64,000 nucleotides of DNA from Noviherbaspirillum soli. Its GTDB lineage: Bacteria > Pseudomonadota > Gammaproteobacteria > Burkholderiales > Burkholderiaceae_D. The stretch lies in contig NZ_JACYOX010000001.1 in the NCBI RefSeq assembly GCF_015352955.1, positions 62,001 through 126,000 of the forward strand, read 5' to 3'. The position numbers and the translations under genes are program-made. Positions 1 through 64,000 of the stretch are shown here, one piece after another (within the stretch, counting starts at the first letter, position 1; every line of letters begins with the position of its first letter). The notes under the pieces are model-generated. The model did not search any database, had not been told where the DNA came from, and worked only from the letters and a program-made list of their open reading frames with translations.

Positions 1-686
1 TGCATCCTCGTTTTCAGATTTTGCGTGGCGTGCTGCTAGCGTCAATCAGTGTTTTGGCTTTTTTCAGTATGCGCAAGATGCCATTGGCTGAGTTCACCGC
101 CATCATCATGTTGTCGCCGGTATTGATCACGGCGTGTGCTGGCTGGCTGCTGAACGAGCGCATTGGAAAATTACGTTGGGCTCTGGTGACCAGCGGCTTC
201 CTGGGGACGATCATCGTTATCCGGCCAGGAAGCGGTTTATTTGGATGGGTCGTTATTATCCCGCTTTTTGCAATGTTTATTTCCAGCGGCTACAGCTTGA
301 TCACAAGTAAACTTGCTGTCCTTGAAAACCCCTATACAACTCAGTTCTATAGCGGCATAACCGGCAGTTTGCTGCTCCTTCCTTTTCTCATGCTTGAGCG
401 AAAGGAACTGCTCGACTTTTTCACCCAGGCAAACGCTGCTCATGGCGGGGTGCTGGTCTTGATCGGCGTTCTGGGAACCCTAGGGCATCTGCTGCTTATT
501 ATGGCATTCAGCCGCGCTGGCACCTCGAGCCTGATGCCTTTTACGTATGCACAGATCGGTTTTGCCGGGCTGATGAGCTGGCTATTTTTCGACCATGCTC
601 CTGACTTTTGGGGTTGGGTAGGAATGCTCATGATCGCAATGAGCGGAGCCGCCACTGCCTGGTTGAATATGAGAAAAAAACAATAA
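1..686 (+). CDS. EamA/DMT-family transporter, 5' end missing
   Basis: This is the C-terminal part of an inner-membrane drug/metabolite-type transporter. The reading frame is open from the first bases of the window, so the true start lies upstream; the TTG at 21 is only internal. The visible 227 or so residues form about seven hydrophobic segments. They include the EamA-type stretch PLAEFTAIIMLSPV followed by LNERIGKLRW, where acidic and basic residues sit at a helix end as is usual in this family. It ends in a short basic tail, NMRKKQ. Full-length EamA proteins have about 300 residues and ten helices, so roughly one quarter is missing. The substrate cannot be told from sequence; members export amino acids, metabolites or drugs. 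Confidence 0.85.
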   Translation, partial: HPRFQILRGVLLASISVLAFFSMRKMPLAEFTAIIMLSPVLITACAGWLLNERIGKLRWALVTSGFLGTIIVIRPGSGLFGWVVIIPLFAMFISSGYSLITSKLAVLENPYTTQFYSGITGSLLLLPFLMLERKELLDFFTQANAAHGGVLVLIGVLGTLGHLLLIMAFSRAGTSSLMPFTYAQIGFAGLMSWLFFDHAPDFWGWVGMLMIAMSGAATAWLNMRKKQ

Positions 687-722
687 TTTCCATAGCAACG
701 CAATGATTCAATTGCTGCTGGT

Positions 723-1631
723 TCAGTTCCGTTCCATCTCCGCTTGATGGAAATAGGCTGACAGCACTAGTCGGTCATGGGTCGAAAGGTCTGTAAATTC
801 ATACCCATGCTTGCAGCCGCTGCCGTTATCGCTTGGTACGATTGATCTGAGTATGATGCCGAGGTCAACGATTGCTGTTTCGCCAACCGCATTGATCTTG
901 AATTTAATTCGACCCCGCTGACCGACTTCGCCAAAGGGATGCTTGATATTGGCCGAGGCGCCACCGAGACTCATATCAGAAATGATTGCCGCCACATTTT
1001 CCTCGGGCTCATTCATTGAAACCGCTGCAATGATGCTTACGGGTATACGCGCACGGTGTCTTATGGTTGCGCAACTGAGTTCTTTCGGGTAGGACAAGTG
1101 CAAATACGGATGGGGGGAGTGTACGGACTTGATGACATAAGCGCTAAATGCGTATGCTTTCTTTCCGGAAAAAGCGCGGACAATAAACATCTGGCTATCG
1201 CGGATTAGCACATATTTATCATCAACAATAGGCATTGTGACAAGGACCGTCCGGTTTTTAACATACCCAATAAATCGTGCGGTATAGCGGGCGGATAATC
1301 CCTGCTGATGAAGAAAAAAAGTTTCGCCGACTTGCCACCGGACTTCATCCATGAAAACTTTTCCGTCATTGCCTTGTTCTGGTGTGGAAGCCTGTTCGGC
1401 CGGTGCAGACGCACGTTCCGTTATGCCTGGTTTTCCTCGTTCAGTCTTACCATCGAATTCGATCTGCCGAAGATAGCCACTGTCTACCAGGGTTGCTATC
1501 TGTTCCACAGACTCGATCACAAAGCCTTGCGATAGCAGCAAGTCGCCATTGGCAGAATAGACAGAGCGAGGTAGCGCCTTGCCGACGCTCAGCAGATGTG
1601 CCGGTACCGGTATCAGTAAATTTGAAGCCAT
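723..1631 (-). CDS. PilZ-domain c-di-GMP effector, YcgR-like
   Basis: This 302-residue protein probably binds cyclic di-GMP and modulates motility or surface behaviour in the cytoplasm. A YcgR-N-like beta domain (around RWQVGETFFLHQQG to FIGYVKNRTVLVTMP) precedes a C-terminal PilZ domain. The PilZ signature is visible: an RxxxR element in IRHRARIPVS and the D-x-S-x-x-G element in SDMSLGG. The first about 100 residues (VPAHLLSVGKALPRSVYSANG) resemble an N-terminal extension seen in other Burkholderiales signalling proteins and have no assigned role. I chose the ATG at 1631 because the sequence turns protein-like there and AAAGAAAG precedes it; a frame extends upstream to 1700. It is divergent from the response regulator at 1986. 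No flagellar genes are nearby, so the target is unknown. Confidence 0.8.
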   Translation of the reverse strand: MASNLLIPVPAHLLSVGKALPRSVYSANGDLLLSQGFVIESVEQIATLVDSGYLRQIEFDGKTERGKPGITERASAPAEQASTPEQGNDGKVFMDEVRWQVGETFFLHQQGLSARYTARFIGYVKNRTVLVTMPIVDDKYVLIRDSQMFIVRAFSGKKAYAFSAYVIKSVHSPHPYLHLSYPKELSCATIRHRARIPVSIIAAVSMNEPEENVAAIISDMSLGGASANIKHPFGEVGQRGRIKFKINAVGETAIVDLGIILRSIVPSDNGSGCKHGYEFTDLSTHDRLVLSAYFHQAEMERN

Positions 1632-1985
1632 GCTTTCTTTGTGTATTGTCGATCCTTGCGGATTCCGAACGTGCGAAATCACTAGTACTGCGATGTTCAA
1701 TGCGTTGAATCTTCTGGATATTTAAAATTCTACCCACGACGAAATCGTACACGAATTCCACTTGTCTCTAAGAAATTTTTTTGGTCAGACGCTATTAGAC
1801 CGCCTTTGGGAAAACGTTCTTTTGGTAAGCTAACATTTGCCAACAAGAATTGTGTCAAATCGCAATGGTTACAATGTCACAGTGACCTCGAATCGAGACA
1901 TGGTCGCCTTAATATAAGTTACACTTTTGCGCCGATAACTCGCTAGAGTGAATAAAAAACTGGAAATAGCGGTAATTAATTAACC
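1632..1985. promoter_or_regulatory. Divergent intergenic region with two adjacent palindromes
   Basis: This A+T-rich spacer separates the divergent PilZ and NarL-type genes and must carry both promoters. It holds two perfect odd palindromes placed end to end: GTCACAGTGAC at 1876-1886 and CTCGAATCGAG at 1887-1897, about 90 bases before the NarL start. They could be operator half-sites or an mRNA structure. No convincing -35/-10 pair could be assigned by eye. Confidence 0.35.
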
Positions 1986-2663
1986 ATGCCGATCACCATT
2001 GCTGTCATCGAAGTACATCCAATATTTCTAGCGCATTTTACCGAGCTTATAAAATCGAATTCTGACTTTTTACTCGTTGGAACAGCCGTAGATGGCCGGC
2101 AAGGCCGGCGATTAGTTCATGAAGTCAATGCCGATATTTACTTGCTAGATTTGGCCTTGCCCGACATCAGCGGTCTCGATCTGCTTTCCGAGATTACTTC
2201 CTTACGGCCGAACGCAAATACAATGATTATTAGCATCCTCGACGACGAGCTGAATATTTTGTCTGCAATCGAAAGAGGCGCCGCCGGGTATATTCTCAAA
2301 ACAATAGAGTCAGCCGCTTTCGTCTCAGCGCTGCATGACTTGCATGCAGGGGCATCGCCGCTCAGTCCCGTTGTGGCGAAGAAACTCCTCAACGTTATTC
2401 GGAGGCGCGAAGCGGAGAACCGAAGCGACACAGTTTCTTTGAAACGTCTTACTGCTTCTAGCATAGAGTTGCTGACGGAGCGCGAAAGCCAGGTTTTGCG
2501 AGAACTTGCGCTTGGACTTGCATTCCGGGAAATTGCAGTGAATCTATCTATCTCCTGCCATACAGTTGCTCAACATGTTCGCAATATCTACGGAAAGTTA
2601 GGGGTCAGTTCGAGGGGGAGAGCAGTGTATGAAGCGACAAAGTTGGGGATACTGGAAGAATGA
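1986..2663 (+). CDS. NarL/FixJ-family response regulator (REC-LuxR HTH)
   Basis: A 225-residue two-component response regulator of the NarL type, a cytoplasmic DNA-binding protein. The receiver covers residues 1-120 with the expected phosphoacceptor Asp55 (YLLDLALPD), Ser83 and Lys105 (YILKT). The acidic pocket is weak: only Glu9 is present in VIEVHP, where the usual signature is two adjacent Asp. A LuxR-type helix-turn-helix follows at about 158-220 (LTERESQVLRELALGLAFRE, then HTVAQHVRNIYGKLGV). No histidine kinase is encoded next to it, so the partner is remote or absent. The unusual pocket may lower phosphorylation efficiency; this is inference. Confidence 0.88.
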   Translation: MPITIAVIEVHPIFLAHFTELIKSNSDFLLVGTAVDGRQGRRLVHEVNADIYLLDLALPDISGLDLLSEITSLRPNANTMIISILDDELNILSAIERGAAGYILKTIESAAFVSALHDLHAGASPLSPVVAKKLLNVIRRREAENRSDTVSLKRLTASSIELLTERESQVLRELALGLAFREIAVNLSISCHTVAQHVRNIYGKLGVSSRGRAVYEATKLGILEE

Positions 2664-3310
2664 TCTTGTCCTGTTGCTCGTTTTCCAGCGATGCCATCCG
2701 ACTTACCGCTGGGCGCAGAGCCGAATTAGATAACTGCTTATTGAAAAGAAAAGTCAATGCAAGTCAGACGATATCGGCTCTAGAACAGGGACGGAGCATA
2801 AGCCATCAGACAGTTCGGAAGTGGTTGGAAACGGCAACCGTAGGAAAATCAGTCAGGACCGGAAACGCAGTGGTCGCAGCAGAGGAGTGAGATTCAACAA
2901 CGTATGTGCGGAGGTTTCAATCCTGCAGCAAGAGAACAGCACCATGAGAACAGCCGCTTACAAAGGCATGGATGCGCTTCAAAGTAGGTCTGAGTTGTAC
3001 GATAGGCTGTAAATCTTGAAATTTAATGAAACGTGTCATGTATAGGGTTTAGCATGCGTGGGTGATGGTTTCTTTCAGGTGACCCATGCGGATTTCAAGA
3101 GCGCCTATCGCGACCCATCAAAAATTCGGGAGCAGCGCGCACCCTGCGCTAGTGTCTGCAAAACGCGTGGGCACTAAATAAAAAAGAGAAGAGTCGGTAA
3201 GGGGATCAAAAACAGCATGAATTGCCGCGGTAGAAAAAATAGGAAGGTAAGCGGGAAGCATGGGCGGCGCATCTGGAAACAGTCCGAAATGCGCCGTTGA
3301 TTGCCCCTGT
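2664..3310. other. A+T-rich spacer with no supported gene
   Basis: About 650 bases lie between the NarL regulator and the convergent cold-shock gene. A 76-codon frame begins at 2660, overlapping the regulator stop, but has no ribosome site or family resemblance. Another short frame over about 3060-3180 reads ADFKSAYRDPSK and also resembles nothing I know. An inverted repeat CGGCGCAT (3265-3272) / ATGCGCCG (3289-3296) lies just past the cold-shock stop codon and could end that transcript, though no T-run follows it. Confidence 0.4.
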
Positions 3311-3514
3311 TTACACAGCCTGGATATTTGCTGCCTGTTTTCCCTTCGTTCCTTGGATTGGGTCGAAGTCTACTCTCTGTCCCTCTTTTAACGTCTTGAA
3401 GCCAGGCATTTGTATTGCGGAATAGTGGGCGAATAAATCTTCTCCGCCACCATCGGGAGTAATAAAGCCGAAGCCCTTGGAGTCGTTAAACCACTTCACG
3501 GTGCCAGTTGCCAT
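3311..3514 (-). CDS. CspA-family cold-shock protein
   Basis: A 67-residue single cold-shock domain protein that binds single-stranded RNA and DNA and acts as an RNA chaperone. Both nucleic-acid-binding motifs are visible: RNP1 as [11 protein letters not shown] (residues 13-23) and RNP2 as DLFAHYSAI (26-34). The length is typical of the family. The ATG at 3514 follows AGGA with good spacing. It differs from the second copy at 9507-9710 mainly in the middle ([20 protein letters not shown] against [20 protein letters not shown]). This copy lies on the opposite strand inside the A+T-rich regulator region. Cold induction is plausible but not shown by the sequence. Confidence 0.95.
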
Positions 3515-4226
3515 ATCGAAATCCTAGTTCAATAGAAAAATGAGCCCGCATCGATAGTAACGTCTGCTACCAAGCAGGAACTTTGGTACCGATCATTACA
3601 AAATATTGATACCAATAGTTTTCAATTGTTGCCTTGGACATTCGTTCCGGTCAAGAATTTTTTATATCATCTGCTAAGTTTGATCGGGTCAAGCGCATAG
3701 CTGATTCCGTGATATCACGGACAACGAAATATAGGTGCTTTTTAACCGGTTAGCGCCCATGAGAGCTCATCTTCTCGATCTGATGATGCTGGGTAGCTAT
3801 ATCTAAAAGGAAAGAGCAGGATCTGCCGGGCTGGAAGAGAAACGATGAATGTTGTTTTATGGTAATGAAAAAATGGCAACATTTTTGCCTAGACCAATGA
3901 AATTGAACAAATGTAATTCATTGTAGCGTGCAGTCATGAATATAGTAGGACATATCCTGGCAAATTGTCCCTACACAGTTTTAAGACGCAAGCTATGGAA
4001 ATCCAAGACTTCGGGGGCGCCACTGATGAGTTATGGTTGAATTATGCCTAGTGCAGACAACAGCGTAGGGGAAATCGCCAAACCTGCTTCCATGACAACA
4101 GATGCACCGGGTCAGCCTAGCAGGTAGCGCTCGACGCAATGCCCAATAAGAGGAATAAAGGAGGGTAAAGCGTTTCGCTTCTTAGATGGTACGATGAGTG
4201 AGAGGAGACTCAGCCAACAACTCGAG

Positions 4227-4284
4227 AGGTTGTGCCGTAGGCGCTACGCTTCTCTTAACAACCTGGGCGGCAAGGGGCGGCAAG
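4227..4284. repeat. Nested inverted repeat followed by a duplicated decamer
   Basis: AGGTTGT (4227-4233) pairs with ACAACCT (4258-4264), and inside it CGTAG/CTACG can form a second small stem around GCG. Directly after come two perfect copies of GGGCGGCAAG (4265-4274 and 4275-4284). The structure might belong to a small RNA or be a remnant; there is no T-run to suggest a terminator. Confidence 0.35.
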
Positions 4285-4365
4285 GGGTTAAATATCAGTG
4301 TAAACTCCTCGACATTTCCAAACGCCATACAACACCTCCAAGGCGTTGATTCGCGACAATATTGA

Positions 4366-4419
4366 GAGTTATCTGAGTTATCTGAGTTATCTGAGTTATC
4401 TGAGTTATCTGAGTTATCT
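4366..4419. repeat. Six perfect tandem copies of a 9-bp unit
   Basis: The unit GAGTTATCT is repeated six times without a mismatch over 54 bases in non-coding DNA, about 310 bases upstream of the SDR gene. A perfect short array like this is prone to slippage and so may vary in copy number between strains. It has no unique spacers, so it is not a CRISPR array. Confidence 0.95.
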
Positions 4420-4731
4420 AGTAATCGAGAAAACTTTGAACAGAAAGATAGTTCAAGTCAAAAATTCGTTAATTTGCCGCAGAACCTAGATGCTACATCC
4501 CTGGTCGCGCCTCCGTCAGGCCATGGTTTCCGGACGCCTAGGTCAAGGTATGCAGTCAAAGCTAAGTTCTTTGCAACAGCGATCTAACTTATTCGACCAG
4601 AGACAGTGGACGCATCTCTGTACTGCAATTAGGTTCGAATCTTGAATAAACGTTATTATTCCCTCTGCCGGGTTCGCGATCAGTTTGCTGCTGGCTTTTT
4701 ACTTGATTAAATATGTAACGAGGTGTTCACA

Positions 4732-5487
4732 ATGAATAAAGTTGAAAAAGTGGCGCTGGTTACCGGCGCAGGATCCGGTATAGGCCGTGCTATTTCCCTA
4801 CGGCTGCTTCAAGATGGACTTATTGTAATCTTGGTGGGACGGCGTCGCGCGGCATTGGAAGAGACTGCAGCACTTGGTAGTTCAGCTGAAAGAACATTTA
4901 TCCTGCCAGCAGATATATCAAAGGTAGAAGAAGTTGATGGTTTATTTGAAAAGGTAAAGCAGGAATATGGAAGGTTAGATCTTCTTTTCAACAATGCGGG
5001 AATTTTCACGCCGGCCACATCGATTGAAGATGTATCTTTGGAAAGCTGGCAAGCAGCAGTTGATGTGAACCTGACTGGAGCTTTTCTTTGCACTCGGGCA
5101 GCGTTTCGGTTGATGAAGAATCAATTTCCTCGCGGAGGAAGAATTATTAATAACGGGTCAATATCGGCCCATGTTCCAAGACCGCACTCAGTTACCTACA
5201 CGGCCACCAAACATGCCATCACAGGCTTAACGAAAGCCACATCTCTTGATGGACGTAAGTACGACATCGCCTGTGGCCAAATCGATATCGGGAATGCCTC
5301 TACGGATATGACTGATAAAATGGAACGTGGCATTTTGCAAGCTAATGGTTCCACTGCGATAGAACCAACTTTCGAGACCTGCCACGTCGCTGATGCAGTC
5401 TCGTATATGGCTAGTTTGCCTCTGCATGCCAACGTTCAGTTCATGACCGTAATGGCTACGAACATGCCGTTCATTGGTCGCGGATAG
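4732..5487 (+). CDS. SDR-family NAD(P)-dependent oxidoreductase
   Basis: A 251-residue classical short-chain dehydrogenase/reductase. It has the cofactor motif TGAGSGIG near the N terminus, NNAG after beta-4, the catalytic Ser in NGSISAH and the YxxxK pair in TYTATKHA. I chose the ATG at 4732 because GAGG lies 8 bases upstream; a GTG at 4723 is in frame but lies on that ribosome site. The final residues (MPFIGRG) are usual for SDRs of this length. The gene stands alone between non-coding DNA and a convergent regulator whose 3' end overlaps it by 17 bases. The substrate cannot be predicted. Confidence 0.9.
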
Positions 5488-6313
5488 TCAGATATTGATG
5501 CTGTTCTAGATAACAGCTTGTTCTGTGTGGATTTTCTTCCCCTACTGCATTATTTGCCAGCGGCGGTCGGTTTTTGGGACGCAGTACATAGCCTTGTTTG
5601 TAGACGCTTGCGAGAGTGTATTGTGATTTTGTCAGCATTTCTAACTTAAGCCGTAACTGGAAAATGGTTACTCTGATGTTGCTTCCCTCAGTCGACTTGC
5701 CGCTGGATTTAAACAATGCGACCAAATCTTTAATTAAAATGACTGTCCCCATTTGATTAAGAAATAGTTCCGCCAAGGCACATTCGGACGGTGTCAAATG
5801 GATTGCCTTGGACTGAAACGATAGTAGCCGAACGTCCGGAATCAAAGTTAACGACCCAAAATGCAGCTTTGTTTTAAGAATGTTTTTTCTTCGGAGTGCT
5901 GCGATAGTGCGGCGACCCAGATCTGACATGGTCAACGGCGTGCATACCCAGTCCGCTACAAAGTCTGGAAAATCTGGCGCTTCGGCCAATGCTGCAGTTG
6001 ATCTGAATATCAGAACAATAGGAGACATGACGATCGGCAAGAAGGGCGGATTCTTGATGAAAGTGAGTTCCTTCTTTTCGAGCAACTGAATTTTCTGCAC
6101 GTATGCTGGTTCCTGCGCGTCGATTAATAGTGCCGATGGCCTATCAGGAAAGCTTAGCAAGTGTTCTGGACGCAAGGCGCCTAGATCAACCACATCCCAC
6201 TCGAAGTGGTCGTGCTGCACACCTATCCTTGGAGACACGGCTTGCAACTCTTCCTTACTCGCGTCGAGCATGTTGAAGAGTTCTTTCCCTATGACCTTCA
6301 AAGTAATCCTCAT
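5471..6313 (-). CDS. OmpR-type winged-helix regulator with non-canonical N-terminal domain (paralogue A)
   Basis: A 280-residue protein. Residues about 150-255 form an OmpR/PhoB-type winged helix ([19 protein letters not shown], later [15 protein letters not shown] and SVYKQGYVL). The N-terminal 140 residues occupy the place of a receiver and end in a receiver-like [14 protein letters not shown] helix, but no Asp/Lys receiver signature is clear. The protein is clearly paralogous to the one at 8525-9340: both start MR(I/L)xLKVIG and share a near-identical stretch from [10 protein letters not shown] to the C-terminal wing. About 25 divergent residues follow the wing. The 3' end overlaps the convergent SDR gene by 17 bases. 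Probably an orphan transcription factor; its signal is unknown. Confidence 0.75.
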
Positions 6314-6864
6314 CGTTCGACTCCGTTGGCGGTAAGCGTTGTAAGGAACGTGCTCGGGCTAAATCGATCCAGCGAGTGCCATTGATGCCAAAATTTTACT
6401 TTTTGTTAATATTGGCATCATGTTCTCTCAGGTAATTGACCAGTTTGTACCAGACCTGACATTTCTGTTACTTCCCTCCATCTTTCAGTTGCACATCACT
6501 GTTTGTAACCGGTAGTATATGAGTTGTGTTAGTGATAACATTGTGTGCCGTAAATTTTGTTGTCTGTAGACATCATACTTCCAACGTCTATACCTACGAT
6601 TGATGGGTTGTTTCCTATTTGCAATATTGCATCCAGCTTTTTCTGTGTGAGTTCCCCGTTGCGGATTTTGTTGTACGTAGCGCAGATCATTCTTGCGAGG
6701 GCCTTCTTGATGAGTAAATTTTTTCGAAACTGATATTTGGCCATAGGTAGGGGTTAGCAATCATGTGTCCAATGTTTTTTGGTTTGCGCGATCAGCCATT
6801 AAGATGCCATCGCTTTTTAAGTTAGGTAAATGAAATAACCTGATTGAAAATATTGGAGGCGGAG
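6314..6864. other. Divergent A+T-rich spacer between two regulators
   Basis: About 550 bases separate the start of regulator A (minus strand) from the third OmpR-type regulator (plus strand). A 71-codon frame on the minus strand (6529-6744) has a moderately protein-like composition (LLIKKALARMICATYNKI) but no ribosome-binding site before its ATG and no family I recognise. I do not call it a gene. Promoters for both flanking genes must lie here. Confidence 0.4.
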
Positions 6865-7563
6865 ATGATCCGAGTGGTTGTCGTTGAGTACAAGGCTGTC
6901 CAGAATTGCAACCTTGAAAAAAAACTTAGAGAGCATGGATTCGATACCACTGTCTTCAATGATCTTATGCAACTTATCATGCACTTGTTTAATGCGCATG
7001 TTGATGTCGTAATTTTTGATCTGGAATCCTCTAAACCTGGTGATGTGTTATCTGTCAAGAAAATCAGGTCTCTTCGAAGACTTCAGTCACTTGGAATAAT
7101 AATCCTTGCGGCCCAATTTGAAGTCGCTCATCGCCGTGAGTTAATTTTTAGTGGAGCGGACGCTTTTTTGGCAAAGCCTGTAGAAATCGAAGAGCTTATA
7201 GCTTATATAAAAAATATATATCGTCGCACCAACTCGCGCGAGGAAGACGCCACTGCAGTTCAATGGCAATTTCATCGTAACGAATGGCGTTTGATTGCTC
7301 CATCTGGCGCCGCTTTGATGCTAAGCCATTTGGAAGTCAATTTAATGGAAATGTTGGTGAAGTCTATCGGAAAGCCGGTAAAGAGGAGGGATATTATTGC
7401 TTTGGGTTTCGGACTGGACCCTTTATCTTATGATAATCGTCGTCTTGATTCGATTGTAAGTAGACTTCGTCGCAAGCTTCACGAGGCCTATCCTTTGTCT
7501 CAGCCAATCAAAGTGGTTCACTCAGTTGGTTACATATTTACTGAGCCAATAAGAAGCGAGTGA
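6865..7563 (+). CDS. OmpR-type response regulator, orphan
   Basis: A 232-residue regulator with a recognisable receiver (1-120) and an OmpR/PhoB-type winged helix (about 145-228). The receiver keeps the candidate phosphoacceptor Asp52 (VVIFDLESS) and Lys104 (FLAKPVEIEEL), but has only one acidic pocket residue (Glu8, in VVVVEYK). The DNA-binding part shows LSHLEVNLMEMLVKS and the recognition-helix region SIVSRLRRKLHEA, ending with HSVGYIF. The ATG at 6865 was chosen because GGAGG lies 5 bases upstream; a TTG at 6844 is in frame but lies upstream of that site. No sensor kinase adjoins it. It lies between the two paralogous winged-helix regulators. Confidence 0.85.
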   Translation: MIRVVVVEYKAVQNCNLEKKLREHGFDTTVFNDLMQLIMHLFNAHVDVVIFDLESSKPGDVLSVKKIRSLRRLQSLGIIILAAQFEVAHRRELIFSGADAFLAKPVEIEELIAYIKNIYRRTNSREEDATAVQWQFHRNEWRLIAPSGAALMLSHLEVNLMEMLVKSIGKPVKRRDIIALGFGLDPLSYDNRRLDSIVSRLRRKLHEAYPLSQPIKVVHSVGYIFTEPIRSE

Positions 7564-8524
7564 AGGATGCGCGCATAATTTGTTTATGATGGATTGCGGA
7601 AAAATCAAGTTAAATAAAAAAATTGGCAGCAGCATGAGTTGGTTGGGCGTCGGCATTTTCATCAATGTGAGCTTATGGGAAAATAAGCGTGAATATAATT
7701 TTCCAATGCGCGAATGCTTACTGTTGCGATTTTATTTGCGTATAGAGGGTCGAAGATTGTAGCGATGTTTCGATCCCGGGCTCCCTTGAGAGTCATGAAG
7801 TTGTAGGAGAATGGGCTGATAGGTAATATTTAAGATAACTATGCCAGGTTGGTCGGCCAACGATGCAGGGCAGAAGGCTGATGCAGCCTGGCTACAGCAG
7901 CGATTGGTGAGGACGTTTAGCAATATCTTTTCTCGGCGCGCCCGAATGCTTCTCTTCGGTGTTTTGGCATTAACGATTTTCCACTATAAAATCCACGTTA
8001 CGGTTGAGCAGTACGCATTTTTGACCGTTCTCCAGTTCTAAGCCCGGGCGTTTAAAAATAGAAAAATAAGGACTGCCGTCATTTTTAATAGGGCTGCGAT
8101 CGGTGTGGCTTTTGCTGGCGATTGCTGGCCTAATTTTTTTATTTTTGTTATATTCTATTTAATAAATAATAAAGTGCGGATTCATTCTCTTCTCGTGCGT
8201 GTTGACTCGTTCTGCGTTTTGGGGAATTTTTAATTTCAAACTCGATCGCGTCATATATGTAATCCTATATTTGCGCGATTAGCGATCAAAATAGCGAGGC
8301 GCAGGTTAGGCCAGAAATCGGGCGGCCATATCTGCTGGCGAATTTTTGCATCTTTGTGCGATCTTCGTTGGACAGTTGTCGCTCAAGAGTTTATTTATTT
8401 TGGCAAAAAAAATTCAGGAACTTCAGGTTGAAATTTTGAAACATACGATCCCGCTTGCTCGCTCTTCGTCCGAGCGTTCCAAGCTGTATGTTTAATAAAA
8501 TTAAATTCCTTGGAGAAACTGGAA
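7564..8524. other. Nearly 1-kb A+T-rich spacer, no supported gene
   Basis: This stretch lies between two regulator genes on the same strand. Frames of 60 and 66 codons (7580-7762 and 7841-8041) are open, but neither has a ribosome site or a recognisable family. The second would have one hydrophobic segment (MLLFGVLALTIF). The 3' part is strongly A+T-rich and probably holds the promoter of the gene at 8525. Confidence 0.45.
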
Positions 8525-9340
8525 ATGCGGTTGGAACTAAAAGTGATTGGAGAACGGCTGTTTGATGCGATTATGTTAAATTACGTCACGCTCGCCAATA
8601 CGCTTTTGCAACTATGCTGTGAAACAGACCCTATTAACATTATCGTCACATACTTTGAGGAAAAGCCACAAGTCAAGGATTTTTTAATAGAAGCGGGAGC
8701 GGCCTCGATCATTTTGGTGGAGGCCACTGATGTTTTGTCGATTGAATCCCTGCAGTCCATAGACCGGAAAGAGCTTGCGTTTCTGGGGCAGGCGGGAAAT
8801 GCTACTCGCCTGTTGCCGCTAATCGCAGTATTCGATTCACCGCAATTGTTGTGCGAAGTACGTGAACTGCCTGATATTATTTCAGACTGGACTTTTTTCC
8901 CCCTCGAGTCTATCGAGTTGGGAAGAAGAATATTTTCTGCGCTAAAGCGGAAAAATATTGTAAAAACTAAAGTGTTATACGGTGCACTCTCGTTGATTAG
9001 TGAGTCTCGTGCTTTATTGTTTTTTGGAAATGGCGTGCATTTGAGTCGGTCTGAATTTGCGTTGATGGAACTTTTTTTGAGCCAAATGGGTACAGTAATT
9101 CCCTTAGCCGATTTGGCCATGTTGTTTAGATCAACAGGAAAATCCACGGAGGGAAGCAACATTCGGGTTACGATATTTCAACTTAGGCTAAAACTGGAAA
9201 TGTTGACAAAAGGGCAGTACACAGTAACCAGTGTTTACAAACAGGGTTATTGCCTCAAGCAAAAATCTCGCTCGACGATAAAGGAAATCTCCGATGGCCT
9301 GGATGCCAGGCAACGGGTCGTCAGCAGGATGGTAGGCTGA
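8525..9340 (+). CDS. OmpR-type winged-helix regulator with non-canonical N-terminal domain (paralogue B)
   Basis: A 271-residue paralogue of the product of 5471-6313. The N-terminal 150 residues begin MRLELKVIGERLF and carry the shared element LGRRIFSALKRKNIVKTK before the winged helix. The winged helix starts at LSRSEFALMELFLSQMGTV and contains the stretch beginning [10 protein letters not shown]. The N-terminal half has diverged far more than the DNA-binding half. This suggests the two proteins read similar DNA sites but sense different inputs; that is inference. The ATG at 8525 matches the paralogue's start and has GGAG nine bases upstream; a TTG at 8510 is the alternative. No kinase or other partner is adjacent. 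Confidence 0.77.
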   Translation: MRLELKVIGERLFDAIMLNYVTLANTLLQLCCETDPINIIVTYFEEKPQVKDFLIEAGAASIILVEATDVLSIESLQSIDRKELAFLGQAGNATRLLPLIAVFDSPQLLCEVRELPDIISDWTFFPLESIELGRRIFSALKRKNIVKTKVLYGALSLISESRALLFFGNGVHLSRSEFALMELFLSQMGTVIPLADLAMLFRSTGKSTEGSNIRVTIFQLRLKLEMLTKGQYTVTSVYKQGYCLKQKSRSTIKEISDGLDARQRVVSRMVG

Positions 9341-9386
9341 ACGCGCATGGACGGCTTTTTTTTCCACCTCGCAGCGCGTAATCACG

Positions 9387-9392
9387 TATAAT
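9387..9392 (+). promoter_or_regulatory. Candidate -10 element of the cold-shock gene
   Basis: A perfect TATAAT lies 114 bases before the cold-shock start codon, which would give a leader of roughly 110 bases. Long structured leaders are typical of cspA-type mRNAs. No good -35 hexamer sits 16-18 bases upstream, so this is tentative. Confidence 0.4.
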
Positions 9393-9506
9393 TCGCCGCA
9401 TCGTTGAGATTCGAGCTAGTAGTGGTGCAGTATCAGTCTGTCATTCCTTACTTGGTTGAAACGATGTATCGGGTAAAACCCAACTTAAACTGAAATAGGA
9501 ATTTGT

Positions 9507-9710
9507 ATGGCAAATGGTACTGTAAAGTGGTTCAATGATTCGAAGGGCTTTGGTTTCATCACCCCGGACGAAGGTGGCGAAGATCTGTTCGCACACTTCT
9601 CCGCGATCCAGTCGAGCGGCTTCAAGTCGCTGCAGGAAAACCAGCGCGTTTCGTTCGAAGTGACCACCGGTCCTAAGGGCAAGCAAGCATCGAACATCCG
9701 TCCTGAGTAA
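9507..9710 (+). CDS. CspA-family cold-shock protein
   Basis: A 67-residue cold-shock domain protein, an RNA chaperone. RNP1 ([11 protein letters not shown]) and RNP2 (DLFAHFSAI) are intact. The ATG at 9507 follows AGGAA with normal spacing. Codon use here is like that of the GC-rich chromosome, unlike the A+T-rich copy at 3311-3514, so this is probably the older chromosomal gene. It is monocistronic, followed by a strong terminator at 9729-9757. Confidence 0.96.
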
Positions 9711-9728
9711 GCGACGTAAGATGTACCG

Positions 9729-9757
9729 AAAAAACCCCGGCATGCCGGGGTTTTTTT
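9729..9757 (+). terminator. Rho-independent terminator after the cold-shock gene
   Basis: The 16-base palindrome CCCCGGCATGCCGGGG (9735-9750) is preceded by six A and followed by seven T, giving a strong stem with flanking A/T pairing. Confidence 0.93.
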
Positions 9758-10102
9758 ATTGCCGTTTGCTCTTTGCTATTTTTGCTCATTAATTTCTACA
9801 ATCAGACGGCCTCGTTTCTGTGCCTGACTCAGATGTCATGTAGTTGTAAATAAGCATGTTTTTGGCCTTTCTCCTGTCTTTTGACCTGCATCTTTCTGTT
9901 GAGTAATCTGTAGGAAAGGTTTATAAAACACCCTGCGTCCTAACAAGTGCAAGCAACACGAAGAATGTTGTTGCCGCTTGGGCGCATGCGTGCAGTTCGC
10001 TTCCTCCATGCCATGCCATGCTCACCTGGCATAGGCGGATAGGGAAGCGACGGCAAGCATATCAAGCGTACTTAACACTTTAATGATACGGAGACAGGCA
10101 TC
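9758..10102. other. Spacer upstream of the TRAP operon
   Basis: These bases between the cold-shock terminator and the TRAP binding-protein gene contain no protein-like frame. The promoter and any operator of the transporter operon should be here, but none stands out. Confidence 0.5.
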
Positions 10103-11254
10103 ATGAAGAAGTTGAATAAACCTGTTGCAACGAAGACGGCGCCACGTCGCAAGTTTCTGGGCAAGGCGATTGCCGGGACCGCCACTGCAGCCAGCTTTCC
10201 AATGATTGCGTCGGCCCAGGGAGCGACGCAGATGCGCTTCCAGAGTACCTGGCCAAGCAAGGATATTTTCCACGAGTACGCCCTGGATTTCGCCAAGAAG
10301 GTCAATGACATGACTGGCGGCGAGCTGAAGATCGAAGTGTTGCCGGCCGGCGCCGTGGTGCCTGCCTTCGGTCTGCTCGATGCCGTATCCAAAGGCACGT
10401 TGGACGGTGGCCACGGCGTGATGGGCTACAACTACGGCAAGCAAAGCGCGATTGCATTGTGGACCTCGGGCCCGGTCTTTGGCATGGATGCCAACATGGT
10501 TCTTGCCTGGCACAAGTACGGCGGCGGGAAAGAGTTGCTTGACAAGCTTTACACGTCGATCGGCGCCAACATCGTATCCTTCCTGACGGGACCGATGCCA
10601 ACGCAGCCGCTGGGCTGGTTCAAGAAGCCCATCACCAAGCCGGAAGACTTCAAGGGTCTCAAGTTCCGTACCAATGGCCTGGCGATTGATCTGTTTACTG
10701 CGATGGGTGCCGCGGTGAATGCGCTCCCTGGCGGCGAAATCGTGCCGGCGATGGACCGCGGACTGCTTGACGGCGCCGAGTTCAACAATGCCACCTCCGA
10801 TCGCGTGCTGGGCTTCCCGGACGTGTCCAAAGTATGCATGCTGCAGAGCTTTCATCAAAGCTCCGAGCAATTCGAAATCACGTTCAACAAGACCAAGTTC
10901 AACGGCTTGCCTGACAAGATGAAGGCCATCATCGCCAACGCGGTGGAAGCTTCGTCTGCAGACATGTCCTGGAAGGCGATCGACCGTTATTCCAAGGACT
11001 ATATCGAATTGCAGACCAAGAACGGCGTGAAGTTCTACAAGACGCCCGATGCGCTGCTACAGGCGCAACTGGCAATCTGGGACGACGTCGTCGCGAAGAA
11101 GGGCGCCGATAATCCGCTCTTCAAGGAAGTGGAGGCATCTCAGCGTGCATTTGCCGAGCGCGCGATGAAGTGGGACATGGATACGAACAATAACCGTCGC
11201 ATGGCCTACAACCATTATTTCGCCAAGAAAGCCGCCGCGCCGAAGAAGACCTGA
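10103..11254 (+). CDS. TRAP transporter substrate-binding protein, TakP-like
   Basis: A 383-residue periplasmic binding protein of a tripartite ATP-independent (TRAP) transporter. The N terminus has a twin-arginine signal (PRRKFLGKA, then a hydrophobic run ending IASAQG), so it is probably exported folded. The mature part carries DctP-family features: TGGELKIEVLPAGAVVP, KFRTNGLAIDLFTAMGAAV and GGEIVPAMDRGLLDGAEF. The LPAGAVVPAFGLLDAV stretch resembles the TakP subgroup, which binds 2-oxo acids such as pyruvate; for this protein the ligand is inference. It is the first gene of the operon with the two permeases, and a hairpin with a T-run separates it from them. Confidence 0.92.
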   Translation: MKKLNKPVATKTAPRRKFLGKAIAGTATAASFPMIASAQGATQMRFQSTWPSKDIFHEYALDFAKKVNDMTGGELKIEVLPAGAVVPAFGLLDAVSKGTLDGGHGVMGYNYGKQSAIALWTSGPVFGMDANMVLAWHKYGGGKELLDKLYTSIGANIVSFLTGPMPTQPLGWFKKPITKPEDFKGLKFRTNGLAIDLFTAMGAAVNALPGGEIVPAMDRGLLDGAEFNNATSDRVLGFPDVSKVCMLQSFHQSSEQFEITFNKTKFNGLPDKMKAIIANAVEASSADMSWKAIDRYSKDYIELQTKNGVKFYKTPDALLQAQLAIWDDVVAKKGADNPLFKEVEASQRAFAERAMKWDMDTNNNRRMAYNHYFAKKAAAPKKT

Positions 11255-11277
11255 TTCGATCTCGACATGAGCGAAGA

Positions 11278-11310
11278 CACCATTCGGCCCGGCCGGGTGG
11301 TGTTTTTTTT
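11278..11310 (+). terminator. Intra-operon hairpin with T-run (possible attenuator)
   Basis: CACCA (11278-11282) pairs with TGGTG (11298-11302) around a GC-rich core, and eight T follow. It lies 23 bases past the binding-protein stop and 60 bases before the small permease. It could lower permease transcription relative to the binding protein. Confidence 0.75.
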
Positions 11311-11371
11311 GCCGGTATCGAAACCGGTGCTGTTGTATCAGAAATTTTCTGCAGAATCCGGAGGTGGCAGC

Positions 11372-11998
11372 ATGCAACGTTTCCTGTTTGTGGTTGACGG
11401 CATAAGCAGTTGGGTCGGGCAGGTCTTTTCCTGGCTGGTGCTCGCGCTGACGCTGCTTATTTCGTGGGAAGTATTTTCCCGCTATGTGCTCAACAGTCCA
11501 AACCCGTGGTCATTTGATCTGATGATCATGATGTACGGGACCATCATCATGATGGCCGGGGCGTACACCCTGGCCAAGAACGGCCATGTCCGCGGCGATG
11601 TCCTTTATGGATTCTTTCCGCCGCGGCTGCAGGCGGGACTCGACCTGCTCCTGTATTTCCTGTTTTTCATCCCCGGCATCATCGCACTGGTCTGGGCCGG
11701 CTACAGCTATGCGGCGGAGTCCTGGGCCATTGCCGAGCACTCGACCCTGACAGCCAATGGTCCGCCACTTTATTTCTTCAAGACGACGATCCCGATCGCA
11801 GGCGTGCTGCTGCTGCTTCAGGGTGTCGTCGAGATCATTCGTTGCGTGATCTGTCTGCGCGATGGCGAATGGCCGGCCCGCAAGAAGGACGTCGAGGAAG
11901 TCGATGTGGAGAAGCTCAAGGATATGGTGCAGGTCAGCGATGCGGATATTGCCGGCCTGGACAAGTATGTAGATGCCAAGGCAGGGAGCAAAACATGA
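11372..11998 (+). CDS. TRAP transporter small permease (DctQ type)
   Basis: A 208-residue inner-membrane protein, the small membrane subunit of the TRAP transporter. Four hydrophobic segments are visible, with the family stretch LTLLISWEVFSRYVLNSPNPW after the first helix (given here as two parts, LTLLISWEVFSR and YVLNSPNPW). A charged C-terminal tail rich in Glu/Asp/Lys follows the last helix and is longer than usual. The start at 11372 was chosen for the GGAGG just upstream; the frame also opens at 11267 but would cross the hairpin. It overlaps the large permease start by ATGA, so the two are translationally coupled. Confidence 0.9.
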   Translation: MQRFLFVVDGISSWVGQVFSWLVLALTLLISWEVFSRYVLNSPNPWSFDLMIMMYGTIIMMAGAYTLAKNGHVRGDVLYGFFPPRLQAGLDLLLYFLFFIPGIIALVWAGYSYAAESWAIAEHSTLTANGPPLYFFKTTIPIAGVLLLLQGVVEIIRCVICLRDGEWPARKKDVEEVDVEKLKDMVQVSDADIAGLDKYVDAKAGSKT

Positions 11999-13983
11999 GA
12001 AAAGAAGTCTGGTTTGGCGTCTCCATCCTGGTTGCCATCGTCCTGAGCTTGTTCGTATTGATGCCGCCGCCGTCGGAGATGACAAATGGCCATTTAGGCC
12101 TGTTGATGCTGGCGCTGATTGTCGTGGCGATCATGCTCGGCTTTCCCACGGCGTTTACGCTGATGGGAATGGGCGTGATCTTCACCTGGTTTGCCTATCG
12201 CAGCCAGAATCCCGACCTGGCGGTTCAGCAGACGCTGGACCTGATGGTGCAGCGCGCCTATTCCGTCATGGCCAACGACGTGCTCATTTCGATACCTCTG
12301 TTCATCTTCATGGGCTATCTCGTCGAGCGCGCCAATCTGATCGAGAAGCTGTTCCGCAGCCTGCATCTGGCGATGGCCCGGGTCCCCGGCTCGCTGGCGG
12401 TGGCCACCATCGTCACCTGCGCCGTGTTTGCCACGGCAACCGGTATCGTTGGCGCGGTAGTGACGCTGATGGGGTTGCTGGCCTTGCCGGCCATGCTCAA
12501 GGCGGGCTATGGGACTCAGCTGTCGGCCGGCGCAATCACGGCGGGCGGCGCGCTAGGCATCATCATCCCGCCGTCGGTGCTGCTGATCGTCTATGGCGCA
12601 ACGGCAGGCGTGTCCGTGGTCAAGCTTTATGCGGGCGCATTCTTCCCGGGCCTGTTGCTGGCGGCGCTGTACGTGGTGTATGTGATTGTGGTGGCCAAGC
12701 TCAAGCCGCATCTGGCGCCGCCGCTGTCGGCGGAAGATCGCAAGGTGGCCTTGCCGCCCTATGCGGTGTCGATACAGAGTGCCGGCAGCAGCCGCGCGGT
12801 GCCAGGCCTGCTGGCGGCGATCAAGGGGAAGCGCAATGCCGGCGTCCCTTCAAAGACGCTGATCTCGCAACTGCTGATCGCCTTGCTGCCGGCGTTTGCC
12901 TTCGTCGCCATGATGGCGGCGGTGTACCCGCTCGTCACTGCGCCAGAAGAAGCAAAGACGGAACTGGTCGAGATGGGAACGGAGAGCACTGCATTGTCGG
13001 ACGGCAATACCGACGGTGGCCTGGCGGAGCCTGGCACGGATGGCGGTCTTGCCGAGCCCGTGGCCGAGGGTAGCTTGGCAGAGCCGTCGGCATCCGGCGG
13101 GCTGGCCGAGCCATCGTCGCCGGGTACTGCAGCAATACCGGCGCCGGCCCAGGCGCCGCAAGGGGCTACCGCCGCTACGGCGACACCTGCCGCACCCGCC
13201 GTGCCTTCGCCTGACCAGCCTACCGCTAAACCGGCGCCGCAGGGCTACTGGATTGCGCTGGCGATCGGACTGGCGGCGCTAGTCGTGTTCTATGCGATCT
13301 TCACCTTCGCCAGGCTGGAAGTGTTCAAGATGCTGCTCGGCTCGCTGTTTCCGCTGATGTTTCTGATTCTGGCGGTGCTGGGCAGTATCGTGTTCGGGCT
13401 TGCCACGCCAACCGAAGCAGCGGCGATGGGCGCATTGGGTGCGCTGTTCCTCGCGGCAGCCTACCGGCGGCTCAACTTCGGCATGGTGCGCGAGTCGGTT
13501 TACCTGACGGCCAAGACCAGTGCGATGGTGTGCTGGCTTTTCGTTGGCTCCAGCATTTTTTCTGCCGCATTTGCGCTGCTGGGGGGCCAGGAAATCATCA
13601 ATGCCTGGGTACTGTCGATGGACCTGACGCCGCTGCAGTTCATGATCCTGGCGCAGGTCGTGATCTTCCTGCTGGGCTGGCCGCTGGAATGGACCGAGAT
13701 CATCGTGATCTTCATGCCGATCTTCGTGCCGCTGCTGGGACATTACAACATCGATCCCCTGTTCTTCGGATTGCTGGTGGCGATGAACCTGCAGACTGCC
13801 TTCCTGTCGCCGCCGGTGGCGATGTCGGCTTTCTACCTGAAGGGCGTGTCGCCGCCACATGTGACCCTGAACCAGATTTTCCTGGGAATGCTGCCGTTCA
13901 TGGGGATCCAGATCATTGCCCTGATCCTGTTGTACATGTTCCCTGCGATCGGCATGTGGCTGCCGGAGATGCTGTACAAGTGA
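11995..13983 (+). CDS. TRAP transporter large permease (DctM type) with long central insertion
   Basis: A 662-residue inner-membrane protein, the transport channel of the TRAP system; usual DctM proteins have about 430 residues. The N-terminal half (1-235) and the C-terminal half (from about 417) match the family (GGALGIIIPPSVLLIVYGA; LATPTEAAAMGALGALF; LGWPLEWTEIIVIFMPIF). Between them lies an insertion of about 180 residues. It has a hydrophobic segment, four near-repeats of GGLAEP (residues about 338-372) and an Ala/Pro-rich stretch. The frame is open throughout, so the insertion is not a sequencing frameshift. Translation is coupled to the small permease by an ATGA overlap. Confidence 0.9.
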   Translation: MRKEVWFGVSILVAIVLSLFVLMPPPSEMTNGHLGLLMLALIVVAIMLGFPTAFTLMGMGVIFTWFAYRSQNPDLAVQQTLDLMVQRAYSVMANDVLISIPLFIFMGYLVERANLIEKLFRSLHLAMARVPGSLAVATIVTCAVFATATGIVGAVVTLMGLLALPAMLKAGYGTQLSAGAITAGGALGIIIPPSVLLIVYGATAGVSVVKLYAGAFFPGLLLAALYVVYVIVVAKLKPHLAPPLSAEDRKVALPPYAVSIQSAGSSRAVPGLLAAIKGKRNAGVPSKTLISQLLIALLPAFAFVAMMAAVYPLVTAPEEAKTELVEMGTESTALSDGNTDGGLAEPGTDGGLAEPVAEGSLAEPSASGGLAEPSSPGTAAIPAPAQAPQGATAATATPAAPAVPSPDQPTAKPAPQGYWIALAIGLAALVVFYAIFTFARLEVFKMLLGSLFPLMFLILAVLGSIVFGLATPTEAAAMGALGALFLAAAYRRLNFGMVRESVYLTAKTSAMVCWLFVGSSIFSAAFALLGGQEIINAWVLSMDLTPLQFMILAQVVIFLLGWPLEWTEIIVIFMPIFVPLLGHYNIDPLFFGLLVAMNLQTAFLSPPVAMSAFYLKGVSPPHVTLNQIFLGMLPFMGIQIIALILLYMFPAIGMWLPEMLYK

Positions 13984-14012
13984 GCCCGTGTTGCCTTGCG
14001 TGACTGGGCCGA

Positions 14013-14045
14013 ATGCCGGCCGGAGCGATCCGGCCGGCATTTTTT
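14013..14045 (+). terminator. Rho-independent terminator of the TRAP operon
   Basis: Perfect 11-bp arms ATGCCGGCCGG (14013-14023) and CCGGCCGGCAT (14030-14040) enclose a 6-base loop, followed by five T. It ends the operon 30 bases past the large permease and faces a convergent LysR gene. Confidence 0.92.
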
Positions 14046-14068
14046 ATTGAGCCGGGGTCAGCTGCGCT

Positions 14069-14980
14069 CTAGGCAACGCCGCGGCGCCAGTAGTCCGGCC
14101 GGGCATAGGCGCGCCGGAGAAATTCGACGAAGGCGCGGATGCGCAACGGCAAATGCTGGCGTTGGGCGAAGACGGCGTAAATCGCGTTGCCAGGCGCGGC
14201 GAACTCGTCCAGCACCGTCACCAGCTGGCCGGCCTCGATGGCTGCGCCAACTTCCCACATCGAACGCCACGCCAGGCCCTTGCCGGCCAGAGCCCAGTCA
14301 TGCAGCACCGCGCCGTCGTTGCAGCCCATGTTGCCCGATACCTTGAGGGTGACGTTGCGGCCGTTGTGGCGGAATACCCAGCCGCGCTGGCTGCCTTCGC
14401 TGCTGATCGGCAGGCAGTTGTGGGAGGCGAGATCGTCGAGCGATTCGGGGCGGCCGTAGCGCTGGAGGTAGGCGGGGGAGGCCACCACCACCCGCTGGTT
14501 GTCTGCCAGCTTGACGCCGATCAGGCCGGAGTCGGTCAGCGAGGCAATCCGCACAGCGACGTCCACGCCTTCGCCGATCAGGTCGACCATGCGGTCGTTC
14601 AGGTTCAGGGTCAGGCTGACGTCCCGATGCTCGGCCAGGAAAGAGGGCATCAGCGGCGCGACATGCAGGCGGCCAAAGCCTGCCGGCGCCGAGATGGACA
14701 GATGGCCGGTGGCATTTGCACTGCGCTCGGCGACCGAGGCTTCGGCGTTTTCCAGGTCGGCGAGGATGCGCTGGCAGCTTTCCAGAAAGGCCGTGCCTTC
14801 ATGGGTAAGGGCGATTTTCCGTGTGGTGCGCTGCAGCAGCTTGACGCCAAGCCTGGATTCCAGCGCATCGAGGCGCCGGCTGATCATGGCTGGCGCCACG
14901 CCTTCGGCGCGCGCGGCGGCTGACAGGCTGCCCTTGCCAACCACATCGACGAACGTGGAGATCTGCTTGAACTGGTCCAT
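14069..14980 (-). CDS. LysR-family transcriptional regulator
   Basis: A 303-residue LysR-type regulator. The N-terminal winged helix is clear (MDQFKQISTFVDVVGKGSLS, AARAEGVAPAMISRRLDALE, LGVKLLQRTTRKIALT). The effector-binding domain follows from about residue 90 (GHLSISAPAGFGRLHVAPLM). The start at 14980 is where the usual LysR N terminus begins; the longer upstream frame reads into lpxH. It starts 5 bases after lpxH on the same strand, so it may be co-transcribed with it, which is unusual for a LysR gene. There is no divergent target gene, so its regulon is unknown. Confidence 0.92.
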   Translation of the reverse strand: MDQFKQISTFVDVVGKGSLSAAARAEGVAPAMISRRLDALESRLGVKLLQRTTRKIALTHEGTAFLESCQRILADLENAEASVAERSANATGHLSISAPAGFGRLHVAPLMPSFLAEHRDVSLTLNLNDRMVDLIGEGVDVAVRIASLTDSGLIGVKLADNQRVVVASPAYLQRYGRPESLDDLASHNCLPISSEGSQRGWVFRHNGRNVTLKVSGNMGCNDGAVLHDWALAGKGLAWRSMWEVGAAIEAGQLVTVLDEFAAPGNAIYAVFAQRQHLPLRIRAFVEFLRRAYARPDYWRRGVA

Positions 14981-14985
14981 GCGGT

Positions 14986-15801
14986 TCAGCCGGGCGTGGC
15001 GGCCGAGGCCTGCAGTGTCGCCGTGCCGTCCAGTCCGAAGCGGTGTATCGCGCCATTGGCGTCGATGCCAAGCCAGCCACCGCGGGGCGGCTGGCTGTCG
15101 CCGTCCCAGTCCGGCAGCACCAAACGTACATTGCCGCCATGCTGGTGCTTGCCGGGACGATGGGTGTGGCCGTGTATCAGCAGTGCGGCGCCGCTTTGGG
15201 CAAAGAGTGTGTCGATCGCGACCGGATTGACGTCCATGATGTCCATCGACTTGCCCAACTGCGCTTCGCGGCTGCCATTGCGCAGACCTTCGATGACGGC
15301 CTTGCGCTTTTCCAGCGACTGCGACAGGAATGCCTGCTGCCATTGCGGGCTTCGCACCTGGGTCCGGAACACCTGGTAGTCGATGTCATCGGTGCATTGG
15401 GCGTCGCCATGGGTAAGGATGACCTGCCGGCCGGCGATGCTTGCCACATGGGGATCGGGCAGCAGGGTGAGGCCGGCTGCCCTGGCGAATCCGTCGCCAA
15501 CCAGGAAATCCCGATTGCCGGCAATCCAGAACAGCGCCACGCCGGAGGCGCTGAGCGCGGCCAGCGCATCGACGATGCCGCGTACGAAGGGCGTGTCGAT
15601 GTCGTCGTCGCCAGCCCAGTATTCAAACAGATCGCCAAGGAGATAGAGTTGCCTTGCCCGGGAGGCGTGCTGCGCCAGAAAGGCCGCGAACAGCGACGCG
15701 GTGGATGGCGAGGAGGGCTGCAGGTGCAGGTCGGAAACAAACAGCGCGACCATGTCCGGCCGCGCTGCGGTCGCCGGCGCGAGAGGGGCCGGCGTAGTCA
15801 T
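14986..15801 (-). CDS. lpxH: UDP-2,3-diacylglucosamine diphosphatase
   Basis: A 271-residue metallophosphoesterase that hydrolyses UDP-2,3-diacylglucosamine to lipid X and UMP in the lipid A pathway, at the inner face of the inner membrane. All metal-binding motifs are present in order: SDLHL, GDLFEYW, GNRDFLV, LTHGD and HGHTHRP. I chose the ATG at 15801; a TTG at 15816 extends the frame by five codons. It is transcribed with the downstream LysR gene and follows the two cyclophilin genes in the same direction, an arrangement (ppiA-ppiB-lpxH) I associate with Burkholderiales. Confidence 0.95.
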   Translation of the reverse strand: MTTPAPLAPATAARPDMVALFVSDLHLQPSSPSTASLFAAFLAQHASRARQLYLLGDLFEYWAGDDDIDTPFVRGIVDALAALSASGVALFWIAGNRDFLVGDGFARAAGLTLLPDPHVASIAGRQVILTHGDAQCTDDIDYQVFRTQVRSPQWQQAFLSQSLEKRKAVIEGLRNGSREAQLGKSMDIMDVNPVAIDTLFAQSGAALLIHGHTHRPGKHQHGGNVRLVLPDWDGDSQPPRGGWLGIDANGAIHRFGLDGTATLQASAATPG

Positions 15802-15828
15802 GTCACGTTTTCGCAATGGTGGAAAGGA

Positions 15829-16317
15829 TCAGACGATTTCCGCTTTTTCGATCACGACGTTCTGTGCCGGCACGTCGGAGAACATGCCGCTGCGGGTAGT
15901 CTGCACGGCGCGGATCTTGTCGACCACGTCCTGGCCTTCAACCACCTTGCCGAAGACGCAGTAGCCCCAGCCGTCCTGGCCCGGATAATCCAGGAAGGAA
16001 TTGTTCTTCACGTTGATGAAGAACTGCGCCGATGCCGAATGCGGGTCGGACGTGCGCGCCATCGCCACGGTATAGGCTTCATTCTTCAGTCCGTTCTTTG
16101 CTTCGTTTTCCACCGGCGCATTGGTCGGTTTCTGCTTCATGCCCGGCTCGAAACCGCCGCCCTGGATCATGAAGTTGTCGATCACGCGGTGGAAGATGGT
16201 GCCATCGTAATGGCCGGCCTTGACGTAGTTGAGGAAGTTCTCGACGGTCTTGGGCGCCTTGTCGGCGTCGAGCTCCAGCTTGATGACGCCGTGGTTGGTG
16301 GTGAGTTGGACAGCCAT
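15829..16317 (-). CDS. ppiB: Cytoplasmic peptidyl-prolyl cis-trans isomerase (cyclophilin)
   Basis: A 162-residue cyclophilin without signal peptide, so it catalyses proline isomerisation in the cytoplasm. The catalytic region is visible: Arg in [15 protein letters not shown], the loop [17 protein letters not shown] and the Trp-containing [13 protein letters not shown]. The length is normal. It lies 58 bases downstream of the periplasmic paralogue, with which it shares most of its sequence. Confidence 0.96.
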
Positions 16318-16375
16318 GATGATTCCTTGATGGTTGGATGAATGGGAAGCTTGAAAATGGGAAGCCCGTTGCCGC

Positions 16376-16939
16376 TTACTTGACGACGCTGGCTGACTCG
16401 ATGATGACAGGCTTGGCGGGCACGTCGCCCGGACCGGTTTGCACTTCCTTGATCCGGTCGACGACGTCCGTGCCCTTGATCACCTTGCCGAATACGGCGT
16501 AGCCCGCGCCGTCCTGGCCGGGATAGTTCAGGAAGGCGTTGTTCTTCACGTTGATGAAGAATTGCGCGGTTGCCGAGTTCGGCACCGACGTGCGGGCCAT
16601 CGCCAGCGTGTACGGTTCGTTCTTGAGGCCGTTAGCGGCTTCGTTCTCGATCGGGGGATTGGTGGCCTTTTGCTTGCCGGACGCATCGAAGCCGCCGCCC
16701 TGAATCATGAAGTTATTGATGATCCGGTGGAACACCGTGCCGTTGTAGTGGCCGCTCTTTACGTATTGCAGGAAATTGGCGCTGCTCTTCGGCGCCTTGT
16801 CCTGGTTCAACTCAACGGTGATGTCGCCCATGCTGGTCTTGAGCAGGACCTGCGGCGCGTCGGCCGCGGCGGCCAGGCCGGTCAATGTCAGGGCGGCCGC
16901 GGTGGCCAGGGTCGTCAGGGTACGGCGCATGCCTTGCAT
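16376..16939 (-). CDS. ppiA: Periplasmic peptidyl-prolyl cis-trans isomerase (cyclophilin)
   Basis: A 187-residue cyclophilin with an N-terminal signal peptide ([20 protein letters not shown] followed by AAADA), so it assists folding in the periplasm. The active-site Arg is in [15 protein letters not shown] and the loop [17 protein letters not shown] is conserved; the Trp of the cytoplasmic copy is replaced ([11 protein letters not shown]), which in cyclophilins tends to lower cyclosporin binding. I chose the ATG at 16939, preceded by AAGGAAG; an in-frame ATG at 16960 is the alternative. It is divergent from cysS. Confidence 0.94.
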
Positions 16940-17185
16940 CTGTGCTTCCTTATTGCTCATCGAAGGGGTGGAAAGACGTTTCGGTGCTGCGGTGCGGCGC
17001 GTCCGGGGAGGGTGCTTCGCGCCGGAACGGTGATTCATCGGTGCTATACTGCCGCGCGAAACCGCATTTTAACAAAATAAGCGCCAGGCACAGGTTCCGT
17101 GGCACCGCCGCGCCGCCTCGCCCTCCAGCATGTCGGCACTGCGGGTGCCAACTAGTCCTGATACCGGCCCACACAGTATCCATTC

Positions 17186-18571
17186 ATGACCGCACTGAAG
17201 ATCTACAACACCCTCGCGCGCGAGAAACAGGCATTCACCCCGATCGAACCCGGCAAGGTCCGCATGTATGTCTGCGGCATGACGGTCTACGATTACTGTC
17301 ACCTGGGCCATGCCCGCGTGATGGTGGTGTTCGACCTGGTGCAGCGCTGGCTGCGCGCGCGGGGGCTTGACGTGACCTATGTGCGCAACATCACCGACAT
17401 CGACGACAAGATCATCCGGCGCGCGGTGGAAAACAATGAAACCATCGGCGAACTGACCGGCCGCTTCATCGCCGCGATGAACGAGGACGCCGCCGCGCTG
17501 GGCGTGCAACGGCCGGATCACGAGCCGCGCGCCACCGACCACGTGCAGCAGATGCTGGGGTTGATAGGCCGCCTGGAACGCAACGGCCTGGCCTACAAGG
17601 CCGACGATGGCGACGTGAATTATTCGGTGCGCGACTTCGCCGGCTATGGCGCGCTGTCCGGCAAGTCGCTGGACGACCTGCGTGCCGGCGAGCGGGTCGA
17701 TGTCAACAGCGGCAAGCGCGATCCGCTCGACTTCGTCTTGTGGAAAGCGGCCAAGGAATCCGAGCCGGAAGCGGTGAAATGGGATTCGCCGTGGGGACGC
17801 GGCCGTCCGGGCTGGCATATCGAGTGCTCGGCCATGGCATGCGAGCTTCTGGGCGAGCATTTCGACATTCACGGCGGCGGCCAGGACCTGCAGTTCCCGC
17901 ATCACGAGAATGAGATCGCGCAGTCCGAAGGCGCTACCGGGCAGACCTTCGTGAACTACTGGATGCATAACGGCTTCGTCCGTGTCGACAACGAGAAGAT
18001 GTCCAAGTCGCTGGGCAATTTCTTCACCATCCGCGAAGTGCTGAAGGATTTCGATGCCGAGGTCGTGCGTTTCTTCATCCTGCGCGCCCACTACCGCAGC
18101 CAGCTCAATTATTCGGACGCCCATCTGGCCGATGCGCGCGGCGCGCTGACCCGGCTCTATACCGCGCTGAAACAGGTGGCGCCGGACCAGCAGCCGCTGG
18201 ACTGGTCTGAAGACCATGCAGCGCGCTTCGCCGAGGCGATGAATGACGACTTCAATACGCCGATAGCGATGGCCGTGCTGTTCGAACTGGCCAATGAAGT
18301 CAACAAGACCCGCTCGCCGGCACTGGCGCGGCAGTTGAAGGCGCTGGGCGAAGTGGTAGGCCTGCTTGGCCGCACGCCGCAGGACTTCCTCCACGGTGGC
18401 GCGCAGGACGATGCCGACGCGGACGCCATCGAGGCCCGCATCGCGGCCCGCGCGGCGGCCAAGAAGGCGAAGGATTTCGCCGAGGCCGACCGCATCCGCG
18501 CCGAACTGCTGTCAGATGGCATCGTGCTCGAGGACAAGGCTGGTGGCGTGACCGAATGGCGCCGGGCGTAA
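17186..18571 (+). CDS. cysS: Cysteinyl-tRNA synthetase
   Basis: A 461-residue class I aminoacyl-tRNA synthetase that charges tRNA-Cys. The HIGH-type signature is in [13 protein letters not shown], the KMSKS loop in [10 protein letters not shown], and the zinc ligand region starts at YVCGMTVYD with later WHIECSAM and FPHHENE. The C-terminal anticodon-binding helical domain ([20 protein letters not shown]) is complete. It is followed within a few bases by the glycosylase gene, so both are probably one transcript. Confidence 0.98.
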
Positions 18572-18576
18572 TCGGC

Positions 18577-19227
18577 ATGGCCAAGAGCTTACAGGGCGAC
18601 ACCCAGATGTTCGTTCCCGCCTACTGGGAAGACGCCAAGCAGGAACTGATGAAGCGCGACCGCATCATGCGCCGCATCATCCCGATGTTTGGCGACCTGC
18701 ACCTGGTGGGTCGCGGCGACCCGTTCACCACGCTGGCGCGCTCCATCGTCGGCCAGCAGATTTCCGTGAAGGCGGCGGAAACCGTCTGGCAGCGGCTGCT
18801 GGCGGCGTGCCAGAAATGCACGCCTGTCCATGTGATCAAGGCCGGCCCCGAGCAGCTGGCCGCTTGCGGCCTGTCGCGCCGCAAGGCCGAATACATCCTC
18901 GACCTGGCCGATCATTTCAAGGCCAAGCGGGTGCATGTGGCGAAGTGGGAAGAGATGGACGACGAGGAAGTCATCGCCGAACTGCTGCAGATCCGCGGCA
19001 TCGGCCGCTGGACCGCCGAGATGTTCTTGATCTTTAATCTGCTGCGCCCTAATATTCTGCCCCTTGACGATGTCGGCTTGCTGCGCGGCATCAGCATGAA
19101 TTATTTCTCCGGCGAGCCGGTCTCGCGCAGCGATGCGCGCGAAGTCTCCGCCAACTGGGAGCCGTGGCGCACGGTCGCCACCTGGTACATGTGGCGTAGC
19201 CTCGAGCCAGTCCCGGTAGAATACTGA
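18577..19227 (+). CDS. AlkA-type DNA-3-methyladenine glycosylase II
   Basis: A 216-residue helix-hairpin-helix base-excision DNA glycosylase that removes alkylated purines. The HhH-GPD signature is clear: LLQIRGIGRWTAEMFLIF followed by the catalytic Asp in LPLDDVGLLRG. The N-terminal part has the usual FTTLARSIVGQQISVKAAET stretch. The E. coli AlkA N-terminal extra domain is absent, as in many short bacterial forms. The ATG at 18577 lies 5 bases after the cysS stop; an in-frame ATG at 18556 would overlap cysS. Neither has a strong ribosome site, which suggests coupling to cysS translation. Confidence 0.92.
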   Translation: MAKSLQGDTQMFVPAYWEDAKQELMKRDRIMRRIIPMFGDLHLVGRGDPFTTLARSIVGQQISVKAAETVWQRLLAACQKCTPVHVIKAGPEQLAACGLSRRKAEYILDLADHFKAKRVHVAKWEEMDDEEVIAELLQIRGIGRWTAEMFLIFNLLRPNILPLDDVGLLRGISMNYFSGEPVSRSDAREVSANWEPWRTVATWYMWRSLEPVPVEY

Positions 19228-19269
19228 CTTTTCCCGAATTTCCCGCCTGTCGAATCCCAAGGAGCCACG

Positions 19270-20244
19270 GTGAGCAAGGTAACTTTCCTCAATTTCGAGC
19301 AACCTATCGCAGAACTCGATTCCAAGATCGAAGAACTGCGTTTCGTGCAGGATGATTCCGCGGTCGACATCTCCGAAGAGATCGAGCGGCTCTCGCGCAA
19401 GAGCCAGCAGCTGACCAAGGATATCTACGCCAAGCTCACGCCCTGGCAGGTGTCGCAGATAGCACGCCATCCGCAGCGTCCGTACACCATGGACTACGTC
19501 AACGAGATCTTCACCGACTTCCATGAACTGCATGGCGACCGCAGCTATGCCGACGACCTGTCCATCGTGGGCGGCCTGGCCCGCTTCAATGGCCAGGCCT
19601 GCATGGTGATCGGCCACCAGAAGGGCCGTGACACCAAGGAGCGCGCGATGCGCAACTTCGGCATGCCCAAGCCGGAAGGCTATCGCAAGGCAATGCGGCT
19701 GATGAAGCTGGCAGAGAAATTCAACCTGCCAATTTTCACCTTCGTCGACACGCCCGGCGCCTTTCCCGGCATCGATGCCGAAGAGCGCGGCCAGTCCGAA
19801 GCGATCGGCCACAATCTGTACGTGATGGCCGAACTGAAAGTGCCGCTGATTGCCACCATCATCGGCGAGGGCGGCTCCGGCGGCGCGCTGGCGATTGCGG
19901 TCGGCGACGCCGTGCTGATGCTGCAATACGCGACCTATTCAGTGATTTCGCCCGAAGGCTGCGCCTCCATCCTCTGGAAAACCGCGGAGCGCGCGTCCGA
20001 TGCGGCCGAGGCGCTGGGCCTGACCGCGCATCGCCTGAAGGCAATCAACCTGATCGACAAGATCGTCACCGAGCCGCTCGGCGGCGCCCATCGCGACCCG
20101 AAACAGATGGCCTCGATGTTGAAGCGCGCGCTGGCGGACAGCCTGCGCCAGTTCCAGGGCATGCCGGTGCGCGACCTGCTGGCCGCGCGGCATGAAAAGC
20201 TGATGAGCTATGGCAAATTCAAGGAAATCTCGCAGCCTGAATAG
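19270..20244 (+). CDS. accA: Acetyl-CoA carboxylase carboxyltransferase subunit alpha
   Basis: A 324-residue subunit of the carboxyltransferase, which moves the carboxyl group from biotin to acetyl-CoA to make malonyl-CoA for fatty acid synthesis. Family regions include [49 protein letters not shown] and the oxyanion-hole Gly stretch [13 protein letters not shown]. It starts with GTG at 19270, preceded by AAGGAG at good spacing. Its 3' end overlaps tilS by 35 bases. Confidence 0.98.
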
Positions 20245-21616
20245 GGAAGGCGGCGTCGCCGCTGCGTATGAACGCGCGCTGGGAGCGATCCTGGCGCGCG
20301 TTGCCGTTTCCGGGCCTGCGCTGCGCATCGGCATCGCCTTCAGCGGCGGCCTGGATTCGTCAGTGCTGCTGCACCTGGCAAGCCGGCATGCAGAGGCGCA
20401 CAACCTTGCGCTGACGGCGTTTCATATCCATCACGGCCTGAGCCCGAATGCCGACGCCTGGATGGCGCATTGCGCAGGCGAGGCCGCGGCTTGCGGCGTG
20501 CCCATGCTGTCGCGAAACATAAGCCTGCAGGATACCGAGGGGCGGGGGGTGGAAGAAGCGGCGCGGATTGCCCGCTACCATGCGCTAGGCGAATTGTGCC
20601 GCGAAACAGGTTGCGTCCTGCTGCTGACCGCGCATCACCAGGACGATCAGGCCGAAACCGTGCTGCTGCAACTGCTGCGCGGCGCCGGGCTGCCGGGCTT
20701 GTCGGGCATGGCGCCATTTCAGCCCAGCCATGACTTGCTGGGCGACGGCGTGGCGCTCGGCCGGCCGCTGCTGGGACTGCGCCGCGCTGAACTGGAAGCG
20801 TTTGCCAGCCAGGCAGGGCTGAGCCATGTCACCGATGAATCCAACGCCGACGCGCGCTACCGCCGCAATGCGCTGCGCCAGGATGTTGCGCCGGTGCTGG
20901 AGCGGCATTTTCCCGACTTTGCTCCGCTGGTGGCGCGCAGCGCCGGCCACGTGCAGAGCGCCCAGGCGCTGCTGCAGGAACTGGCCGAAATCGACCTCGC
21001 CGCCTGCCGGGCCGCCGACTGGAGCGCGCCGCTGTATGTGCCGGCGCTGCAGACGCTTTCCGCCCAGCGCGCTGACAATCTGCTGCGTCACTGGCTTTAC
21101 CGCAACCGGGTGCAGTTGCCAAGCGCATCGCGCCTGGAGGAAATCCGCAGCCAGATGCTGGGTGCGGCAGGCGACATGCATCCCTTCTTCGACTTCGGGC
21201 CGATGACGCTGCGCCGCATCGGCAGCAGGCTTGAGCTGCATCCCCGGCTTGGCACGCCGCCGGAGGCGCCGGTAGCCCTGCGCTGGGAGGGCGAAGCCGA
21301 ATTGCCGGTGCCCGCCTGGCGCGGCAGGCTGGTGCTGGAGCCGACTGAGGGGCTGGGCATCAGCCAGGAAGAGCTGCGGCGCCATCCGCTGATGCTGCAT
21401 CCGCGCGCCGGGCAGGAAAGGCTGAAGGTGGCGGCGAACCGGCCGTCGCGCAGCCTGAAGGCGCTGTACCAGGAGGCGGACATCGCGCCATGGCGCCGGC
21501 TCTGGTCGCCGCTGCTCTACCTGAACGGCGAACTGGTGTTCGTCGCCGGCCTGGGCATGGACGTGCGGCATGCCGCGATGGGCAATGCCGTGCTGCTGCG
21601 CTGGGAATCCGATTGA
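20210..21616 (+). CDS. tilS: tRNA(Ile)-lysidine synthetase
   Basis: A 468-residue enzyme that attaches lysine to C34 of tRNA-Ile(CAU), so that it reads AUA codons. The ATP-pyrophosphatase P-loop is SGGLDSS (residues 45-51), followed by [12 protein letters not shown] and [20 protein letters not shown]. The TilS-specific C-terminal domain ends with [14 protein letters not shown]. The ATG at 20210 overlaps accA by 35 bases; this is the earliest plausible start and translation may be coupled to accA. The length is typical for the family. Confidence 0.95.
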
Positions 21617-21749
21617 TCTGATGCAGGCGAGGCTGCTGGCGGCAGCGCGCCGGCTGGAGCCGCTTGCCGGGCCGGGCTTGCAACTTCTTGTCAGCCTGTG
21701 TTACGGCCTGTAAAATCGTGCGTTTGTTTTTCCACTCATCACACTTCCC

Positions 21750-23000
21750 ATGGCTTTAATCGTACATAAATACGGCGGCACTTCGATGGGCTCGACCGAG
21801 CGCATCAAGAATGTCGCCCGGCGCGTCGCCAAGTGGCATGACGCCGGACATCAGATCGTTGTGGTGCCGTCGGCCATGTCGGGAGAAACCAACCGCCTGC
21901 TCGGCCTGGCCAGGGAAGTGATGGCCCAGCCCGATCCGCGCGAACTGGACATGCTGGCCTCCACTGGCGAGCAGGTCTCGGTGGCGCTGCTGGCGATGGC
22001 GCTGCAATCCATCGGCAAGGACGCGGTGTCCTATGCCGGCTGGCAGGTGCCGGTCAGGACCGATTCCGCCTTCACCAAGGCGCGCATCCAGTCGATCGAC
22101 GACGCCCGCGTAAAGCGCGACCTCGACGCCGGCCGCATCGTGATCATCACCGGCTTCCAGGGCGTGGACGACAACGGCAACATCACCACCCTCGGCCGCG
22201 GCGGTTCCGACACCTCGGCGGTGGCGGTGGCGGCGGCGCTGAAGGCGGCCGAATGCCTGATCTACACCGACGTCGACGGCGTCTACACCACCGACCCGCG
22301 CGTGGTCAGCGACGCCCGCCGCCTGCGCACCGTGACCTTCGAAGAGATGCTGGAAATGGCGTCGCTCGGTTCCAAGGTGCTGCAGATCCGCTCGGTGGAA
22401 TTCGCCGGCAACTACCGCATGCCGACCAGGGTGCTGTCGTCATTGACCGACCCGATGATCCCGCTGGAAGAGGAAGCGCGTTCCGGCACCCTGATTTCGT
22501 TTGAGGAAGATACACACATGGAACAAGCCACCATTACCGGCATCGCATTCAACCGCGACGAAGCCAAGATCACCGTCATGCAGGTGCCCGATCGTCCCGG
22601 CATCGCTTACCAGATCCTCGGCCCGATCGCCGAAGCCAACATCGATGTCGACATGATCGTGCAGAACCAGGGCGTGGACGGCAAGACCGACTTCACCTTC
22701 ACCGTACCGCGCGGCGAGTACGACCGCGCGATGGACGTGCTCAACACCAGCGTGAAGGCGCACATCGGATCGGGAAACATCGTCGGCGACACCAAGGTAT
22801 CGAAAGTGTCCGTGGTCGGCGTGGGCATGCGCAGCCACGTTGGCGTGGCCTCGCAGATGTTCCGCACGCTGTCTGAAGAGGGCATCAACATGCAGCTGAT
22901 TTCCACTTCCGAAATCAAGATTTCGGTGCTGATCGACGAGAAATACATGGAGCTGGCGGTGCGCGTGCTGCACAAGGCGTTCGAGCTGGAAAAAGCCTGA
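21750..23000 (+). CDS. lysC: Aspartate kinase
   Basis: A 416-residue aspartokinase, the first enzyme of lysine, threonine and methionine synthesis. The kinase domain starts with VHKYGGTSMGSTERI and contains the GRGGSDTSAVAVAAALKA nucleotide-binding stretch. Two C-terminal ACT domains (from about residue 260, ATITGIAFNRDEAKITV and VSVVGVGMRSHVGVA) are where feedback inhibition by lysine and threonine acts in this family. An in-frame ATG at 22518 sits where the separate beta subunit starts in some aspartokinases, but no clear ribosome site supports a second product. tRNA-Ser follows 87 bases downstream. Confidence 0.97.
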   Translation: MALIVHKYGGTSMGSTERIKNVARRVAKWHDAGHQIVVVPSAMSGETNRLLGLAREVMAQPDPRELDMLASTGEQVSVALLAMALQSIGKDAVSYAGWQVPVRTDSAFTKARIQSIDDARVKRDLDAGRIVIITGFQGVDDNGNITTLGRGGSDTSAVAVAAALKAAECLIYTDVDGVYTTDPRVVSDARRLRTVTFEEMLEMASLGSKVLQIRSVEFAGNYRMPTRVLSSLTDPMIPLEEEARSGTLISFEEDTHMEQATITGIAFNRDEAKITVMQVPDRPGIAYQILGPIAEANIDVDMIVQNQGVDGKTDFTFTVPRGEYDRAMDVLNTSVKAHIGSGNIVGDTKVSKVSVVGVGMRSHVGVASQMFRTLSEEGINMQLISTSEIKISVLIDEKYMELAVRVLHKAFELEKA

Positions 23001-23087
23001 ATTAGCGCCGGTTGCCATTGACCAAGTCCCCTTCAGAAGTTATGATTCGGGACTTCGTTGGACGGACATGCAATACCGTCAACGTGT

Positions 23088-23181
23088 GGAGACGTGGCCG
23101 AGTGGTCGAAGGCACTTCCCTGCTAAGGAAGCATACGGGCTTAAACCTGTATCGAGGGTTCGAATCCCTCCGTCTCCGCCA
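23088..23181 (+). tRNA. serX: tRNA-Ser(GCU)
   Basis: The 94 bases fold as a class II tRNA: acceptor arms GGAGACG (23088-23094) and CGTCTCC (23171-23177), discriminator G and encoded CCA. The anticodon loop CTGCTAA gives anticodon GCU for AGC/AGU codons. A long variable arm and the T loop GGTTCGAATCC are present, as expected for serine. The gene symbol is a common one and not diagnostic. Confidence 0.96.
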
Positions 23182-23192
23182 AAGCAATTACT

Positions 23193-23226
23193 GAAAACAG
23201 CCACTTTCGAGTGGCTGTTTTCTTTT
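23193..23226 (+). terminator. Rho-independent terminator after tRNA-Ser
   Basis: Perfect 13-bp arms GAAAACAGCCACT (23193-23205) and AGTGGCTGTTTTC (23210-23222) with a TTCG tetraloop, followed by TTTT. Confidence 0.93.
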
Positions 23227-23453
23227 CAGGATGCGCTTCAGCATCACTCCGCGATGCCTCGACCGCACCGCACCGGCAGCGCGGCGAGGGTAGCTGTCGT
23301 GGACAGGGCGTTCACAGGTCAATGAGGCCTTAACCTTCCACCAGGCAGCCATTGTCGCCAGACTGCAGCACAGGGCCGCTTTACAGCTTTCCTGTCTTGA
23401 CCCCTAGACATTCCGGCATCGTTCAATTCTTCTTCACATAGGCGACCCATTCC

Positions 23454-23858
23454 ATGGCCGAGCTGGCAAGGCTGACCTTCCCCGATCTGGTTTCCCTGGC
23501 GACTGCATCGTCCAATGTCAGCGCCATATGCGCCTGTTCTGGCCCGGCCTTGCGCAGCTGGCAAAGCGTTCCGCTGGCGCTGGCCGACGCGGATTTCAGG
23601 GACGTAGGCACGCTGCTGGAAGACCCCTATGTCGAGCCAACCTTCGTGGAATATCATCCGGCCGGGACACGCTATGGCTCGCCGGATGCGCCCATTGCGC
23701 CGCGCTATTTTCCCTGCAACCGCGCCAACGTGTCGGCATGCCTGCGCTGCGGCCGCATGTTCCTCCGCTATGTGGAGGCTGGCGGTTATTTCGTCGACCG
23801 CAGGATACGCGCGCTGTCGCCGGACCTGCTGATCGATGCGCCGCTTCCCGAGGCGTAG
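23454..23858 (+). CDS. Conserved hypothetical protein with C-terminal CxxC motif
   Basis: A 134-residue protein of unknown function. Its second half (YFPCNRANVSACLRCGRMFL, then RYVEAGGYFVDRRIR) resembles uncharacterised short proteins that I recall from other Burkholderiales. The Cys residues in NRANVSACLRCG form a CxxC that could bind a metal or be redox-active; this is inference. The N-terminal half is Ala/Leu-rich with no recognisable domain. There is no clear ribosome-binding site before the ATG at 23454, so the start is uncertain. It stands alone between tRNA-Ser and a convergent LysR gene. Confidence 0.65.
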   Translation: MAELARLTFPDLVSLATASSNVSAICACSGPALRSWQSVPLALADADFRDVGTLLEDPYVEPTFVEYHPAGTRYGSPDAPIAPRYFPCNRANVSACLRCGRMFLRYVEAGGYFVDRRIRALSPDLLIDAPLPEA

Positions 23859-23896
23859 ATCACCGTCGCGGCCTCAGGCAGAAAAACGCCTGGCTT

Positions 23897-24817
23897 CTAC
23901 ACCTGCTCCGGCTTGATGTCGTCCCCTTGCGCAACCAGTTCCTTCGCAATATCGAAGAATGCCCGCGGAATGGCGCCGGATTCCGATGCGCGGCTTGCCA
24001 GTGCCAGCTGGGTGATCACGCTGGGCGTATCGAAGGGCCGGAACAGCACGCCCTTGATGCCCAGGCTCTGGAACAGGTCGGGCAGGATGGAAATGCCGCA
24101 GCGGGCCGCCACCAGGCCCGTGATCGTGGCCACCTCGCGTGCTTCCATCGTGACCTTGGGCGTAAAACCCGCCTCCGCGCAGAGGCGATAGATCTCCAGG
24201 TTCAGCGTCGTGCCCTCATCCCGCGGAAACATCACGAAGTCCTCATTCCTGAGGTCGTCGATCGACAGATGCCCGATATCCGCCAGCCGGTGGTTGTCAG
24301 GCATCAGCACTGATAGCCGATGGTTCTGAAGGGTCGTCATCACGAGTTGACGCGGAATGTCGGTATCCATCGGCCGGATGAATGCCAGGTCCAGCGAGTA
24401 ATCCTCGAGGGCAGCCAGCTGCCGCATGGTCGACATTTCCTGCATCACCAGCTTCACGTTCGGGAACCGGGTGCGGTAGGTGTTGATGATCTTCGGAAAA
24501 ATCGGCGTGAAGGCGGTGGACTTGATGAAGCCGATCTTCAACTGGCCGATCTCGCCCTTCTCAACCCGACGCGCGGTCTCCGCCGCGCCGGCCGCCAGCG
24601 CCAATACCCGACAAGCGTCCTCCAGGAAAATCCGGCCGGCTTCGGTCAGCCGTATCGTTCGGCGCGAGCGGTCGAAAAGCACGGCGCCAATTTCCTCTTC
24701 CAGCGCCTGCACCTGCTGGCTCAGCGGCGGCTGTCCGATGTGCAGGCGGTCCGCGGCGCGCGTAAAGGAAAGTTCCTCGGCGACCGCAACGAAATACCGC
24801 AGGTGGCGTAACTCCAT
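23897..24817 (-). CDS. LysR-family transcriptional regulator of the hydroxyacid cluster
   Basis: A 306-residue LysR-type regulator in the BenM/CatR-like group, judged by MELRHLRYFVAVAEELSFTR and AADRLHIGQPPLSQQVQALE at the N terminus. The effector domain follows (GQLKIGFIKSTAFTPIFPKI). It is transcribed divergently from the aldolase-hydroxyacid dehydrogenase operon, the classic arrangement for a LysR activator and its target. A perfect inverted repeat TTTTAAAG/CTTTAAAA lies in the shared promoter region. The effector is probably the pathway substrate or an intermediate, which is unknown. Confidence 0.93.
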   Translation of the reverse strand: MELRHLRYFVAVAEELSFTRAADRLHIGQPPLSQQVQALEEEIGAVLFDRSRRTIRLTEAGRIFLEDACRVLALAAGAAETARRVEKGEIGQLKIGFIKSTAFTPIFPKIINTYRTRFPNVKLVMQEMSTMRQLAALEDYSLDLAFIRPMDTDIPRQLVMTTLQNHRLSVLMPDNHRLADIGHLSIDDLRNEDFVMFPRDEGTTLNLEIYRLCAEAGFTPKVTMEAREVATITGLVAARCGISILPDLFQSLGIKGVLFRPFDTPSVITQLALASRASESGAIPRAFFDIAKELVAQGDDIKPEQV

Positions 24818-24827
24818 CGTCGTATCT

Positions 24828-24853
24828 TTTTAAAGTATAGGTAAGCTTTAAAA
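24828..24853. promoter_or_regulatory. Candidate LysR operator
   Basis: TTTTAAAG (24828-24835) and CTTTAAAA (24846-24853) are perfect 8-bp inverted arms separated by 10 bases. They lie between the divergent LysR gene (start 24817) and the aldolase gene (start 24927). Size, symmetry and position fit a LysR recognition site. Confidence 0.6.
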
Positions 24854-24926
24854 CATATATTAGACAGATGACTTTTGCAAACCTATGATCTGTCCACGGC
24901 AAATAAAACCATTCAAGGAGACTGAA

Positions 24927-25604
24927 ATGCCAAACGTGGGCATGCGCATTAACGAATCGATCGTTCGTCCCGACCCAGCCGTCATCGATGCCTTCAGGCG
25001 TCTCCCGGTTGCCAACATCGGCGACAGCATCAACCGCACCTTCTGCATGCATCCGGCGATCAGGCCGTACAACGACAATCCGCTGGCCGGACCGGCCTTC
25101 ACCGTCAAGGTCAGGCCCGGCGACAACCTGCTGCTGCACAAGGCGCTCGACCTGGCGGCGCCGGGCGATGTCATCGTGGTTGACGGCCAGGGCGACATGT
25201 CCAACGCGCTGATCGGCGAACTGATGGTGCTGTGGGCCATCAAGCGCGGGCTGGGCGGCATCATCGTCGATGGGGCGATCCGCGATGTGAACTGCCTCAG
25301 GACCGTCAGCATTCCGGTCTATGCAGCGGGCGTGACGCCGGCCGGGCCTTACAAGGAAGGCCCTGGCGAGATCAATTTTCCGGTGGTCTGCGGCGGCGTT
25401 GTCGTGCATCCCGGCGACATCATCGTAGGCGATGCGGACGGGGTAGTCGTAATCAATCCGCGGGATGCGGGCAGCGTGCTGGAAAAGGCGAGCGCGAAGT
25501 CGCGGGACGAGCAGCAAACGCTGATCGACATCGAGAACGGCACATGGGGCCGCGGCTGGGTGGATGCGACGCTGGCCGCGAAAGGCTGCGAACTGGGCCG
25601 TTGA
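24927..25604 (+). CDS. RraA-family aldolase/decarboxylase-like protein
   Basis: A 225-residue RraA-fold protein. Relatives include 4-hydroxy-4-methyl-2-oxoglutarate / 4-carboxy-4-hydroxy-2-oxoadipate aldolases, which release pyruvate using a divalent metal, and oxaloacetate decarboxylases. The core is visible: GELMVLWAIKRGLGGIIVDG, then AIRDVNCL with the Arg-Asp pair, and GDIIVGDADGVVVI. The acidic residue usually three positions after that pair in the aldolases is Cys here, so exact activity is uncertain. The ATG at 24927 has AAGGAG upstream. It is the first gene of the putative 2-hydroxyacid operon and divergent from its LysR regulator. Confidence 0.85.
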   Translation: MPNVGMRINESIVRPDPAVIDAFRRLPVANIGDSINRTFCMHPAIRPYNDNPLAGPAFTVKVRPGDNLLLHKALDLAAPGDVIVVDGQGDMSNALIGELMVLWAIKRGLGGIIVDGAIRDVNCLRTVSIPVYAAGVTPAGPYKEGPGEINFPVVCGGVVVHPGDIIVGDADGVVVINPRDAGSVLEKASAKSRDEQQTLIDIENGTWGRGWVDATLAAKGCELGR

Positions 25605-25667
25605 TGCCAACAGGCCATCCACTGCTTGCCTAACCAGGACTGCCGGCCTCGCCGGCATGGGAACGCC

Positions 25668-26891
25668 ATGAAAGAGACAAGGATGGCGGCGCGCCGCTTG
25701 CGGTCGGTGCTCTGTCTGGACGACTTCGAGGCCGCCGCCAGACAGCACCTGCCGAGACCGCTGTTTGGCTATATCGCTGGCGCTGCTGAGACCAATGCGT
25801 CGCTACGGTGGAATGCGCAAAGCTTTGGCCGCTATGCCTTTCTGCCCAGGGTGATGGTGGATGTGTCCAGCCGCTCCCAGGCCGTGACCCTGTTTGGCGA
25901 AACCTATGCTTCGCCAATTGGTATAGCGCCGATGGGACTGAGCGCGCTGACTTCCTACCGCGGCGATATCGTGCTTGCACAGGCGGCCGAGGAAGCACGG
26001 GTGCCGATGATCATGAGCGGCTCGTCGCTGATTCCGCTGGAGGAAGTGGCACAGGTGTCGAAAGGCGCATGGTTCCAGGCCTATCTTCCGGGCCAGGTCG
26101 AGCAGGTCAGGGCGCTGATTGACCGCGTTGCGCTTGCCGGATTCACGACCCTGGTGATCACGGTCGACACGCCGGCACAGGCCAACCGGGAGAACAATGT
26201 CCGCACCGGGTTTTCAACGCCGTTGCGCCCGAGCTTGCGTCTTGCATGGGATGGATTGTCGCGACCGTCCTGGCTCCTCGGCACGTTTGCCCGCACGCTG
26301 CTCCGGCACGGCATGCCGCACTTCGAGAACAACTATGCCACGCGCGGCGCGCCCATCCTGTCTGCCAATGTCGTCAGGGATTTCTCGGACCGCGGGCACT
26401 TCACCTGGGAGCACCTGAAGCTGATCCGCAGCCTGTGGCAGGGGCCGCTGGTGATCAAGGGCGTGCTTCGCAGCGAGGACGCGGCAACGGCCTGCCGCAT
26501 CGGTGTGGACGGCATCATCGTGTCGAACCACGGCGGCCGCCAGCTGGACGGCAGCGTCGCCCCGCTGCTTGTATTGCAGCAGATCGTCGAGGCGGCAGGG
26601 ACGACGCCGGTGATGATCGATAGCGGCGTGCGCAGCGGCTCGGATGTGCTGAAGGCGCTTGCGCTGGGCGCTCGCATGGCCTTCGTCGGCAGGCCTTTCG
26701 CCCATGCGGCCGCGGTGGCAGGCAAGGCAGGCGTCGCCCACGGCATCGCGCTGCTGAAGGAAGAAGTTTCACGCAACATGGCCATGCTGGGAATCTGCGG
26801 CATCAATGAAATGACGATGGATCGCCTCGTCGCACTCGACCGGCAGGCCGTTCCCATCGAAGACATCGCTACTGACGAAAGGGCAGCGTAA
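25668..26891 (+). CDS. FMN-dependent L-2-hydroxyacid dehydrogenase (LldD/mandelate dehydrogenase family)
   Basis: A 407-residue FMN enzyme that oxidises an L-2-hydroxy acid to the 2-oxo acid. The TIM-barrel signatures are present: PIGIAPMGLSAL, VITVDTPAQANRENNVRTGF, VIKGVL and the active-site His-Arg motif SNHGGRQLDG, then DSGVRSGSDVLKALALGA for the FMN phosphate. It differs from lactate oxidase only in ways that cannot be judged by eye. The start at 25668 is the most upstream reasonable ATG; one at 25683 is possible. Its stop overlaps the start of the next gene (TAATG), so they are co-translated. Confidence 0.9.
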   Translation: MKETRMAARRLRSVLCLDDFEAAARQHLPRPLFGYIAGAAETNASLRWNAQSFGRYAFLPRVMVDVSSRSQAVTLFGETYASPIGIAPMGLSALTSYRGDIVLAQAAEEARVPMIMSGSSLIPLEEVAQVSKGAWFQAYLPGQVEQVRALIDRVALAGFTTLVITVDTPAQANRENNVRTGFSTPLRPSLRLAWDGLSRPSWLLGTFARTLLRHGMPHFENNYATRGAPILSANVVRDFSDRGHFTWEHLKLIRSLWQGPLVIKGVLRSEDAATACRIGVDGIIVSNHGGRQLDGSVAPLLVLQQIVEAAGTTPVMIDSGVRSGSDVLKALALGARMAFVGRPFAHAAAVAGKAGVAHGIALLKEEVSRNMAMLGICGINEMTMDRLVALDRQAVPIEDIATDERAA

Positions 26892-27922
26892 TGACAGTCA
26901 AACTCAAGGTGGTGCGCTCGGGCACCTGGACCAATCCGGTTTTCGATGAACTGCTCGGCAGCCATCCCGGCGTCGATCTCGACGTATTTTCCATCAGCGG
27001 CGCCGATGAGGAAGCCTGGAGCAAGCTGGCGCAGGCGCAGGTGTATCACCTGATGGCGTCACGCGACGACTTGCCAGCGCAGTGGCATGTGACTGATGAA
27101 TTGCTGCTGCGCTGCCCAAGCCTGCTCTGCGTTTCCTCGTCGGGCGCGGGATACGACACCATCGATGTCAAGGCATGCACGAAGGCCGGCGTGGCCGTGG
27201 TGAACCAGGCCGGCGGCAATGCGATGTCGGTGGCGGAGCAAGCCTTCGGCCTGATGATCGCCGTCTCCAGGCGGCTGTGCGAACAGGACCGGCGGCTGCG
27301 CCGCGGCGAGCGATTCAGCCGCGAAGAGGTGATGGGCCACGACATCAGCGGCAGGGTGCTCGGCCTGGTGGGCATGGGGCATATCGGCACGCGCATGGCC
27401 AGCCTGGCACGTGCATTCAACATGACAGTGCTTGCCACAGATCCTTATCTTGGTGCGCAGGAGATCGAGGAGCGGGGCGCGACGCCGGTTGCCATGAATG
27501 AACTGCTGGCCCGCTGCGATATCGTCTCGCTGCACTGTCCGCGCAACAAGGAGACGCTGGGCATGTTCGATGCCGCTGCCTTTCAGGCGATGAAGCAGGG
27601 CGCCCTGTTCATTACCACGGCGCGCGGCGGCATCCATGATGAAGCCGCGCTGGCGCAAGCGCTGCAGGCAGGACACTTGCGGGGCGCCGGGCTGGACGTA
27701 TGGAGCGTCGAGCCGCCGCCTGCCGACCATCCATTGCTTGCGATGGGCAATGTGGTCGCCACTCACCACACCGCCGGTGTGTCGCATGAGGCGCGCTACA
27801 ACATCGCCAAAGTCGCCGCGGAGCAGATCGCCTTGCTGGCAGGCGGCGGCAGGCCGCCGCGGCTCGTCAATCCGGAAGTCTGGCCTGTGTATTCGGAGCG
27901 CTTCAGGCAAGCGCTGCTGTAG
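26891..27922 (+). CDS. NAD(P)-dependent D-isomer-specific 2-hydroxyacid dehydrogenase
   Basis: A 343-residue D-2-hydroxyacid dehydrogenase that interconverts 2-oxo acids and D-2-hydroxy acids. The Rossmann motif GLVGMGHIGTRMA (around residue 158) and the catalytic residues are recognisable: Arg in TTARGGIHDE, Glu in VWSVEPPPADHP and His in THHTAGVSHE. The C-terminal substrate region is normal. It overlaps the L-hydroxyacid dehydrogenase gene by one base. Having an L- and a D-specific enzyme in one transcript suggests isomer interconversion or use of both forms of a substrate. Confidence 0.9.
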   Translation: MTVKLKVVRSGTWTNPVFDELLGSHPGVDLDVFSISGADEEAWSKLAQAQVYHLMASRDDLPAQWHVTDELLLRCPSLLCVSSSGAGYDTIDVKACTKAGVAVVNQAGGNAMSVAEQAFGLMIAVSRRLCEQDRRLRRGERFSREEVMGHDISGRVLGLVGMGHIGTRMASLARAFNMTVLATDPYLGAQEIEERGATPVAMNELLARCDIVSLHCPRNKETLGMFDAAAFQAMKQGALFITTARGGIHDEAALAQALQAGHLRGAGLDVWSVEPPPADHPLLAMGNVVATHHTAGVSHEARYNIAKVAAEQIALLAGGGRPPRLVNPEVWPVYSERFRQALL

Positions 27923-28043
27923 CGAGATCATGGCGCATGTGCTCACGGGCCAGCACATGCGTCGGCTTACCCACATCCGGCATCCCGGCTGATTGCCCGG
28001 CTTTCATCAAAACCATCCATCCCAATGGAGAAGGAGACAAACC

Positions 28044-29057
28044 ATGTCCAGACAACTGTGCGCCCGCAAGCGCAATTCCCTGCCCGCCATGCTGGCGCCA
28101 CTGGTGGCCATTGCGGCGATGCTGGCGCCCGGCGTCGGCGCGGCGACTGACACAAGCGCGTACCCAACCAAACCGATCAACCTGATCGTCGCTTATGCGG
28201 CGGGCGGCGGGTCGGACATGGTGGTGCGCCTGCTCACGCCCTTCATCGAAAAGGAGCTTGGCAACAATGCCAGAATCGTCGTCTCCAACAAGCCGGGTGC
28301 GGGCGGCGCGATCGGGTTCAGCGAACTGGCGCGCTCCGCGCCGGACGGCTATACGATCGGCCTGATCAACACGCCGAACGTTCTGACGATACCGATCGAG
28401 CGCAAGACGACCTTTACCTGGCGCAGCTTCGACCTGCTCGGCAATATCGTGGACGACCCCGGCAACTTCTCGGTGCATGCAGACAGTCCGATCAAGTCCC
28501 TGCAGGAACTGGCACGGCAGGCGAAGGCCGCGCCGGGAAAGATCAGCGTCGGAACCACCGGCACCGGCTCGGACGACCATCTGGCGATGCTGCTGTTCCA
28601 GAAGATTGCGAATGTGCAGATGATCCATGTGCCGTACAAGGGCGCATCGGAAGTGCGTACCGCGGCGCAGGGCCAGCAGATCGATGTGGCCGCGGTCAAT
28701 ATCGGCGAGGCCCAGCAGTTTGCCAAGGCCGGCACGCCGTTGCGCCATCTTGGCGTGATGAGCGCCGCACGCAATCCCCTGGCGCCGGATGTGCCGACCT
28801 TCAAGGAGCAGGGCTACGACATCAACCTGGTGTCGCTGCGCGGCCTGGCTGCACCCAAAGGGCTGCCGGCCGACATACGCATCCGCCTCGTGGCCGCTAC
28901 CGAGAAGGCCATCGCCAATCCGGAGTTCCAGAAGAAGGCAACGCAGGCCTTCGCGCCGGTGCGCTATCTGGCGCCGGACCGCTATGAAGCCGAACTGAAG
29001 GAAAGCGACGAGCAATTCCAGAAATTGTGGAAAGACATGCCCTGGGGCGAGAAATAA
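28044..29057 (+). CDS. Bug-family tripartite tricarboxylate-type solute-binding protein
   Basis: A 337-residue periplasmic binding protein of the Bug (Bordetella uptake gene) family. The signal peptide (basic ARKRNS, hydrophobic MLAPLVAIAAMLAPGVGA) precedes the mature start YPTKPINLIVAYAAGGGSDM, the typical Bug N-terminal signature. The ATG at 28044 has AAGGAG upstream. Bug proteins bind small carboxylates; here the ligand is probably a hydroxy or oxo acid by context. No TctA/TctB membrane subunits are nearby, so it is an orphan binding protein, as are most of this expanded family. Confidence 0.93.
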   Translation: MSRQLCARKRNSLPAMLAPLVAIAAMLAPGVGAATDTSAYPTKPINLIVAYAAGGGSDMVVRLLTPFIEKELGNNARIVVSNKPGAGGAIGFSELARSAPDGYTIGLINTPNVLTIPIERKTTFTWRSFDLLGNIVDDPGNFSVHADSPIKSLQELARQAKAAPGKISVGTTGTGSDDHLAMLLFQKIANVQMIHVPYKGASEVRTAAQGQQIDVAAVNIGEAQQFAKAGTPLRHLGVMSAARNPLAPDVPTFKEQGYDINLVSLRGLAAPKGLPADIRIRLVAATEKAIANPEFQKKATQAFAPVRYLAPDRYEAELKESDEQFQKLWKDMPWGEK

Positions 29058-29078
29058 TCCAGTGAGGAGTAAAGCCTG

Positions 29079-30491
29079 ATGACCAGTCCTGAATTCCTGC
29101 ATGCCTGTTGCGAGGTCCTCGGCCCCATGCATGTGCTGACCGCGCCGGAAGACATGGCGCCGTATCTCACCGACTGGCGCGGCCGGTTCACCGGCAATGC
29201 CGCCGCCGTGCTGCGCCCGGCCGATACCCTGCAGGTCGCGGCCATCGTTGCCCTGTGCGCCGAAGCGAAGGTGCCGCTGGTGCCGCAGGGCGGCAATACC
29301 GGCCTGGTCCTGGGCAGCGTACCCGACGGTGCGGGAAACGCGGTCGTGCTGTCCCTGAAGCGCATGAACCGCATCCGTGCCATCGATCTCGTCAACAACA
29401 CCATCACGGTGGAGGCCGGCAGCATACTGGAAGAGGTGCAGAACGCGGCCAGCAAGGCGGACCGGCTGTTTCCGCTGTCGCTGGCGGCCGAAGGCAGCTG
29501 CACCATCGGCGGCAACCTGGCGACCAACGCTGGCGGCACGGCCGTTCTGCGCTATGGCAGCATGCGCGACCTGTGCCTAGGACTGGAAGTGGTGACGGCG
29601 GACGGGAAGGTCTGGGACGGCCTTCGGGGACTGCGCAAGGACAATACCGGCTACGACCTGCGCAACCTCTTCATCGGCGCCGAAGGCACGCTGGGCATCA
29701 TCACCGCCGCCGTGCTGAAACTGTTCCCGCAGCCCAGGGCGCAGGTGACGGCACTGGTAGGGCTGAACACGCCGGAGGATGCGCAGCGCCTGCTGGCGAT
29801 GGCGCAGGCCACCTGCGCTTCCGGCCTGACCGGATTCGAACTGATGTCGGCATTCAGCGTTGCGCTGGTGGCCAGGCATTTTCCGCAGATGCGGACCGGA
29901 TTCCAGGACGCCCATGCCCAGTATGTGCTGCTGGAGATTTCCGACAGCGAATCGGAGGCGCATGCCACGGCCATGCTGGAAGCAGTCGTTGAGGAGGCGA
30001 TGGAAGGCGCGGTGGTGTGCGATGCGGTTGTCGCCTCATCCATTGCGCAGTCCAGAGCGTTGTGGAGCCTCAGGGAACACATCACGCTGGCCCAGGCCGC
30101 CGAGGGCAAGCATGTCAAGCATGATGTCTCGGTGCCGATTTCGTCGATCGCAGAGTTTATCGGGCAGACCGACACGCTGCTGCAGCGGGCCTTTCCCGGA
30201 TGCCGGATGGTGACCTTCGGGCATCTTGGCGATGGCAACCTTCACTACAACGTGTCGGCGCCGGAAACGATGGCGGATGAAACGTTCATCCTGCATCAGG
30301 AGGCGATCAATAGGATCGTGCATGACAGCGCCGTGCGGTTCGGCGGCTCGATCTCCGCCGAACATGGACTGGGCATGCTCAAGCGCGACGAGATACGGCG
30401 CTACAAGTCGGACGTTGAACTGGGACTGATGATGGCGATAAAGAAGGCGCTCGATCCGCATCAGCTGATGAACCCCGGCAAGGTGCTTTGA
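29079..30491 (+). CDS. FAD-linked D-2-hydroxyacid dehydrogenase (GlcD/D2HGDH family)
   Basis: A 470-residue FAD-dependent oxidoreductase of the vanillyl-alcohol-oxidase fold. The FAD-binding region is PLVPQGGNTGLVLGSVPDG, the metal/substrate region is VTFGHLGDGNLHYNVSAPE, and the C-terminal stretch SISAEHGLGMLKRDEI ends with LDPHQLMNPGKVL. Relatives oxidise D-2-hydroxyglutarate, D-lactate or glycolate. GGAGTAAAG lies before the ATG at 29079. It is the last gene of the cluster begun at 24927, with a 21-base gap after the binding protein. Confidence 0.92.
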   Translation: MTSPEFLHACCEVLGPMHVLTAPEDMAPYLTDWRGRFTGNAAAVLRPADTLQVAAIVALCAEAKVPLVPQGGNTGLVLGSVPDGAGNAVVLSLKRMNRIRAIDLVNNTITVEAGSILEEVQNAASKADRLFPLSLAAEGSCTIGGNLATNAGGTAVLRYGSMRDLCLGLEVVTADGKVWDGLRGLRKDNTGYDLRNLFIGAEGTLGIITAAVLKLFPQPRAQVTALVGLNTPEDAQRLLAMAQATCASGLTGFELMSAFSVALVARHFPQMRTGFQDAHAQYVLLEISDSESEAHATAMLEAVVEEAMEGAVVCDAVVASSIAQSRALWSLREHITLAQAAEGKHVKHDVSVPISSIAEFIGQTDTLLQRAFPGCRMVTFGHLGDGNLHYNVSAPETMADETFILHQEAINRIVHDSAVRFGGSISAEHGLGMLKRDEIRRYKSDVELGLMMAIKKALDPHQLMNPGKVL

Positions 30492-30642
30492 GCCTGCGAG
30501 CCCGACCTGCCGAAGCGCCGGGCTCACGGCCTGTCGCAAGCCTTCCGGCAACGGCGCCCGATGGCTGACGGCAATCCATGGCCATCGCGATCCTGCAGCG
30601 GCGCGGTATCATGCTGCTCCGATTCATCGCCGCCCATCTTCC

Positions 30643-31269
30643 ATGCTCACGCCCGAACAGTTCTTCGCCTTCCTTGCCGCGGCCATCCTGATCACCGCGT
30701 CGCCCGGTCCGGACAACCTGATGGTGCTGGGCTTCGGCGTCTCGCGCGGGCGCAGGCAGGGCATGGTGTTCGGGCTGGGCTGCGCGCTCGGATGCCTGAG
30801 CCATACGCTGCTTGCCGCGGTTGGCATCAGCGGGCTGATCGCGGCGTCGCCGATGGCATTCGGCGCATTGAAGGTGGCGGGCGGCCTGTACCTGCTGTGG
30901 CTGGGCGTGCAGGCGCTGCGCAGCCGCGGCGGCGCCAAGGTGGGAACGGTGGCCGGACCGCAACTGCCCTTGCGCGCGCTGTTCGCCAAGGGCCTGTTTG
31001 CCAATGCGATCAATCCCAAGGTCGTGCTGTTCTTCCTTTCCTTCCTGCCCCAGTTCGTGATTGCAGACAACGGCCATGTGGCGCTGCAGACGGTTCAGCT
31101 GGGCCTGACATTCACGCTGCAGGCTGCCGTGCTGTTCGGGGCGCTGGGCTATTTCTCCGGCAGCATAGGGCAGTGGCTGCAACGGCGGCCGGGCGCGCCG
31201 CTCTGGCTCGATCGCATCGCCGGCGTGATCTTCATCGGGCTCGGACTGAAGCTGATCGCCGGTCGATAA
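30643..31269 (+). CDS. LysE-family amino acid exporter
   Basis: A 208-residue inner-membrane exporter of the LysE/RhtB type. The N terminus has the family stretch FLAAAILITASPGPDNLMVL, and six hydrophobic segments follow, with GLYLLWLGVQALRS in the middle and FFLSFLPQFV later. The export substrate (homoserine, threonine, lysine and others) cannot be told. It lies 151 bases after the hydroxyacid cluster in the same direction and may or may not share its transcript. Confidence 0.92.
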   Translation: MLTPEQFFAFLAAAILITASPGPDNLMVLGFGVSRGRRQGMVFGLGCALGCLSHTLLAAVGISGLIAASPMAFGALKVAGGLYLLWLGVQALRSRGGAKVGTVAGPQLPLRALFAKGLFANAINPKVVLFFLSFLPQFVIADNGHVALQTVQLGLTFTLQAAVLFGALGYFSGSIGQWLQRRPGAPLWLDRIAGVIFIGLGLKLIAGR

Positions 31270-31306
31270 CGGTCAGGCCGGCGACCATCGTCATGTCACG
31301 GGCGCC

Positions 31307-33619
31307 TCAATAGCGGTACCTGAGTTCGGCGAACACGGTACGCTGCGGGAAGGGATGGAACAGGAAGTACTTGCGGTTGTTGATGTTGTCGATGCCGGCG
31401 GCAACCGTCCAGTGCCTGCCATGCTTGTACTGCACCCGAGCATCGACCACCAGGTAACCCTGGAAGCCCTGGTAAGTGCCGGGGTTGATGTCACTGTTGT
31501 CCACTGTCGCATAGACCCTGCTGCTGTAGCGCGCGGCCAGTGTGTGGCTCCATTGCTCGTCGGGCCGCCAGGTCGCTACCGCGGTGGCGCGCCATGCCGG
31601 TACATACGGCGTGCGTTTCCCGACCGAGGTGGCGCCGGCGGCGGTCGGCGCATAGCTGCTGTTGGCCACGATCGTGGCATCCACATAGGTCATGCTGGCC
31701 GACAGGTCGAGGCCGCGTGCCCAGACATTGCGCCGCTCGGCCACCAGTTCAATGCCGCGCTGCCGGGTGCGGTCCAGGTTCTGCACGAAGGACAGCGGCG
31801 TTGCAATGCCGGCGATGGCGGAGGTCTGCGCAACCAGTGCATCGTCGACCAGTTCCCCGAACAGCGACAGGCGCAGCCTGCCGTCGGCATCGCCGCGTTC
31901 CAGCGCCAGCTCCGCCGAGCGGACGTCCTCGGGCTTGAGAAAGGGATTGGCCTGGATGAAGGTGGCGCCGGTCTGCACGCTCTGGTACAACTCGCCGACC
32001 GTTGGAAAGCGCAGCGCCCTGGCCAGCGAAGCCGTCGCCGACCACAGCGGCGCGGCTTGCCACGCCAGCGAGAACTTGGGCGAGAAGCCGGAGCGGCGCA
32101 GTTCGGGCTGGTCGATCGGAAACAGCGCGCCGCTGGCGTTGCTGGACAGGTTGAAGCCGTCGTAGGCATGCCAGCGCTCGTAACGGCCGCCCACTGAAGC
32201 CGTCAGCGCCGGTGCGACCTGCCAGACATCCTGCGCCCACAGCGCCTCGGTGCGGGTGCTGCCCCTGGCATCGCCGGTGAGCGCGCCGGCGGCGCCGTTC
32301 TCCCATTGCGCGGTGGCGTAGCTCGGGCTTTCCAGCCGATAGCGGTCGAGATGCGCGCCCACGGCCAGGCGATGGCGCGCGCCGTCGGCCTGACGCCATC
32401 CGCCGGAAAGATCCAGCGTGCTCCAGCCGGTGCCGGCGGCGTCGGTGATGCGGCCCGCGGCATCGCTGCGTCCATAAGCCCCGGTCGAGGTGCGGACCAG
32501 GTCCCTGCCATAGCTGAAGTTGCTGGCCTGCGCTTCCCAGGTGAAAGCCTGGTCGCGGGCGGAGCGCAGCGACAGGCCGTGCATCCAGTGCGCCTGCTCG
32601 GTCGTGTTGGCGGAAAACAGGCTGCGCAGGCCGGCCGCGCTGTAGCCGTTGCCGTTCAGGGCCACCGTCCCGGATGCCGCGCCGTAGTAAGGCTGGCCGC
32701 CGGCATCGCGCAGGAATGACAATGCGCCGGCTTGCGCACTGTTTTGCCAGTAGCCCAGGGTATAGGCCGCGCGCATGCCGGCGGGAAGGTCGTAGCCCAG
32801 CCTGAGCGTTGCGCTGTCCTGCACGGTGTGGGTCAGGTTGCCGGCGCCGACGATCTGAACCGGCGCGCCGCTGCGGTTGCGGTCGGCGATGGCGCCCTGG
32901 ATCGGCGCCGCCGCGCCCGCGGCCTGCGCCGACTGCGCGCTGGTCAGGTAGGTTACCGGCTGGCTGAAGCTGCTGAGATGATTGAAGGCCAGGCGCCACG
33001 ACCAGTCGCCGCTGCGGTCGCCCAGGCTGACGCTGGCCTGGGTCGCGGGGTAACGGTCGCTCAGCCCGTAAAGACCGAAATTCTGGCTCGACAGCGTCAG
33101 GCCGGCCGCGGCTTCGAAGCCGGCCGGCTGCCTGGTGCTGATCTCGGTCACCGCGCCGAAGGAATTGCCCGGATAGGCAGCCGAGTAGGGACCATACAGG
33201 GTATCGATGCGTTCGACCTCGCCCGGCGCCACCATGAACCACTGCGGCGAGCCGTTCTGGTTATTGTTGTTGATCAGGGCCGAGAGAAGAATGCCGTCGA
33301 CATAGATCAGGCTGCGGGCGCTGGCATTGGTGCCGGTGGTCCGGGTTGCCATCGGCGCCTGGGTGTCGCCGATATAGCGCTTGCGCAGCAGGATGCTGGG
33401 CTGGTATTTCAGCAGGTCTTCGGTATTGATGGCATTGACGGTCTCCGCCGCCTGCTGCGCCGTCGCGCTTTCCATGGTGTGTCCGGGCTGGGCGCGCGGC
33501 ACTGGCACGGCCTGTGACTCTATCGTGATTGCAGGCAGGGTCTGGTCGCTGGCCTGGGCATGCAAGGCGCCCAGGCAGGCGAGCGCCGCGGCCGCCGGCC
33601 GCAAGGTGATGTGTTTCAT
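31307..33619 (-). CDS. TonB-dependent outer-membrane receptor
   Basis: A 770-residue TonB-dependent receptor. A signal peptide (LRPAAAALACLGALHAQA) precedes a TonB-box-like ITIESQ, then the plug domain (EDLLKYQPSILLRKRYIGDT, RSLIYVDGILLS, ERIDTLYGPYSAAYPGNSFG) and a long beta-barrel ending in an aromatic residue (LRYRY). The ATG at 33619 is placed at the signal peptide. It lies 145 bases downstream of a DUF2946 protein that has a His/Asp-rich stretch. Such pairs suggest metal, perhaps copper, uptake; the ligand is not provable from sequence. Confidence 0.92.
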   Translation of the reverse strand: MKHITLRPAAAALACLGALHAQASDQTLPAITIESQAVPVPRAQPGHTMESATAQQAAETVNAINTEDLLKYQPSILLRKRYIGDTQAPMATRTTGTNASARSLIYVDGILLSALINNNNQNGSPQWFMVAPGEVERIDTLYGPYSAAYPGNSFGAVTEISTRQPAGFEAAAGLTLSSQNFGLYGLSDRYPATQASVSLGDRSGDWSWRLAFNHLSSFSQPVTYLTSAQSAQAAGAAAPIQGAIADRNRSGAPVQIVGAGNLTHTVQDSATLRLGYDLPAGMRAAYTLGYWQNSAQAGALSFLRDAGGQPYYGAASGTVALNGNGYSAAGLRSLFSANTTEQAHWMHGLSLRSARDQAFTWEAQASNFSYGRDLVRTSTGAYGRSDAAGRITDAAGTGWSTLDLSGGWRQADGARHRLAVGAHLDRYRLESPSYATAQWENGAAGALTGDARGSTRTEALWAQDVWQVAPALTASVGGRYERWHAYDGFNLSSNASGALFPIDQPELRRSGFSPKFSLAWQAAPLWSATASLARALRFPTVGELYQSVQTGATFIQANPFLKPEDVRSAELALERGDADGRLRLSLFGELVDDALVAQTSAIAGIATPLSFVQNLDRTRQRGIELVAERRNVWARGLDLSASMTYVDATIVANSSYAPTAAGATSVGKRTPYVPAWRATAVATWRPDEQWSHTLAARYSSRVYATVDNSDINPGTYQGFQGYLVVDARVQYKHGRHWTVAAGIDNINNRKYFLFHPFPQRTVFAELRYRY

Positions 33620-33764
33620 GGTGGATTCCAATTCTTCCGTTGCTGCTGAAGCCGCCCGGAAGGCGGGCGGCGTGCAGGAAGCACTGGCCGCGCAATGGTA
33701 GCCTTCGGCCAGCACGAGCTTGTCCGGACAACGCATGGCGTGCCCGGCGCGACACAAGGTCAGG

Positions 33765-34181
33765 TCAGCAAACTGCCGGCGGTGCCCGGGGTTGGGCGCT
33801 GCGCCAGGCATGCAGCAGCGAGGGCGCCAGGAAGAACAGCAATGGCCGTGAGGGCCTGGTTGCGATGGGAAGAATGGGTAAGGCTACGACGGGCACCTGC
33901 AATGCGTCGGCATGCAGATGGCAGAACGGACAGTGTTCCAGATGGAGCGCAGGGGAGGGGGCTGGCCCATGCCCGCCGGCATGCGCATGGTCTGCGTCGG
34001 CGTCGGCGTCGGTGCTGCAAAGGTCTTCCGGCGCGCCTTCATCGGCAATCTGAATCTGCGCATGGGAAAGTTGGGCCGATTGTGCGAGGGCATGGGAAAT
34101 TGTCGGCGCCACCGATGCGATGACCACCGCGAACATGGCCAGCCAGGCTGCCACGGCACGCTGCAATTTCCTTTTTCCCAT
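33765..34181 (-). CDS. DUF2946-like secreted protein with His/Asp-rich stretch
   Basis: A 138-residue small protein with an N-terminal signal anchor (LAMFAVVIASVAPTISHALA). The central part is rich in Asp and His (DADADADHAHAGGHG), followed by EHCPFCHLHADAL with a CxxC motif as in DUF2946 proteins, then a hydrophobic segment near LLFFLAPSLLHAW. These residues could bind a transition metal. It lies immediately upstream of the TonB-dependent receptor gene and is probably co-transcribed. An A+T-rich palindrome covers the place where a ribosome site would be, so leaderless or weak translation is possible. Confidence 0.65.
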   Translation of the reverse strand: MGKRKLQRAVAAWLAMFAVVIASVAPTISHALAQSAQLSHAQIQIADEGAPEDLCSTDADADADHAHAGGHGPAPSPALHLEHCPFCHLHADALQVPVVALPILPIATRPSRPLLFFLAPSLLHAWRSAQPRAPPAVC

Positions 34182-34182
34182 T

Positions 34183-34275
34183 GTTAATATTTTAACAGGG
34201 GGTTATATCAATCCCAACCCATAACATCCCGGATGAAACCAATGGATTTTTTCGTCTGGCTATGGGTTGGGATTG
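34183..34275. repeat. Palindrome and long inverted repeat upstream of the DUF2946 gene
   Basis: GTTAATATTTTAAC (34183-34196) is a near-perfect palindrome two bases before the start codon. Further upstream, CAATCCCAACCCATA (34209-34223) and TATGGGTTGGGATTG (34261-34275) are perfect 15-bp inverted arms 37 bases apart. They may be operator sites for a metal regulator or form an RNA structure between the lipoprotein and DUF2946 genes. Confidence 0.7.
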
Positions 34276-34318
34276 GTATTAAATCCGGTTGGAGCAAGGA
34301 GGCCGGGGCAAGACGCAC

Positions 34319-34510
34319 TCAGGTACCAAAATAGGGGCCGAGGCTGCCGTCCGGATTGAACATGCGCTTCGTGCTGCGCTGGGTCGGCCCCTCGTAAGAG
34401 GAGGCAGCGCCGCTGGCCGCCGTCGTGTCGCTGGGCTGATAAGGTCTGCCTCGCGTCGAGGAGCAGCCGGCGACGGTTGCAAGAATCATCAGCACGATAA
34501 CGGTTTTCAT
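34319..34510 (-). CDS. Small lipoprotein
   Basis: A 63-residue predicted lipoprotein. The signal VIVLMILATVAGCSS carries a lipobox with the lipidated Cys at VAGC. The short mature part is polar (GRPYQPSDTTAASGAASS, ending PDGSLGPYFGT) and has no known domain. The ATG at 34510 was chosen because AGGGAG lies at suitable spacing; the ATG six bases upstream is too close to that site. Role unknown. Confidence 0.72.
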   Translation of the reverse strand: MKTVIVLMILATVAGCSSTRGRPYQPSDTTAASGAASSYEGPTQRSTKRMFNPDGSLGPYFGT

Positions 34511-34658
34511 GAGCATCTCCCTATCCGCAAGGCGGTAATCCGTCCATTGTAAGGCCGCCTCCGGGGCTCGTATTGCGCCGCGTCGCCCTGTTCTGGCGTG
34601 CAACCGGTAAAATGTGCCGCTTCGAAAAATGTTTCTCCCCTCTCACCTGGCTTAATCG

Positions 34659-35591
34659 ATGATCATCGCAACACACTCCGGAAAATTCCATGCAGACGAT
34701 GTCTGGGCTGCAGCCGTGCTCAACCTGATATTCCCGAACAGCGAACTGGTTCGCACCCGTGACCCGGCAGCCATTGCCCGCGCCGATTTCGCCGTCGATG
34801 TCGGCGGTGTCTGGGATCCGGAGAAGGGCCGTTTCGATCATCACCAGAAGGGTTTTCAAGGGGCGCGCGCTTCCGGCGTGGTGTATGCGAGCGCCGGACT
34901 GGTGTGGAAGGAATACGGCCCGCGTTGCGTTTCGCTCGTGGCCGAGCAGGCAGGCCACGCGCCGAGCCCGACACAGGCGACGGAAATCGCCCATGCGATC
35001 GATGCGGATCTGGTGCAATACCTCGATATGTCCGACACCGGCGCTGCCAGAAGCGCGCCGGGCAGCTATGGATTGTCGGCCATCATCTCGGGCTTCAATC
35101 CGAGCTGGCTGGATGAACAGGCGGCCGGCAGTGCCGAGGCGGCGGACGCCCTGAGACTGACGCGCTTTCGCCGGGCGATGGAGATTGCGACCGATATCCT
35201 CCGCAATGGCGTCCTGTACCGGGTGGGCGCGCTTCAGGCGGTGCAGCAGGTGCGCCAGTCGCAGCGGCTGGATGACGGGCGGCTGCTGTTCCTTGAAAAC
35301 AGCGCGCTGCCTTGGGCGTCCATCGTGCGCAATGAAATGCCGCAGATCCTGTTCGTTATCAGCCATAGCGTTGCGGAACAGCGCTACATGTTGCATACCG
35401 TGCCCAGCGCTGCCGAGAGCTTCGATGCGCGCAAGGATCTTCCCCAGCACTGGGCCGGCCTGCAGGGCGAGCAACTGGCGGCCGCGACCGGTGTGCCGGA
35501 TGCGGTGTTCTGCCATAACAACCTGTTCATTGCCGCCTGCAAGTCCTGGGACGGCGTTCTCGACATGGCGCGCCAGGCGCTGGATGCCTGA
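34659..35591 (+). CDS. MYG1/UPF0160-family DHH-type hydrolase
   Basis: A 310-residue protein of the MYG1 family. It has the N-terminal ATHSGKFHADDVWAAAVL with the metal-binding His and Asp pair, and FDHHQKGF (DHH), typical of the DHH phosphoesterase-like group. The C-terminal part contains VFCHNNLFIAACKSWDGV, conserved in the family. Eukaryotic MYG1 is a 3'-5' RNA exonuclease; the bacterial role is not established. It may be co-transcribed with the SDR gene 33 bases downstream. Confidence 0.9.
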   Translation: MIIATHSGKFHADDVWAAAVLNLIFPNSELVRTRDPAAIARADFAVDVGGVWDPEKGRFDHHQKGFQGARASGVVYASAGLVWKEYGPRCVSLVAEQAGHAPSPTQATEIAHAIDADLVQYLDMSDTGAARSAPGSYGLSAIISGFNPSWLDEQAAGSAEAADALRLTRFRRAMEIATDILRNGVLYRVGALQAVQQVRQSQRLDDGRLLFLENSALPWASIVRNEMPQILFVISHSVAEQRYMLHTVPSAAESFDARKDLPQHWAGLQGEQLAAATGVPDAVFCHNNLFIAACKSWDGVLDMARQALDA

Positions 35592-35624
35592 TCGTCATTG
35601 CCTATAACCCTGGAAAGGAAGCTG

Positions 35625-36341
35625 ATGGATAAGGTAAAGGCCGTATTGACTGGACATAGCCGTGGCCTCGGGGCGGCGATTGCGGCCGAGCTGGCGGCGC
35701 GCGGCATCCCGACGCTGGCGCTGGCCCGCAACAGCGCAGCGGCAGGCGAGGGACTTGAGCAGGTGGAGCTTGACTTGTCCGACACGGCGGCACTGGCCAA
35801 ATGGCTGGCCGGTGACCAGATGGCGACGTTCCTGGCAGGGGCGGGGACGGTTTTGCTGATCAACAATGCCGGCATGCTGCAGCCGGTCGGACCGCTCGCC
35901 ACGCAGGCGCCGGAACAGGTGGCGCGCGCCATTTCGCTCAATGTGGCGGCGCCGCTGATGCTGGCAGCGGCGGTCGCCGCGGTGCCGGCCGCGCAGCGGC
36001 GGATATTGCATGTGTCGAGCGGCGCGGGGCGCAATGCCTATCCGGGCTGGGCGGTTTACTGCGCCGGAAAGGCGGCTCTGGACCACCATGCCCGCGCCGC
36101 CGCACTGGACAATGCGCCGGGGCTGCGAATCTGCAGCCTGGCGCCAGGCGTGATCGATACCGACATGCAGGCGCAGATCAGGGCCGCCGACCCGGCCAGT
36201 TTTCCGCTGCGCGAGCGTTTCGAGGCACTGAAGCAGCAGGGCCAGCTGGATACGCCAGCCGACTGCGCCCGCAAGCTGCTGCGCTTTCTGCTGAGTGCCG
36301 ATTTCGGCCAGCAGCCGGTTGCCGATTTGCGTGACGTTTGA
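35625..36341 (+). CDS. SDR-family oxidoreductase, YciK/benzil reductase-like
   Basis: A 238-residue short-chain dehydrogenase. It has TGHSRGLGAAI (cofactor motif), LLINNAGMLQPVG, the catalytic Ser in LHVSSGAG and the YCAGKAALDHHA motif with Tyr and Lys, followed by LAPGVIDTDMQAQI. The ATG at 35625 follows AAGGAAG. Its sequence resembles the sepiapterin/benzil reductase-like SDRs, but substrate assignment is not justified. A bidirectional terminator separates it from the convergent PEP-CTERM gene. Confidence 0.88.
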   Translation: MDKVKAVLTGHSRGLGAAIAAELAARGIPTLALARNSAAAGEGLEQVELDLSDTAALAKWLAGDQMATFLAGAGTVLLINNAGMLQPVGPLATQAPEQVARAISLNVAAPLMLAAAVAAVPAAQRRILHVSSGAGRNAYPGWAVYCAGKAALDHHARAAALDNAPGLRICSLAPGVIDTDMQAQIRAADPASFPLRERFEALKQQGQLDTPADCARKLLRFLLSADFGQQPVADLRDV

Positions 36342-36377
36342 CGTTCAGCGTCCGCCGCCTGGCGACGATGCGTCAAT

Positions 36378-36410
36378 AAAAAATGCCTGCTTGAAAAGCA
36401 GGCATTTTTT
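36378..36410. terminator. Bidirectional rho-independent terminator
   Basis: Perfect 14-bp arms AAAAAATGCCTGCT (36378-36391) and AGCAGGCATTTTTT (36397-36410) with a 5-base loop lie between two convergent genes. The A-run on one side and T-run on the other allow termination in both directions. Confidence 0.93.
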
Positions 36411-36433
36411 TAATCCAGCAGAAAGCGGGTGAA

Positions 36434-37255
36434 TCAGGCCTTGCGGGCCTTGCGACGCGCCAGGCCGAAGCCGAGGAAGCCCAGGCCGAGCAGTGCCACC
36501 GTGGCCGGTTCCGGAACCTGATTGCCACCGCCGCCGAAGATCACGTCCAGCGATCCATTGATGCGCTGTGTGCCGGTGGGCGAGAAATTGTTGAGCTGGC
36601 CCGACTGGAAAGTGATGTTGTAGAACGGATTCGGGCTGGTGAAGTACTGGCTGCCGGCCGTGGTCAGGTTCAGCGAGGACGATGCGCCGAAGCTGCCGCA
36701 ATTGATGCCATTGGTGGCGCCGCAGGTCGACAGCGTCGGATCCAGCGTACCCTGGCCGGAGCTGGGCATGCCGGTAGCGATCAGGTAGTCGTCGCCGCCG
36801 TTGGCCACGCTGAAGGCGCTGGTGCCGCTACCGGGCTCGCCGAAGCGGCTGTCTGCATTCGGATCGAGGAAGATGCGCAGCGAACCGCCAGGCGCAAAAT
36901 TGAAGGTCGCGCCGCTGCCGGTGCCGGCCTGCACGGTGCCATTACCCTGGAACAATGCATACATGCCGTACTGGTTCGGGCTCACGCCACCGAGTTGCGA
37001 GGCGACAGGGGTGCTGCCATTGCTGGCGACGAACTGGCCCGCATTCCACAGCAGGGAAACCTGGAAGGTGTTACCCGAAAACGTGATGACTTCATCGTAG
37101 TTGCCGGTGATCTTGTCTGCGGTGAAGGTGTTTGCCAATGCACCCGCAACCGCGCTTTCGGTAACCTGGAAATCAGGAAAAGACTGCGCCGAAGCCAGGC
37201 CTGCGCTCAGTGCCAGTGCGCTGGCCAGCAGGATATTTTTTGTTGGGTGATTCAT
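36434..37255 (-). CDS. PEP-CTERM sorting-domain protein, flocculation-associated (PepA-like)
   Basis: A 273-residue secreted protein with a signal peptide (NILLASALALSAGLASAQS) and a C-terminal PEP-CTERM anchor: the VPEPATVALLGLGFLG motif, a hydrophobic segment and a basic end (ARRKARKA). Exosortase processes such tails. The body (NTFTADKITGNYDEVITFSG, NAGQFVASNGSTPVASQLGG, DYLIATGMPSSGQGTLDPTL) resembles PEP-CTERM proteins linked to floc formation in Zoogloea-like bacteria, from memory. A sigma-54-like promoter lies 54 bases upstream. The ATG at 37255 follows GGAG. Exosortase genes are not in this window. Confidence 0.88.
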   Translation of the reverse strand: MNHPTKNILLASALALSAGLASAQSFPDFQVTESAVAGALANTFTADKITGNYDEVITFSGNTFQVSLLWNAGQFVASNGSTPVASQLGGVSPNQYGMYALFQGNGTVQAGTGSGATFNFAPGGSLRIFLDPNADSRFGEPGSGTSAFSVANGGDDYLIATGMPSSGQGTLDPTLSTCGATNGINCGSFGASSSLNLTTAGSQYFTSPNPFYNITFQSGQLNNFSPTGTQRINGSLDVIFGGGGNQVPEPATVALLGLGFLGFGLARRKARKA

Positions 37256-37815
37256 GTTTTCTCCGATCAATTGTTACGAGGGCGACTTGTCGTCTTCCCA
37301 CGTAGTAAGCAAGATAGGGGCCAAACGTGAACTCCTTTAAAAAACAGTCGTTTACAAATTGCCTCCGGGTTTATCTGTGGCGAATGTAAAGTAAACCGGC
37401 ATTGTTTCAGTAAGGCATTGAATATCAAGGAAATATGCCAATTAAAGAAAGGAACTGCCAGGAATAGCCATCCAACTTTGATTGTTTCCTTCGGCTTTCA
37501 ATATGTAAAACACAGGTTGTCGGAGAAATTTACACACGGAATGGGTCAGCGCTGCAAATGTTTTAACAATGTTTCCGTAGCGGCAGCGCATCGGGCATGG
37601 CGAAGCGCTGAATTGCTTTGGGTTCGGCGCAGGCGCGGCGTGGAGGCGCCGCGCTGGCCAGCCTGTGGGATGGAAGCAAAGGGAGGCGTAGCAAAACGGA
37701 AAGGAGGCAGCCCGGACGGGCGGGCTGGCTAGCTGCACGGGATGGCCAGCTTATGACGCAGAATGCTGCATGCCGCGCCTGCGGGATGTTCAGGCAGGAA
37801 CCGGCGGCGCGCCGC
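37256..37815. other. Spacer upstream of the PEP-CTERM gene
   Basis: Apart from the sigma-54-like promoter at 37309-37323, the 560 bases show no convincing gene. Overlapping frames of about 100 and 78 codons around 37418-37854 are not protein-like. Activator sites for the sigma-54 promoter would be expected in this stretch. Confidence 0.45.
37309..37323 (-). promoter_or_regulatory. Sigma-54 (RpoN) promoter
   Basis: Read on the minus strand the sequence is TGGCCCCTATCTTGC, with the -24 GG and -12 GC exactly 10 bases apart and TGGC/TTGC as the element ends. The start codon at 37255 lies 54 bases downstream, giving a leader of roughly 40 bases. Sigma-54 control of PEP-CTERM genes is known from floc-forming bacteria. 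Confidence 0.72.
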
Positions 37816-38715
37816 TCAGCCGAAGATGATCCAGGCGGCGACCAGAATGATTAGCAGTGCCCGGACGATGTAGTACACCGTGCGGTTCCAGGCCTTGAAG
37901 CGGCGGCGATAGCGGCCGGCGTGCCAGAACACGCGGAATACCTTGTTGATCCCGCCGGTCTGGTCGCCTGTCTCATTGGGCGAGCTTGCAGCGGTCATGA
38001 TCGTGCGTCCCAGCCATTTGTTGATCTTCTGCGCCCAGCGGTAGCGCATCGGCCGCTCGATGTCGCAGAACAGGATGATGCGGTTGACGTCGCTGGAATT
38101 CTTCGCCCAGTGCAGGAAGGTCTCGTCGAAAATCACTGCCTCGCCATCGCGCCAGCTATAGCGCTGGCCGTCGACATCGATGAAGCAGCGGTCGGTATTT
38201 GGCGTGACCAGGCCCAGGTGGTAGCGCAGGGAGCCGGCAAACGGGTCGCGGTGGCTGTTGAGCTTGGCGCCGGGCGGCAGTTCGGCAAACATCGCCGCCT
38301 TGACCGAGGGTATCTGGCGCAGCAGGGCCACCGTCTTCGGGCACAAGGCTTCCGCGGAAGGATGGCTGGCGTCGTACCACTTCAGATAGAAACGCTTCCA
38401 GCCGGTCTTGAAGAAGGAGTTGAAACCCGCGTCGTCATTCTTTTCCGCCGCCCGGATCTTCTGCATCGCGATCAGGTTCAGCGCCTCGCCGCGGATCATC
38501 TCCCAGTTTTCCTGCAGAGGCTTTAGGTCGGGAAACTGGCTGGTCGGCAGATACGGCGTCGAAGGCACCCCGGAAAACATGTGCATGAAGGTGTTGAGCG
38601 GGGAGACAAACGACGAATGATCGAAGATCTGGCGGAAGAAGGGCAGCCTGACCCTGCCGCGGAAATGGATGTGCAGGATGGACAGCAGGTAGATGGCGAC
38701 GATGGTCCACTTCAT
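37816..38715 (-). CDS. lpxO: LpxO-like aspartyl/asparaginyl beta-hydroxylase
   Basis: A 299-residue Fe(II)/2-oxoglutarate dioxygenase anchored by an N-terminal hydrophobic segment (WTIVAIYLLSILHIHF); the C terminus also has one (VRALLIILVAAWIIFG). The iron site is visible as HRDPFAGSLRYHLGL and the distal His in FDETFLHWAKN, with the 2-oxoglutarate Arg region in NRIILFCDIERP. LpxO adds a 2-hydroxyl to a lipid A acyl chain; this protein is in that family but its acyl target is inferred. It is divergent from the MscS gene. Confidence 0.85.
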   Translation of the reverse strand: MKWTIVAIYLLSILHIHFRGRVRLPFFRQIFDHSSFVSPLNTFMHMFSGVPSTPYLPTSQFPDLKPLQENWEMIRGEALNLIAMQKIRAAEKNDDAGFNSFFKTGWKRFYLKWYDASHPSAEALCPKTVALLRQIPSVKAAMFAELPPGAKLNSHRDPFAGSLRYHLGLVTPNTDRCFIDVDGQRYSWRDGEAVIFDETFLHWAKNSSDVNRIILFCDIERPMRYRWAQKINKWLGRTIMTAASSPNETGDQTGGINKVFRVFWHAGRYRRRFKAWNRTVYYIVRALLIILVAAWIIFG

Positions 38716-38963
38716 GGCGGGAACAGGTTAGGTAAGGATAAAAGGGAAGCGGGAAAGCACCCGAACGCGCGATTTTAACCTTTTTAATCTTCTAAACTAT
38801 TGTCAAGCCTGCGTTACTGGCCACTGGCCGATGTTTATCGCGCTGTTCGTCCAGGCGCCTCGACCTGCCGCGAAGGCAGGAAGCCGATGCTTGATTCGTT
38901 CGGAACCCTACACTGCTGCCTGTCGATACAATGCCGGATTGATAACGTCAGGCAATTTCCTTG

Positions 38964-41594
38964 ATGACCCCAGACCGATTTTTCTTCCTTGCAATGCATT
39001 CCATCCTGCCGCGCGATCGTCGTGCGTCCATCATTTACGGACTGCTGGCAACGCTGCTGCTTGGCCTCGTCCTGATGCTGGGGATGCGGCCCGCCATCGC
39101 GCAGGGCGCCAAGGCCGCGCCAGCTCCGGCCCCGGCCGGCGCGGCCGCTCCAGCCGCCGCGCCGGCTGCGCCACCAGCCCCGACGCCGGTCGCCCTGGCC
39201 GACGTCGCGGTCGAAGCCGAAACCGCGAGCGCGCTGGTGCGGCGCTTTGAAGCCCGCAGCCGCATGCAGGATGAGCTCGATAGCGCCAGCGAGGAATTGC
39301 CGGTGCTGGCACGCGACATGGCCGTGCGCACGCTGGAAATGCGGCGCCTGCTCACCCGCAACACCCCGCTGGAGACGATACGCAGCCTGGAAGCGGAATG
39401 GCGCTATCTGGAGAACCGCTCCTCGGCGATCACCCGTGACCTGACCCGTGCCGCCTCCCAGCTCGACCGTGACCTGGCGGAGCTGGACAAGCTCGACGCC
39501 ACCTGGAGCGCCACCCGCGAGGCTGCCATTACCGGCGCCGCGCCGGCGCCGGTAATGGCGCGCGTACGCGAAATCGCAGCCGAAGTTGCGAGAACCAAGA
39601 AGACCGTGCTGGAGCGGCGGGCGCGGGTGCTGGCCCTGCAAAGCCAGTCCGCCGAAGTGGGTTCCCGGGCGGCGCAGGCGACCCAGGCGCTGACGGAGGC
39701 CAGCGAGCAGGCAGCGGCGCGCCTGTTCTATGCCGACAGCCCGCCGATCTGGCTCAGCAATCCTCTCGACGTGCATGCGCGCGAGCTGCCCGATGCCGGT
39801 ACCAGCGGCATGGGAGAAACCGTCGCACTGGCAACCTATATCCGGAACAATCTGCGCAATTTTGGCATTCACGCGCTGGCATTCCTGGCGCTCGCCGGCC
39901 TGCTGTACCTGATACGCAGCAAGGTGCAGGTGCTGAGCCAGAGCGACCGCAATCTCAAGCGTACCGGCAAGATTTTCGACATGCCGATCGTCAGCGCGGT
40001 GCTGCTGAGCCTGTTGCTGGCAGCCTGGTTCTATCCCCGCGCGCCGCGGCTGTTCTGGCTCGCCGGCGGCGTATTCAGCGCCATACCGACGCTGATCTTT
40101 TCCCGCCGGGTGATCGAGCGGCATCTTTATCCGGTGCTGTATGTCGTGGTCGGCTTCTACGTGCTCGACAAGCTGCGCGGCGTCCTGACGCCGCTGCCGG
40201 TGATCTGGCGCTGGGCCATGCTGGCGGAGATCGTATTCTTCCTGCTGGCCCTGGTGCTGACCCTGCGCCGCTCCCGCCGCAAGCCGGACGGTCCGCCCTG
40301 GACCGCGACCGCGGCATGGCGCGCGGTGCGCTGGGGCGCATGGCCGGGCCTGCTGGTGTTTTCGGTGGCGCTGGCCGCCAACCTGGCGGGTTACGTGCGC
40401 CTGGCCGACCTGCTGACCGCCACCGCATTCTTCAGCGCCTTCAGCGCCGTGGTTGCACATGCGCTGACCCGCGTCGGCGAAGGCCTGCTGCATGCCTTGC
40501 TGTGCGTGCCGCCGCTGTCCTTTCTCGGCATGGTGCAGCGTCACACGCCGCTGTTGACCAGCCGCTTCAACCGATTCCTGAAATGGGTGGCCTTCATCGT
40601 GTGGCTCGGCCTGACGCTGCGCGCGCTGGGACTGCTGCCGCCCTTGCTGACCCACCTCGACGCGCTGTGGGAAGCCAAGCTCCCGCTGGGCTCGCTGGAA
40701 ACCTCGGTCGGCAGCCTGGTGATCTTCATCCTCACGATCTGGGGCACCTTCCTGCTGTCGCGCCTGGCCCGCTTTATCCTGGAAGAGGAAGTGTTTCCCA
40801 ACCTGTACCTGGAGCGCGGCCTGCCGTATGCGATCAACCGGGTGGTGCATTACCTGGTGCTGCTGTCAGGCTTCGTGATCGCGCTGGGAGCGATGGGCGT
40901 GGACATGACCAAGTTCACCATCCTGGCCGGCGCGTTCAGCGTGGGCATCGGTTTTGGCCTGCAGAATATCGTCAACAATTTCATTTCCGGCCTGATCGTG
41001 CTGTTCGAACGACCGATCAAGGTGGGCGACACCATCGAGATCGACGGCCAGACCGGCCGGGTGCAGCGCATCGGCATACGGGCCAGCGTCGTGCTGAGCA
41101 CCTCCGGCGCGGAAGTCATCATCCCCAATGGCAAGCTGATTTCAGACAAGGTGATCAACTGGACGCTGTCGAGCGGCCGCAGGCAGATTTCGGTATCGGT
41201 GCTGCTGAAGCTGGATGCGGATGTCAGCCGGGCGCGGGAACTGGTGCTGGGCGTGGCGCGCCGCCACAAGAGCGTGCTGCAGGCGCCGCCGCCGGAAGTG
41301 CTGTTCGTACGGCGCGGCATCGACCAGCTTGAATTCGAACTGCGGGTCTGGACCGATGCGCTGGACGCCTGGATGGAGGTCAAGAGCGACATGACGGCCG
41401 AAATCAATGAGGCGCTGCGGCACAATGAAATCGTCGGCGCCGTGCCGGAAAAGCCGGCCGATGCGTCAGCCGCGCCGGTGGTGGCGGATCTGCCGCCGGG
41501 CTCGCTGGCAGAGCAGGAAGCGGCCGCGCCAGCCGGCCAGGAAGCCGGGCAAGTCTCGCCTGCCAGCCCCGGTCCGGTTCCGCCCAGGGTCTGA
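38964..41594 (+). CDS. Large MscS-family mechanosensitive channel (DUF3772-like N terminus)
   Basis: An 876-residue inner-membrane channel. An N-terminal signal segment (ASIIYGLLATLLLGLVLMLG) leads to an Ala/Pro-rich linker and a periplasmic coiled-coil region (about 75-260) as in large MscK-like channels. Several helices follow, then the MscS core: GVDMTKFTILAGAFSVGIGF, GLQNIVNNFISGLIVLFERP and VGDTIEIDGQTGRVQRIGIR. The C-terminal beta/alpha domain ends in a low-complexity Ala/Pro/Gly tail. It opens at high membrane tension to relieve osmotic stress. The ATG at 38964 has no strong ribosome site; one at 38994 is an alternative. The gene contains an exceptional 15-bp hairpin at 39525-39559. 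Confidence 0.9.
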   Translation: MTPDRFFFLAMHSILPRDRRASIIYGLLATLLLGLVLMLGMRPAIAQGAKAAPAPAPAGAAAPAAAPAAPPAPTPVALADVAVEAETASALVRRFEARSRMQDELDSASEELPVLARDMAVRTLEMRRLLTRNTPLETIRSLEAEWRYLENRSSAITRDLTRAASQLDRDLAELDKLDATWSATREAAITGAAPAPVMARVREIAAEVARTKKTVLERRARVLALQSQSAEVGSRAAQATQALTEASEQAAARLFYADSPPIWLSNPLDVHARELPDAGTSGMGETVALATYIRNNLRNFGIHALAFLALAGLLYLIRSKVQVLSQSDRNLKRTGKIFDMPIVSAVLLSLLLAAWFYPRAPRLFWLAGGVFSAIPTLIFSRRVIERHLYPVLYVVVGFYVLDKLRGVLTPLPVIWRWAMLAEIVFFLLALVLTLRRSRRKPDGPPWTATAAWRAVRWGAWPGLLVFSVALAANLAGYVRLADLLTATAFFSAFSAVVAHALTRVGEGLLHALLCVPPLSFLGMVQRHTPLLTSRFNRFLKWVAFIVWLGLTLRALGLLPPLLTHLDALWEAKLPLGSLETSVGSLVIFILTIWGTFLLSRLARFILEEEVFPNLYLERGLPYAINRVVHYLVLLSGFVIALGAMGVDMTKFTILAGAFSVGIGFGLQNIVNNFISGLIVLFERPIKVGDTIEIDGQTGRVQRIGIRASVVLSTSGAEVIIPNGKLISDKVINWTLSSGRRQISVSVLLKLDADVSRARELVLGVARRHKSVLQAPPPEVLFVRRGIDQLEFELRVWTDALDAWMEVKSDMTAEINEALRHNEIVGAVPEKPADASAAPVVADLPPGSLAEQEAAAPAGQEAGQVSPASPGPVPPRV
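39525..39559. repeat. Perfect 15-bp inverted repeat inside the MscS gene
   Basis: GCCATTACCGGCGCC (39525-39539) and GGCGCCGGTAATGGC (39545-39559) flank a 5-base loop. It codes for AITGAAPAPVMA in the N-terminal coiled-coil region. The stem would be very stable in the mRNA and could slow translation or be a cruciform-prone site. Confidence 0.95.
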
Positions 41595-41611
41595 ACTGGC
41601 TTGATTTCACG

Positions 41612-41637
41612 AAAGGCATGCGAAAGCATGCCTTTTT
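41612..41637 (+). terminator. Rho-independent terminator after the MscS gene
   Basis: Arms AAAGGCATGC (41612-41621) and GCATGCCTTT (41626-41635) enclose a GAAA tetraloop, with the T-run running to 41637. Confidence 0.9.
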
Positions 41638-41822
41638 GTTCATTTGTTGCTTTATTTCCATGCAATTTGGAAAATAAAATTGTTTATCGGTAAATTTTGC
41701 GCGTAATTTTTGCTACAGACAGGAAATAATTTCTATCTGGAATGAACTTTCTGACGTTTCCTCATGTCAATATCGCCGTATTGATGTGCGGAAATCTTTG
41801 TTAAACGTTCAGAAAGACACTC

Positions 41823-43499
41823 ATGTCCTCCTCTCTTCTTTCGCTGCCTTGCCGACGCTCCGCGCTGTCCGCTGCGGCTGTTCTGACCCTGTTTGTGTCC
41901 GCCTCGGCTTCGGCCGCAACCCTTCAGGTTGGTCCGGGCAAAACCTTTTCGACGCCGTGCCGGGCCTTCGCCGCGGCTTCCGACGGCGATACCATCGAAA
42001 TCGATGCCGCAGGCAGCTATAACGGCGACGTTTGCGGCATTGGCCGCAGCTGGCTGACCATCCGCGGCGTCAATGGCCGCCCGAAGATCAATGCCAACGG
42101 CGCCAATTCGATGGGCAAGGGCATCTGGGTCGTGCAGGGCACCGGTACCGTGATTGAAAACGTCGAGATGTTTGGCGCCAGGGTGGCTGACCGCAACGGC
42201 GCCGCGCTGCGCCTGGATGGCCGCGACCTGACCCTGCGCGGCAGCTACCTGCACGATAACGAGAATGGCATCCTGACCAACAACGACGGCGTGTCCAACA
42301 TCATCATCGAGAACACCGAATTCGCCAGCAACGGCTACGGCGACGGCTATTCCCATAACCTGTACATCGGGCATGTGAACAGCCTGGTGTTTCGCAACAG
42401 CTATTCGCACGATGCCAAAGTTGGCCACAACCTGAAGTCCCGCGCCAATACCAACACCATCGTCTATAGCCGCTTTTCCAGCTCGATCAATGCGCCCAGC
42501 TATGAAATCGATCTGCCGAATGCGGGCAAGGCCTATGTCATCGGCAACGTGATCCAGCAGCCGGCATGGAACAACAATCCTTCCCTGCTGGCCTTTGGCG
42601 AGGAGGGCGCGAGCAATGTCGGCCAGGAACTGTATGTGGTCAACAATACCTTCCTCAATGAAGACAGCTCGCGCGGCACCTTCATCATGGTCGGCAGCGG
42701 CGTCACCACCCCGGTACTGATGCAGAACAACCTGTTCGTCGGCACCGGCACCGCCAGCACCCAGTACAACACCGTGGACCGCACCAACCTGCGCACGCTG
42801 TCAGCCGCCTTCGTCGATCGCGCCGGCTACGACCTGCGTCCGGCCAGCGGCTCGCCGGCAATCAATGCGGGTTCCGCACCGGGCACCAGCGCCTCCGGCC
42901 TGTCCCTGACGCCAACGCTGCAGTACAAGCATGTCGCCGGCGGCGAGGCCCGCCCGGTGAACGGCGCCATCGACATCGGCGCCTATGAAGCCGCGGCAGC
43001 GACGACCACCACAACCACCACGCCAACGACCACCACCACGACTTCGCCATCGACCACGTCGACCGTGACCAACTGGATCGCGTGTGCGGCCGAGAACGGC
43101 ACCTGCTCGTTCAGCGGCACCCGTCAGGTTCGCTATGGCGCCAACGGCACCTATGCCTACAAGTCGGCAACCGATTCGATCAGCTGCAGCAATGCCGTTT
43201 TCGGCGACCCGGTCTATGGCGTGGCGAAGTCCTGCAGCTACGCAGATACCACGACCAGCACGACCACCACGACAGCGCCGACCACCACCACGACCACCAC
43301 GACGGCGCCAAGCACCCAGACCTGGACCCGTTGCGCAACCGAGAACGGCACCTGCAGCTTCAGCGGCACCCATCAGGTCCGTTATGGCGCCAACAATATC
43401 TACTCGTACAAGTCGGCGACCGGCGCGATTGCCTGCAGCAATTGGGAATTCGGCGATCCGGTGTATGGCGTGCAGAAGTATTGCGATTACCTGAACTAG
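41823..43499 (+). CDS. Secreted right-handed beta-helix protein with two C-terminal Cys modules
   Basis: A 558-residue secreted protein. A signal peptide (LSAAAVLTLFVSASASA) is followed by a parallel beta-helix of about 330 residues (NVEMFGARVADRNGAALRLD, GSYLHDNENGILTNNDGVSN, NTEFASNGYGDGYSHNLYIG), as in polysaccharide lyases and adhesins. Two near-identical modules of about 60 residues (416-474 and 499-558) follow. Each contains ENGTCSFSGT, QVRYGAN, YKSAT and FGDPVYGV with four Cys, and Thr-rich linkers precede them. I do not know a named domain for this module; carbohydrate binding is a guess. No lyase active site could be recognised. The ATG at 41823 has only a weak AGAAAG upstream. Confidence 0.85.
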   Translation: MSSSLLSLPCRRSALSAAAVLTLFVSASASAATLQVGPGKTFSTPCRAFAAASDGDTIEIDAAGSYNGDVCGIGRSWLTIRGVNGRPKINANGANSMGKGIWVVQGTGTVIENVEMFGARVADRNGAALRLDGRDLTLRGSYLHDNENGILTNNDGVSNIIIENTEFASNGYGDGYSHNLYIGHVNSLVFRNSYSHDAKVGHNLKSRANTNTIVYSRFSSSINAPSYEIDLPNAGKAYVIGNVIQQPAWNNNPSLLAFGEEGASNVGQELYVVNNTFLNEDSSRGTFIMVGSGVTTPVLMQNNLFVGTGTASTQYNTVDRTNLRTLSAAFVDRAGYDLRPASGSPAINAGSAPGTSASGLSLTPTLQYKHVAGGEARPVNGAIDIGAYEAAAATTTTTTTPTTTTTTSPSTTSTVTNWIACAAENGTCSFSGTRQVRYGANGTYAYKSATDSISCSNAVFGDPVYGVAKSCSYADTTTSTTTTTAPTTTTTTTTAPSTQTWTRCATENGTCSFSGTHQVRYGANNIYSYKSATGAIACSNWEFGDPVYGVQKYCDYLN

Positions 43500-43543
43500 G
43501 CCCGTGACTGCGCTGCTGCTCCGGCTGCGCGCACGAATGCCAG

Positions 43544-43574
43544 AAAGGCTGCCCGTAAGGTGCAGCCTTTTTTT
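43544..43574 (+). terminator. Rho-independent terminator after the beta-helix gene
   Basis: AAAGGCTGC (43544-43552) pairs with GCAGCCTTT (43562-43570), followed by more T. It lies 45 bases past the stop codon and before a convergent gene. Confidence 0.9.
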
Positions 43575-43628
43575 ATGCCTGGCTTTTGGGGAGCCGGGCT
43601 TTGCAGGCCTGTCACGGCATTGCGACGA

Positions 43629-44084
43629 TCAATGGTATTGCGGCGCGCGCAGCCAGGCCTGCAGTTGCCGCAGCACGCTGAATTCGCGCAGCCCGGCCTC
43701 GGGGTCGCAGGCAATGAGTTCGGTCAGCCGTGGGGGGAAGGCGCTGGGACGGGCGTCCAGGATGCGGTAGTTCCGCAGCCGGTTGGCCTCGGCCATCGAA
43801 ACGATGCCTGGCCAGCGCTCCGGACCCGGCGTGACGCCGATCAGGCGCCGGCCGAGCGGGCCGATCAGGCTCTCCAACTGCGGCTGCGGCGCCATGCCTT
43901 TCCAGTGTGAATGCACCACGATGCCGACATCCGGATGACGCATCAGCATTTCATCCAGTATCCAGGCCCACCGGAACAGCCAGGCCTGCTGGACACCGGT
44001 TTTCAGTGGCGAAAAGGGAGAGAGGCGTGATGTTGCGCTGGCCGGATGCAGCACGCCGTCGAATTCAAGAAAGAGTATGCGCAT
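43629..44084 (-). CDS. HAD-like protein (Swiss-army-knife RNA repair-type HAD)
   Basis: A 151-residue protein that begins with a HAD-like motif (MRILFLEFDGVLHPA), where Glu takes the place of the usual first Asp (EFDG against DxDG). This is similar to small HAD domains of the kind found in Swiss-army-knife RNA repair proteins, by memory. The rest (GIVVHSHWKGMAPQPQLESL, YRILDARPSAFPPRL) fits a compact HAD core. It stands alone, convergent with the beta-helix gene. Function unknown; the loss of the nucleophilic Asp would argue against phosphatase activity. Confidence 0.65.
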   Translation of the reverse strand: MRILFLEFDGVLHPASATSRLSPFSPLKTGVQQAWLFRWAWILDEMLMRHPDVGIVVHSHWKGMAPQPQLESLIGPLGRRLIGVTPGPERWPGIVSMAEANRLRNYRILDARPSAFPPRLTELIACDPEAGLREFSVLRQLQAWLRAPQYH

Positions 44085-44173
44085 ATCCTGACCCGATGAG
44101 CGAAAGTCGCACCAAGGTACTGTATGCATATACAGTTGTCAAGTCGTCTTCCGCCGGAAGCAGACGGCTGCGC

Positions 44174-44605
44174 TCAACTGTTGATGAAGTCGGCCAGTCT
44201 GGCGCGCAGATTGTAGTCGAGCTGCCATTGCCGGCGTTCGGCCGAGGACTGCGCCTGCGCCGCCAGCTCTTGCTCCGACAGGGCCGCCTGCGCCTGGACC
44301 AGGCGATGCGCCTGGCCGGCGTCGGGCAGGACGGTGCCGAAAAAGGCGACGGTGTCGCCGCGCTGGATCAGCAGCGTGGGAAAGTTCTCCACATCGAAGT
44401 CGCCGACGATATCGGCTTCATCCTCGATATCGATCCAGACGAATCGCTTGTCCGGATGGCGCTCGGCGAGCGCTTCGAAGGCGGGACGGTACTGGCGGCA
44501 TACATCGCACCATGCCGCGCACAGGCAGGCGACGAACCAGACGTCGCCGGAAAGCGCGTCCAGCAGTTCGCTGCGATTGTCATGCTGAAGGGTCAGGCTG
44601 CTCAT
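44174..44605 (-). CDS. Thioredoxin-like protein
   Basis: A 143-residue cytoplasmic thioredoxin-fold protein. The active site is WCDVC (in LCAAWCDVCRQYRPAFEALA), so a redox CxxC is present; the typical WCGPC middle is changed. The fold continues through FVWIDIEDEADIVGDFDVEN and the cis-Pro FPTLLI, and a Gln/Ala-rich C-terminal helix region extends beyond thioredoxin. It probably reduces or isomerises disulfides, with unknown partner. It is divergent from tsaB. Confidence 0.86.
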   Translation of the reverse strand: MSSLTLQHDNRSELLDALSGDVWFVACLCAAWCDVCRQYRPAFEALAERHPDKRFVWIDIEDEADIVGDFDVENFPTLLIQRGDTVAFFGTVLPDAGQAHRLVQAQAALSEQELAAQAQSSAERRQWQLDYNLRARLADFINS

Positions 44606-44682
44606 GGGCCGCTATTTTAGCCTACGCGTAGCCCGGCCGGCCGAGCTCCGCCCAATCGCATCGGCCACGGTAAAATAGCCGA

Positions 44683-45375
44683 ATGCCTACGATTCTTGCC
44701 CTGGAAACCTCGACCGAGCTTGCCTCCGTCGCCCTGTATGTCAATGAACGTCTGCTTGGCCGTGAAGCCGCGCCGGTGCAGACCCATTCGCAAACCCTGC
44801 TGCCGCTGGTGCAGTCCCTGCTGTCCGAAGCCGGCATCACGCTGGCCGACTGCGACGCAATCGCCTTTGGCGCCGGCCCCGGCTCCTTCACTGGCGTGCG
44901 CACCGCCTGCGGCGCCGTGCAGGGGCTGGCATTCGGCGCCGGGCTGCCGGTGGTGCCCGTCGTCACGCTGGAGGCGATGGCCCAGGCCTGTCACGAGCGC
45001 ACCGGCGCGACCGATGTGCTGTGCGTGCTCGATGCCCGGATGGCGGAGGTCTACTGGGCGCAATATCGGCATGGCGCGGACGGCTGGCATACCGTGGCCG
45101 CGCCGGCGCTGGCCAAGCCGGCCGAGGTCACGCCGCAGGGAACGGTCCTGGCCTGCGGCAACGGCCTTTCCGCCTATGCCGAGGCCTTCGCCGCAGCGAA
45201 CTTCATTGCACGGGCCGAGCCCGGCATCATGCCGCACGCCGCCCAGGTGGCGACGCTGGCGGCCCGGCGCTTCCTCCGCGGCGAAACCATGGATGCGGCA
45301 AGCGCGCAGCCGCTTTATCTTCGCAACAAGGTGGCGCTGACGACCGCGGAGCGCATGGCGGGGAAGGCGGCATGA
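44683..45375 (+). CDS. tsaB: tRNA N6-threonylcarbamoyladenosine biosynthesis protein TsaB
   Basis: A 230-residue ASKHA-fold protein that, with TsaD and TsaE, transfers threonylcarbamoyl to A37 of ANN-decoding tRNAs. It starts ILALETSTELASVALYVNER, with AIAFGAGPGSFTGVRTACGA and VPVVTLEAMAQA following. It is a degenerate paralogue of TsaD and lacks its metal-binding His motif, as expected. Its stop overlaps the rimI start (ATGA), which opens the co-transcribed group tsaB-rimI-udg-DUF1853. Confidence 0.95.
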   Translation: MPTILALETSTELASVALYVNERLLGREAAPVQTHSQTLLPLVQSLLSEAGITLADCDAIAFGAGPGSFTGVRTACGAVQGLAFGAGLPVVPVVTLEAMAQACHERTGATDVLCVLDARMAEVYWAQYRHGADGWHTVAAPALAKPAEVTPQGTVLACGNGLSAYAEAFAAANFIARAEPGIMPHAAQVATLAARRFLRGETMDAASAQPLYLRNKVALTTAERMAGKAA

Positions 45376-45842
45376 GCGCCCGGCCCGCCGGCAACGCGCT
45401 GCGCTTCTCAGCCATGCGGGTGGAAGACGTGCCGGAAGTGCTGCGCATCGAGCAGGCGGCCTATCCCTTTCCCTGGACCGGCGGCAATTTCCTCGATTCG
45501 ATCCGCAGCGGCTATCTGTGCCGCGTGGGACGGGATGCGTCGGGCCGGATGGTGGGTTATTTCCTGATCATGTCCGCGCTGGACGAAGCACATCTTCTCA
45601 ACATCACCGTGGACCCGCCGGTGCACGGGCGCGGCCACGGCCTGGCGCTGCTGGAGCATGCCACCGACTGCGCGAGGGAGCGCGGCATGCGTTCCATCAT
45701 GCTGGAAGTCAGGCCGTCCAACCAGCGCGCGCTGGCCATCTATGAGCGCTATGGCTACGGCCGGATCGGCGTGCGGCGCAATTATTATCCGGCGCCCAAC
45801 AATACCCGCGAAAACGCGATCGTCATGAGGATGCCGCTATGA
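45372..45842 (+). CDS. rimI: Ribosomal protein S18-alanine N-acetyltransferase
   Basis: A 156-residue GNAT acetyltransferase that acetylates the N-terminal Ala of ribosomal protein S18. The acetyl-CoA-binding element is in HGRGHGLALLEHATD (R/QxxGxG/A type), and VRPSNQRALAIYERYGYGRI is the typical GNAT C-terminal motif. The start ATG at 45372 overlaps the tsaB stop. The tsaB-rimI pairing is common in proteobacteria. Confidence 0.94.
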   Translation: MSARPAGNALRFSAMRVEDVPEVLRIEQAAYPFPWTGGNFLDSIRSGYLCRVGRDASGRMVGYFLIMSALDEAHLLNITVDPPVHGRGHGLALLEHATDCARERGMRSIMLEVRPSNQRALAIYERYGYGRIGVRRNYYPAPNNTRENAIVMRMPL

Positions 45843-46636
45843 ATTCCCGTTCAGGCCGACGTGACCAGCTGATTGCCGAAATGGGCCTGGGTCCGGTATG
45901 GAGCAGGCGCCGCCAGGCGGCGGATGCGTCTTCAGCGCAGCAGCCCGACCTGCTGGCGCCGGTGGAAGAAACGCCATCGGTCCCTGCCGCGGCCGGGCAG
46001 GCGCCCTCCGCGATCCACCTGGAGGCCCCGCCGGCAGCGCCGCCGGCCAGCGAGGTGGCCCGGATGGATTGGGACGCGTTGCAGCAGGCTGTGGCCGGCT
46101 GCGTCAAGTGCCGTCTCTGCGAGACCCGCACGAACACCGTGTTCGGGGTGGGCGACCGGAAGGCGAAATGGATGTTCATCGGCGAAGGCCCCGGCCGCAA
46201 CGAGGACCTGCAGGGCATCCCCTTCGTCGGACCGGCCGGCAAGCTGCTCGACAACATGCTGCTGGCCATGGGTCTTTCGCGCACCGAAAATGCCTATATC
46301 GCCAACGTGGTCAAGTGTCGTCCGACCGATGAGAACGGCCGCGACCGCGCGCCCGCGCCGGAAGAGGCGGGCGCCTGCATGCCGTACCTGCAGCGCCAGA
46401 TCGAACTGGTGCAGCCGGTTGTGCTGGTGGCGCTCGGCAGGACCGCCGCGGTGTCGCTGCTGGATCTGCCGCCCGACAGCGCGGTGGGCAAGTTGCGCGG
46501 GCAGGTTTTCCATTACCGCGACATGCCGCTGGTGGTCACCTATCATCCGGCCTACCTGTTGCGCCGCCTGACCGAGAAAGGCAAGTCATGGGCTGACCTG
46601 TGCCTGGCGATGAGCGCCTATGCCGGCCAGCACTGA
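45839..46636 (+). CDS. Uracil-DNA glycosylase, family 4 (Fe-S)
   Basis: A 265-residue family 4 uracil-DNA glycosylase. The conserved Cys residues for a [4Fe-4S] cluster are CVKCRLC near residue 86 with later KCRPTDENG and GACMPYL. The catalytic block is MFIGEGPGRNEDLQGIPFVG, and the C-terminal HPAYLLRR motif is intact. An N-terminal extension of about 75 residues rich in Ala/Pro links it to the gene upstream. It overlaps rimI by ATGA. It removes uracil arising from cytosine deamination. Confidence 0.93.
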   Translation: MNSRSGRRDQLIAEMGLGPVWSRRRQAADASSAQQPDLLAPVEETPSVPAAAGQAPSAIHLEAPPAAPPASEVARMDWDALQQAVAGCVKCRLCETRTNTVFGVGDRKAKWMFIGEGPGRNEDLQGIPFVGPAGKLLDNMLLAMGLSRTENAYIANVVKCRPTDENGRDRAPAPEEAGACMPYLQRQIELVQPVVLVALGRTAAVSLLDLPPDSAVGKLRGQVFHYRDMPLVVTYHPAYLLRRLTEKGKSWADLCLAMSAYAGQH

Positions 46637-47597
46637 CAGCGGGCAGAGCTGCCAGGAACGGTTTCATTGCCGCTGGGGGCAGCTGACCGATCCGCATGTC
46701 AGGGCGCTGGCCTGGCTGATCGACGCGCCCTCGCTGCTCGACCCCGCGGCGCCGCAATGGGCAGGGCGCATCGCCGAACTGGCGAGCGATGCCGGCGATG
46801 CGGCACGACCGTGGCTGCTGGCGCTTGACTCGGCGCCGCAGGCGCTGCACGCCCATCTCGCGCTGCATGCCCATGCCCGGCTGGGCCGCTATGCCGAACA
46901 GCTGATGACCTTCTACCTGCAGCACCTGGGCGTGCTGGCCGGGCACAACCTGCAGGTGCGCGACGCTGACAAGCGCACGCTGGGCGAGTTCGATTTCCTG
47001 GTCTGGCGCGACGAGGCGCTGCTGCACTGGGAATTCGCCACCAAGTTCTATCTGCTGCAGTCGCCGCCGGCCGGCGCAGTGCGAGAGGAACGCGCCGACT
47101 ATTTCGTCGGCCCGAACCTGGCCGACAGCTTGGGCGCGAAGATGCAGAAGATATTTCAGCGGCAATTGAGCCTGTCGGACCATCCGGCCGCGCAGCCGCT
47201 GCTGCCGCAGCCTGTCAGCGCCGCCCAGGCGCTGGTCAAGGGCTGGCTGTTCTATCCCGACGGCGACTACCCGGTCTCGCCCGCGCTCGGCGTCTGCGGC
47301 CTGCATTGCCGGGGGTTCTGGTGCGGCCTCGATGCAATGCCCGAGGCGCCTGCCTATGCGGTGTTGCCGCGGCTGTCCTGGCTGGCGCCGGCCCGGCTGC
47401 CTTCGGCCGATACCATTGATCGCGGTCGGCTCGGTGAGGAACTGTCCAGGCGCTTTGCCGACGACGAGGCGATGCCGGTGCTGGTGGCCCTGCTGCGCAT
47501 GGAAGACGGGATCGGACTGGAAATCTCGCGCGGCTTCATCGTTCCGGAAGGCTGGCGCGAGCGCGCCGGACAGCGGGTGCAGGCAGCGGTGGAATAA
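46620..47597 (+). CDS. DUF1853-family protein
   Basis: A 325-residue protein of the DUF1853 family, of unknown function. Family stretches visible: LMTFYLQHLGVLAGHNLQVR, DKRTLGEFDFLVWRDEALLH and WEFATKFYLLQ, which resemble a nuclease-like fold with Glu/Lys residues (E-x-D, then E-F-A-x-K). The latter pattern suggests a PD-(D/E)XK-type core; this is inference. It overlaps the end of the udg gene by 17 bases and is the last of the four-gene group. Confidence 0.88.
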   Translation: MPASTDSGQSCQERFHCRWGQLTDPHVRALAWLIDAPSLLDPAAPQWAGRIAELASDAGDAARPWLLALDSAPQALHAHLALHAHARLGRYAEQLMTFYLQHLGVLAGHNLQVRDADKRTLGEFDFLVWRDEALLHWEFATKFYLLQSPPAGAVREERADYFVGPNLADSLGAKMQKIFQRQLSLSDHPAAQPLLPQPVSAAQALVKGWLFYPDGDYPVSPALGVCGLHCRGFWCGLDAMPEAPAYAVLPRLSWLAPARLPSADTIDRGRLGEELSRRFADDEAMPVLVALLRMEDGIGLEISRGFIVPEGWRERAGQRVQAAVE

Positions 47598-47624
47598 GGC
47601 GGCTTTGGCCAGCCGCCGGCTGCC

Positions 47625-48887
47625 TCAGTGCTTGTGTTCGCCGATCAGCGCCAGCGAGTCATGCTCGCGCTGGTTGGCCGCATGGCGCCGCATGACCATC
47701 AGCATCGTGCTGGAGACGAACAGGCCGAACAGCACGATCACGATATTCACGTTCAGGTCCAGCTTCACCATCAGCGCGTACAGCACCAGCATGGTCAGCA
47801 CCGACAGGTTCTCGTTGAAGTTCTGCACCGCGATCGAATGGCCGGCACTCATCAGCACATGGCCGCGATGCTGCAGCAGCGCATTCATCGGCACCACGAA
47901 GTAGCCGGACAGCGCGCCGATGATGATCAGCAGCGGATAAGCCACCCAGACGTTGGTGACCATCGTCATCAGGATCACCACCAGCCCCATCGCCACGCCG
48001 AGCGGCATCACCGACAGGGATTTTTTCAGCGGCACGAAGCGGGCCGCGGCCACCGCGCCAAGGGCCACGCCGATCGCCACCACGCCTTGCAGGATGGCGG
48101 CGCGGTCGAGCGGCATGTGCAGGGACTTCTCGGCCCATTTCAGCACGATGAACTGCAGCGTGGCGCCGGCGCCCCAGAACAGCGTCGTCACCGCCAGCGA
48201 AATCTGGCCAAGCTTGTCTGCCCACAGCCGGTTGAAGCAGCCGGCAAAGTCCACCATCAGCTTGACGGGATTGCGCTCCTGGTGGCTGTAGCGGGCGCCG
48301 GTATCGGGAATGCGCAGGTTGAACAGGGCGGCGACGAAGTAGGAAACCACGATCACCAGCAGCGCGCCTTCCACCGGCGTGTCGATGCCCATGTCGAGAT
48401 AGGGCACGTCGACTTCCATCAGCGCCGCGCCGATCTTGGGATTGACCAGCGTGCCGCCCAGCACCGTACCGAGGATGATGGATGCCACGGTCAGGCCCTC
48501 GATCCAGCCATTGGCCGCCACCAGTTTTTCCGGGGGCAGCAGTTCGGTCAGGATGCCGTACTTGGCAGGTGAATAGGCCGCTGCGCCAAAGCCGACGATC
48601 GCATAGGCAAGCAGCGGGTGGACACTCAAGAACATCATTCCGCAGCCAACGATCTTGATCAGGTTGGTGATGAACATGACCCGTCCCTTGGGCAGCGCAT
48701 CGGCGAAAGCGCCGACGAAGGCTGCCAGCAGCACATAGGACAGCACGAAGAACAGCTTGAGCAGAGGCGTCATCCAGGCCGGGGAGCTGGTGCTGGCGAG
48801 CAGGGAAATCGCTGCGATCAATAAGGCATTGTCGGCGAGCGAGGAAAAGAACTGCGCTGCCATGATGGTATAAAAACCGCGATTCAT
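47625..48887 (-). CDS. lplT: Lysophospholipid transporter LplT
   Basis: A 420-residue major-facilitator permease that moves lysophospholipids across the inner membrane for re-acylation. The N terminus GFYTIMAAQFFSSLADNALL is characteristic, with about 12 hydrophobic segments and AYSPAKYGILTELLPPEKLV in the first half. The acyltransferase/acyl-ACP synthetase (aas) that accompanies it in enterobacteria is not adjacent. The gene is convergent with DUF1853 and divergent from alr. Confidence 0.93.
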   Translation of the reverse strand: MNRGFYTIMAAQFFSSLADNALLIAAISLLASTSSPAWMTPLLKLFFVLSYVLLAAFVGAFADALPKGRVMFITNLIKIVGCGMMFLSVHPLLAYAIVGFGAAAYSPAKYGILTELLPPEKLVAANGWIEGLTVASIILGTVLGGTLVNPKIGAALMEVDVPYLDMGIDTPVEGALLVIVVSYFVAALFNLRIPDTGARYSHQERNPVKLMVDFAGCFNRLWADKLGQISLAVTTLFWGAGATLQFIVLKWAEKSLHMPLDRAAILQGVVAIGVALGAVAAARFVPLKKSLSVMPLGVAMGLVVILMTMVTNVWVAYPLLIIIGALSGYFVVPMNALLQHRGHVLMSAGHSIAVQNFNENLSVLTMLVLYALMVKLDLNVNIVIVLFGLFVSSTMLMVMRRHAANQREHDSLALIGEHKH

Positions 48888-49037
48888 CCGTTAGTGTCCG
48901 CTGGGAAAGTAGTCTGTCTCCGAGTCGCTTTATACCATGAAACTTCTGGTGCTCCAGCGAATTACGGTCGGTTGGCGGAGTACGGTCAAGTAAAATGAAA
49001 AGTTGCTTCTTCATTACTTGAAAAGGTTTGCCAGAAA

Positions 49038-50123
49038 ATGCCCAGGCCCATTCTCGCCACGATTGATATTGCTGCAATGCAACGCAACCTTGCCATCGCG
49101 CGTGCCCACGCCGGCAGGGCCAGGGTCTGGGCGGTAGTGAAGGCCAACGGCTATGGCCATGGCCTGATGAACGCGCTGCGCGGCTTTGCCGACGCCGACG
49201 GCATGGCACTGGTGGAGCCGGATGCCGCCGTCCTGCTGCGGCAGCGTGGCTGGCGGAAACCGGTGCTGCTGCTGGAAGGCTTCTTCGATGCGGCCGACCT
49301 GGAGGCCGTGGCAGATCATGGACTGGACACCGTCGTCCACTGTGAAGACCAGTTGCGCATGCTGGAAACCGCGACCCTGCAGGGGCCGGTGAATATCCAC
49401 CTGAAAGTCAACAGCGGCATGAACCGGCTGGGCTTCCGGCCGCACCAGGTTGCCTCCGTGCACGCCCGGCTGCGCGCCTTGCCCGCCGTCGGGCATATCG
49501 TCCTGGTGACCCATTTCGCCAATGCCGATGATGAGGAAAACCAGGCCCTGCCGCTGGCCGAGCAGGTGCGCCGCATGCGCGAGGCGGCGTCAGGGCTGGA
49601 TGTGCCGCTGTCGCTGTGCAACTCGGCCGCCAACCTGCTGCACGGCGAGCTGGCGGAGGATTGGGTTCGGCCCGGCATCATGCTGTACGGCGGAACGCCC
49701 GGCGCGGCGCCGGCCGCCAGCTTCGGCCTGACGCCGGCCATGACCCTGTGCAGTCGCCTCATCGCGATCCAGCAGATAGCGCGGGGCGAGGCAGTGGGCT
49801 ATGGCAGCCGCTACGTCGCCCAACAGGCCATGCAGATCGGCGTGGTGGCTTGCGGCTATGCGGACGGCTATCCGCGCCACGCTCCCAGCGGCACGCCTAT
49901 CCTGGTCGACGGTGTGCGCTGCGCGCTGGCTGGCCGGGTGTCGATGGACATGCTGACCGTCGATCTGACCAATGTGCCGCAGGCGCGGGTCGGTTCATCC
50001 GTGACCTTGTGGGGCGAGGGATTGCCCATAGATGAGGTAGCTGATGCTGCCGGAACGATAGGCTACGAACTGATGTGCGCGGTGGCGCCGCGGGTCGCTG
50101 TCGCGGTGCGCGGCGACAACTGA
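49038..50123 (+). CDS. alr: Alanine racemase
   Basis: A 361-residue PLP enzyme that interconverts L- and D-alanine for peptidoglycan. The PLP-binding Lys is in WAVVKANGYGHGLMNAL, the sugar-barrel loops include HLKVNSGMNRLGF and VRPGIMLYGGTP, and the C-terminal domain has the catalytic Tyr region YGSRYVAQ plus GRVSMDMLTVDLT. Its length fits the family. It is 9 bases upstream of radA and probably co-transcribed. Confidence 0.96.
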   Translation: MPRPILATIDIAAMQRNLAIARAHAGRARVWAVVKANGYGHGLMNALRGFADADGMALVEPDAAVLLRQRGWRKPVLLLEGFFDAADLEAVADHGLDTVVHCEDQLRMLETATLQGPVNIHLKVNSGMNRLGFRPHQVASVHARLRALPAVGHIVLVTHFANADDEENQALPLAEQVRRMREAASGLDVPLSLCNSAANLLHGELAEDWVRPGIMLYGGTPGAAPAASFGLTPAMTLCSRLIAIQQIARGEAVGYGSRYVAQQAMQIGVVACGYADGYPRHAPSGTPILVDGVRCALAGRVSMDMLTVDLTNVPQARVGSSVTLWGEGLPIDEVADAAGTIGYELMCAVAPRVAVAVRGDN

Positions 50124-50132
50124 CGACAAGAC

Positions 50133-51506
50133 ATGGCAAAAGCGAAAACCAATTACACCTGCAGCGCATGCGGCGGCATTACCAGCAAGTGGGCCGGGCA
50201 ATGTCCGGCCTGCGGCGAGTGGAACACCCTGGTCGAAACCACCATCGAGACCGGCAACAACCGCTATACCACCAGCCAGCCGCAAGGCCTGACCCAGGCC
50301 TCGCCGGTGATGAGCCTGGCCGACATCGAGGCGATCGACGTGCCGCGCTTCGGCACCGGCATCGAGGAATTCGACCGGGTGCTGGGCGGCGGCCTGGTGG
50401 CGGGCGGCGTGGTGCTGATCGGCGGCGACCCCGGCATCGGCAAGTCCACCCTGCTGCTGCAGGCGCTCGCCAACCTGTCGCGGGTCAAGCGGGTGCTGTA
50501 TGTGAGCGGCGAGGAATCCGGCGCGCAGATCGCATTGCGCGCCAAGCGCCTGGCCGTCGATGCCCGCGAACTGATGCTGCAGGCGGAGATTCAACTGGAA
50601 AAGATCATTGCCACCCTGGCCGAGCAAAAGCCGCAGGTGGCGGTGATCGACTCGATCCAGACCGTCTATTCCGATGCGCTGACCTCGGCGCCCGGCTCGG
50701 TGGCGCAGGTGCGGGAGTGCGCCGCGCAGCTCACCCGGGTGGCCAAGCAGACCGGCGTGACCATCATCATGGTGGGCCATGTCACCAAGGAAGGCGCGCT
50801 GGCCGGGCCCCGGGTGCTGGAGCACATCGTGGACACGGTGCTGTATTTCGAAGGCGACACCCATTCCAGCTTCCGCTTGGTAAGGGCGATCAAGAACCGC
50901 TTTGGCGCGGTCAATGAGCTGGGCGTGTTCGCGATGGGCGACAAGGGGCTGAAGGGCGTGTCAAATCCCTCGGCCCTGTTCCTGTCGCAGCATGACAACC
51001 AGGTGCCGGGCTCCTGCGTGATGGTGACGCAGGAGGGCACCCGGCCGCTGCTGGTGGAAGTGCAGGCGCTGGTCGATGCGTCCCATCTGCCGAATGCGCG
51101 GAGGCTCTCGGTCGGCCTGGAGCATAACCGGCTGGCCATGCTGCTGGCCGTGATGCACCGGCATGCCGGCGTGGCGGCATTCGACCAGGACGTGTTCATC
51201 AACGCGGTCGGCGGGGTGAAGATCGCGGAGCCTGCCGCCGACCTGGCGGTGCTGCTGGCCATCCAGTCGTCGATGCGCAGCAAGCCGCTGCCGCGCGGGC
51301 TGGTAGTGTTTGGCGAAGTCGGGCTGGCAGGCGAGATCCGTCCCGCGCCGCGAGGGCAGGAAAGGCTGCGCGAGGCCGCCAAGCTGGGGTTTTCGCTGGC
51401 GCTGATTCCGAAGGCGAATGCGCCCAAGCAGCCGATCGAGGGCATGACCATCATCCCGGTCGAGCGGATCGACGATGCGCTGGCGCGGGTGCGTGAACAC
51501 AGCTGA
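50133..51506 (+). CDS. radA: DNA repair protein RadA
   Basis: A 457-residue RecA-like branch-migration factor. A zinc finger (YTCSACGGI, QCPACGEW) precedes the ATPase with Walker A GGDPGIGKSTLL, the RadA-specific RAIKNRFGAVNELGV motif, and a C-terminal Lon-protease-like domain (GGVKIAEPAADLAVLLAI, then EVGLAGEIRP). It helps process recombination intermediates. It follows alr closely and is convergent with hpnE. Confidence 0.96.
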   Translation: MAKAKTNYTCSACGGITSKWAGQCPACGEWNTLVETTIETGNNRYTTSQPQGLTQASPVMSLADIEAIDVPRFGTGIEEFDRVLGGGLVAGGVVLIGGDPGIGKSTLLLQALANLSRVKRVLYVSGEESGAQIALRAKRLAVDARELMLQAEIQLEKIIATLAEQKPQVAVIDSIQTVYSDALTSAPGSVAQVRECAAQLTRVAKQTGVTIIMVGHVTKEGALAGPRVLEHIVDTVLYFEGDTHSSFRLVRAIKNRFGAVNELGVFAMGDKGLKGVSNPSALFLSQHDNQVPGSCVMVTQEGTRPLLVEVQALVDASHLPNARRLSVGLEHNRLAMLLAVMHRHAGVAAFDQDVFINAVGGVKIAEPAADLAVLLAIQSSMRSKPLPRGLVVFGEVGLAGEIRPAPRGQERLREAAKLGFSLALIPKANAPKQPIEGMTIIPVERIDDALARVREHS

Positions 51507-51593
51507 AACGCAACTATCGAGAAAGATCTGCAGTAAAAAGCCAGTCGGCTGCGCCGCCGCCTGCAAACCGTAGGGAAGCGCGAAGGGCCGAAT

Positions 51594-52931
51594 TCAGGCC
51601 TGAAGGCCGTTTTCCACGCCCTGCAGCACCAGGCGCGCCGCTGCGGTGCCGCTGCGCACCGCCGATTCCAGCGTGGCCGGATAGTCGCTGGCCGTGTAGT
51701 CGCCGGCCAGCGCCAGCCCATCGATCCCGATGTCGTTCGGTGGACGCTGCAGGTCGGGCGTGCAGGCAAACGTTGCCCGCTTTTCCGAAATCACCCGGCT
51801 CCATTGCGGCGCCGCCAGCGCAGGCATGCGCAGCACTTGGGCCAGTTGCGCCGCAACCTGTGCTGCCAGCGCCTCGTTGCCCTGTTCCAGCGCGGCGCCG
51901 GAGACGCTGACCACGACCGCCAGCAGGCCGGCGTCTGCGGCGTTCAACTGGCCGCGGTCGAATACGAACTGGCCCCAGTGGCCAGCCTCGGGCGCATCCT
52001 CCAATGCCAGGAAGATGCGTGGCAGGCGGATGCTGGCGGCGTATTGAAGGTAGACAGTGGTGATGGCTTCCCAGTCGAACGCCGGCACGACGCTGGCCTG
52101 CGTCAGCCCGGCGAGCAGGGCGGCGGCCTGGGCAGGCGCGGTGGCCAGCACTACTGCATCATGCGCTTGTGCCTGATCCTGTGACTGCATTCCCAGACGC
52201 CAGCCGCTCTCGCCACGCTCAAGGCGTTCAACCCTGGCGCCGTACAAGACCCGCCCGCCATGGCGTTCGATGTGCATCGCCGCATGCTGCGGAAACAAGG
52301 CGCTCAGGTCCACCCTTGGCAATAGCATGTCGGATGCGCTGCGCCGCGCGCCCAGGCTGTCGCGCAGCACATTCAGGAAAATCCTGGCGGAGGCCCGCTC
52401 GGGCGGCGTGTTCAGCGCCGCAAGGCAAAGCGGCCGCCACATCAGCCGCACCAGGGTGTCGGTCTGGTCGTGGCGCTGCAGCAGTTCTCCCACCGTGCAG
52501 TCCTGGTTGAGTTGCCATCCCATCCAGCGGGCGGCGGTGGAAAAGCGCGCCAGCGCCATGCGGTCGGCATGACGCAGGCCGCGCGCGCGGAGGAGGGCAA
52601 GTCCGACATGCCATGGCGCCGGCAGGCGCGGCGCGATGAACGTCATGCCCGTGCCGTCCGGGTAACACATCTGCAGCGGCAGGCGCAGCAGCACCGATTT
52701 CTCTTTGACGCCGATCAGCCGCAGCAGCCGCAATGTTTCGCCATAGGCGCCGAGCAGGATGTGCTGGCCGTTGTCGAGGGCCCGGCCATGGCTGGAAATC
52801 ACCCGTGCGCGGCCGCCCAGGGTACGTGACGCTTCATACAGCGTGACGCTGGCGCCCCGTGCCGCCAGTGCAACGGCGGCGGCGCAGCCGGCCCAGCCGC
52901 CGCCGACGACCGCGACCCGTGGCGCCGTCAT
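51594..52931 (-). CDS. hpnE: Hydroxysqualene dehydroxylase
   Basis: A 445-residue FAD-dependent amine-oxidase-like protein that reduces hydroxysqualene to squalene in the HpnCDE route. The dinucleotide-binding motif VVGGGWAGCAAAVALAARGA is at the N terminus with EASRTLGGRARV after it; the C-terminal FAD motif is GDYTASDYPATLESAVRSG. It lies 30 bases downstream of hpnD on the same strand. Confidence 0.94.
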   Translation of the reverse strand: MTAPRVAVVGGGWAGCAAAVALAARGASVTLYEASRTLGGRARVISSHGRALDNGQHILLGAYGETLRLLRLIGVKEKSVLLRLPLQMCYPDGTGMTFIAPRLPAPWHVGLALLRARGLRHADRMALARFSTAARWMGWQLNQDCTVGELLQRHDQTDTLVRLMWRPLCLAALNTPPERASARIFLNVLRDSLGARRSASDMLLPRVDLSALFPQHAAMHIERHGGRVLYGARVERLERGESGWRLGMQSQDQAQAHDAVVLATAPAQAAALLAGLTQASVVPAFDWEAITTVYLQYAASIRLPRIFLALEDAPEAGHWGQFVFDRGQLNAADAGLLAVVVSVSGAALEQGNEALAAQVAAQLAQVLRMPALAAPQWSRVISEKRATFACTPDLQRPPNDIGIDGLALAGDYTASDYPATLESAVRSGTAAARLVLQGVENGLQA

Positions 52932-52961
52932 GCCGGCCGTTCGGCGCGGCGAGACTCAGTC

Positions 52962-53795
52962 TCAGCCGCGCACATAGGTTTTCCACGCCAGCCACAGCTT
53001 GCGGATCGGCGTCAGGGAAATCTTGTGCTCCAGCACATGGAAGCGGTCCGCCTCGATTTCAGTCAGCAGCGTGCGGTAGATCGACGCCATGATCAGGCCC
53101 GGCCGTTGCGCCCGCCTGTCCTCCCCGGGCAGCAGCGCATACGCCTCTTCATAGGTTTTCTTCGCACGCTCGGTCTGGAAGGCCATCAGCTGTTCGAAGT
53201 TGTCGCTGTGGCGCGCATTGAGGATGTCGGCGGCGGTGACCTGGAACTGCTGCAGCTCGCTGACCGGCAGGTAGATACGGCCCTTGCGCGCATCTTCCCC
53301 GACATCGCGGATGATATTCGTGAGCTGGAAGGCCAGGCCGAGGCGCTCCGCGTATTCCAGGGTTTGCGGCCGGGTGGCGCCGAAGATGCTGGCCGACAGG
53401 ATGCCGACCACGCCGGCCACATGCCAGCAATAGCGCTTGAGCGCCGGGTAGTCGAGGTAGCGGGTCTGGTTCAGGTCCATCTCCATGCCGTCGACGATGG
53501 CCAGCAGATGTTTGCCGTCGAGCGAATAGGGCACCAGGTGCGGTTCCAGCGCCTTGGTCACCGGGTGCGTCGGCGCGCCGGACAGCATGGCGCCGATTTC
53601 CTTCCTCCACCAGGCCAGCTTGGCGCGCGCCACCGATTCGTCAGTGGCTTCGTCCACCGTGTCATCGACTTCCCGGCAGAATGCGTACAACGCCGTGATC
53701 GCACGGCGCCGCTCCGCTGGCAGGAACAGAAAGCTGTAGTAGAAACTGGAGCCGCTCTGGGCGGCCTTTTGCTGGCAGTAGTCGTCTGGTGACAT
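52962..53795 (-). CDS. hpnD: Presqualene diphosphate synthase
   Basis: A 277-residue trans-isoprenyl diphosphate synthase-like enzyme that condenses two farnesyl diphosphates. Two Asp-rich motifs are present: REVDDTVDEATD in the first part and NIIRDVGEDARKGRIYLP later; YYSFLFLPAERRRAITALYA marks the N terminus. The ATG at 53795 starts MSPDDYCQQK. It is the middle gene of the hpnC-hpnD-hpnE transcript. Confidence 0.95.
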   Translation of the reverse strand: MSPDDYCQQKAAQSGSSFYYSFLFLPAERRRAITALYAFCREVDDTVDEATDESVARAKLAWWRKEIGAMLSGAPTHPVTKALEPHLVPYSLDGKHLLAIVDGMEMDLNQTRYLDYPALKRYCWHVAGVVGILSASIFGATRPQTLEYAERLGLAFQLTNIIRDVGEDARKGRIYLPVSELQQFQVTAADILNARHSDNFEQLMAFQTERAKKTYEEAYALLPGEDRRAQRPGLIMASIYRTLLTEIEADRFHVLEHKISLTPIRKLWLAWKTYVRG

Positions 53796-53928
53796 GAATC
53801 GGGAAGTGGATGAAGGGCGGCTGAACCGGGCAAAGCCGCTATGCTAGCCGAGAACCCGGTTTTAAGACAGGCAGGCGGTCCGGAAGGCGGCGCTGCCGGA
53901 GCGCAATCACGGCAAAGGCGACCCCGGC

Positions 53929-54747
53929 TCAGCCCGGCCGTCGCGCCAGGGCGCGCGCCAGCATCAGCGCCCAATCGGCCCGGCCCAGGCTGGGGCGGCG
54001 GCGGAACACATCGTAGTCGGCCTGCTCGATGCGCTCCAGGATGCGCAGCCCGCCCTGCACGATCAGGCGCAGTTCCCAGCCGATCCGTCCGCGCAGCCGC
54101 CACGCCAGCGGTGCGCCCGACAGCATCAGCGCACGTGCGCGGTCGACCTCGAAACGCATCAGTGCCCGCCAGCGGTCGTCGCTTTCCTGCCGGCCGATCT
54201 GCGCTTCCTCGACGCCGAAACGCGCCAGGTCTTCCAGCGGCAGGTAAATCCGGCCCTTGTCCCAGTCGATCGCCACGTCCTGCCAGAAGTTGATCAACTG
54301 GAGCGCGCTGCAGACGGCATCCGACTGCCGCAGACTATGCGCATCATGCACGCCATACAGATGCAGCATCAGGGCGCCGACCGGGTTGGCGGAGCGCCGG
54401 CAGTAGTCGAGCAGATCCGCATAGGTGGCATAGCGCACGGTCACAACATCCTGGCGAAAAGCGGAGAGCAGGTCGCGCATCGGCTGCAGCGGCAATGCAT
54501 GGGCAGCGACCATTTGCGCCAGGCGGACAAACAGCGCCGATTCCACAGACTGCCCGGCTTCGATGCGGTCTAATTGCGTCGCATAGTCCCGCAGCGATGC
54601 CAGCCGCTGGTCAGCGCTGGCATCGCCTTCGTCGGCGATATCGTCAGCGCTCCGGGCAAATGCATAGATTGCCTCCACCGGAGGGCGCAGCCGTGCTGGC
54701 AGCAGAACGGAAGCCACCGGAAAGTTTTCATAGTGATCAACTGACAT
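53929..54747 (-). CDS. hpnC: Hydroxysqualene synthase
   Basis: A 272-residue squalene-synthase-family protein that converts presqualene diphosphate to hydroxysqualene. It has HYENFPVASVLLPARLRPPV, ARSADDIADEGD (first Asp-rich motif) and INFWQDVAIDWDKGRIYLPL (second). The ATG at 54747 has AGGA upstream; an in-frame start at 54765 is less likely. It is first of the three genes hpnC-hpnD-hpnE, with a 133-base gap before hpnD. The squalene-hopene cyclase is not in this window. Confidence 0.94.
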   Translation of the reverse strand: MSVDHYENFPVASVLLPARLRPPVEAIYAFARSADDIADEGDASADQRLASLRDYATQLDRIEAGQSVESALFVRLAQMVAAHALPLQPMRDLLSAFRQDVVTVRYATYADLLDYCRRSANPVGALMLHLYGVHDAHSLRQSDAVCSALQLINFWQDVAIDWDKGRIYLPLEDLARFGVEEAQIGRQESDDRWRALMRFEVDRARALMLSGAPLAWRLRGRIGWELRLIVQGGLRILERIEQADYDVFRRRPSLGRADWALMLARALARRPG

Positions 54748-54775
54748 CGATTTCCTGAAATCCAAATGCCTTATA

Positions 54776-54799
54776 ATTACTAACTCATCAGTCAGTAAT
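54776..54799. promoter_or_regulatory. TetR-type operator palindrome
   Basis: A 24-base imperfect palindrome with arms ATTACTAACT (54776-54785) and AGTCAGTAAT (54790-54799). Twenty of 24 positions are symmetric. Form and size fit a TetR-family operator. It lies between the divergent hpnC (start 54747) and RND adaptor (start 54878) genes, so it could control either. Confidence 0.68.
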
Positions 54800-54877
54800 C
54801 ATCCGGCCGACAGGCTGCGGCGCTCATCATTGAGGCAGCCGGAGCATTTTTTGCCCCGAATAGTAAAGGAATCCACC

Positions 54878-56023
54878 GTGCCCAACCTCAACCATGTGCG
54901 CACCACGTCGCCACGACGCGCTGCCGGCGCCTATCTTGCCGTGGCCGGCCTGGCGTTGAGCCTGGCCTTGGCCGGCTGCTCCAAGCCGGTGGAAAAGGTG
55001 GAGGAAGTGCGGCCGGTGCGGGCGATGAAGATGGCGGCGGCCAGCACCCGCACGGTGGCGCAGTTTTCAGGCGAGATCCGGGCGCGTTACGAATCGCGGC
55101 TGGGTTTCCGGGTCGCCGGCAAGATCGTCTCGCGCAAGGTCGACGTGGGCGCCATGGTCAAGCGCGGCCAGGTGCTGATGCAGCTCGATCCGCAGGATTT
55201 GCAGCTGGCGCAGTCGCAGGCCAATGCCGCGCTGGGCGCGGCCGAGAGCAATCTCGAATTGGCCAAGGCCGAACTGGCGCGCTACAAGGACCTGCGGGAA
55301 AAGAATTTCGTCAGCCAGGCGGTGCTGGATGCGAAGGAAACCGCCTACCGCTCCGCCCGCGCCACCCGCGACCAGGCCGCGGCGGCGCTGCGCACCCAGC
55401 GCAACCAGACCGGCTACGGCAACCTGGTGGCCGATGTCGACGGCGTGGTGACTGGCATCGATGCCGAGACCGGGCAGGTCGTGTCGGCCGGCACGCCGGT
55501 GGTGCGGCTGGCGCAGCTGGGCGAGAAGGAAGTGGTCATCAGCATTCCGGAAGACCAGGTCGATGCGCTGCGCAAGGTCAGCGATGTGACGGTGCGCACC
55601 TGGGCCAATCCCGATGAGGCGCTGCCCGGCAAGCTGCGCGAGCTGTCGCCGGTGGCCGATACCGCCACCCGTACCTATACCGCCAAGATCAGCCTGCCCA
55701 AGGCGCCGGAGGATGTGCGCCTGGGTATGACCGCCTACGTCACCTTCAGCGCCGATGGTGAAAACCCGATGCTCAAGGTGCCGCTGACGGCATTGGTGCA
55801 GAACCAGGGCGCCAGCGCGGTCTGGCTGGTGGAAAACGGCACGGTCCGGCTGGCGCCGGTCCAGCTTGCCGGCGCCTCCGGCAATGACATGCTGATTGCC
55901 TCCGGACTCAATCCGGGCCAGGTCGTCGTCACCGCCGGCGTGCACCTGCTCAAGCCCGGCCAGAAAGTCACCGTGCTCGATGCCGAACCCGTAGCCCAGA
56001 ACAGCACTGGGACCGCCAAATGA
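54878..56023 (+). CDS. RND efflux membrane-fusion (adaptor) lipoprotein
   Basis: A 381-residue periplasmic adaptor of an RND efflux pump. The signal ALSLALAGCSKPV has a lipobox Cys, so it is probably membrane-anchored. The lipoyl/hairpin region follows (GFRVAGKIVSRKVDVG, VKRGQVLMQLDPQDLQLAQS) and the beta-barrel ends with VPLTALVQNQGASAVWL. Start is GTG at 54878 with AAAGGA at good spacing. It overlaps the pump gene by ATGA. A TetR-type operator lies about 80 bases upstream. Confidence 0.93.
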   Translation: MPNLNHVRTTSPRRAAGAYLAVAGLALSLALAGCSKPVEKVEEVRPVRAMKMAAASTRTVAQFSGEIRARYESRLGFRVAGKIVSRKVDVGAMVKRGQVLMQLDPQDLQLAQSQANAALGAAESNLELAKAELARYKDLREKNFVSQAVLDAKETAYRSARATRDQAAAALRTQRNQTGYGNLVADVDGVVTGIDAETGQVVSAGTPVVRLAQLGEKEVVISIPEDQVDALRKVSDVTVRTWANPDEALPGKLRELSPVADTATRTYTAKISLPKAPEDVRLGMTAYVTFSADGENPMLKVPLTALVQNQGASAVWLVENGTVRLAPVQLAGASGNDMLIASGLNPGQVVVTAGVHLLKPGQKVTVLDAEPVAQNSTGTAK

Positions 56024-59000
56024 AGGGCGGCTTCAACCTCTCGCGCTGGGCGCTCGAACACATACCGCTGATCCGCTACCTGATGGTGGTGCTGCTTCTG
56101 GGCGGCGTGCTTAGCTACAGCAGGCTGGGCCAGGACGAGGATCCGCCATTCACCTTCCGCGCCATGGTCGTGCGTGCCTACTGGCCCGGCGCCACCTCGC
56201 TGCAGATGGCCGACCAGGTCACCGACAAGCTGGAAAAGAAGCTGCAGGAGACGCCCTATATCGACCGCATCAGCAGCTACTCGAAGCCGGGCGAGACCCT
56301 GATCATTCTGAACCTGCGCGAATCGACCCCGCCGCGCGAAGTGCAGAACGCCTGGTACCAGGTGCGCAAGAAGATCGGCGACATCCGCGGCACGCTGCCC
56401 GGCGGCGTGGTCGGCCCTTTCTTCAACGACGAGTTCGGCGACACCTTCGGCTCCATCTTCGCGCTCTCCGGCGACGGCTTCACCTATGCTGAAATCAAGG
56501 ATTACGCCGACTTCGTGCGCCAACAGCTGCTGAAGGTGCCGTCGGTGTCCAAGGTCGAGCAGTACGGCGTGCAGGAAGAGAAGATCTATATCGAGTTTTC
56601 CCACAAGCGCTTCTCGCAGCTGGGCGTGCCGTTCGAGACCGTAGTGGCCCAGATCAATGCGCAGAACGCGGTCGAATCCACCGGCGTGCTGGTCACGCCG
56701 AGCGACAATCTGCAGGTCAGGGTCAGCGGCGCACTCCATTCGGTGGCCGACCTGGAAAACCTGCAGCTGCGCGCCAATGGCAGCAACTTCCGCCTCGGCG
56801 ACTTCGCCACCGTGCGGCGCGGCTTCCGCGAGCCGCCGCAGGACAAGATGCGCTTCAACGGCCATGAGGTGATCGGTCTGGGCATTTCAATGGAGCGCGG
56901 CGGCAATATCATCGAGCTTGGCAAGAACCTGCAGAAGGCCACTGCCGAGATCCGCGCCAAGCTGCCGGTGGGCATCGAGCTGCAGCAGGTCACCAACCAG
57001 CCGGAAGCCGTTGCCTCCTCGGTCAATGAATTCGTCCATACCCTGATCGAGGCGGTGCTGATCGTGCTGGCGGTCAGCTTCGTCGCGCTGGGCCTGCATA
57101 CCAAGCCCCTGCGGCTGGACGTGCGCCCTGGCCTGGTGGTGGCGCTGACCATACCGCTGGTGCTGGCCGTGACCTTCCTGTTCATGCGCATCCTTGGCAT
57201 CGACCTGCACAAGATCTCGCTCGGCGCGCTGATCATCGCGCTGGGCCTCTTGGTGGATGACGCCATCATCGCCGTGGAGATGATGGTGCGCAAAATGGAG
57301 GAGGGCCTGTCGCGCTTCGACGCCGCCACCTTTGCCTATACCTCCACGGCGATCCCGATGCTGACCGGTACGCTGATCACCGCGGCCGGCTTCCTGCCGA
57401 TCGGCCTGGCCAAGTCGGCCGCCGGCGAATACACCTTCTCGATGTTCTCGGTCAATGCGCTGGCGCTGCTGATCTCCTGGCTGGCGGCCGTGATCTTCAC
57501 GCCATACATCGGCTACCTGCTGCTCAAGGTCAAGCCGGCGGCCCATGCCGACGGCCACCACGAGTTGTTCGACACGCCGTTCTACACCCGCTTCCGGCGC
57601 CTGGTGTCGCGCTGCGTCGAATGGCGCAAGACCACCATCGCCATCACGCTGGCGGTCTTCGCGCTGGGCGTGCTGGGTTTCCGTTTCATCGAGCAGCAGT
57701 TCTTCCCCGACTCGTCGCGGCCGGAACTGATGGTAGAGATGTGGCTGCCTGAAGGCGCATCCTTCGGCGCCACCGAAAACCAGGTGAAGAAGTTCGAGGC
57801 CTTCCTTGCCAAGCAGGACAGCATACGCAGCTACACCAGCTACGTCGGCACCGGCAGCCCGCGCTTCTACCTGCCGCTGGACCAGATCTTCCCGCAGACG
57901 AACGTCGCGCAACTGGTCGTGGTGCCCAAGGACCTGAAGAGCCGCGAGGCGATGCGCCAGAAGATCACCGAACTGTTCAAGACCGACTTCCCGGAAGTGC
58001 GCGGCCGCGTCCGCCTGCTGCCCAATGGCCCGCCCGTTCCCTACCCGGTGCAGTTCCGGGTCAGCGGCCTGGAAGTGGGCAAGGTGCGCGAGGTGGCCGA
58101 CAAGGTCAAGGAGATCATGCGCGCCAATCCCAATACGCTGGGCGTGAACGACAACTGGAACGAGTCGGTCAAGGTGCTGCGCCTGGACCTCGACCAGGAC
58201 AAGCTGCGCGCACTGGGCGTGACGACGCAGACGGTCATGCGCACCGCCAATACCATCCTGTCCGGCACCACCATCGGCCAGTTCCGCGAGGGCGACAAGC
58301 TGATCGACATCGTGATGCGCCAGCCGGTCGACGAGCGTTCCAGCATCGAGCTGCTCAATGGCACCAGCGTTCCGACCGCCAGCGGCAAGGCGGTCACCAT
58401 CTCGCAGCTGGCGCGCGCCCATTTCGTCTGGGAGCCGGGCGTGGTCTGGCGCGAGGGCAGGGAATGGGCGATCACCGTGCAGGCTGACGTCGTAGAAGGC
58501 ATACAGGGGCCGACGGTGTCGAACCAGATCGACCCCAAGCTGAACGAGTTGCGCGCCACGCTGCCGGCCGGTTACCAGATCAAGCTGGCCGGCGCCATCG
58601 CCGACAGCGGCAAGGCGCAGGACTCGATCGCCGCCAATGTGCCGCTGGTGATCTTCATCATCTTCACCCTGCTGATGCTGCAGCTGCACAGCTTCTCGCG
58701 CTCGCTGCTGGTATTCCTCACCGGTCCGCTGGGCGTGACCGGCGCGGCCATGGCGCTGCTGCTGCTGCAGCGGCCGTTCGGCTTCGTCGCCCAGCTCGGC
58801 GTGATCGCGCTGTTCGGCATGATCATCCGCAATTCGGTGATCCTGATCGACCAGATCGAGCAGGACATCGCCGACGGCGCCGAGCCCTGGAACGCCGTGG
58901 TGGAGTCTGCGGTGCGCCGCTTCCGGCCCATCATCCTGACCGCGGCGGCGGCCGTGCTGGCGATGATCCCGCTGTCGCGCTCTGTGTTCTGGGGGCCGAT

Positions 59001-59112
59001 GGCGGTGGCCATCATGGGCGGCCTGATCGTGGCAACCGGCCTGACCCTGCTGTTCCTGCCGGCGCTGTACGCCACCTGGTTCAGGGTCAAGCGGCCGCAG
59101 CCGATGGCATAA
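56020..59112 (+). CDS. RND multidrug efflux pump (HAE1 type)
   Basis: A 1030-residue inner-membrane proton-driven efflux transporter. It has the duplicated RND layout with twelve hydrophobic segments and two large periplasmic loops. Proton-relay residues are in GLLVDDAIIAVEMMVRKMEE, and the C-terminal part has GVIALFGMIIRNSVILIDQI. The start LSRWALEHIPLIRYLMVVLL is typical. An outer-membrane channel (TolC-type) gene is not adjacent, so a remote one must be used. The substrates are unknown. It ends 135 bases before tRNA-Leu. Confidence 0.95.
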   Translation: MKGGFNLSRWALEHIPLIRYLMVVLLLGGVLSYSRLGQDEDPPFTFRAMVVRAYWPGATSLQMADQVTDKLEKKLQETPYIDRISSYSKPGETLIILNLRESTPPREVQNAWYQVRKKIGDIRGTLPGGVVGPFFNDEFGDTFGSIFALSGDGFTYAEIKDYADFVRQQLLKVPSVSKVEQYGVQEEKIYIEFSHKRFSQLGVPFETVVAQINAQNAVESTGVLVTPSDNLQVRVSGALHSVADLENLQLRANGSNFRLGDFATVRRGFREPPQDKMRFNGHEVIGLGISMERGGNIIELGKNLQKATAEIRAKLPVGIELQQVTNQPEAVASSVNEFVHTLIEAVLIVLAVSFVALGLHTKPLRLDVRPGLVVALTIPLVLAVTFLFMRILGIDLHKISLGALIIALGLLVDDAIIAVEMMVRKMEEGLSRFDAATFAYTSTAIPMLTGTLITAAGFLPIGLAKSAAGEYTFSMFSVNALALLISWLAAVIFTPYIGYLLLKVKPAAHADGHHELFDTPFYTRFRRLVSRCVEWRKTTIAITLAVFALGVLGFRFIEQQFFPDSSRPELMVEMWLPEGASFGATENQVKKFEAFLAKQDSIRSYTSYVGTGSPRFYLPLDQIFPQTNVAQLVVVPKDLKSREAMRQKITELFKTDFPEVRGRVRLLPNGPPVPYPVQFRVSGLEVGKVREVADKVKEIMRANPNTLGVNDNWNESVKVLRLDLDQDKLRALGVTTQTVMRTANTILSGTTIGQFREGDKLIDIVMRQPVDERSSIELLNGTSVPTASGKAVTISQLARAHFVWEPGVVWREGREWAITVQADVVEGIQGPTVSNQIDPKLNELRATLPAGYQIKLAGAIADSGKAQDSIAANVPLVIFIIFTLLMLQLHSFSRSLLVFLTGPLGVTGAAMALLLLQRPFGFVAQLGVIALFGMIIRNSVILIDQIEQDIADGAEPWNAVVESAVRRFRPIILTAAAAVLAMIPLSRSVFWGPMAVAIMGGLIVATGLTLLFLPALYATWFRVKRPQPMA

Positions 59113-59247
59113 TGTCAAAAATCACGACGGCAGCCGGAAAAATCCAGTAAAATCCGCGCCTGAAGTTGAATGCCGGTGGCAACGGCACAGCAGGGCGACC
59201 CACTTGCACTTCCCGGTCGCCCTTTGCTTTTGCACCGGACTATTTGC

Positions 59248-59334
59248 GCGAGGATGGCGAAATTGGTAGACGCACCAGGTTTAGGTCCTGACGCCAGCAA
59301 TGGTGTGGGGGTTCGAGTCCCCCTCCTCGCACCA
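59248..59334 (+). tRNA. leuW: tRNA-Leu(UAG)
   Basis: The 87 bases fold as a class II tRNA: acceptor GCGAGGA pairs with TCCTCGC, with discriminator A and encoded CCA. The anticodon loop TTTAGGT gives anticodon UAG for CUN codons. A long variable arm and T loop GGTTCGAGTCC are present. It lies just before tig. The symbol is the usual one for this isoacceptor. Confidence 0.96.
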
Positions 59335-59362
59335 CAGAACGATTATTTTTTGGACGATTCAC

Positions 59363-60706
59363 ATGGCAACTGAAGTCGAAACTCTGGAAAAACTTGAGCG
59401 TCGCATCACGATCACGCTGCCGCTGGCTGATGTGCAGGCGGAAGTGGAAAAGCAACTCAAACTCCGCGCCCGCACCGCCAAGGCCCCCGGTTTCCGGCCT
59501 GGCAAGGTACCGATGAAGATGGTGGCGCAGCAGTACGGCTATCAGGTGGAATCGGACGTGCTCAATGACAAGGTCGGCCGCGCGTTTGCCGCAGCGACCG
59601 ACGAGAACCAGTTGCGCGTGGCTGGCTTCCCGAAGATCGAAGCTAAGGAAGGCGCACCGGAAGGCATGGTTGCCTTCGACGCCACCTTCGAGGTTTATCC
59701 CGAAGTCAAGGTCGGCGACCTGTCCGCCGCCGAGATCGAGCGCACCGTGGCCGAAGTCTCGCCAGCCGAAATCGACAAGACCATCGACATCCTGCGCAAG
59801 CAGCGGGTGCACTACCACGTCAAGGGCGAGCAGGGCGAGCACGGCGACGGCGGTGCGGACCAGACCGCCCAGAACGGCGACCGCGTCACCATCGACTTCG
59901 TCGGCAAGATCGACGACGTGGAATTCCCTGGCGGCAAGGCTGACGACTATGCTTTCGTGCTCGGCGAAGGCCGCATGCTGCCGGAATTCGAAGCCGCCAC
60001 CGTCGGCCTGAAAGTGGGCGAGTCCAAGACCTTCGACCTGCACTTCCCCGAGGACTACCACGGCAAGGACGTGGCCGGCAAGACCGCCCAGTTCACCGTG
60101 ACCCTGAAGAATTTGGAATGGGCGCATATGCCCGAAGTCGATGCCGAATTCGCCAAGTCGCTGGGCATCCCCGACGGCGACCTCGACAAGATGCGCGACG
60201 ACATCAAGTCCAACCTGGAACGCGAAGTCCAGAACCGCGCCAAGGCCAAGACCAAGGACAGCGTGATGGATGCGCTGATCAAGCAGGTCGAGCTGGACGT
60301 GCCCAAGGCCCTGGTTGACCAGGAAGTCGAGCGCCTGATGGAAATGACCCGCCAGGACATGCAGCAGCGCGGCATGAACATGAAGGACATGCCGTTCCCG
60401 CGCGAGCTGTTCACCGCTCAGGCCGAGCGCCGCGTGCGCCTGGGCCTGATCCTGGCTGATTTGGTCAAGGAGCAGAACCTGCAGGCAACGCCGGAGCAGG
60501 TCAAGGCCCAGGTGGAAGAGTTCGCCAAGAGCTACGAAGACCCGCAGGAAGTGATGAAGTACTATTTCAGCGATCGTCGTCGCCTGTCGGAAGTCGAGGC
60601 TCTTGTATTGGAAGAAAACGTCGTCAATTACGTGCTTGGCAAGGCGAAGGTCACCGACAAGCCGGTGAGCTTCGACGAATTGATGGCTAATAACGCGCAG
60701 GGCTGA
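59363..60706 (+). CDS. tig: Trigger factor
   Basis: A 447-residue ribosome-associated chaperone with peptidyl-prolyl isomerase activity. It has the ribosome-binding signature [18 protein letters not shown] near residue 45, the FKBP-like domain ([20 protein letters not shown]) and a helical C-terminal chaperone domain with [16 protein letters not shown]. The ATG at 59363 matches the family start ([15 protein letters not shown]). First gene of tig-clpP-clpX-lon. Confidence 0.97.
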
Positions 60707-60736
60707 GTCCCCGGTGCGATCTCAGAGGGAAATCAC

Positions 60737-61366
60737 ATGACTACTAGCATGATGGGAAACAGCGCGCTCGATACACAGATGCTCGGCATGGTGCCGATGG
60801 TGATCGAGCAGAGCGGCCGCGGCGAGCGTGCTTACGACATCTACTCGCGTCTGCTGAAGGAGCGCGTGATTTTCCTGGTGGGCCCGGTCAACGACCATTC
60901 CGCCAACCTGATCGTCGCGCAGCTGCTGTTCCTGGAAAGCGAGAATCCTGACAAGGATATTTCGCTGTACATCAACAGCCCGGGCGGCTCGGTGTCGGCC
61001 GGCATGGCGATCTACGACACGATGCAGTTCATCAAGCCCGACGTGTCGACGCTGTGTACCGGCCTGGCTGCCTCGATGGGTGCTTTCCTGCTGGCCGCTG
61101 GCGCCAAGGGCAAGCGCTTCTCGCTGCCGAATTCGCGCATCATGATTCACCAGCCCCTGGGCGGTGCGCAGGGCCAGGCGGCGGACATCGAAATCCAGGC
61201 ACGGGAAATCCTGTATCTGCGCGAACGTCTCAACGCCATCCTGGCGGAAAAGACCGGCCGTCCGGTGGAGCAGATCAGCCGCGACACCGACCGCGACAAC
61301 TTCATGTCGGCGGAACAGGCCCTGGACTATGGAATGATCGACAAGGTGCTGAGCAGCCGCGCTTGA
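60737..61366 (+). CDS. clpP: ATP-dependent Clp protease proteolytic subunit
   Basis: A 209-residue serine protease subunit that forms the ClpP tetradecamer. The catalytic Ser is in [14 protein letters not shown], the His in [13 protein letters not shown] and the Asp in [14 protein letters not shown]. It starts at 60737 with AGAGGGAA upstream. The N-terminal residues before [20 protein letters not shown] form the usual short propeptide. A terminator follows at 61388-61425, before clpX. Confidence 0.97.
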
Positions 61367-61387
61367 GTCAGCGGCTGACTGAATGAA

Positions 61388-61425
61388 AAAACGCCCTGGC
61401 CAGCAATGCCCGGGCGTTTTGTTTT
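61388..61425 (+). terminator. Rho-independent terminator between clpP and clpX
   Basis: AAAACGCCC (61388-61396) pairs with GGGCGTTTT (61412-61420), and TTTT follows after one G. It may only partly stop transcription into clpX. Confidence 0.85.
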
Positions 61426-61531
61426 AGTGCAATTTTGCAATATGTTTCAATTGTCAATTTATTGCGCAGACTCGTGACGACTTTTCGATTCGCGGGTAAG
61501 ATCGTAGAACCCTTTTTCCAAAGCTTTTTCC

Positions 61532-62800
61532 ATGTCCGATAAAAAGTCCTCCAGTGGTGAAAAACTGCTGTACTGCTCGTTCTGCGGCAAGAGCCAGCAT
61601 GAAGTGAAAAAACTCATTGCAGGCCCGTCGGTGTTCATCTGCGACGAATGCATTGATTTGTGCAATGACATCATCCGGGATGAGGCATCGAGCATCGAGA
61701 CCGTAGCCGGTCCGAAATCGGACCTGCCCACGCCGCAGGAAATCTTCGACATGCTGGGCCAGTACGTGATCGGCCAGGAAAATGCGAAGCGCATTCTGTC
61801 AGTCGCCGTGTACAACCACTACAAGCGCCTGAAGCATCTTGGCAAGAAGGATGAGGTTGAGCTTTCCAAGAGCAACATCCTGCTGGTCGGTCCCACCGGC
61901 TCGGGCAAGACGCTGTTGGCGCAGACCCTGGCGCGCATGCTGAACGTGCCGTTCGTGATTGCCGATGCCACCACGCTGACCGAAGCAGGTTATGTTGGCG
62001 AGGACGTGGAAAACATCATCCAGAAGCTGCTGCAGAACTGCAATTACGAAGTCGACAAGGCGCAGCGCGGCATCGTCTACATCGACGAAATCGACAAGAT
62101 CTCGCGCAAGTCTGACAATCCGTCGATCACCCGCGACGTGTCCGGCGAAGGCGTGCAGCAGGCGCTGCTGAAGCTGATCGAGGGCACGATGGCCTCGGTG
62201 CCGCCGCAGGGCGGCCGCAAGCATCCCAACCAGGATTTCGTGCAGATCGACACCACCAACATCCTGTTCATCTGCGGTGGCGCCTTTGACGGCCTGGCAA
62301 AGGTGATTTCGGAGCGTTCTGAAAAGAGCGGCATCGGTTTCGGCGCCAGCGTCAAGAGCCAGGCCGAGCGCACGGCCAGCGAAGTGCTGCTGGAAGCGGA
62401 ACCCGAGGATCTGATCAAGTTCGGCCTGATTCCCGAGCTGGTCGGCCGTCTGCCCGTGGTGGCGACCCTGAGCGAGCTGAATGAAGCGGCCCTGATCCAG
62501 ATTCTTCTGGAGCCGAAGAATGCGCTTGTCAAGCAATACGCGAAGCTTCTGCAGATGGAAGGCGCAGAACTGGAAATCCGTCCCGCGGCCCTGCATGCGG
62601 TGGCACGCAAGGCGCTGGCCCGAAAGACGGGTGCCCGCGGCCTGCGGTCCATTCTTGAACACGCGCTGCTGGAAGTGATGTTCGAACTGCCAAACGAGCA
62701 GAACGTGGCCAAGGTTGTCATTGATGAAAACACCATCACCAATGGCGCCAAGCCGATTCTGATCTACCACGAACAGCCCAAGGTATCGGGCGCCAAGTAA
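61532..62800 (+). CDS. clpX: ATP-dependent Clp protease ATP-binding subunit ClpX
   Basis: A 422-residue AAA+ unfoldase that feeds substrates to ClpP. The N-terminal zinc domain has the Cys4 pattern ([20 protein letters not shown]); Walker A is [12 protein letters not shown], Walker B is [11 protein letters not shown], and the ClpP-binding IGF loop is in [12 protein letters not shown]. It ends normally. Own promoter likely because the clpP terminator lies upstream. Confidence 0.97.
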
Positions 62801-62925
62801 CGCCACGGGTGCGGCCGCCGGCCGCACTCCTTTGCGTCAAACTGTAAGAAGTCCAGGTTTTTCTTTGTTTCTTAGGCAGAACCGTTACAATTCGCCCTGT
62901 CAACACACAAACAGGCTTACATCGC

Positions 62926-62964
62926 AAAGCCACCCGCGCATAAAAAACGTGAGTGGCTTTTTTA
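62926..62964 (+). terminator. Rho-independent terminator after clpX
   Basis: AAAGCCAC (62926-62933) pairs with GTGGCTTT (62953-62960), followed by a T-run. The loop is about 19 bases, longer than usual. It lies upstream of lon. Confidence 0.75.
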
Positions 62965-63061
62965 TTTGTTTTGCAACTAAGCATGTTTTTTGTTGATGCC
63001 CGGGCTTGTGTTTCGGCTGCTCGCGCCAACATCATGAACAGGATTTTTGATAAGGCCCGCC

Positions 63062-64000
63062 ATGACGACTACTTCTACTGTTACCGCACCTACCCAACTG
63101 CCGCTGCTGCCATTGCGCGACGTCGTCGTTTTTCCGCATATGGTGATACCGCTGTTCGTAGGCCGTCCAAAATCAATCAAGGCGCTCGAAGCCGCCATGG
63201 AGCAAGGCAAGAGCATCATGCTGGCAGCGCAGAAGGCCGCTGCCAAGGATGAGCCCTCTGCCGAGGATATTTACGAGATCGGCTGCATAGCCAATATTCT
63301 TCAAATGCTGAAGCTGCCTGACGGCACGGTCAAGGTGCTGGTCGAGGGCGCACAGCGCGCACGGATCCACAAGATCACTGAACTCGACAGCCATTTCACC
63401 GCCGAGCTGACCCCGGTCGAATCCGAGCCGGGTGACGAAGCGGAAGTTGAAGCGATGCGCCGCGCCATCGTCCAGCAGTTCGACCAGTACGTGAAGCTCA
63501 ACAAGAAGATCCCGCCCGAGATCCTGACGTCCCTGGCTGGCATCGACGACGCCGGCCGCCTGGCCGATACCATTGCCGCGCATCTGCCGCTGAAGCTGGA
63601 ACAGAAGCAGGTGATCCTTGAGATCTTCGATGTGGCCAAGCGCCACGAGCACCTGCTGGGCCAACTGGAAGGCGAACTCGACATCCTGCAGGTCGAGAAG
63701 CGCATCCGCGGCCGCGTCAAGCGCCAGATGGAAAAGTCGCAGCGCGAGTATTACCTGAACGAGCAGGTCAAGGCGATCCAGAAGGAACTGGGCGAAGGCG
63801 AAGAGGGCGCGGACCTGGAAGAGCTCGAGAAGAAGATCGTGCTCGCCAAGATGCCCAAGGAAGCCCGCGAGAAGGCGCAGAGCGAACTCAAGAAGCTCAA
63901 GCTGATGTCGCCGATGTCAGCCGAGGCTACCGTGGTGCGCAACTACATCGACACGCTGATCGGCCTGCCGTGGAAGAAGAAGTCCAAGGTCAACAATGAC
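63062..64000 (+). CDS. lon: ATP-dependent protease Lon, 3' end beyond the window
   Basis: The first 313 codons of Lon, the cytoplasmic AAA+ serine protease for misfolded and regulatory proteins. The N-terminal substrate-binding domain begins LPLLPLRDVVVFPHMVIPLF and GRPKSIKALEAAM, and the coiled-coil part is REYYLNEQVKAIQKELGEGE. The ATPase and protease domains lie outside the window. The gene starts at the ATG at 63062. Confidence 0.96.
   Translation, partial: MTTTSTVTAPTQLPLLPLRDVVVFPHMVIPLFVGRPKSIKALEAAMEQGKSIMLAAQKAAAKDEPSAEDIYEIGCIANILQMLKLPDGTVKVLVEGAQRARIHKITELDSHFTAELTPVESEPGDEAEVEAMRRAIVQQFDQYVKLNKKIPPEILTSLAGIDDAGRLADTIAAHLPLKLEQKQVILEIFDVAKRHEHLLGQLEGELDILQVEKRIRGRVKRQMEKSQREYYLNEQVKAIQKELGEGEEGADLEELEKKIVLAKMPKEAREKAQSELKKLKLMSPMSAEATVVRNYIDTLIGLPWKKKSKVNND

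Follow-up and report, generated by a model that had tools for sequence, protein, structure and literature searches.

A LysR-linked gene block in Noviherbaspirillum soli with a possible role in the catabolism of a short 2-hydroxy-dicarboxylic acid

In the TtuC-type route, a tartrate dehydrogenase of the isopropylmalate-dehydrogenase family, acting as a single soluble NAD enzyme, leads from tartrate through oxaloglycolate to D-glycerate. The pathway proposed below for a block of five genes in Noviherbaspirillum soli would share with it oxaloglycolate and hydroxypyruvate as intermediates and D-glycerate as product, whereas the block has two flavoenzymes along with a distinct RraA-like lyase; no enzyme of the isopropylmalate-dehydrogenase family was recognised in the ten genes scanned around it. 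A second relative, the HMG/CHA aldolase of protocatechuate 4,5-cleavage (3noj, P. putida F1), has the fold family, an R-D pair and presumably the class of enolate chemistry in common with the block's RraA, which by contrast carries E for D and stays under the curated cut-offs, and none of the ten genes scanned belongs to an aromatic pathway. Of the nine residues considered for substrate and metal in human D-2-HGDH (6lpn), the FAD enzyme of the block keeps eight but, unlike the D-2-HGDH of humans or of the A. denitrificans dhdR-d2hgdh operon, it is encoded by a LysR-linked gene beside a lyase and a Bug gene, a separate paralogue being present in the genome. Finally, Bacillus-type clusters (e.g. 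L030), which comprise NAD dehydrogenase, RraA, FAH, IlvD-like and galactarate-dehydratase-like genes, likewise pair an NAD 2-hydroxyacid dehydrogenase with RraA relatives, although their NAD enzyme is only ~34% identical and GhrB-like, and dehydratase-like genes replace the flavoenzymes. RraA-like proteins abound, most of them with no known substrate, and there are many Bug proteins but few known ligands for them. The parts of the block are ordinary; for their combination, no described pathway was found in the open-access literature among the matches listed.

The block lies in a 64,000-nucleotide stretch of DNA (the window), where it had been predicted to form an operon-like unit facing a LysR regulator, and its genes, order and spacing bear this out (Table 1). 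All six genes were found, the top Pfam matches of the block genes having E-values from 1.7e-47 to 2.5e-118, and the block reads, all on the plus strand, RraA, FMN_dh, 2-Hacid_dh, TctC/Bug and FAD-oxidase, with intergenic gaps of 63, -1, 70 and 21 bases (the third becomes 121 when the Bug start is corrected), none of which holds a terminator-like site on that strand. Judged from this spacing, the five genes would be co-transcribed. The LysR gene diverges from them across 109 bases containing the sequence TAGACA-17-TATGAT (24861-24889; 10 of 12 positions match), whose -10 element is identical across three genomes and whose -35 element differs by one base in G023. LysR counterparts stand in the equal position at two loci (L114, 91% identity; L115, 67%); the pairs L147/L154 and L158/L162 have different LysR genes. 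The block is a real and probably switchable gene set, and likely one that enables feeding on a small organic acid. Membership of the LysE-type exporter in the operon is doubtful; it has a 95% identical counterpart in the equal position in L114 and was not found in L115, a stretch that stops ~430 bases past the FAD gene.

Table 1. Features of the block and its surroundings in the window
Feature	Position	Strand	Evidence or remark
LysR-type regulator	23897..24817	-	HTH_1 1.3e-24, LysR_substrate 9.5e-36 (Pfam)
Divergent regulatory region	24818..24926		sigma-70-like site and inverted repeats
RraA-like lyase, PRK06201 subfamily	24927..25604	+	PF03737 1.7e-49
FMN-dependent (S)-2-hydroxyacid dehydrogenase, mandelate-dehydrogenase-like	25668..26891	+	PF01070 2.5e-118
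NAD(H)-type D-2-hydroxyacid dehydrogenase	26891..27922	+	PF02826 6.4e-59; 1-base overlap with FMN gene
Hairpin, two perfect 10-base arms, no T-run	27934..27961	+	between NAD dehydrogenase and Bug genes
Bug/TctC periplasmic binding protein	28044..29057	+	PF03401 1.7e-47
FAD-dependent D-2-hydroxyacid dehydrogenase, D-2-HGDH-like	29079..30491	+	PF01565 8.4e-38, PF02913 1.7e-50
LysE-type exporter	30643..31269	+	PF01810 2.3e-36; 151 bases downstream of block

What could such a set of genes do? We tentatively read it as a LysR-controlled operon for using a short 2-hydroxy-dicarboxylic acid as a carbon source, in which Bug would assist substrate uptake, the FMN enzyme would act on (S) and the FAD enzyme on (R) centres to give one common 2-oxo acid while both feed electrons into respiration, RraA would cleave or decarboxylate this shared oxo acid via an enolate, and the NAD enzyme would either form a D-hydroxyacid by reducing the resulting small oxo compound or provide a further D-specific entry. 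The sequence of uptake, oxidation and cleavage or decarboxylation in the original prediction thus suits the gene families, but citramalate, which it had suggested among the substrates, does not: its hydroxyl group is borne by a tertiary carbon, and a tertiary alcohol is not oxidisable by any 2-hydroxyacid dehydrogenase. Nor are the three enzymes all stereochemically different, as had been claimed, since they fall into two classes, one L-specific and two D-specific families.

The best single guess for the substrate, although a doubtful one by itself, is tartrate, favoured because it would give each enzyme a separate role. D- or meso-tartrate (through the FMN enzyme) and L- or meso-tartrate (through the FAD enzyme) would be oxidised to oxaloglycolate, which RraA would convert into hydroxypyruvate/tartronate semialdehyde and CO2, and NADH-dependent reduction would then yield D-glycerate for a glycerate kinase. 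If true, D-glycerate would be reached here by way of flavoenzymes, in distinction from the dehydratase and NAD-dehydrogenase routes. The neighbours scanned beside the blocks included no recognisable tartrate gene. Glycerate kinase families were present in all of the 12 genomes tested out of 16 with the NAD subfamily (PF13660 in 10, PF02595 in four), but they do not discriminate, because, among 100 control genomes from the same order, three of which are also among the 12, 78 carry one too (54 and 25, respectively, one having both); their presence is consistent with a D-glycerate route.

The RraA-like product has the fold of class II pyruvate aldolases and oxaloacetate decarboxylases, and the only curated model that it reaches is the subfamily model PRK06201, named 'hypothetical protein' (284.3 bits, cut-off 231); a role as RNase E regulator was rejected at 98.7 bits, under the cut-off of 136. 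E98, R119 and D120 are invariant in 16 aligned rows, the R-D pair (R119 and D120 in the window) occurs at every one of 111 loci, some few of which represent the same gene twice, and the residue 21 positions ahead of the pair is E in the window, as at 102 of these 111 loci. The closest solved sequence is the HMG/CHA aldolase 3noj, whose alignment has D there, so that what we take to be the motif name for that active site, D-x20-R-D, does not describe the window protein. This kinship raises the possibility of an aldol route, in which the FMN and FAD enzymes oxidise C2 of 2,4-dihydroxyglutarate or its 4-methyl form to 4-hydroxy-2-oxoglutarate or HMG, RraA releases pyruvate plus glyoxylate or pyruvate, and glycolate is made from glyoxylate by the NAD enzyme. 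The likeness of the NAD enzyme to glyoxylate reductases, and of the FAD enzyme to D-2-HGDH, which acts on a C5 diacid, would fit. However, besides the replaced D, the protein falls under both curated HMG/CHA aldolase cut-offs (161.9 against 179 and 141.8 against 304.5 bits), and 2,4-dihydroxy-dicarboxylates of this type are, to our knowledge, not common nutrients, which makes the aldol route unlikely.

The two D-specific enzymes bear on the nature of the substrate. In the NAD enzyme, R245, E274 and H293, which we take to be the Arg/Glu/His catalytic set, and D184, presumably the acidic NAD residue, are invariant in 18 rows, and its predicted model (pLDDT 90) is closest in fold, among solved structures, to McyI and glyoxylate/hydroxypyruvate reductases, which counts for the reading given above; some solved McyI entries contain NAD and malate, and no McyI paper was found among the open-access matches listed. 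The FAD enzyme matches 3pm9 with 501 bits and human D-2-HGDH with 301 bits, and keeps R386, H434, H441, E475 and H476 for the C1-carboxylate, the metal and catalysis. T390, K401, Y432 and N443 are described (PMC7801405) as the residues by which human D-2-HGDH binds the distal carboxylate, with others in their place in GlcD and most D-LDHs; three of these four are kept, Y432 being F here as in all eight distinct genes compared, and a hydroxy-dicarboxylate therefore appears a likely substrate of the enzyme. The substrate itself is not pinned down by these residues, because the paralogue in N. soli (67% identity) has the same distal-carboxylate residues, and because the account of the A. denitrificans D2HGDH reports distinct activity on D-2-HG only, not on D-malate (PMC8651671). 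On these sequence grounds we lean towards a hydroxy-dicarboxylate as the substrate of the whole block.

It is conceivable, if improbable, that this dicarboxylate is of the malate type: D-/L-malate or 3-alkylmalates would be oxidised to oxaloacetate or 3-alkyloxaloacetate, from which RraA would form pyruvate or a homologue, the NAD enzyme serving as a D-malate-type dehydrogenase. The predicted kinship with McyI speaks for this, as do the reports that human D-2-HGDH binds and oxidises D-malate (PMC7801405) and that HMG/CHA aldolases, as class II pyruvate aldolases, also decarboxylate oxaloacetate (PMC5065237). With plain malate, however, oxaloacetate needs no RraA to enter central metabolism, and malate dehydrogenase would be duplicated by the enzymes of the block; the whole set would be needed for a substituted malate only.

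The FMN enzyme keeps all seven catalytic residues (Y24, Y129, D157, R164, K230, H254 and R257, presumably in glycolate oxidase numbering), as do 26 of 27 rows, L150 being without R164; its best solved match is (S)-mandelate dehydrogenase 6bfg, it scores under both LldD L-lactate dehydrogenase cut-offs (251.5 against 550 and 279.8 against 376 bits), and none of the three block dehydrogenases (FMN, NAD, FAD) reaches a curated NCBIfam cut-off. This nearness to mandelate and lactate dehydrogenases, together with a make-up that differs among genomes, would suit a looser salvage set for lactate- or mandelate-like 2-hydroxy monocarboxylates, in which RraA would have a different target or serve as a regulator of RNase E, but we regard it as quite improbable, given the mostly kept second-carboxylate residues of the FAD enzyme, an RraA that retains R119/D120, passes PRK06201, scores under the RNase E regulator cut-off and was gained by such blocks repeatedly, and, against a lactate or mandelate operon in particular, the unmet curated cut-offs and the absence of a lactate-type permease or thiamine (TPP) decarboxylase among the ten neighbouring genes scanned.

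A search for the block elsewhere, as originally advised, recovered the full six-gene order in two other genomes and, as its core, one NAD-dehydrogenase subfamily in 13 of 399 Burkholderiales genomes. RraA and one Bug clade lie near the NAD gene in eight of these 13, five additionally having the FMN gene nearby, while in five the NAD gene is without RraA or the block Bug; the FAD gene was seen as part of the block only in the window and its two relatives. With FAD in three genomes and FMN in five of 13, the dicarboxylate argument is strictly confined to the window's lineage. The window's Bug groups with the other block Bugs in one clade (SH-aLRT 99). The RraA genes of the blocks do not form one clade (AU p=1.8e-8), and RraA entered such blocks more than once; at L196, a FAH-fold gene precedes the NAD gene in RraA's place. 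These varied origins and the FAH substitution count for a decarboxylase role, since both folds, presumably in the case of FAH, include oxaloacetate decarboxylases; the oxaloacetate decarboxylation reported for the class of RraA's closest solved relative counts the same way (PMC5065237). In the Bacillus-type loci, RraA relatives adjoin sugar-acid dehydratase-like genes, which counts for tartrate, as tartrate is the C4 aldaric acid. Perhaps, then, though we consider this rather unlikely, the blocks are variants of a modular respiratory aldaric-acid pathway, with an NAD-Bug core, flavoenzyme gates and an exchangeable RraA/FAH decarboxylase, tartrate coming first and the whole converging on D-glycerate. 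Through the NAD dehydrogenase-Bug pair with its replaceable RraA partner, one lineage of RraA-like proteins and one of Bug proteins would be placed in a small-molecule pathway. No hydroxypyruvate isomerase model was among the matches of the TIM-barrel partner at L201/L202, a point against the tartrate reading. A plasmid collection gave one record at E<=1e-50, from Roseomonas, with an unrelated neighbourhood, and no second copy of the last 12-18 bases of the tRNA-Ser was found within the window, so this gene was rejected as an integration site.

The Bug open reading frame spans 27993-29057 and opens with TTG at 27993, but ATG 28044, preceded by GGAGAAGGAGAC and followed by a signal-peptide-like stretch, is most likely the real start. 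A first look gave 56 Bug candidates in the N. soli genome; at E<=1e-80 the protein was found in its own genome only (one of 369 across the class, a sample with few genomes of its own order). The hairpin ahead of the Bug gene is an exact pattern match (0.01 expected). Unusual folding of the whole gap was rejected (z -0.33, not better than shuffles), and the hairpin is absent from G023; a similar stem with one base pair swapped, as compared by eye, occurs in G015, and the hairpin is possibly an mRNA processing or stability element.

What defines this gene block is less its full complement than its core, one subfamily of NAD D-2-hydroxyacid dehydrogenase that is often accompanied by RraA and a Bug/TctC binding protein, around which further genes vary. 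The original prediction of a 2-hydroxyacid catabolic operon had both limits of the block (24927 and 30491) exactly right, and predicted co-transcription of its genes is likely, given the short intergenic gaps, the 1-base overlap of the FMN and NAD genes and a search of the block gaps that found no terminator-like site on the + strand. The Bug ATG has a strong ribosome site, and it is there, not at the TTG opening the reading frame, that a signal-peptide-like stretch begins. Within the divergent region of 109 bases, a -10-like hexamer is identical across the three genomes compared, and a -35-like hexamer has one base changed in G023. A hairpin (27934-27961), whose counterpart in G015 carries a swapped base pair (by eye), separates the enzyme genes from the binding-protein gene and may give the latter a different level of expression.

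Genes of the block and its surroundings (window coordinates)
Feature	Position	Strand	Remark
accA-like, tilS, lysC, tRNA-Ser			in this order, before LysR
LysR	23897-24817	minus	
RraA	24927-25604	+	
FMN dehydrogenase	25668-26891	+	
NAD dehydrogenase	26891-27922	+	
Bug	28044-29057	+	ORF opens at TTG 27993
FAD dehydrogenase	29079-30491	+	
LysE exporter	30643-31269	+	
TonB receptor	31307-33811	opposite to block	

The order LysR-RraA-FMN-NAD-Bug-FAD recurs in G015, of the same genus (proteins 89-92% identical), and in G023, of another genus in the family (67-79%); an FAD gene above 50% identity was seen beside the block only in these two and the window. A search of the order for the NAD enzyme (E<=1e-70) covered 399 genomes and found it in 21, of which 13, our own included, carry a copy at 53-100% identity and eight have copies at 43-50% (nine matches). 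RraA lies within about 2.5 kb of the NAD gene in 8 of the 13, the same eight whose Bug shares 58-100% identity with that of the window, and FMN is also present in five of these. The other five of the 13 (L196, L197, L200, L201 and L202) contain no RraA, block Bug or FMN gene (BLAST, 1e-10), only Bugs at 31-32%, and the nine weaker NAD loci (10-17 kb fetched) neither RraA nor any Bug close to full length that exceeds 50%. All ten Bugs exceeding 50% identity, the window's among them, fall into a single clade (99% support; 58 rows, each with >220 matched residues), a group defined by identity, which drops from 58% to 38% with nothing in between. RraA-FMN-NAD occurs, moreover, in Jezberella montanilacus (L067), two uncultured betaproteobacteria (L068, L079) and a Herminiimonas MAG (L004), where the NAD gene is truncated by the contig end; L067 and L068 show no Bug, and the L079 stretch is cut within one. 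By their NAD sequences the block loci, with L196, L201 and L202 among them, fall into a single group of 19 (SH-aLRT 95). Relatives of the FMN enzyme (E<=1e-100) were found in 42 of the 399 genomes, and most of the 20 stretches fetched from that search lack the RraA-NAD-Bug set (present in four), so that the FMN enzyme is a member of a wider family. Searches of the open-access literature, covering long result lists in part, found no such gene set, and subscription work may exist; the gene families are known already, and their combination and modular make-up appear undescribed within the literature covered.

The 11 block RraAs occupy three places in a quick tree of 120 rows with some long branches: window, G015, G023 and Herminiimonas near Planococcus and Desulfovibrio; L147, L154, L067, L068 and L079; and L158 with L162. 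Forcing together these 11, fixed in advance by gene context, costs 122 log-likelihood units (p-AU 1.8e-8; thinned to 79 rows), and at least two origins can be regarded as firm, three as likely. Holding together nine, without L158 and L162, gave an AU p of 0.017; since this grouping was chosen after the tree, it supports the argument for an exchangeable lyase less. Upstream of the NAD gene, L196 (genome G392) carries a FAH-superfamily gene (PF01557, 1.4e-74); the gene in that place in L201 and L202 encodes a TIM barrel resembling xylose isomerase. Oxaloacetate decarboxylases occur among FAH-fold enzymes. Repeated recruitment of RraA, together with FAH in its place, suggests that the pathway requires a lyase or decarboxylase step. 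Across 80 RraA loci fetched, 31 have, no more than 6 kb away, a gene from a cluster of NAD 2-hydroxyacid dehydrogenases, and all 35 such ORFs share the strand of RraA. In the Cytobacillus locus L030, a nickel-pincer isomerase (13798-15084; NCBIfam group 22, 519.6 bits, cut-off 400) lies near RraA, FAH and galactarate-dehydratase-like genes and may act on the same sugar acid as its neighbours. Lachnospiraceae and other Clostridiales RraA loci (L017, L035, L041, L050, L078) adjoin 5-oxoprolinase-subunit-like genes (by eye, from sequence starts).

Which acid would such enzymes handle? Of the human D-2-HGDH residues, the FAD enzyme retains R386, T390, K401, H434, H441, N443, E475 and H476 and has F in place of Y432, a pattern that points to a hydroxy-dicarboxylate. 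The exact acid is not fixed by these residues, as they recur in a paralogue (67%) at another site of the genome and the A. denitrificans D2HGDH was reported to be specific for D-2-HG (PMC8651671). The FMN enzyme has an intact catalytic set and a glycine positioned as in mandelate dehydrogenase. Class II pyruvate aldolases share their enolate step with oxaloacetate decarboxylation (PMC5065237), and a Flavobacterium RraA-family enzyme has been reported to act on a 2-keto-3-deoxy sugar diacid as a dehydratase/decarboxylase (PMC8563752). From such chemistry, the dicarboxylate signature and two stereospecific flavoenzymes, we propose that tartrates would be oxidized to oxaloglycolate, which would yield hydroxypyruvate/tartronate semialdehyde and then D-glycerate. 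Tartrate is proposed as the only candidate we thought of that is a common natural acid and gives each of the four enzymes its own step. A glycerate kinase family occurs in 12 of 12 genomes tested (of 16 known with the NAD subfamily; 10 PF13660, 4 PF02595) and, being found also in 78 of 100 controls, is simply compatible with this route. Taken whole, a LysR-controlled operon using a short 2-hydroxy-dicarboxylic acid as carbon source by the tartrate route is a tentative reading, somewhat short of even chances. Aldol cleavage of 2,4-dihydroxyglutarate-type acids seems unlikely; RraA has E98-x20-R119-D120, whereas the aldolase 3noj, its closest solved sequence, has D in place of E98. A route from malate or 3-alkylmalates we consider similarly improbable. 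R245, E274, H293 and D184 are invariant in the NAD enzyme, whose model (pLDDT 90) is nearest in fold to McyI, then to glyoxylate/hydroxypyruvate reductases, neighbours that would fit malate-type and hydroxypyruvate-type substrates alike and do not decide.

As for the block's genomic setting, the NAD gene (E<=1e-110) is present in two of four genomes of the genus, the window's own counted. G055, of the same genus and without the block, runs colinear with the window as far as 23221, immediately past lysC and tRNA-Ser(gct), and resumes at 34318; the roughly 10.8 kb separating these points in G055 are different sequence. LysR, block, LysE and TonB thus belong to a segment of about 11 kb (23222-34317) that has been exchanged. 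In G078, too, the match breaks off, here at 23227, and its right flank was not recovered within the 28 kb covered, save one 43-base match; in G023, block and lysC are on different contigs. These comparisons make the block accessory, at a variable site behind a tRNA gene. A second copy of the tRNA-Ser end (last 12-18 bases) was not found in the window. The block members at L147 and L154 have a common LysR (48% to each other) unlike the window's, so that there the regulator was exchanged and the enzymes and Bug were retained. The TonB-dependent receptor, convergent with the block, adjoins it in G015 too, and matches haem/siderophore-type models, every score falling below cut-off.
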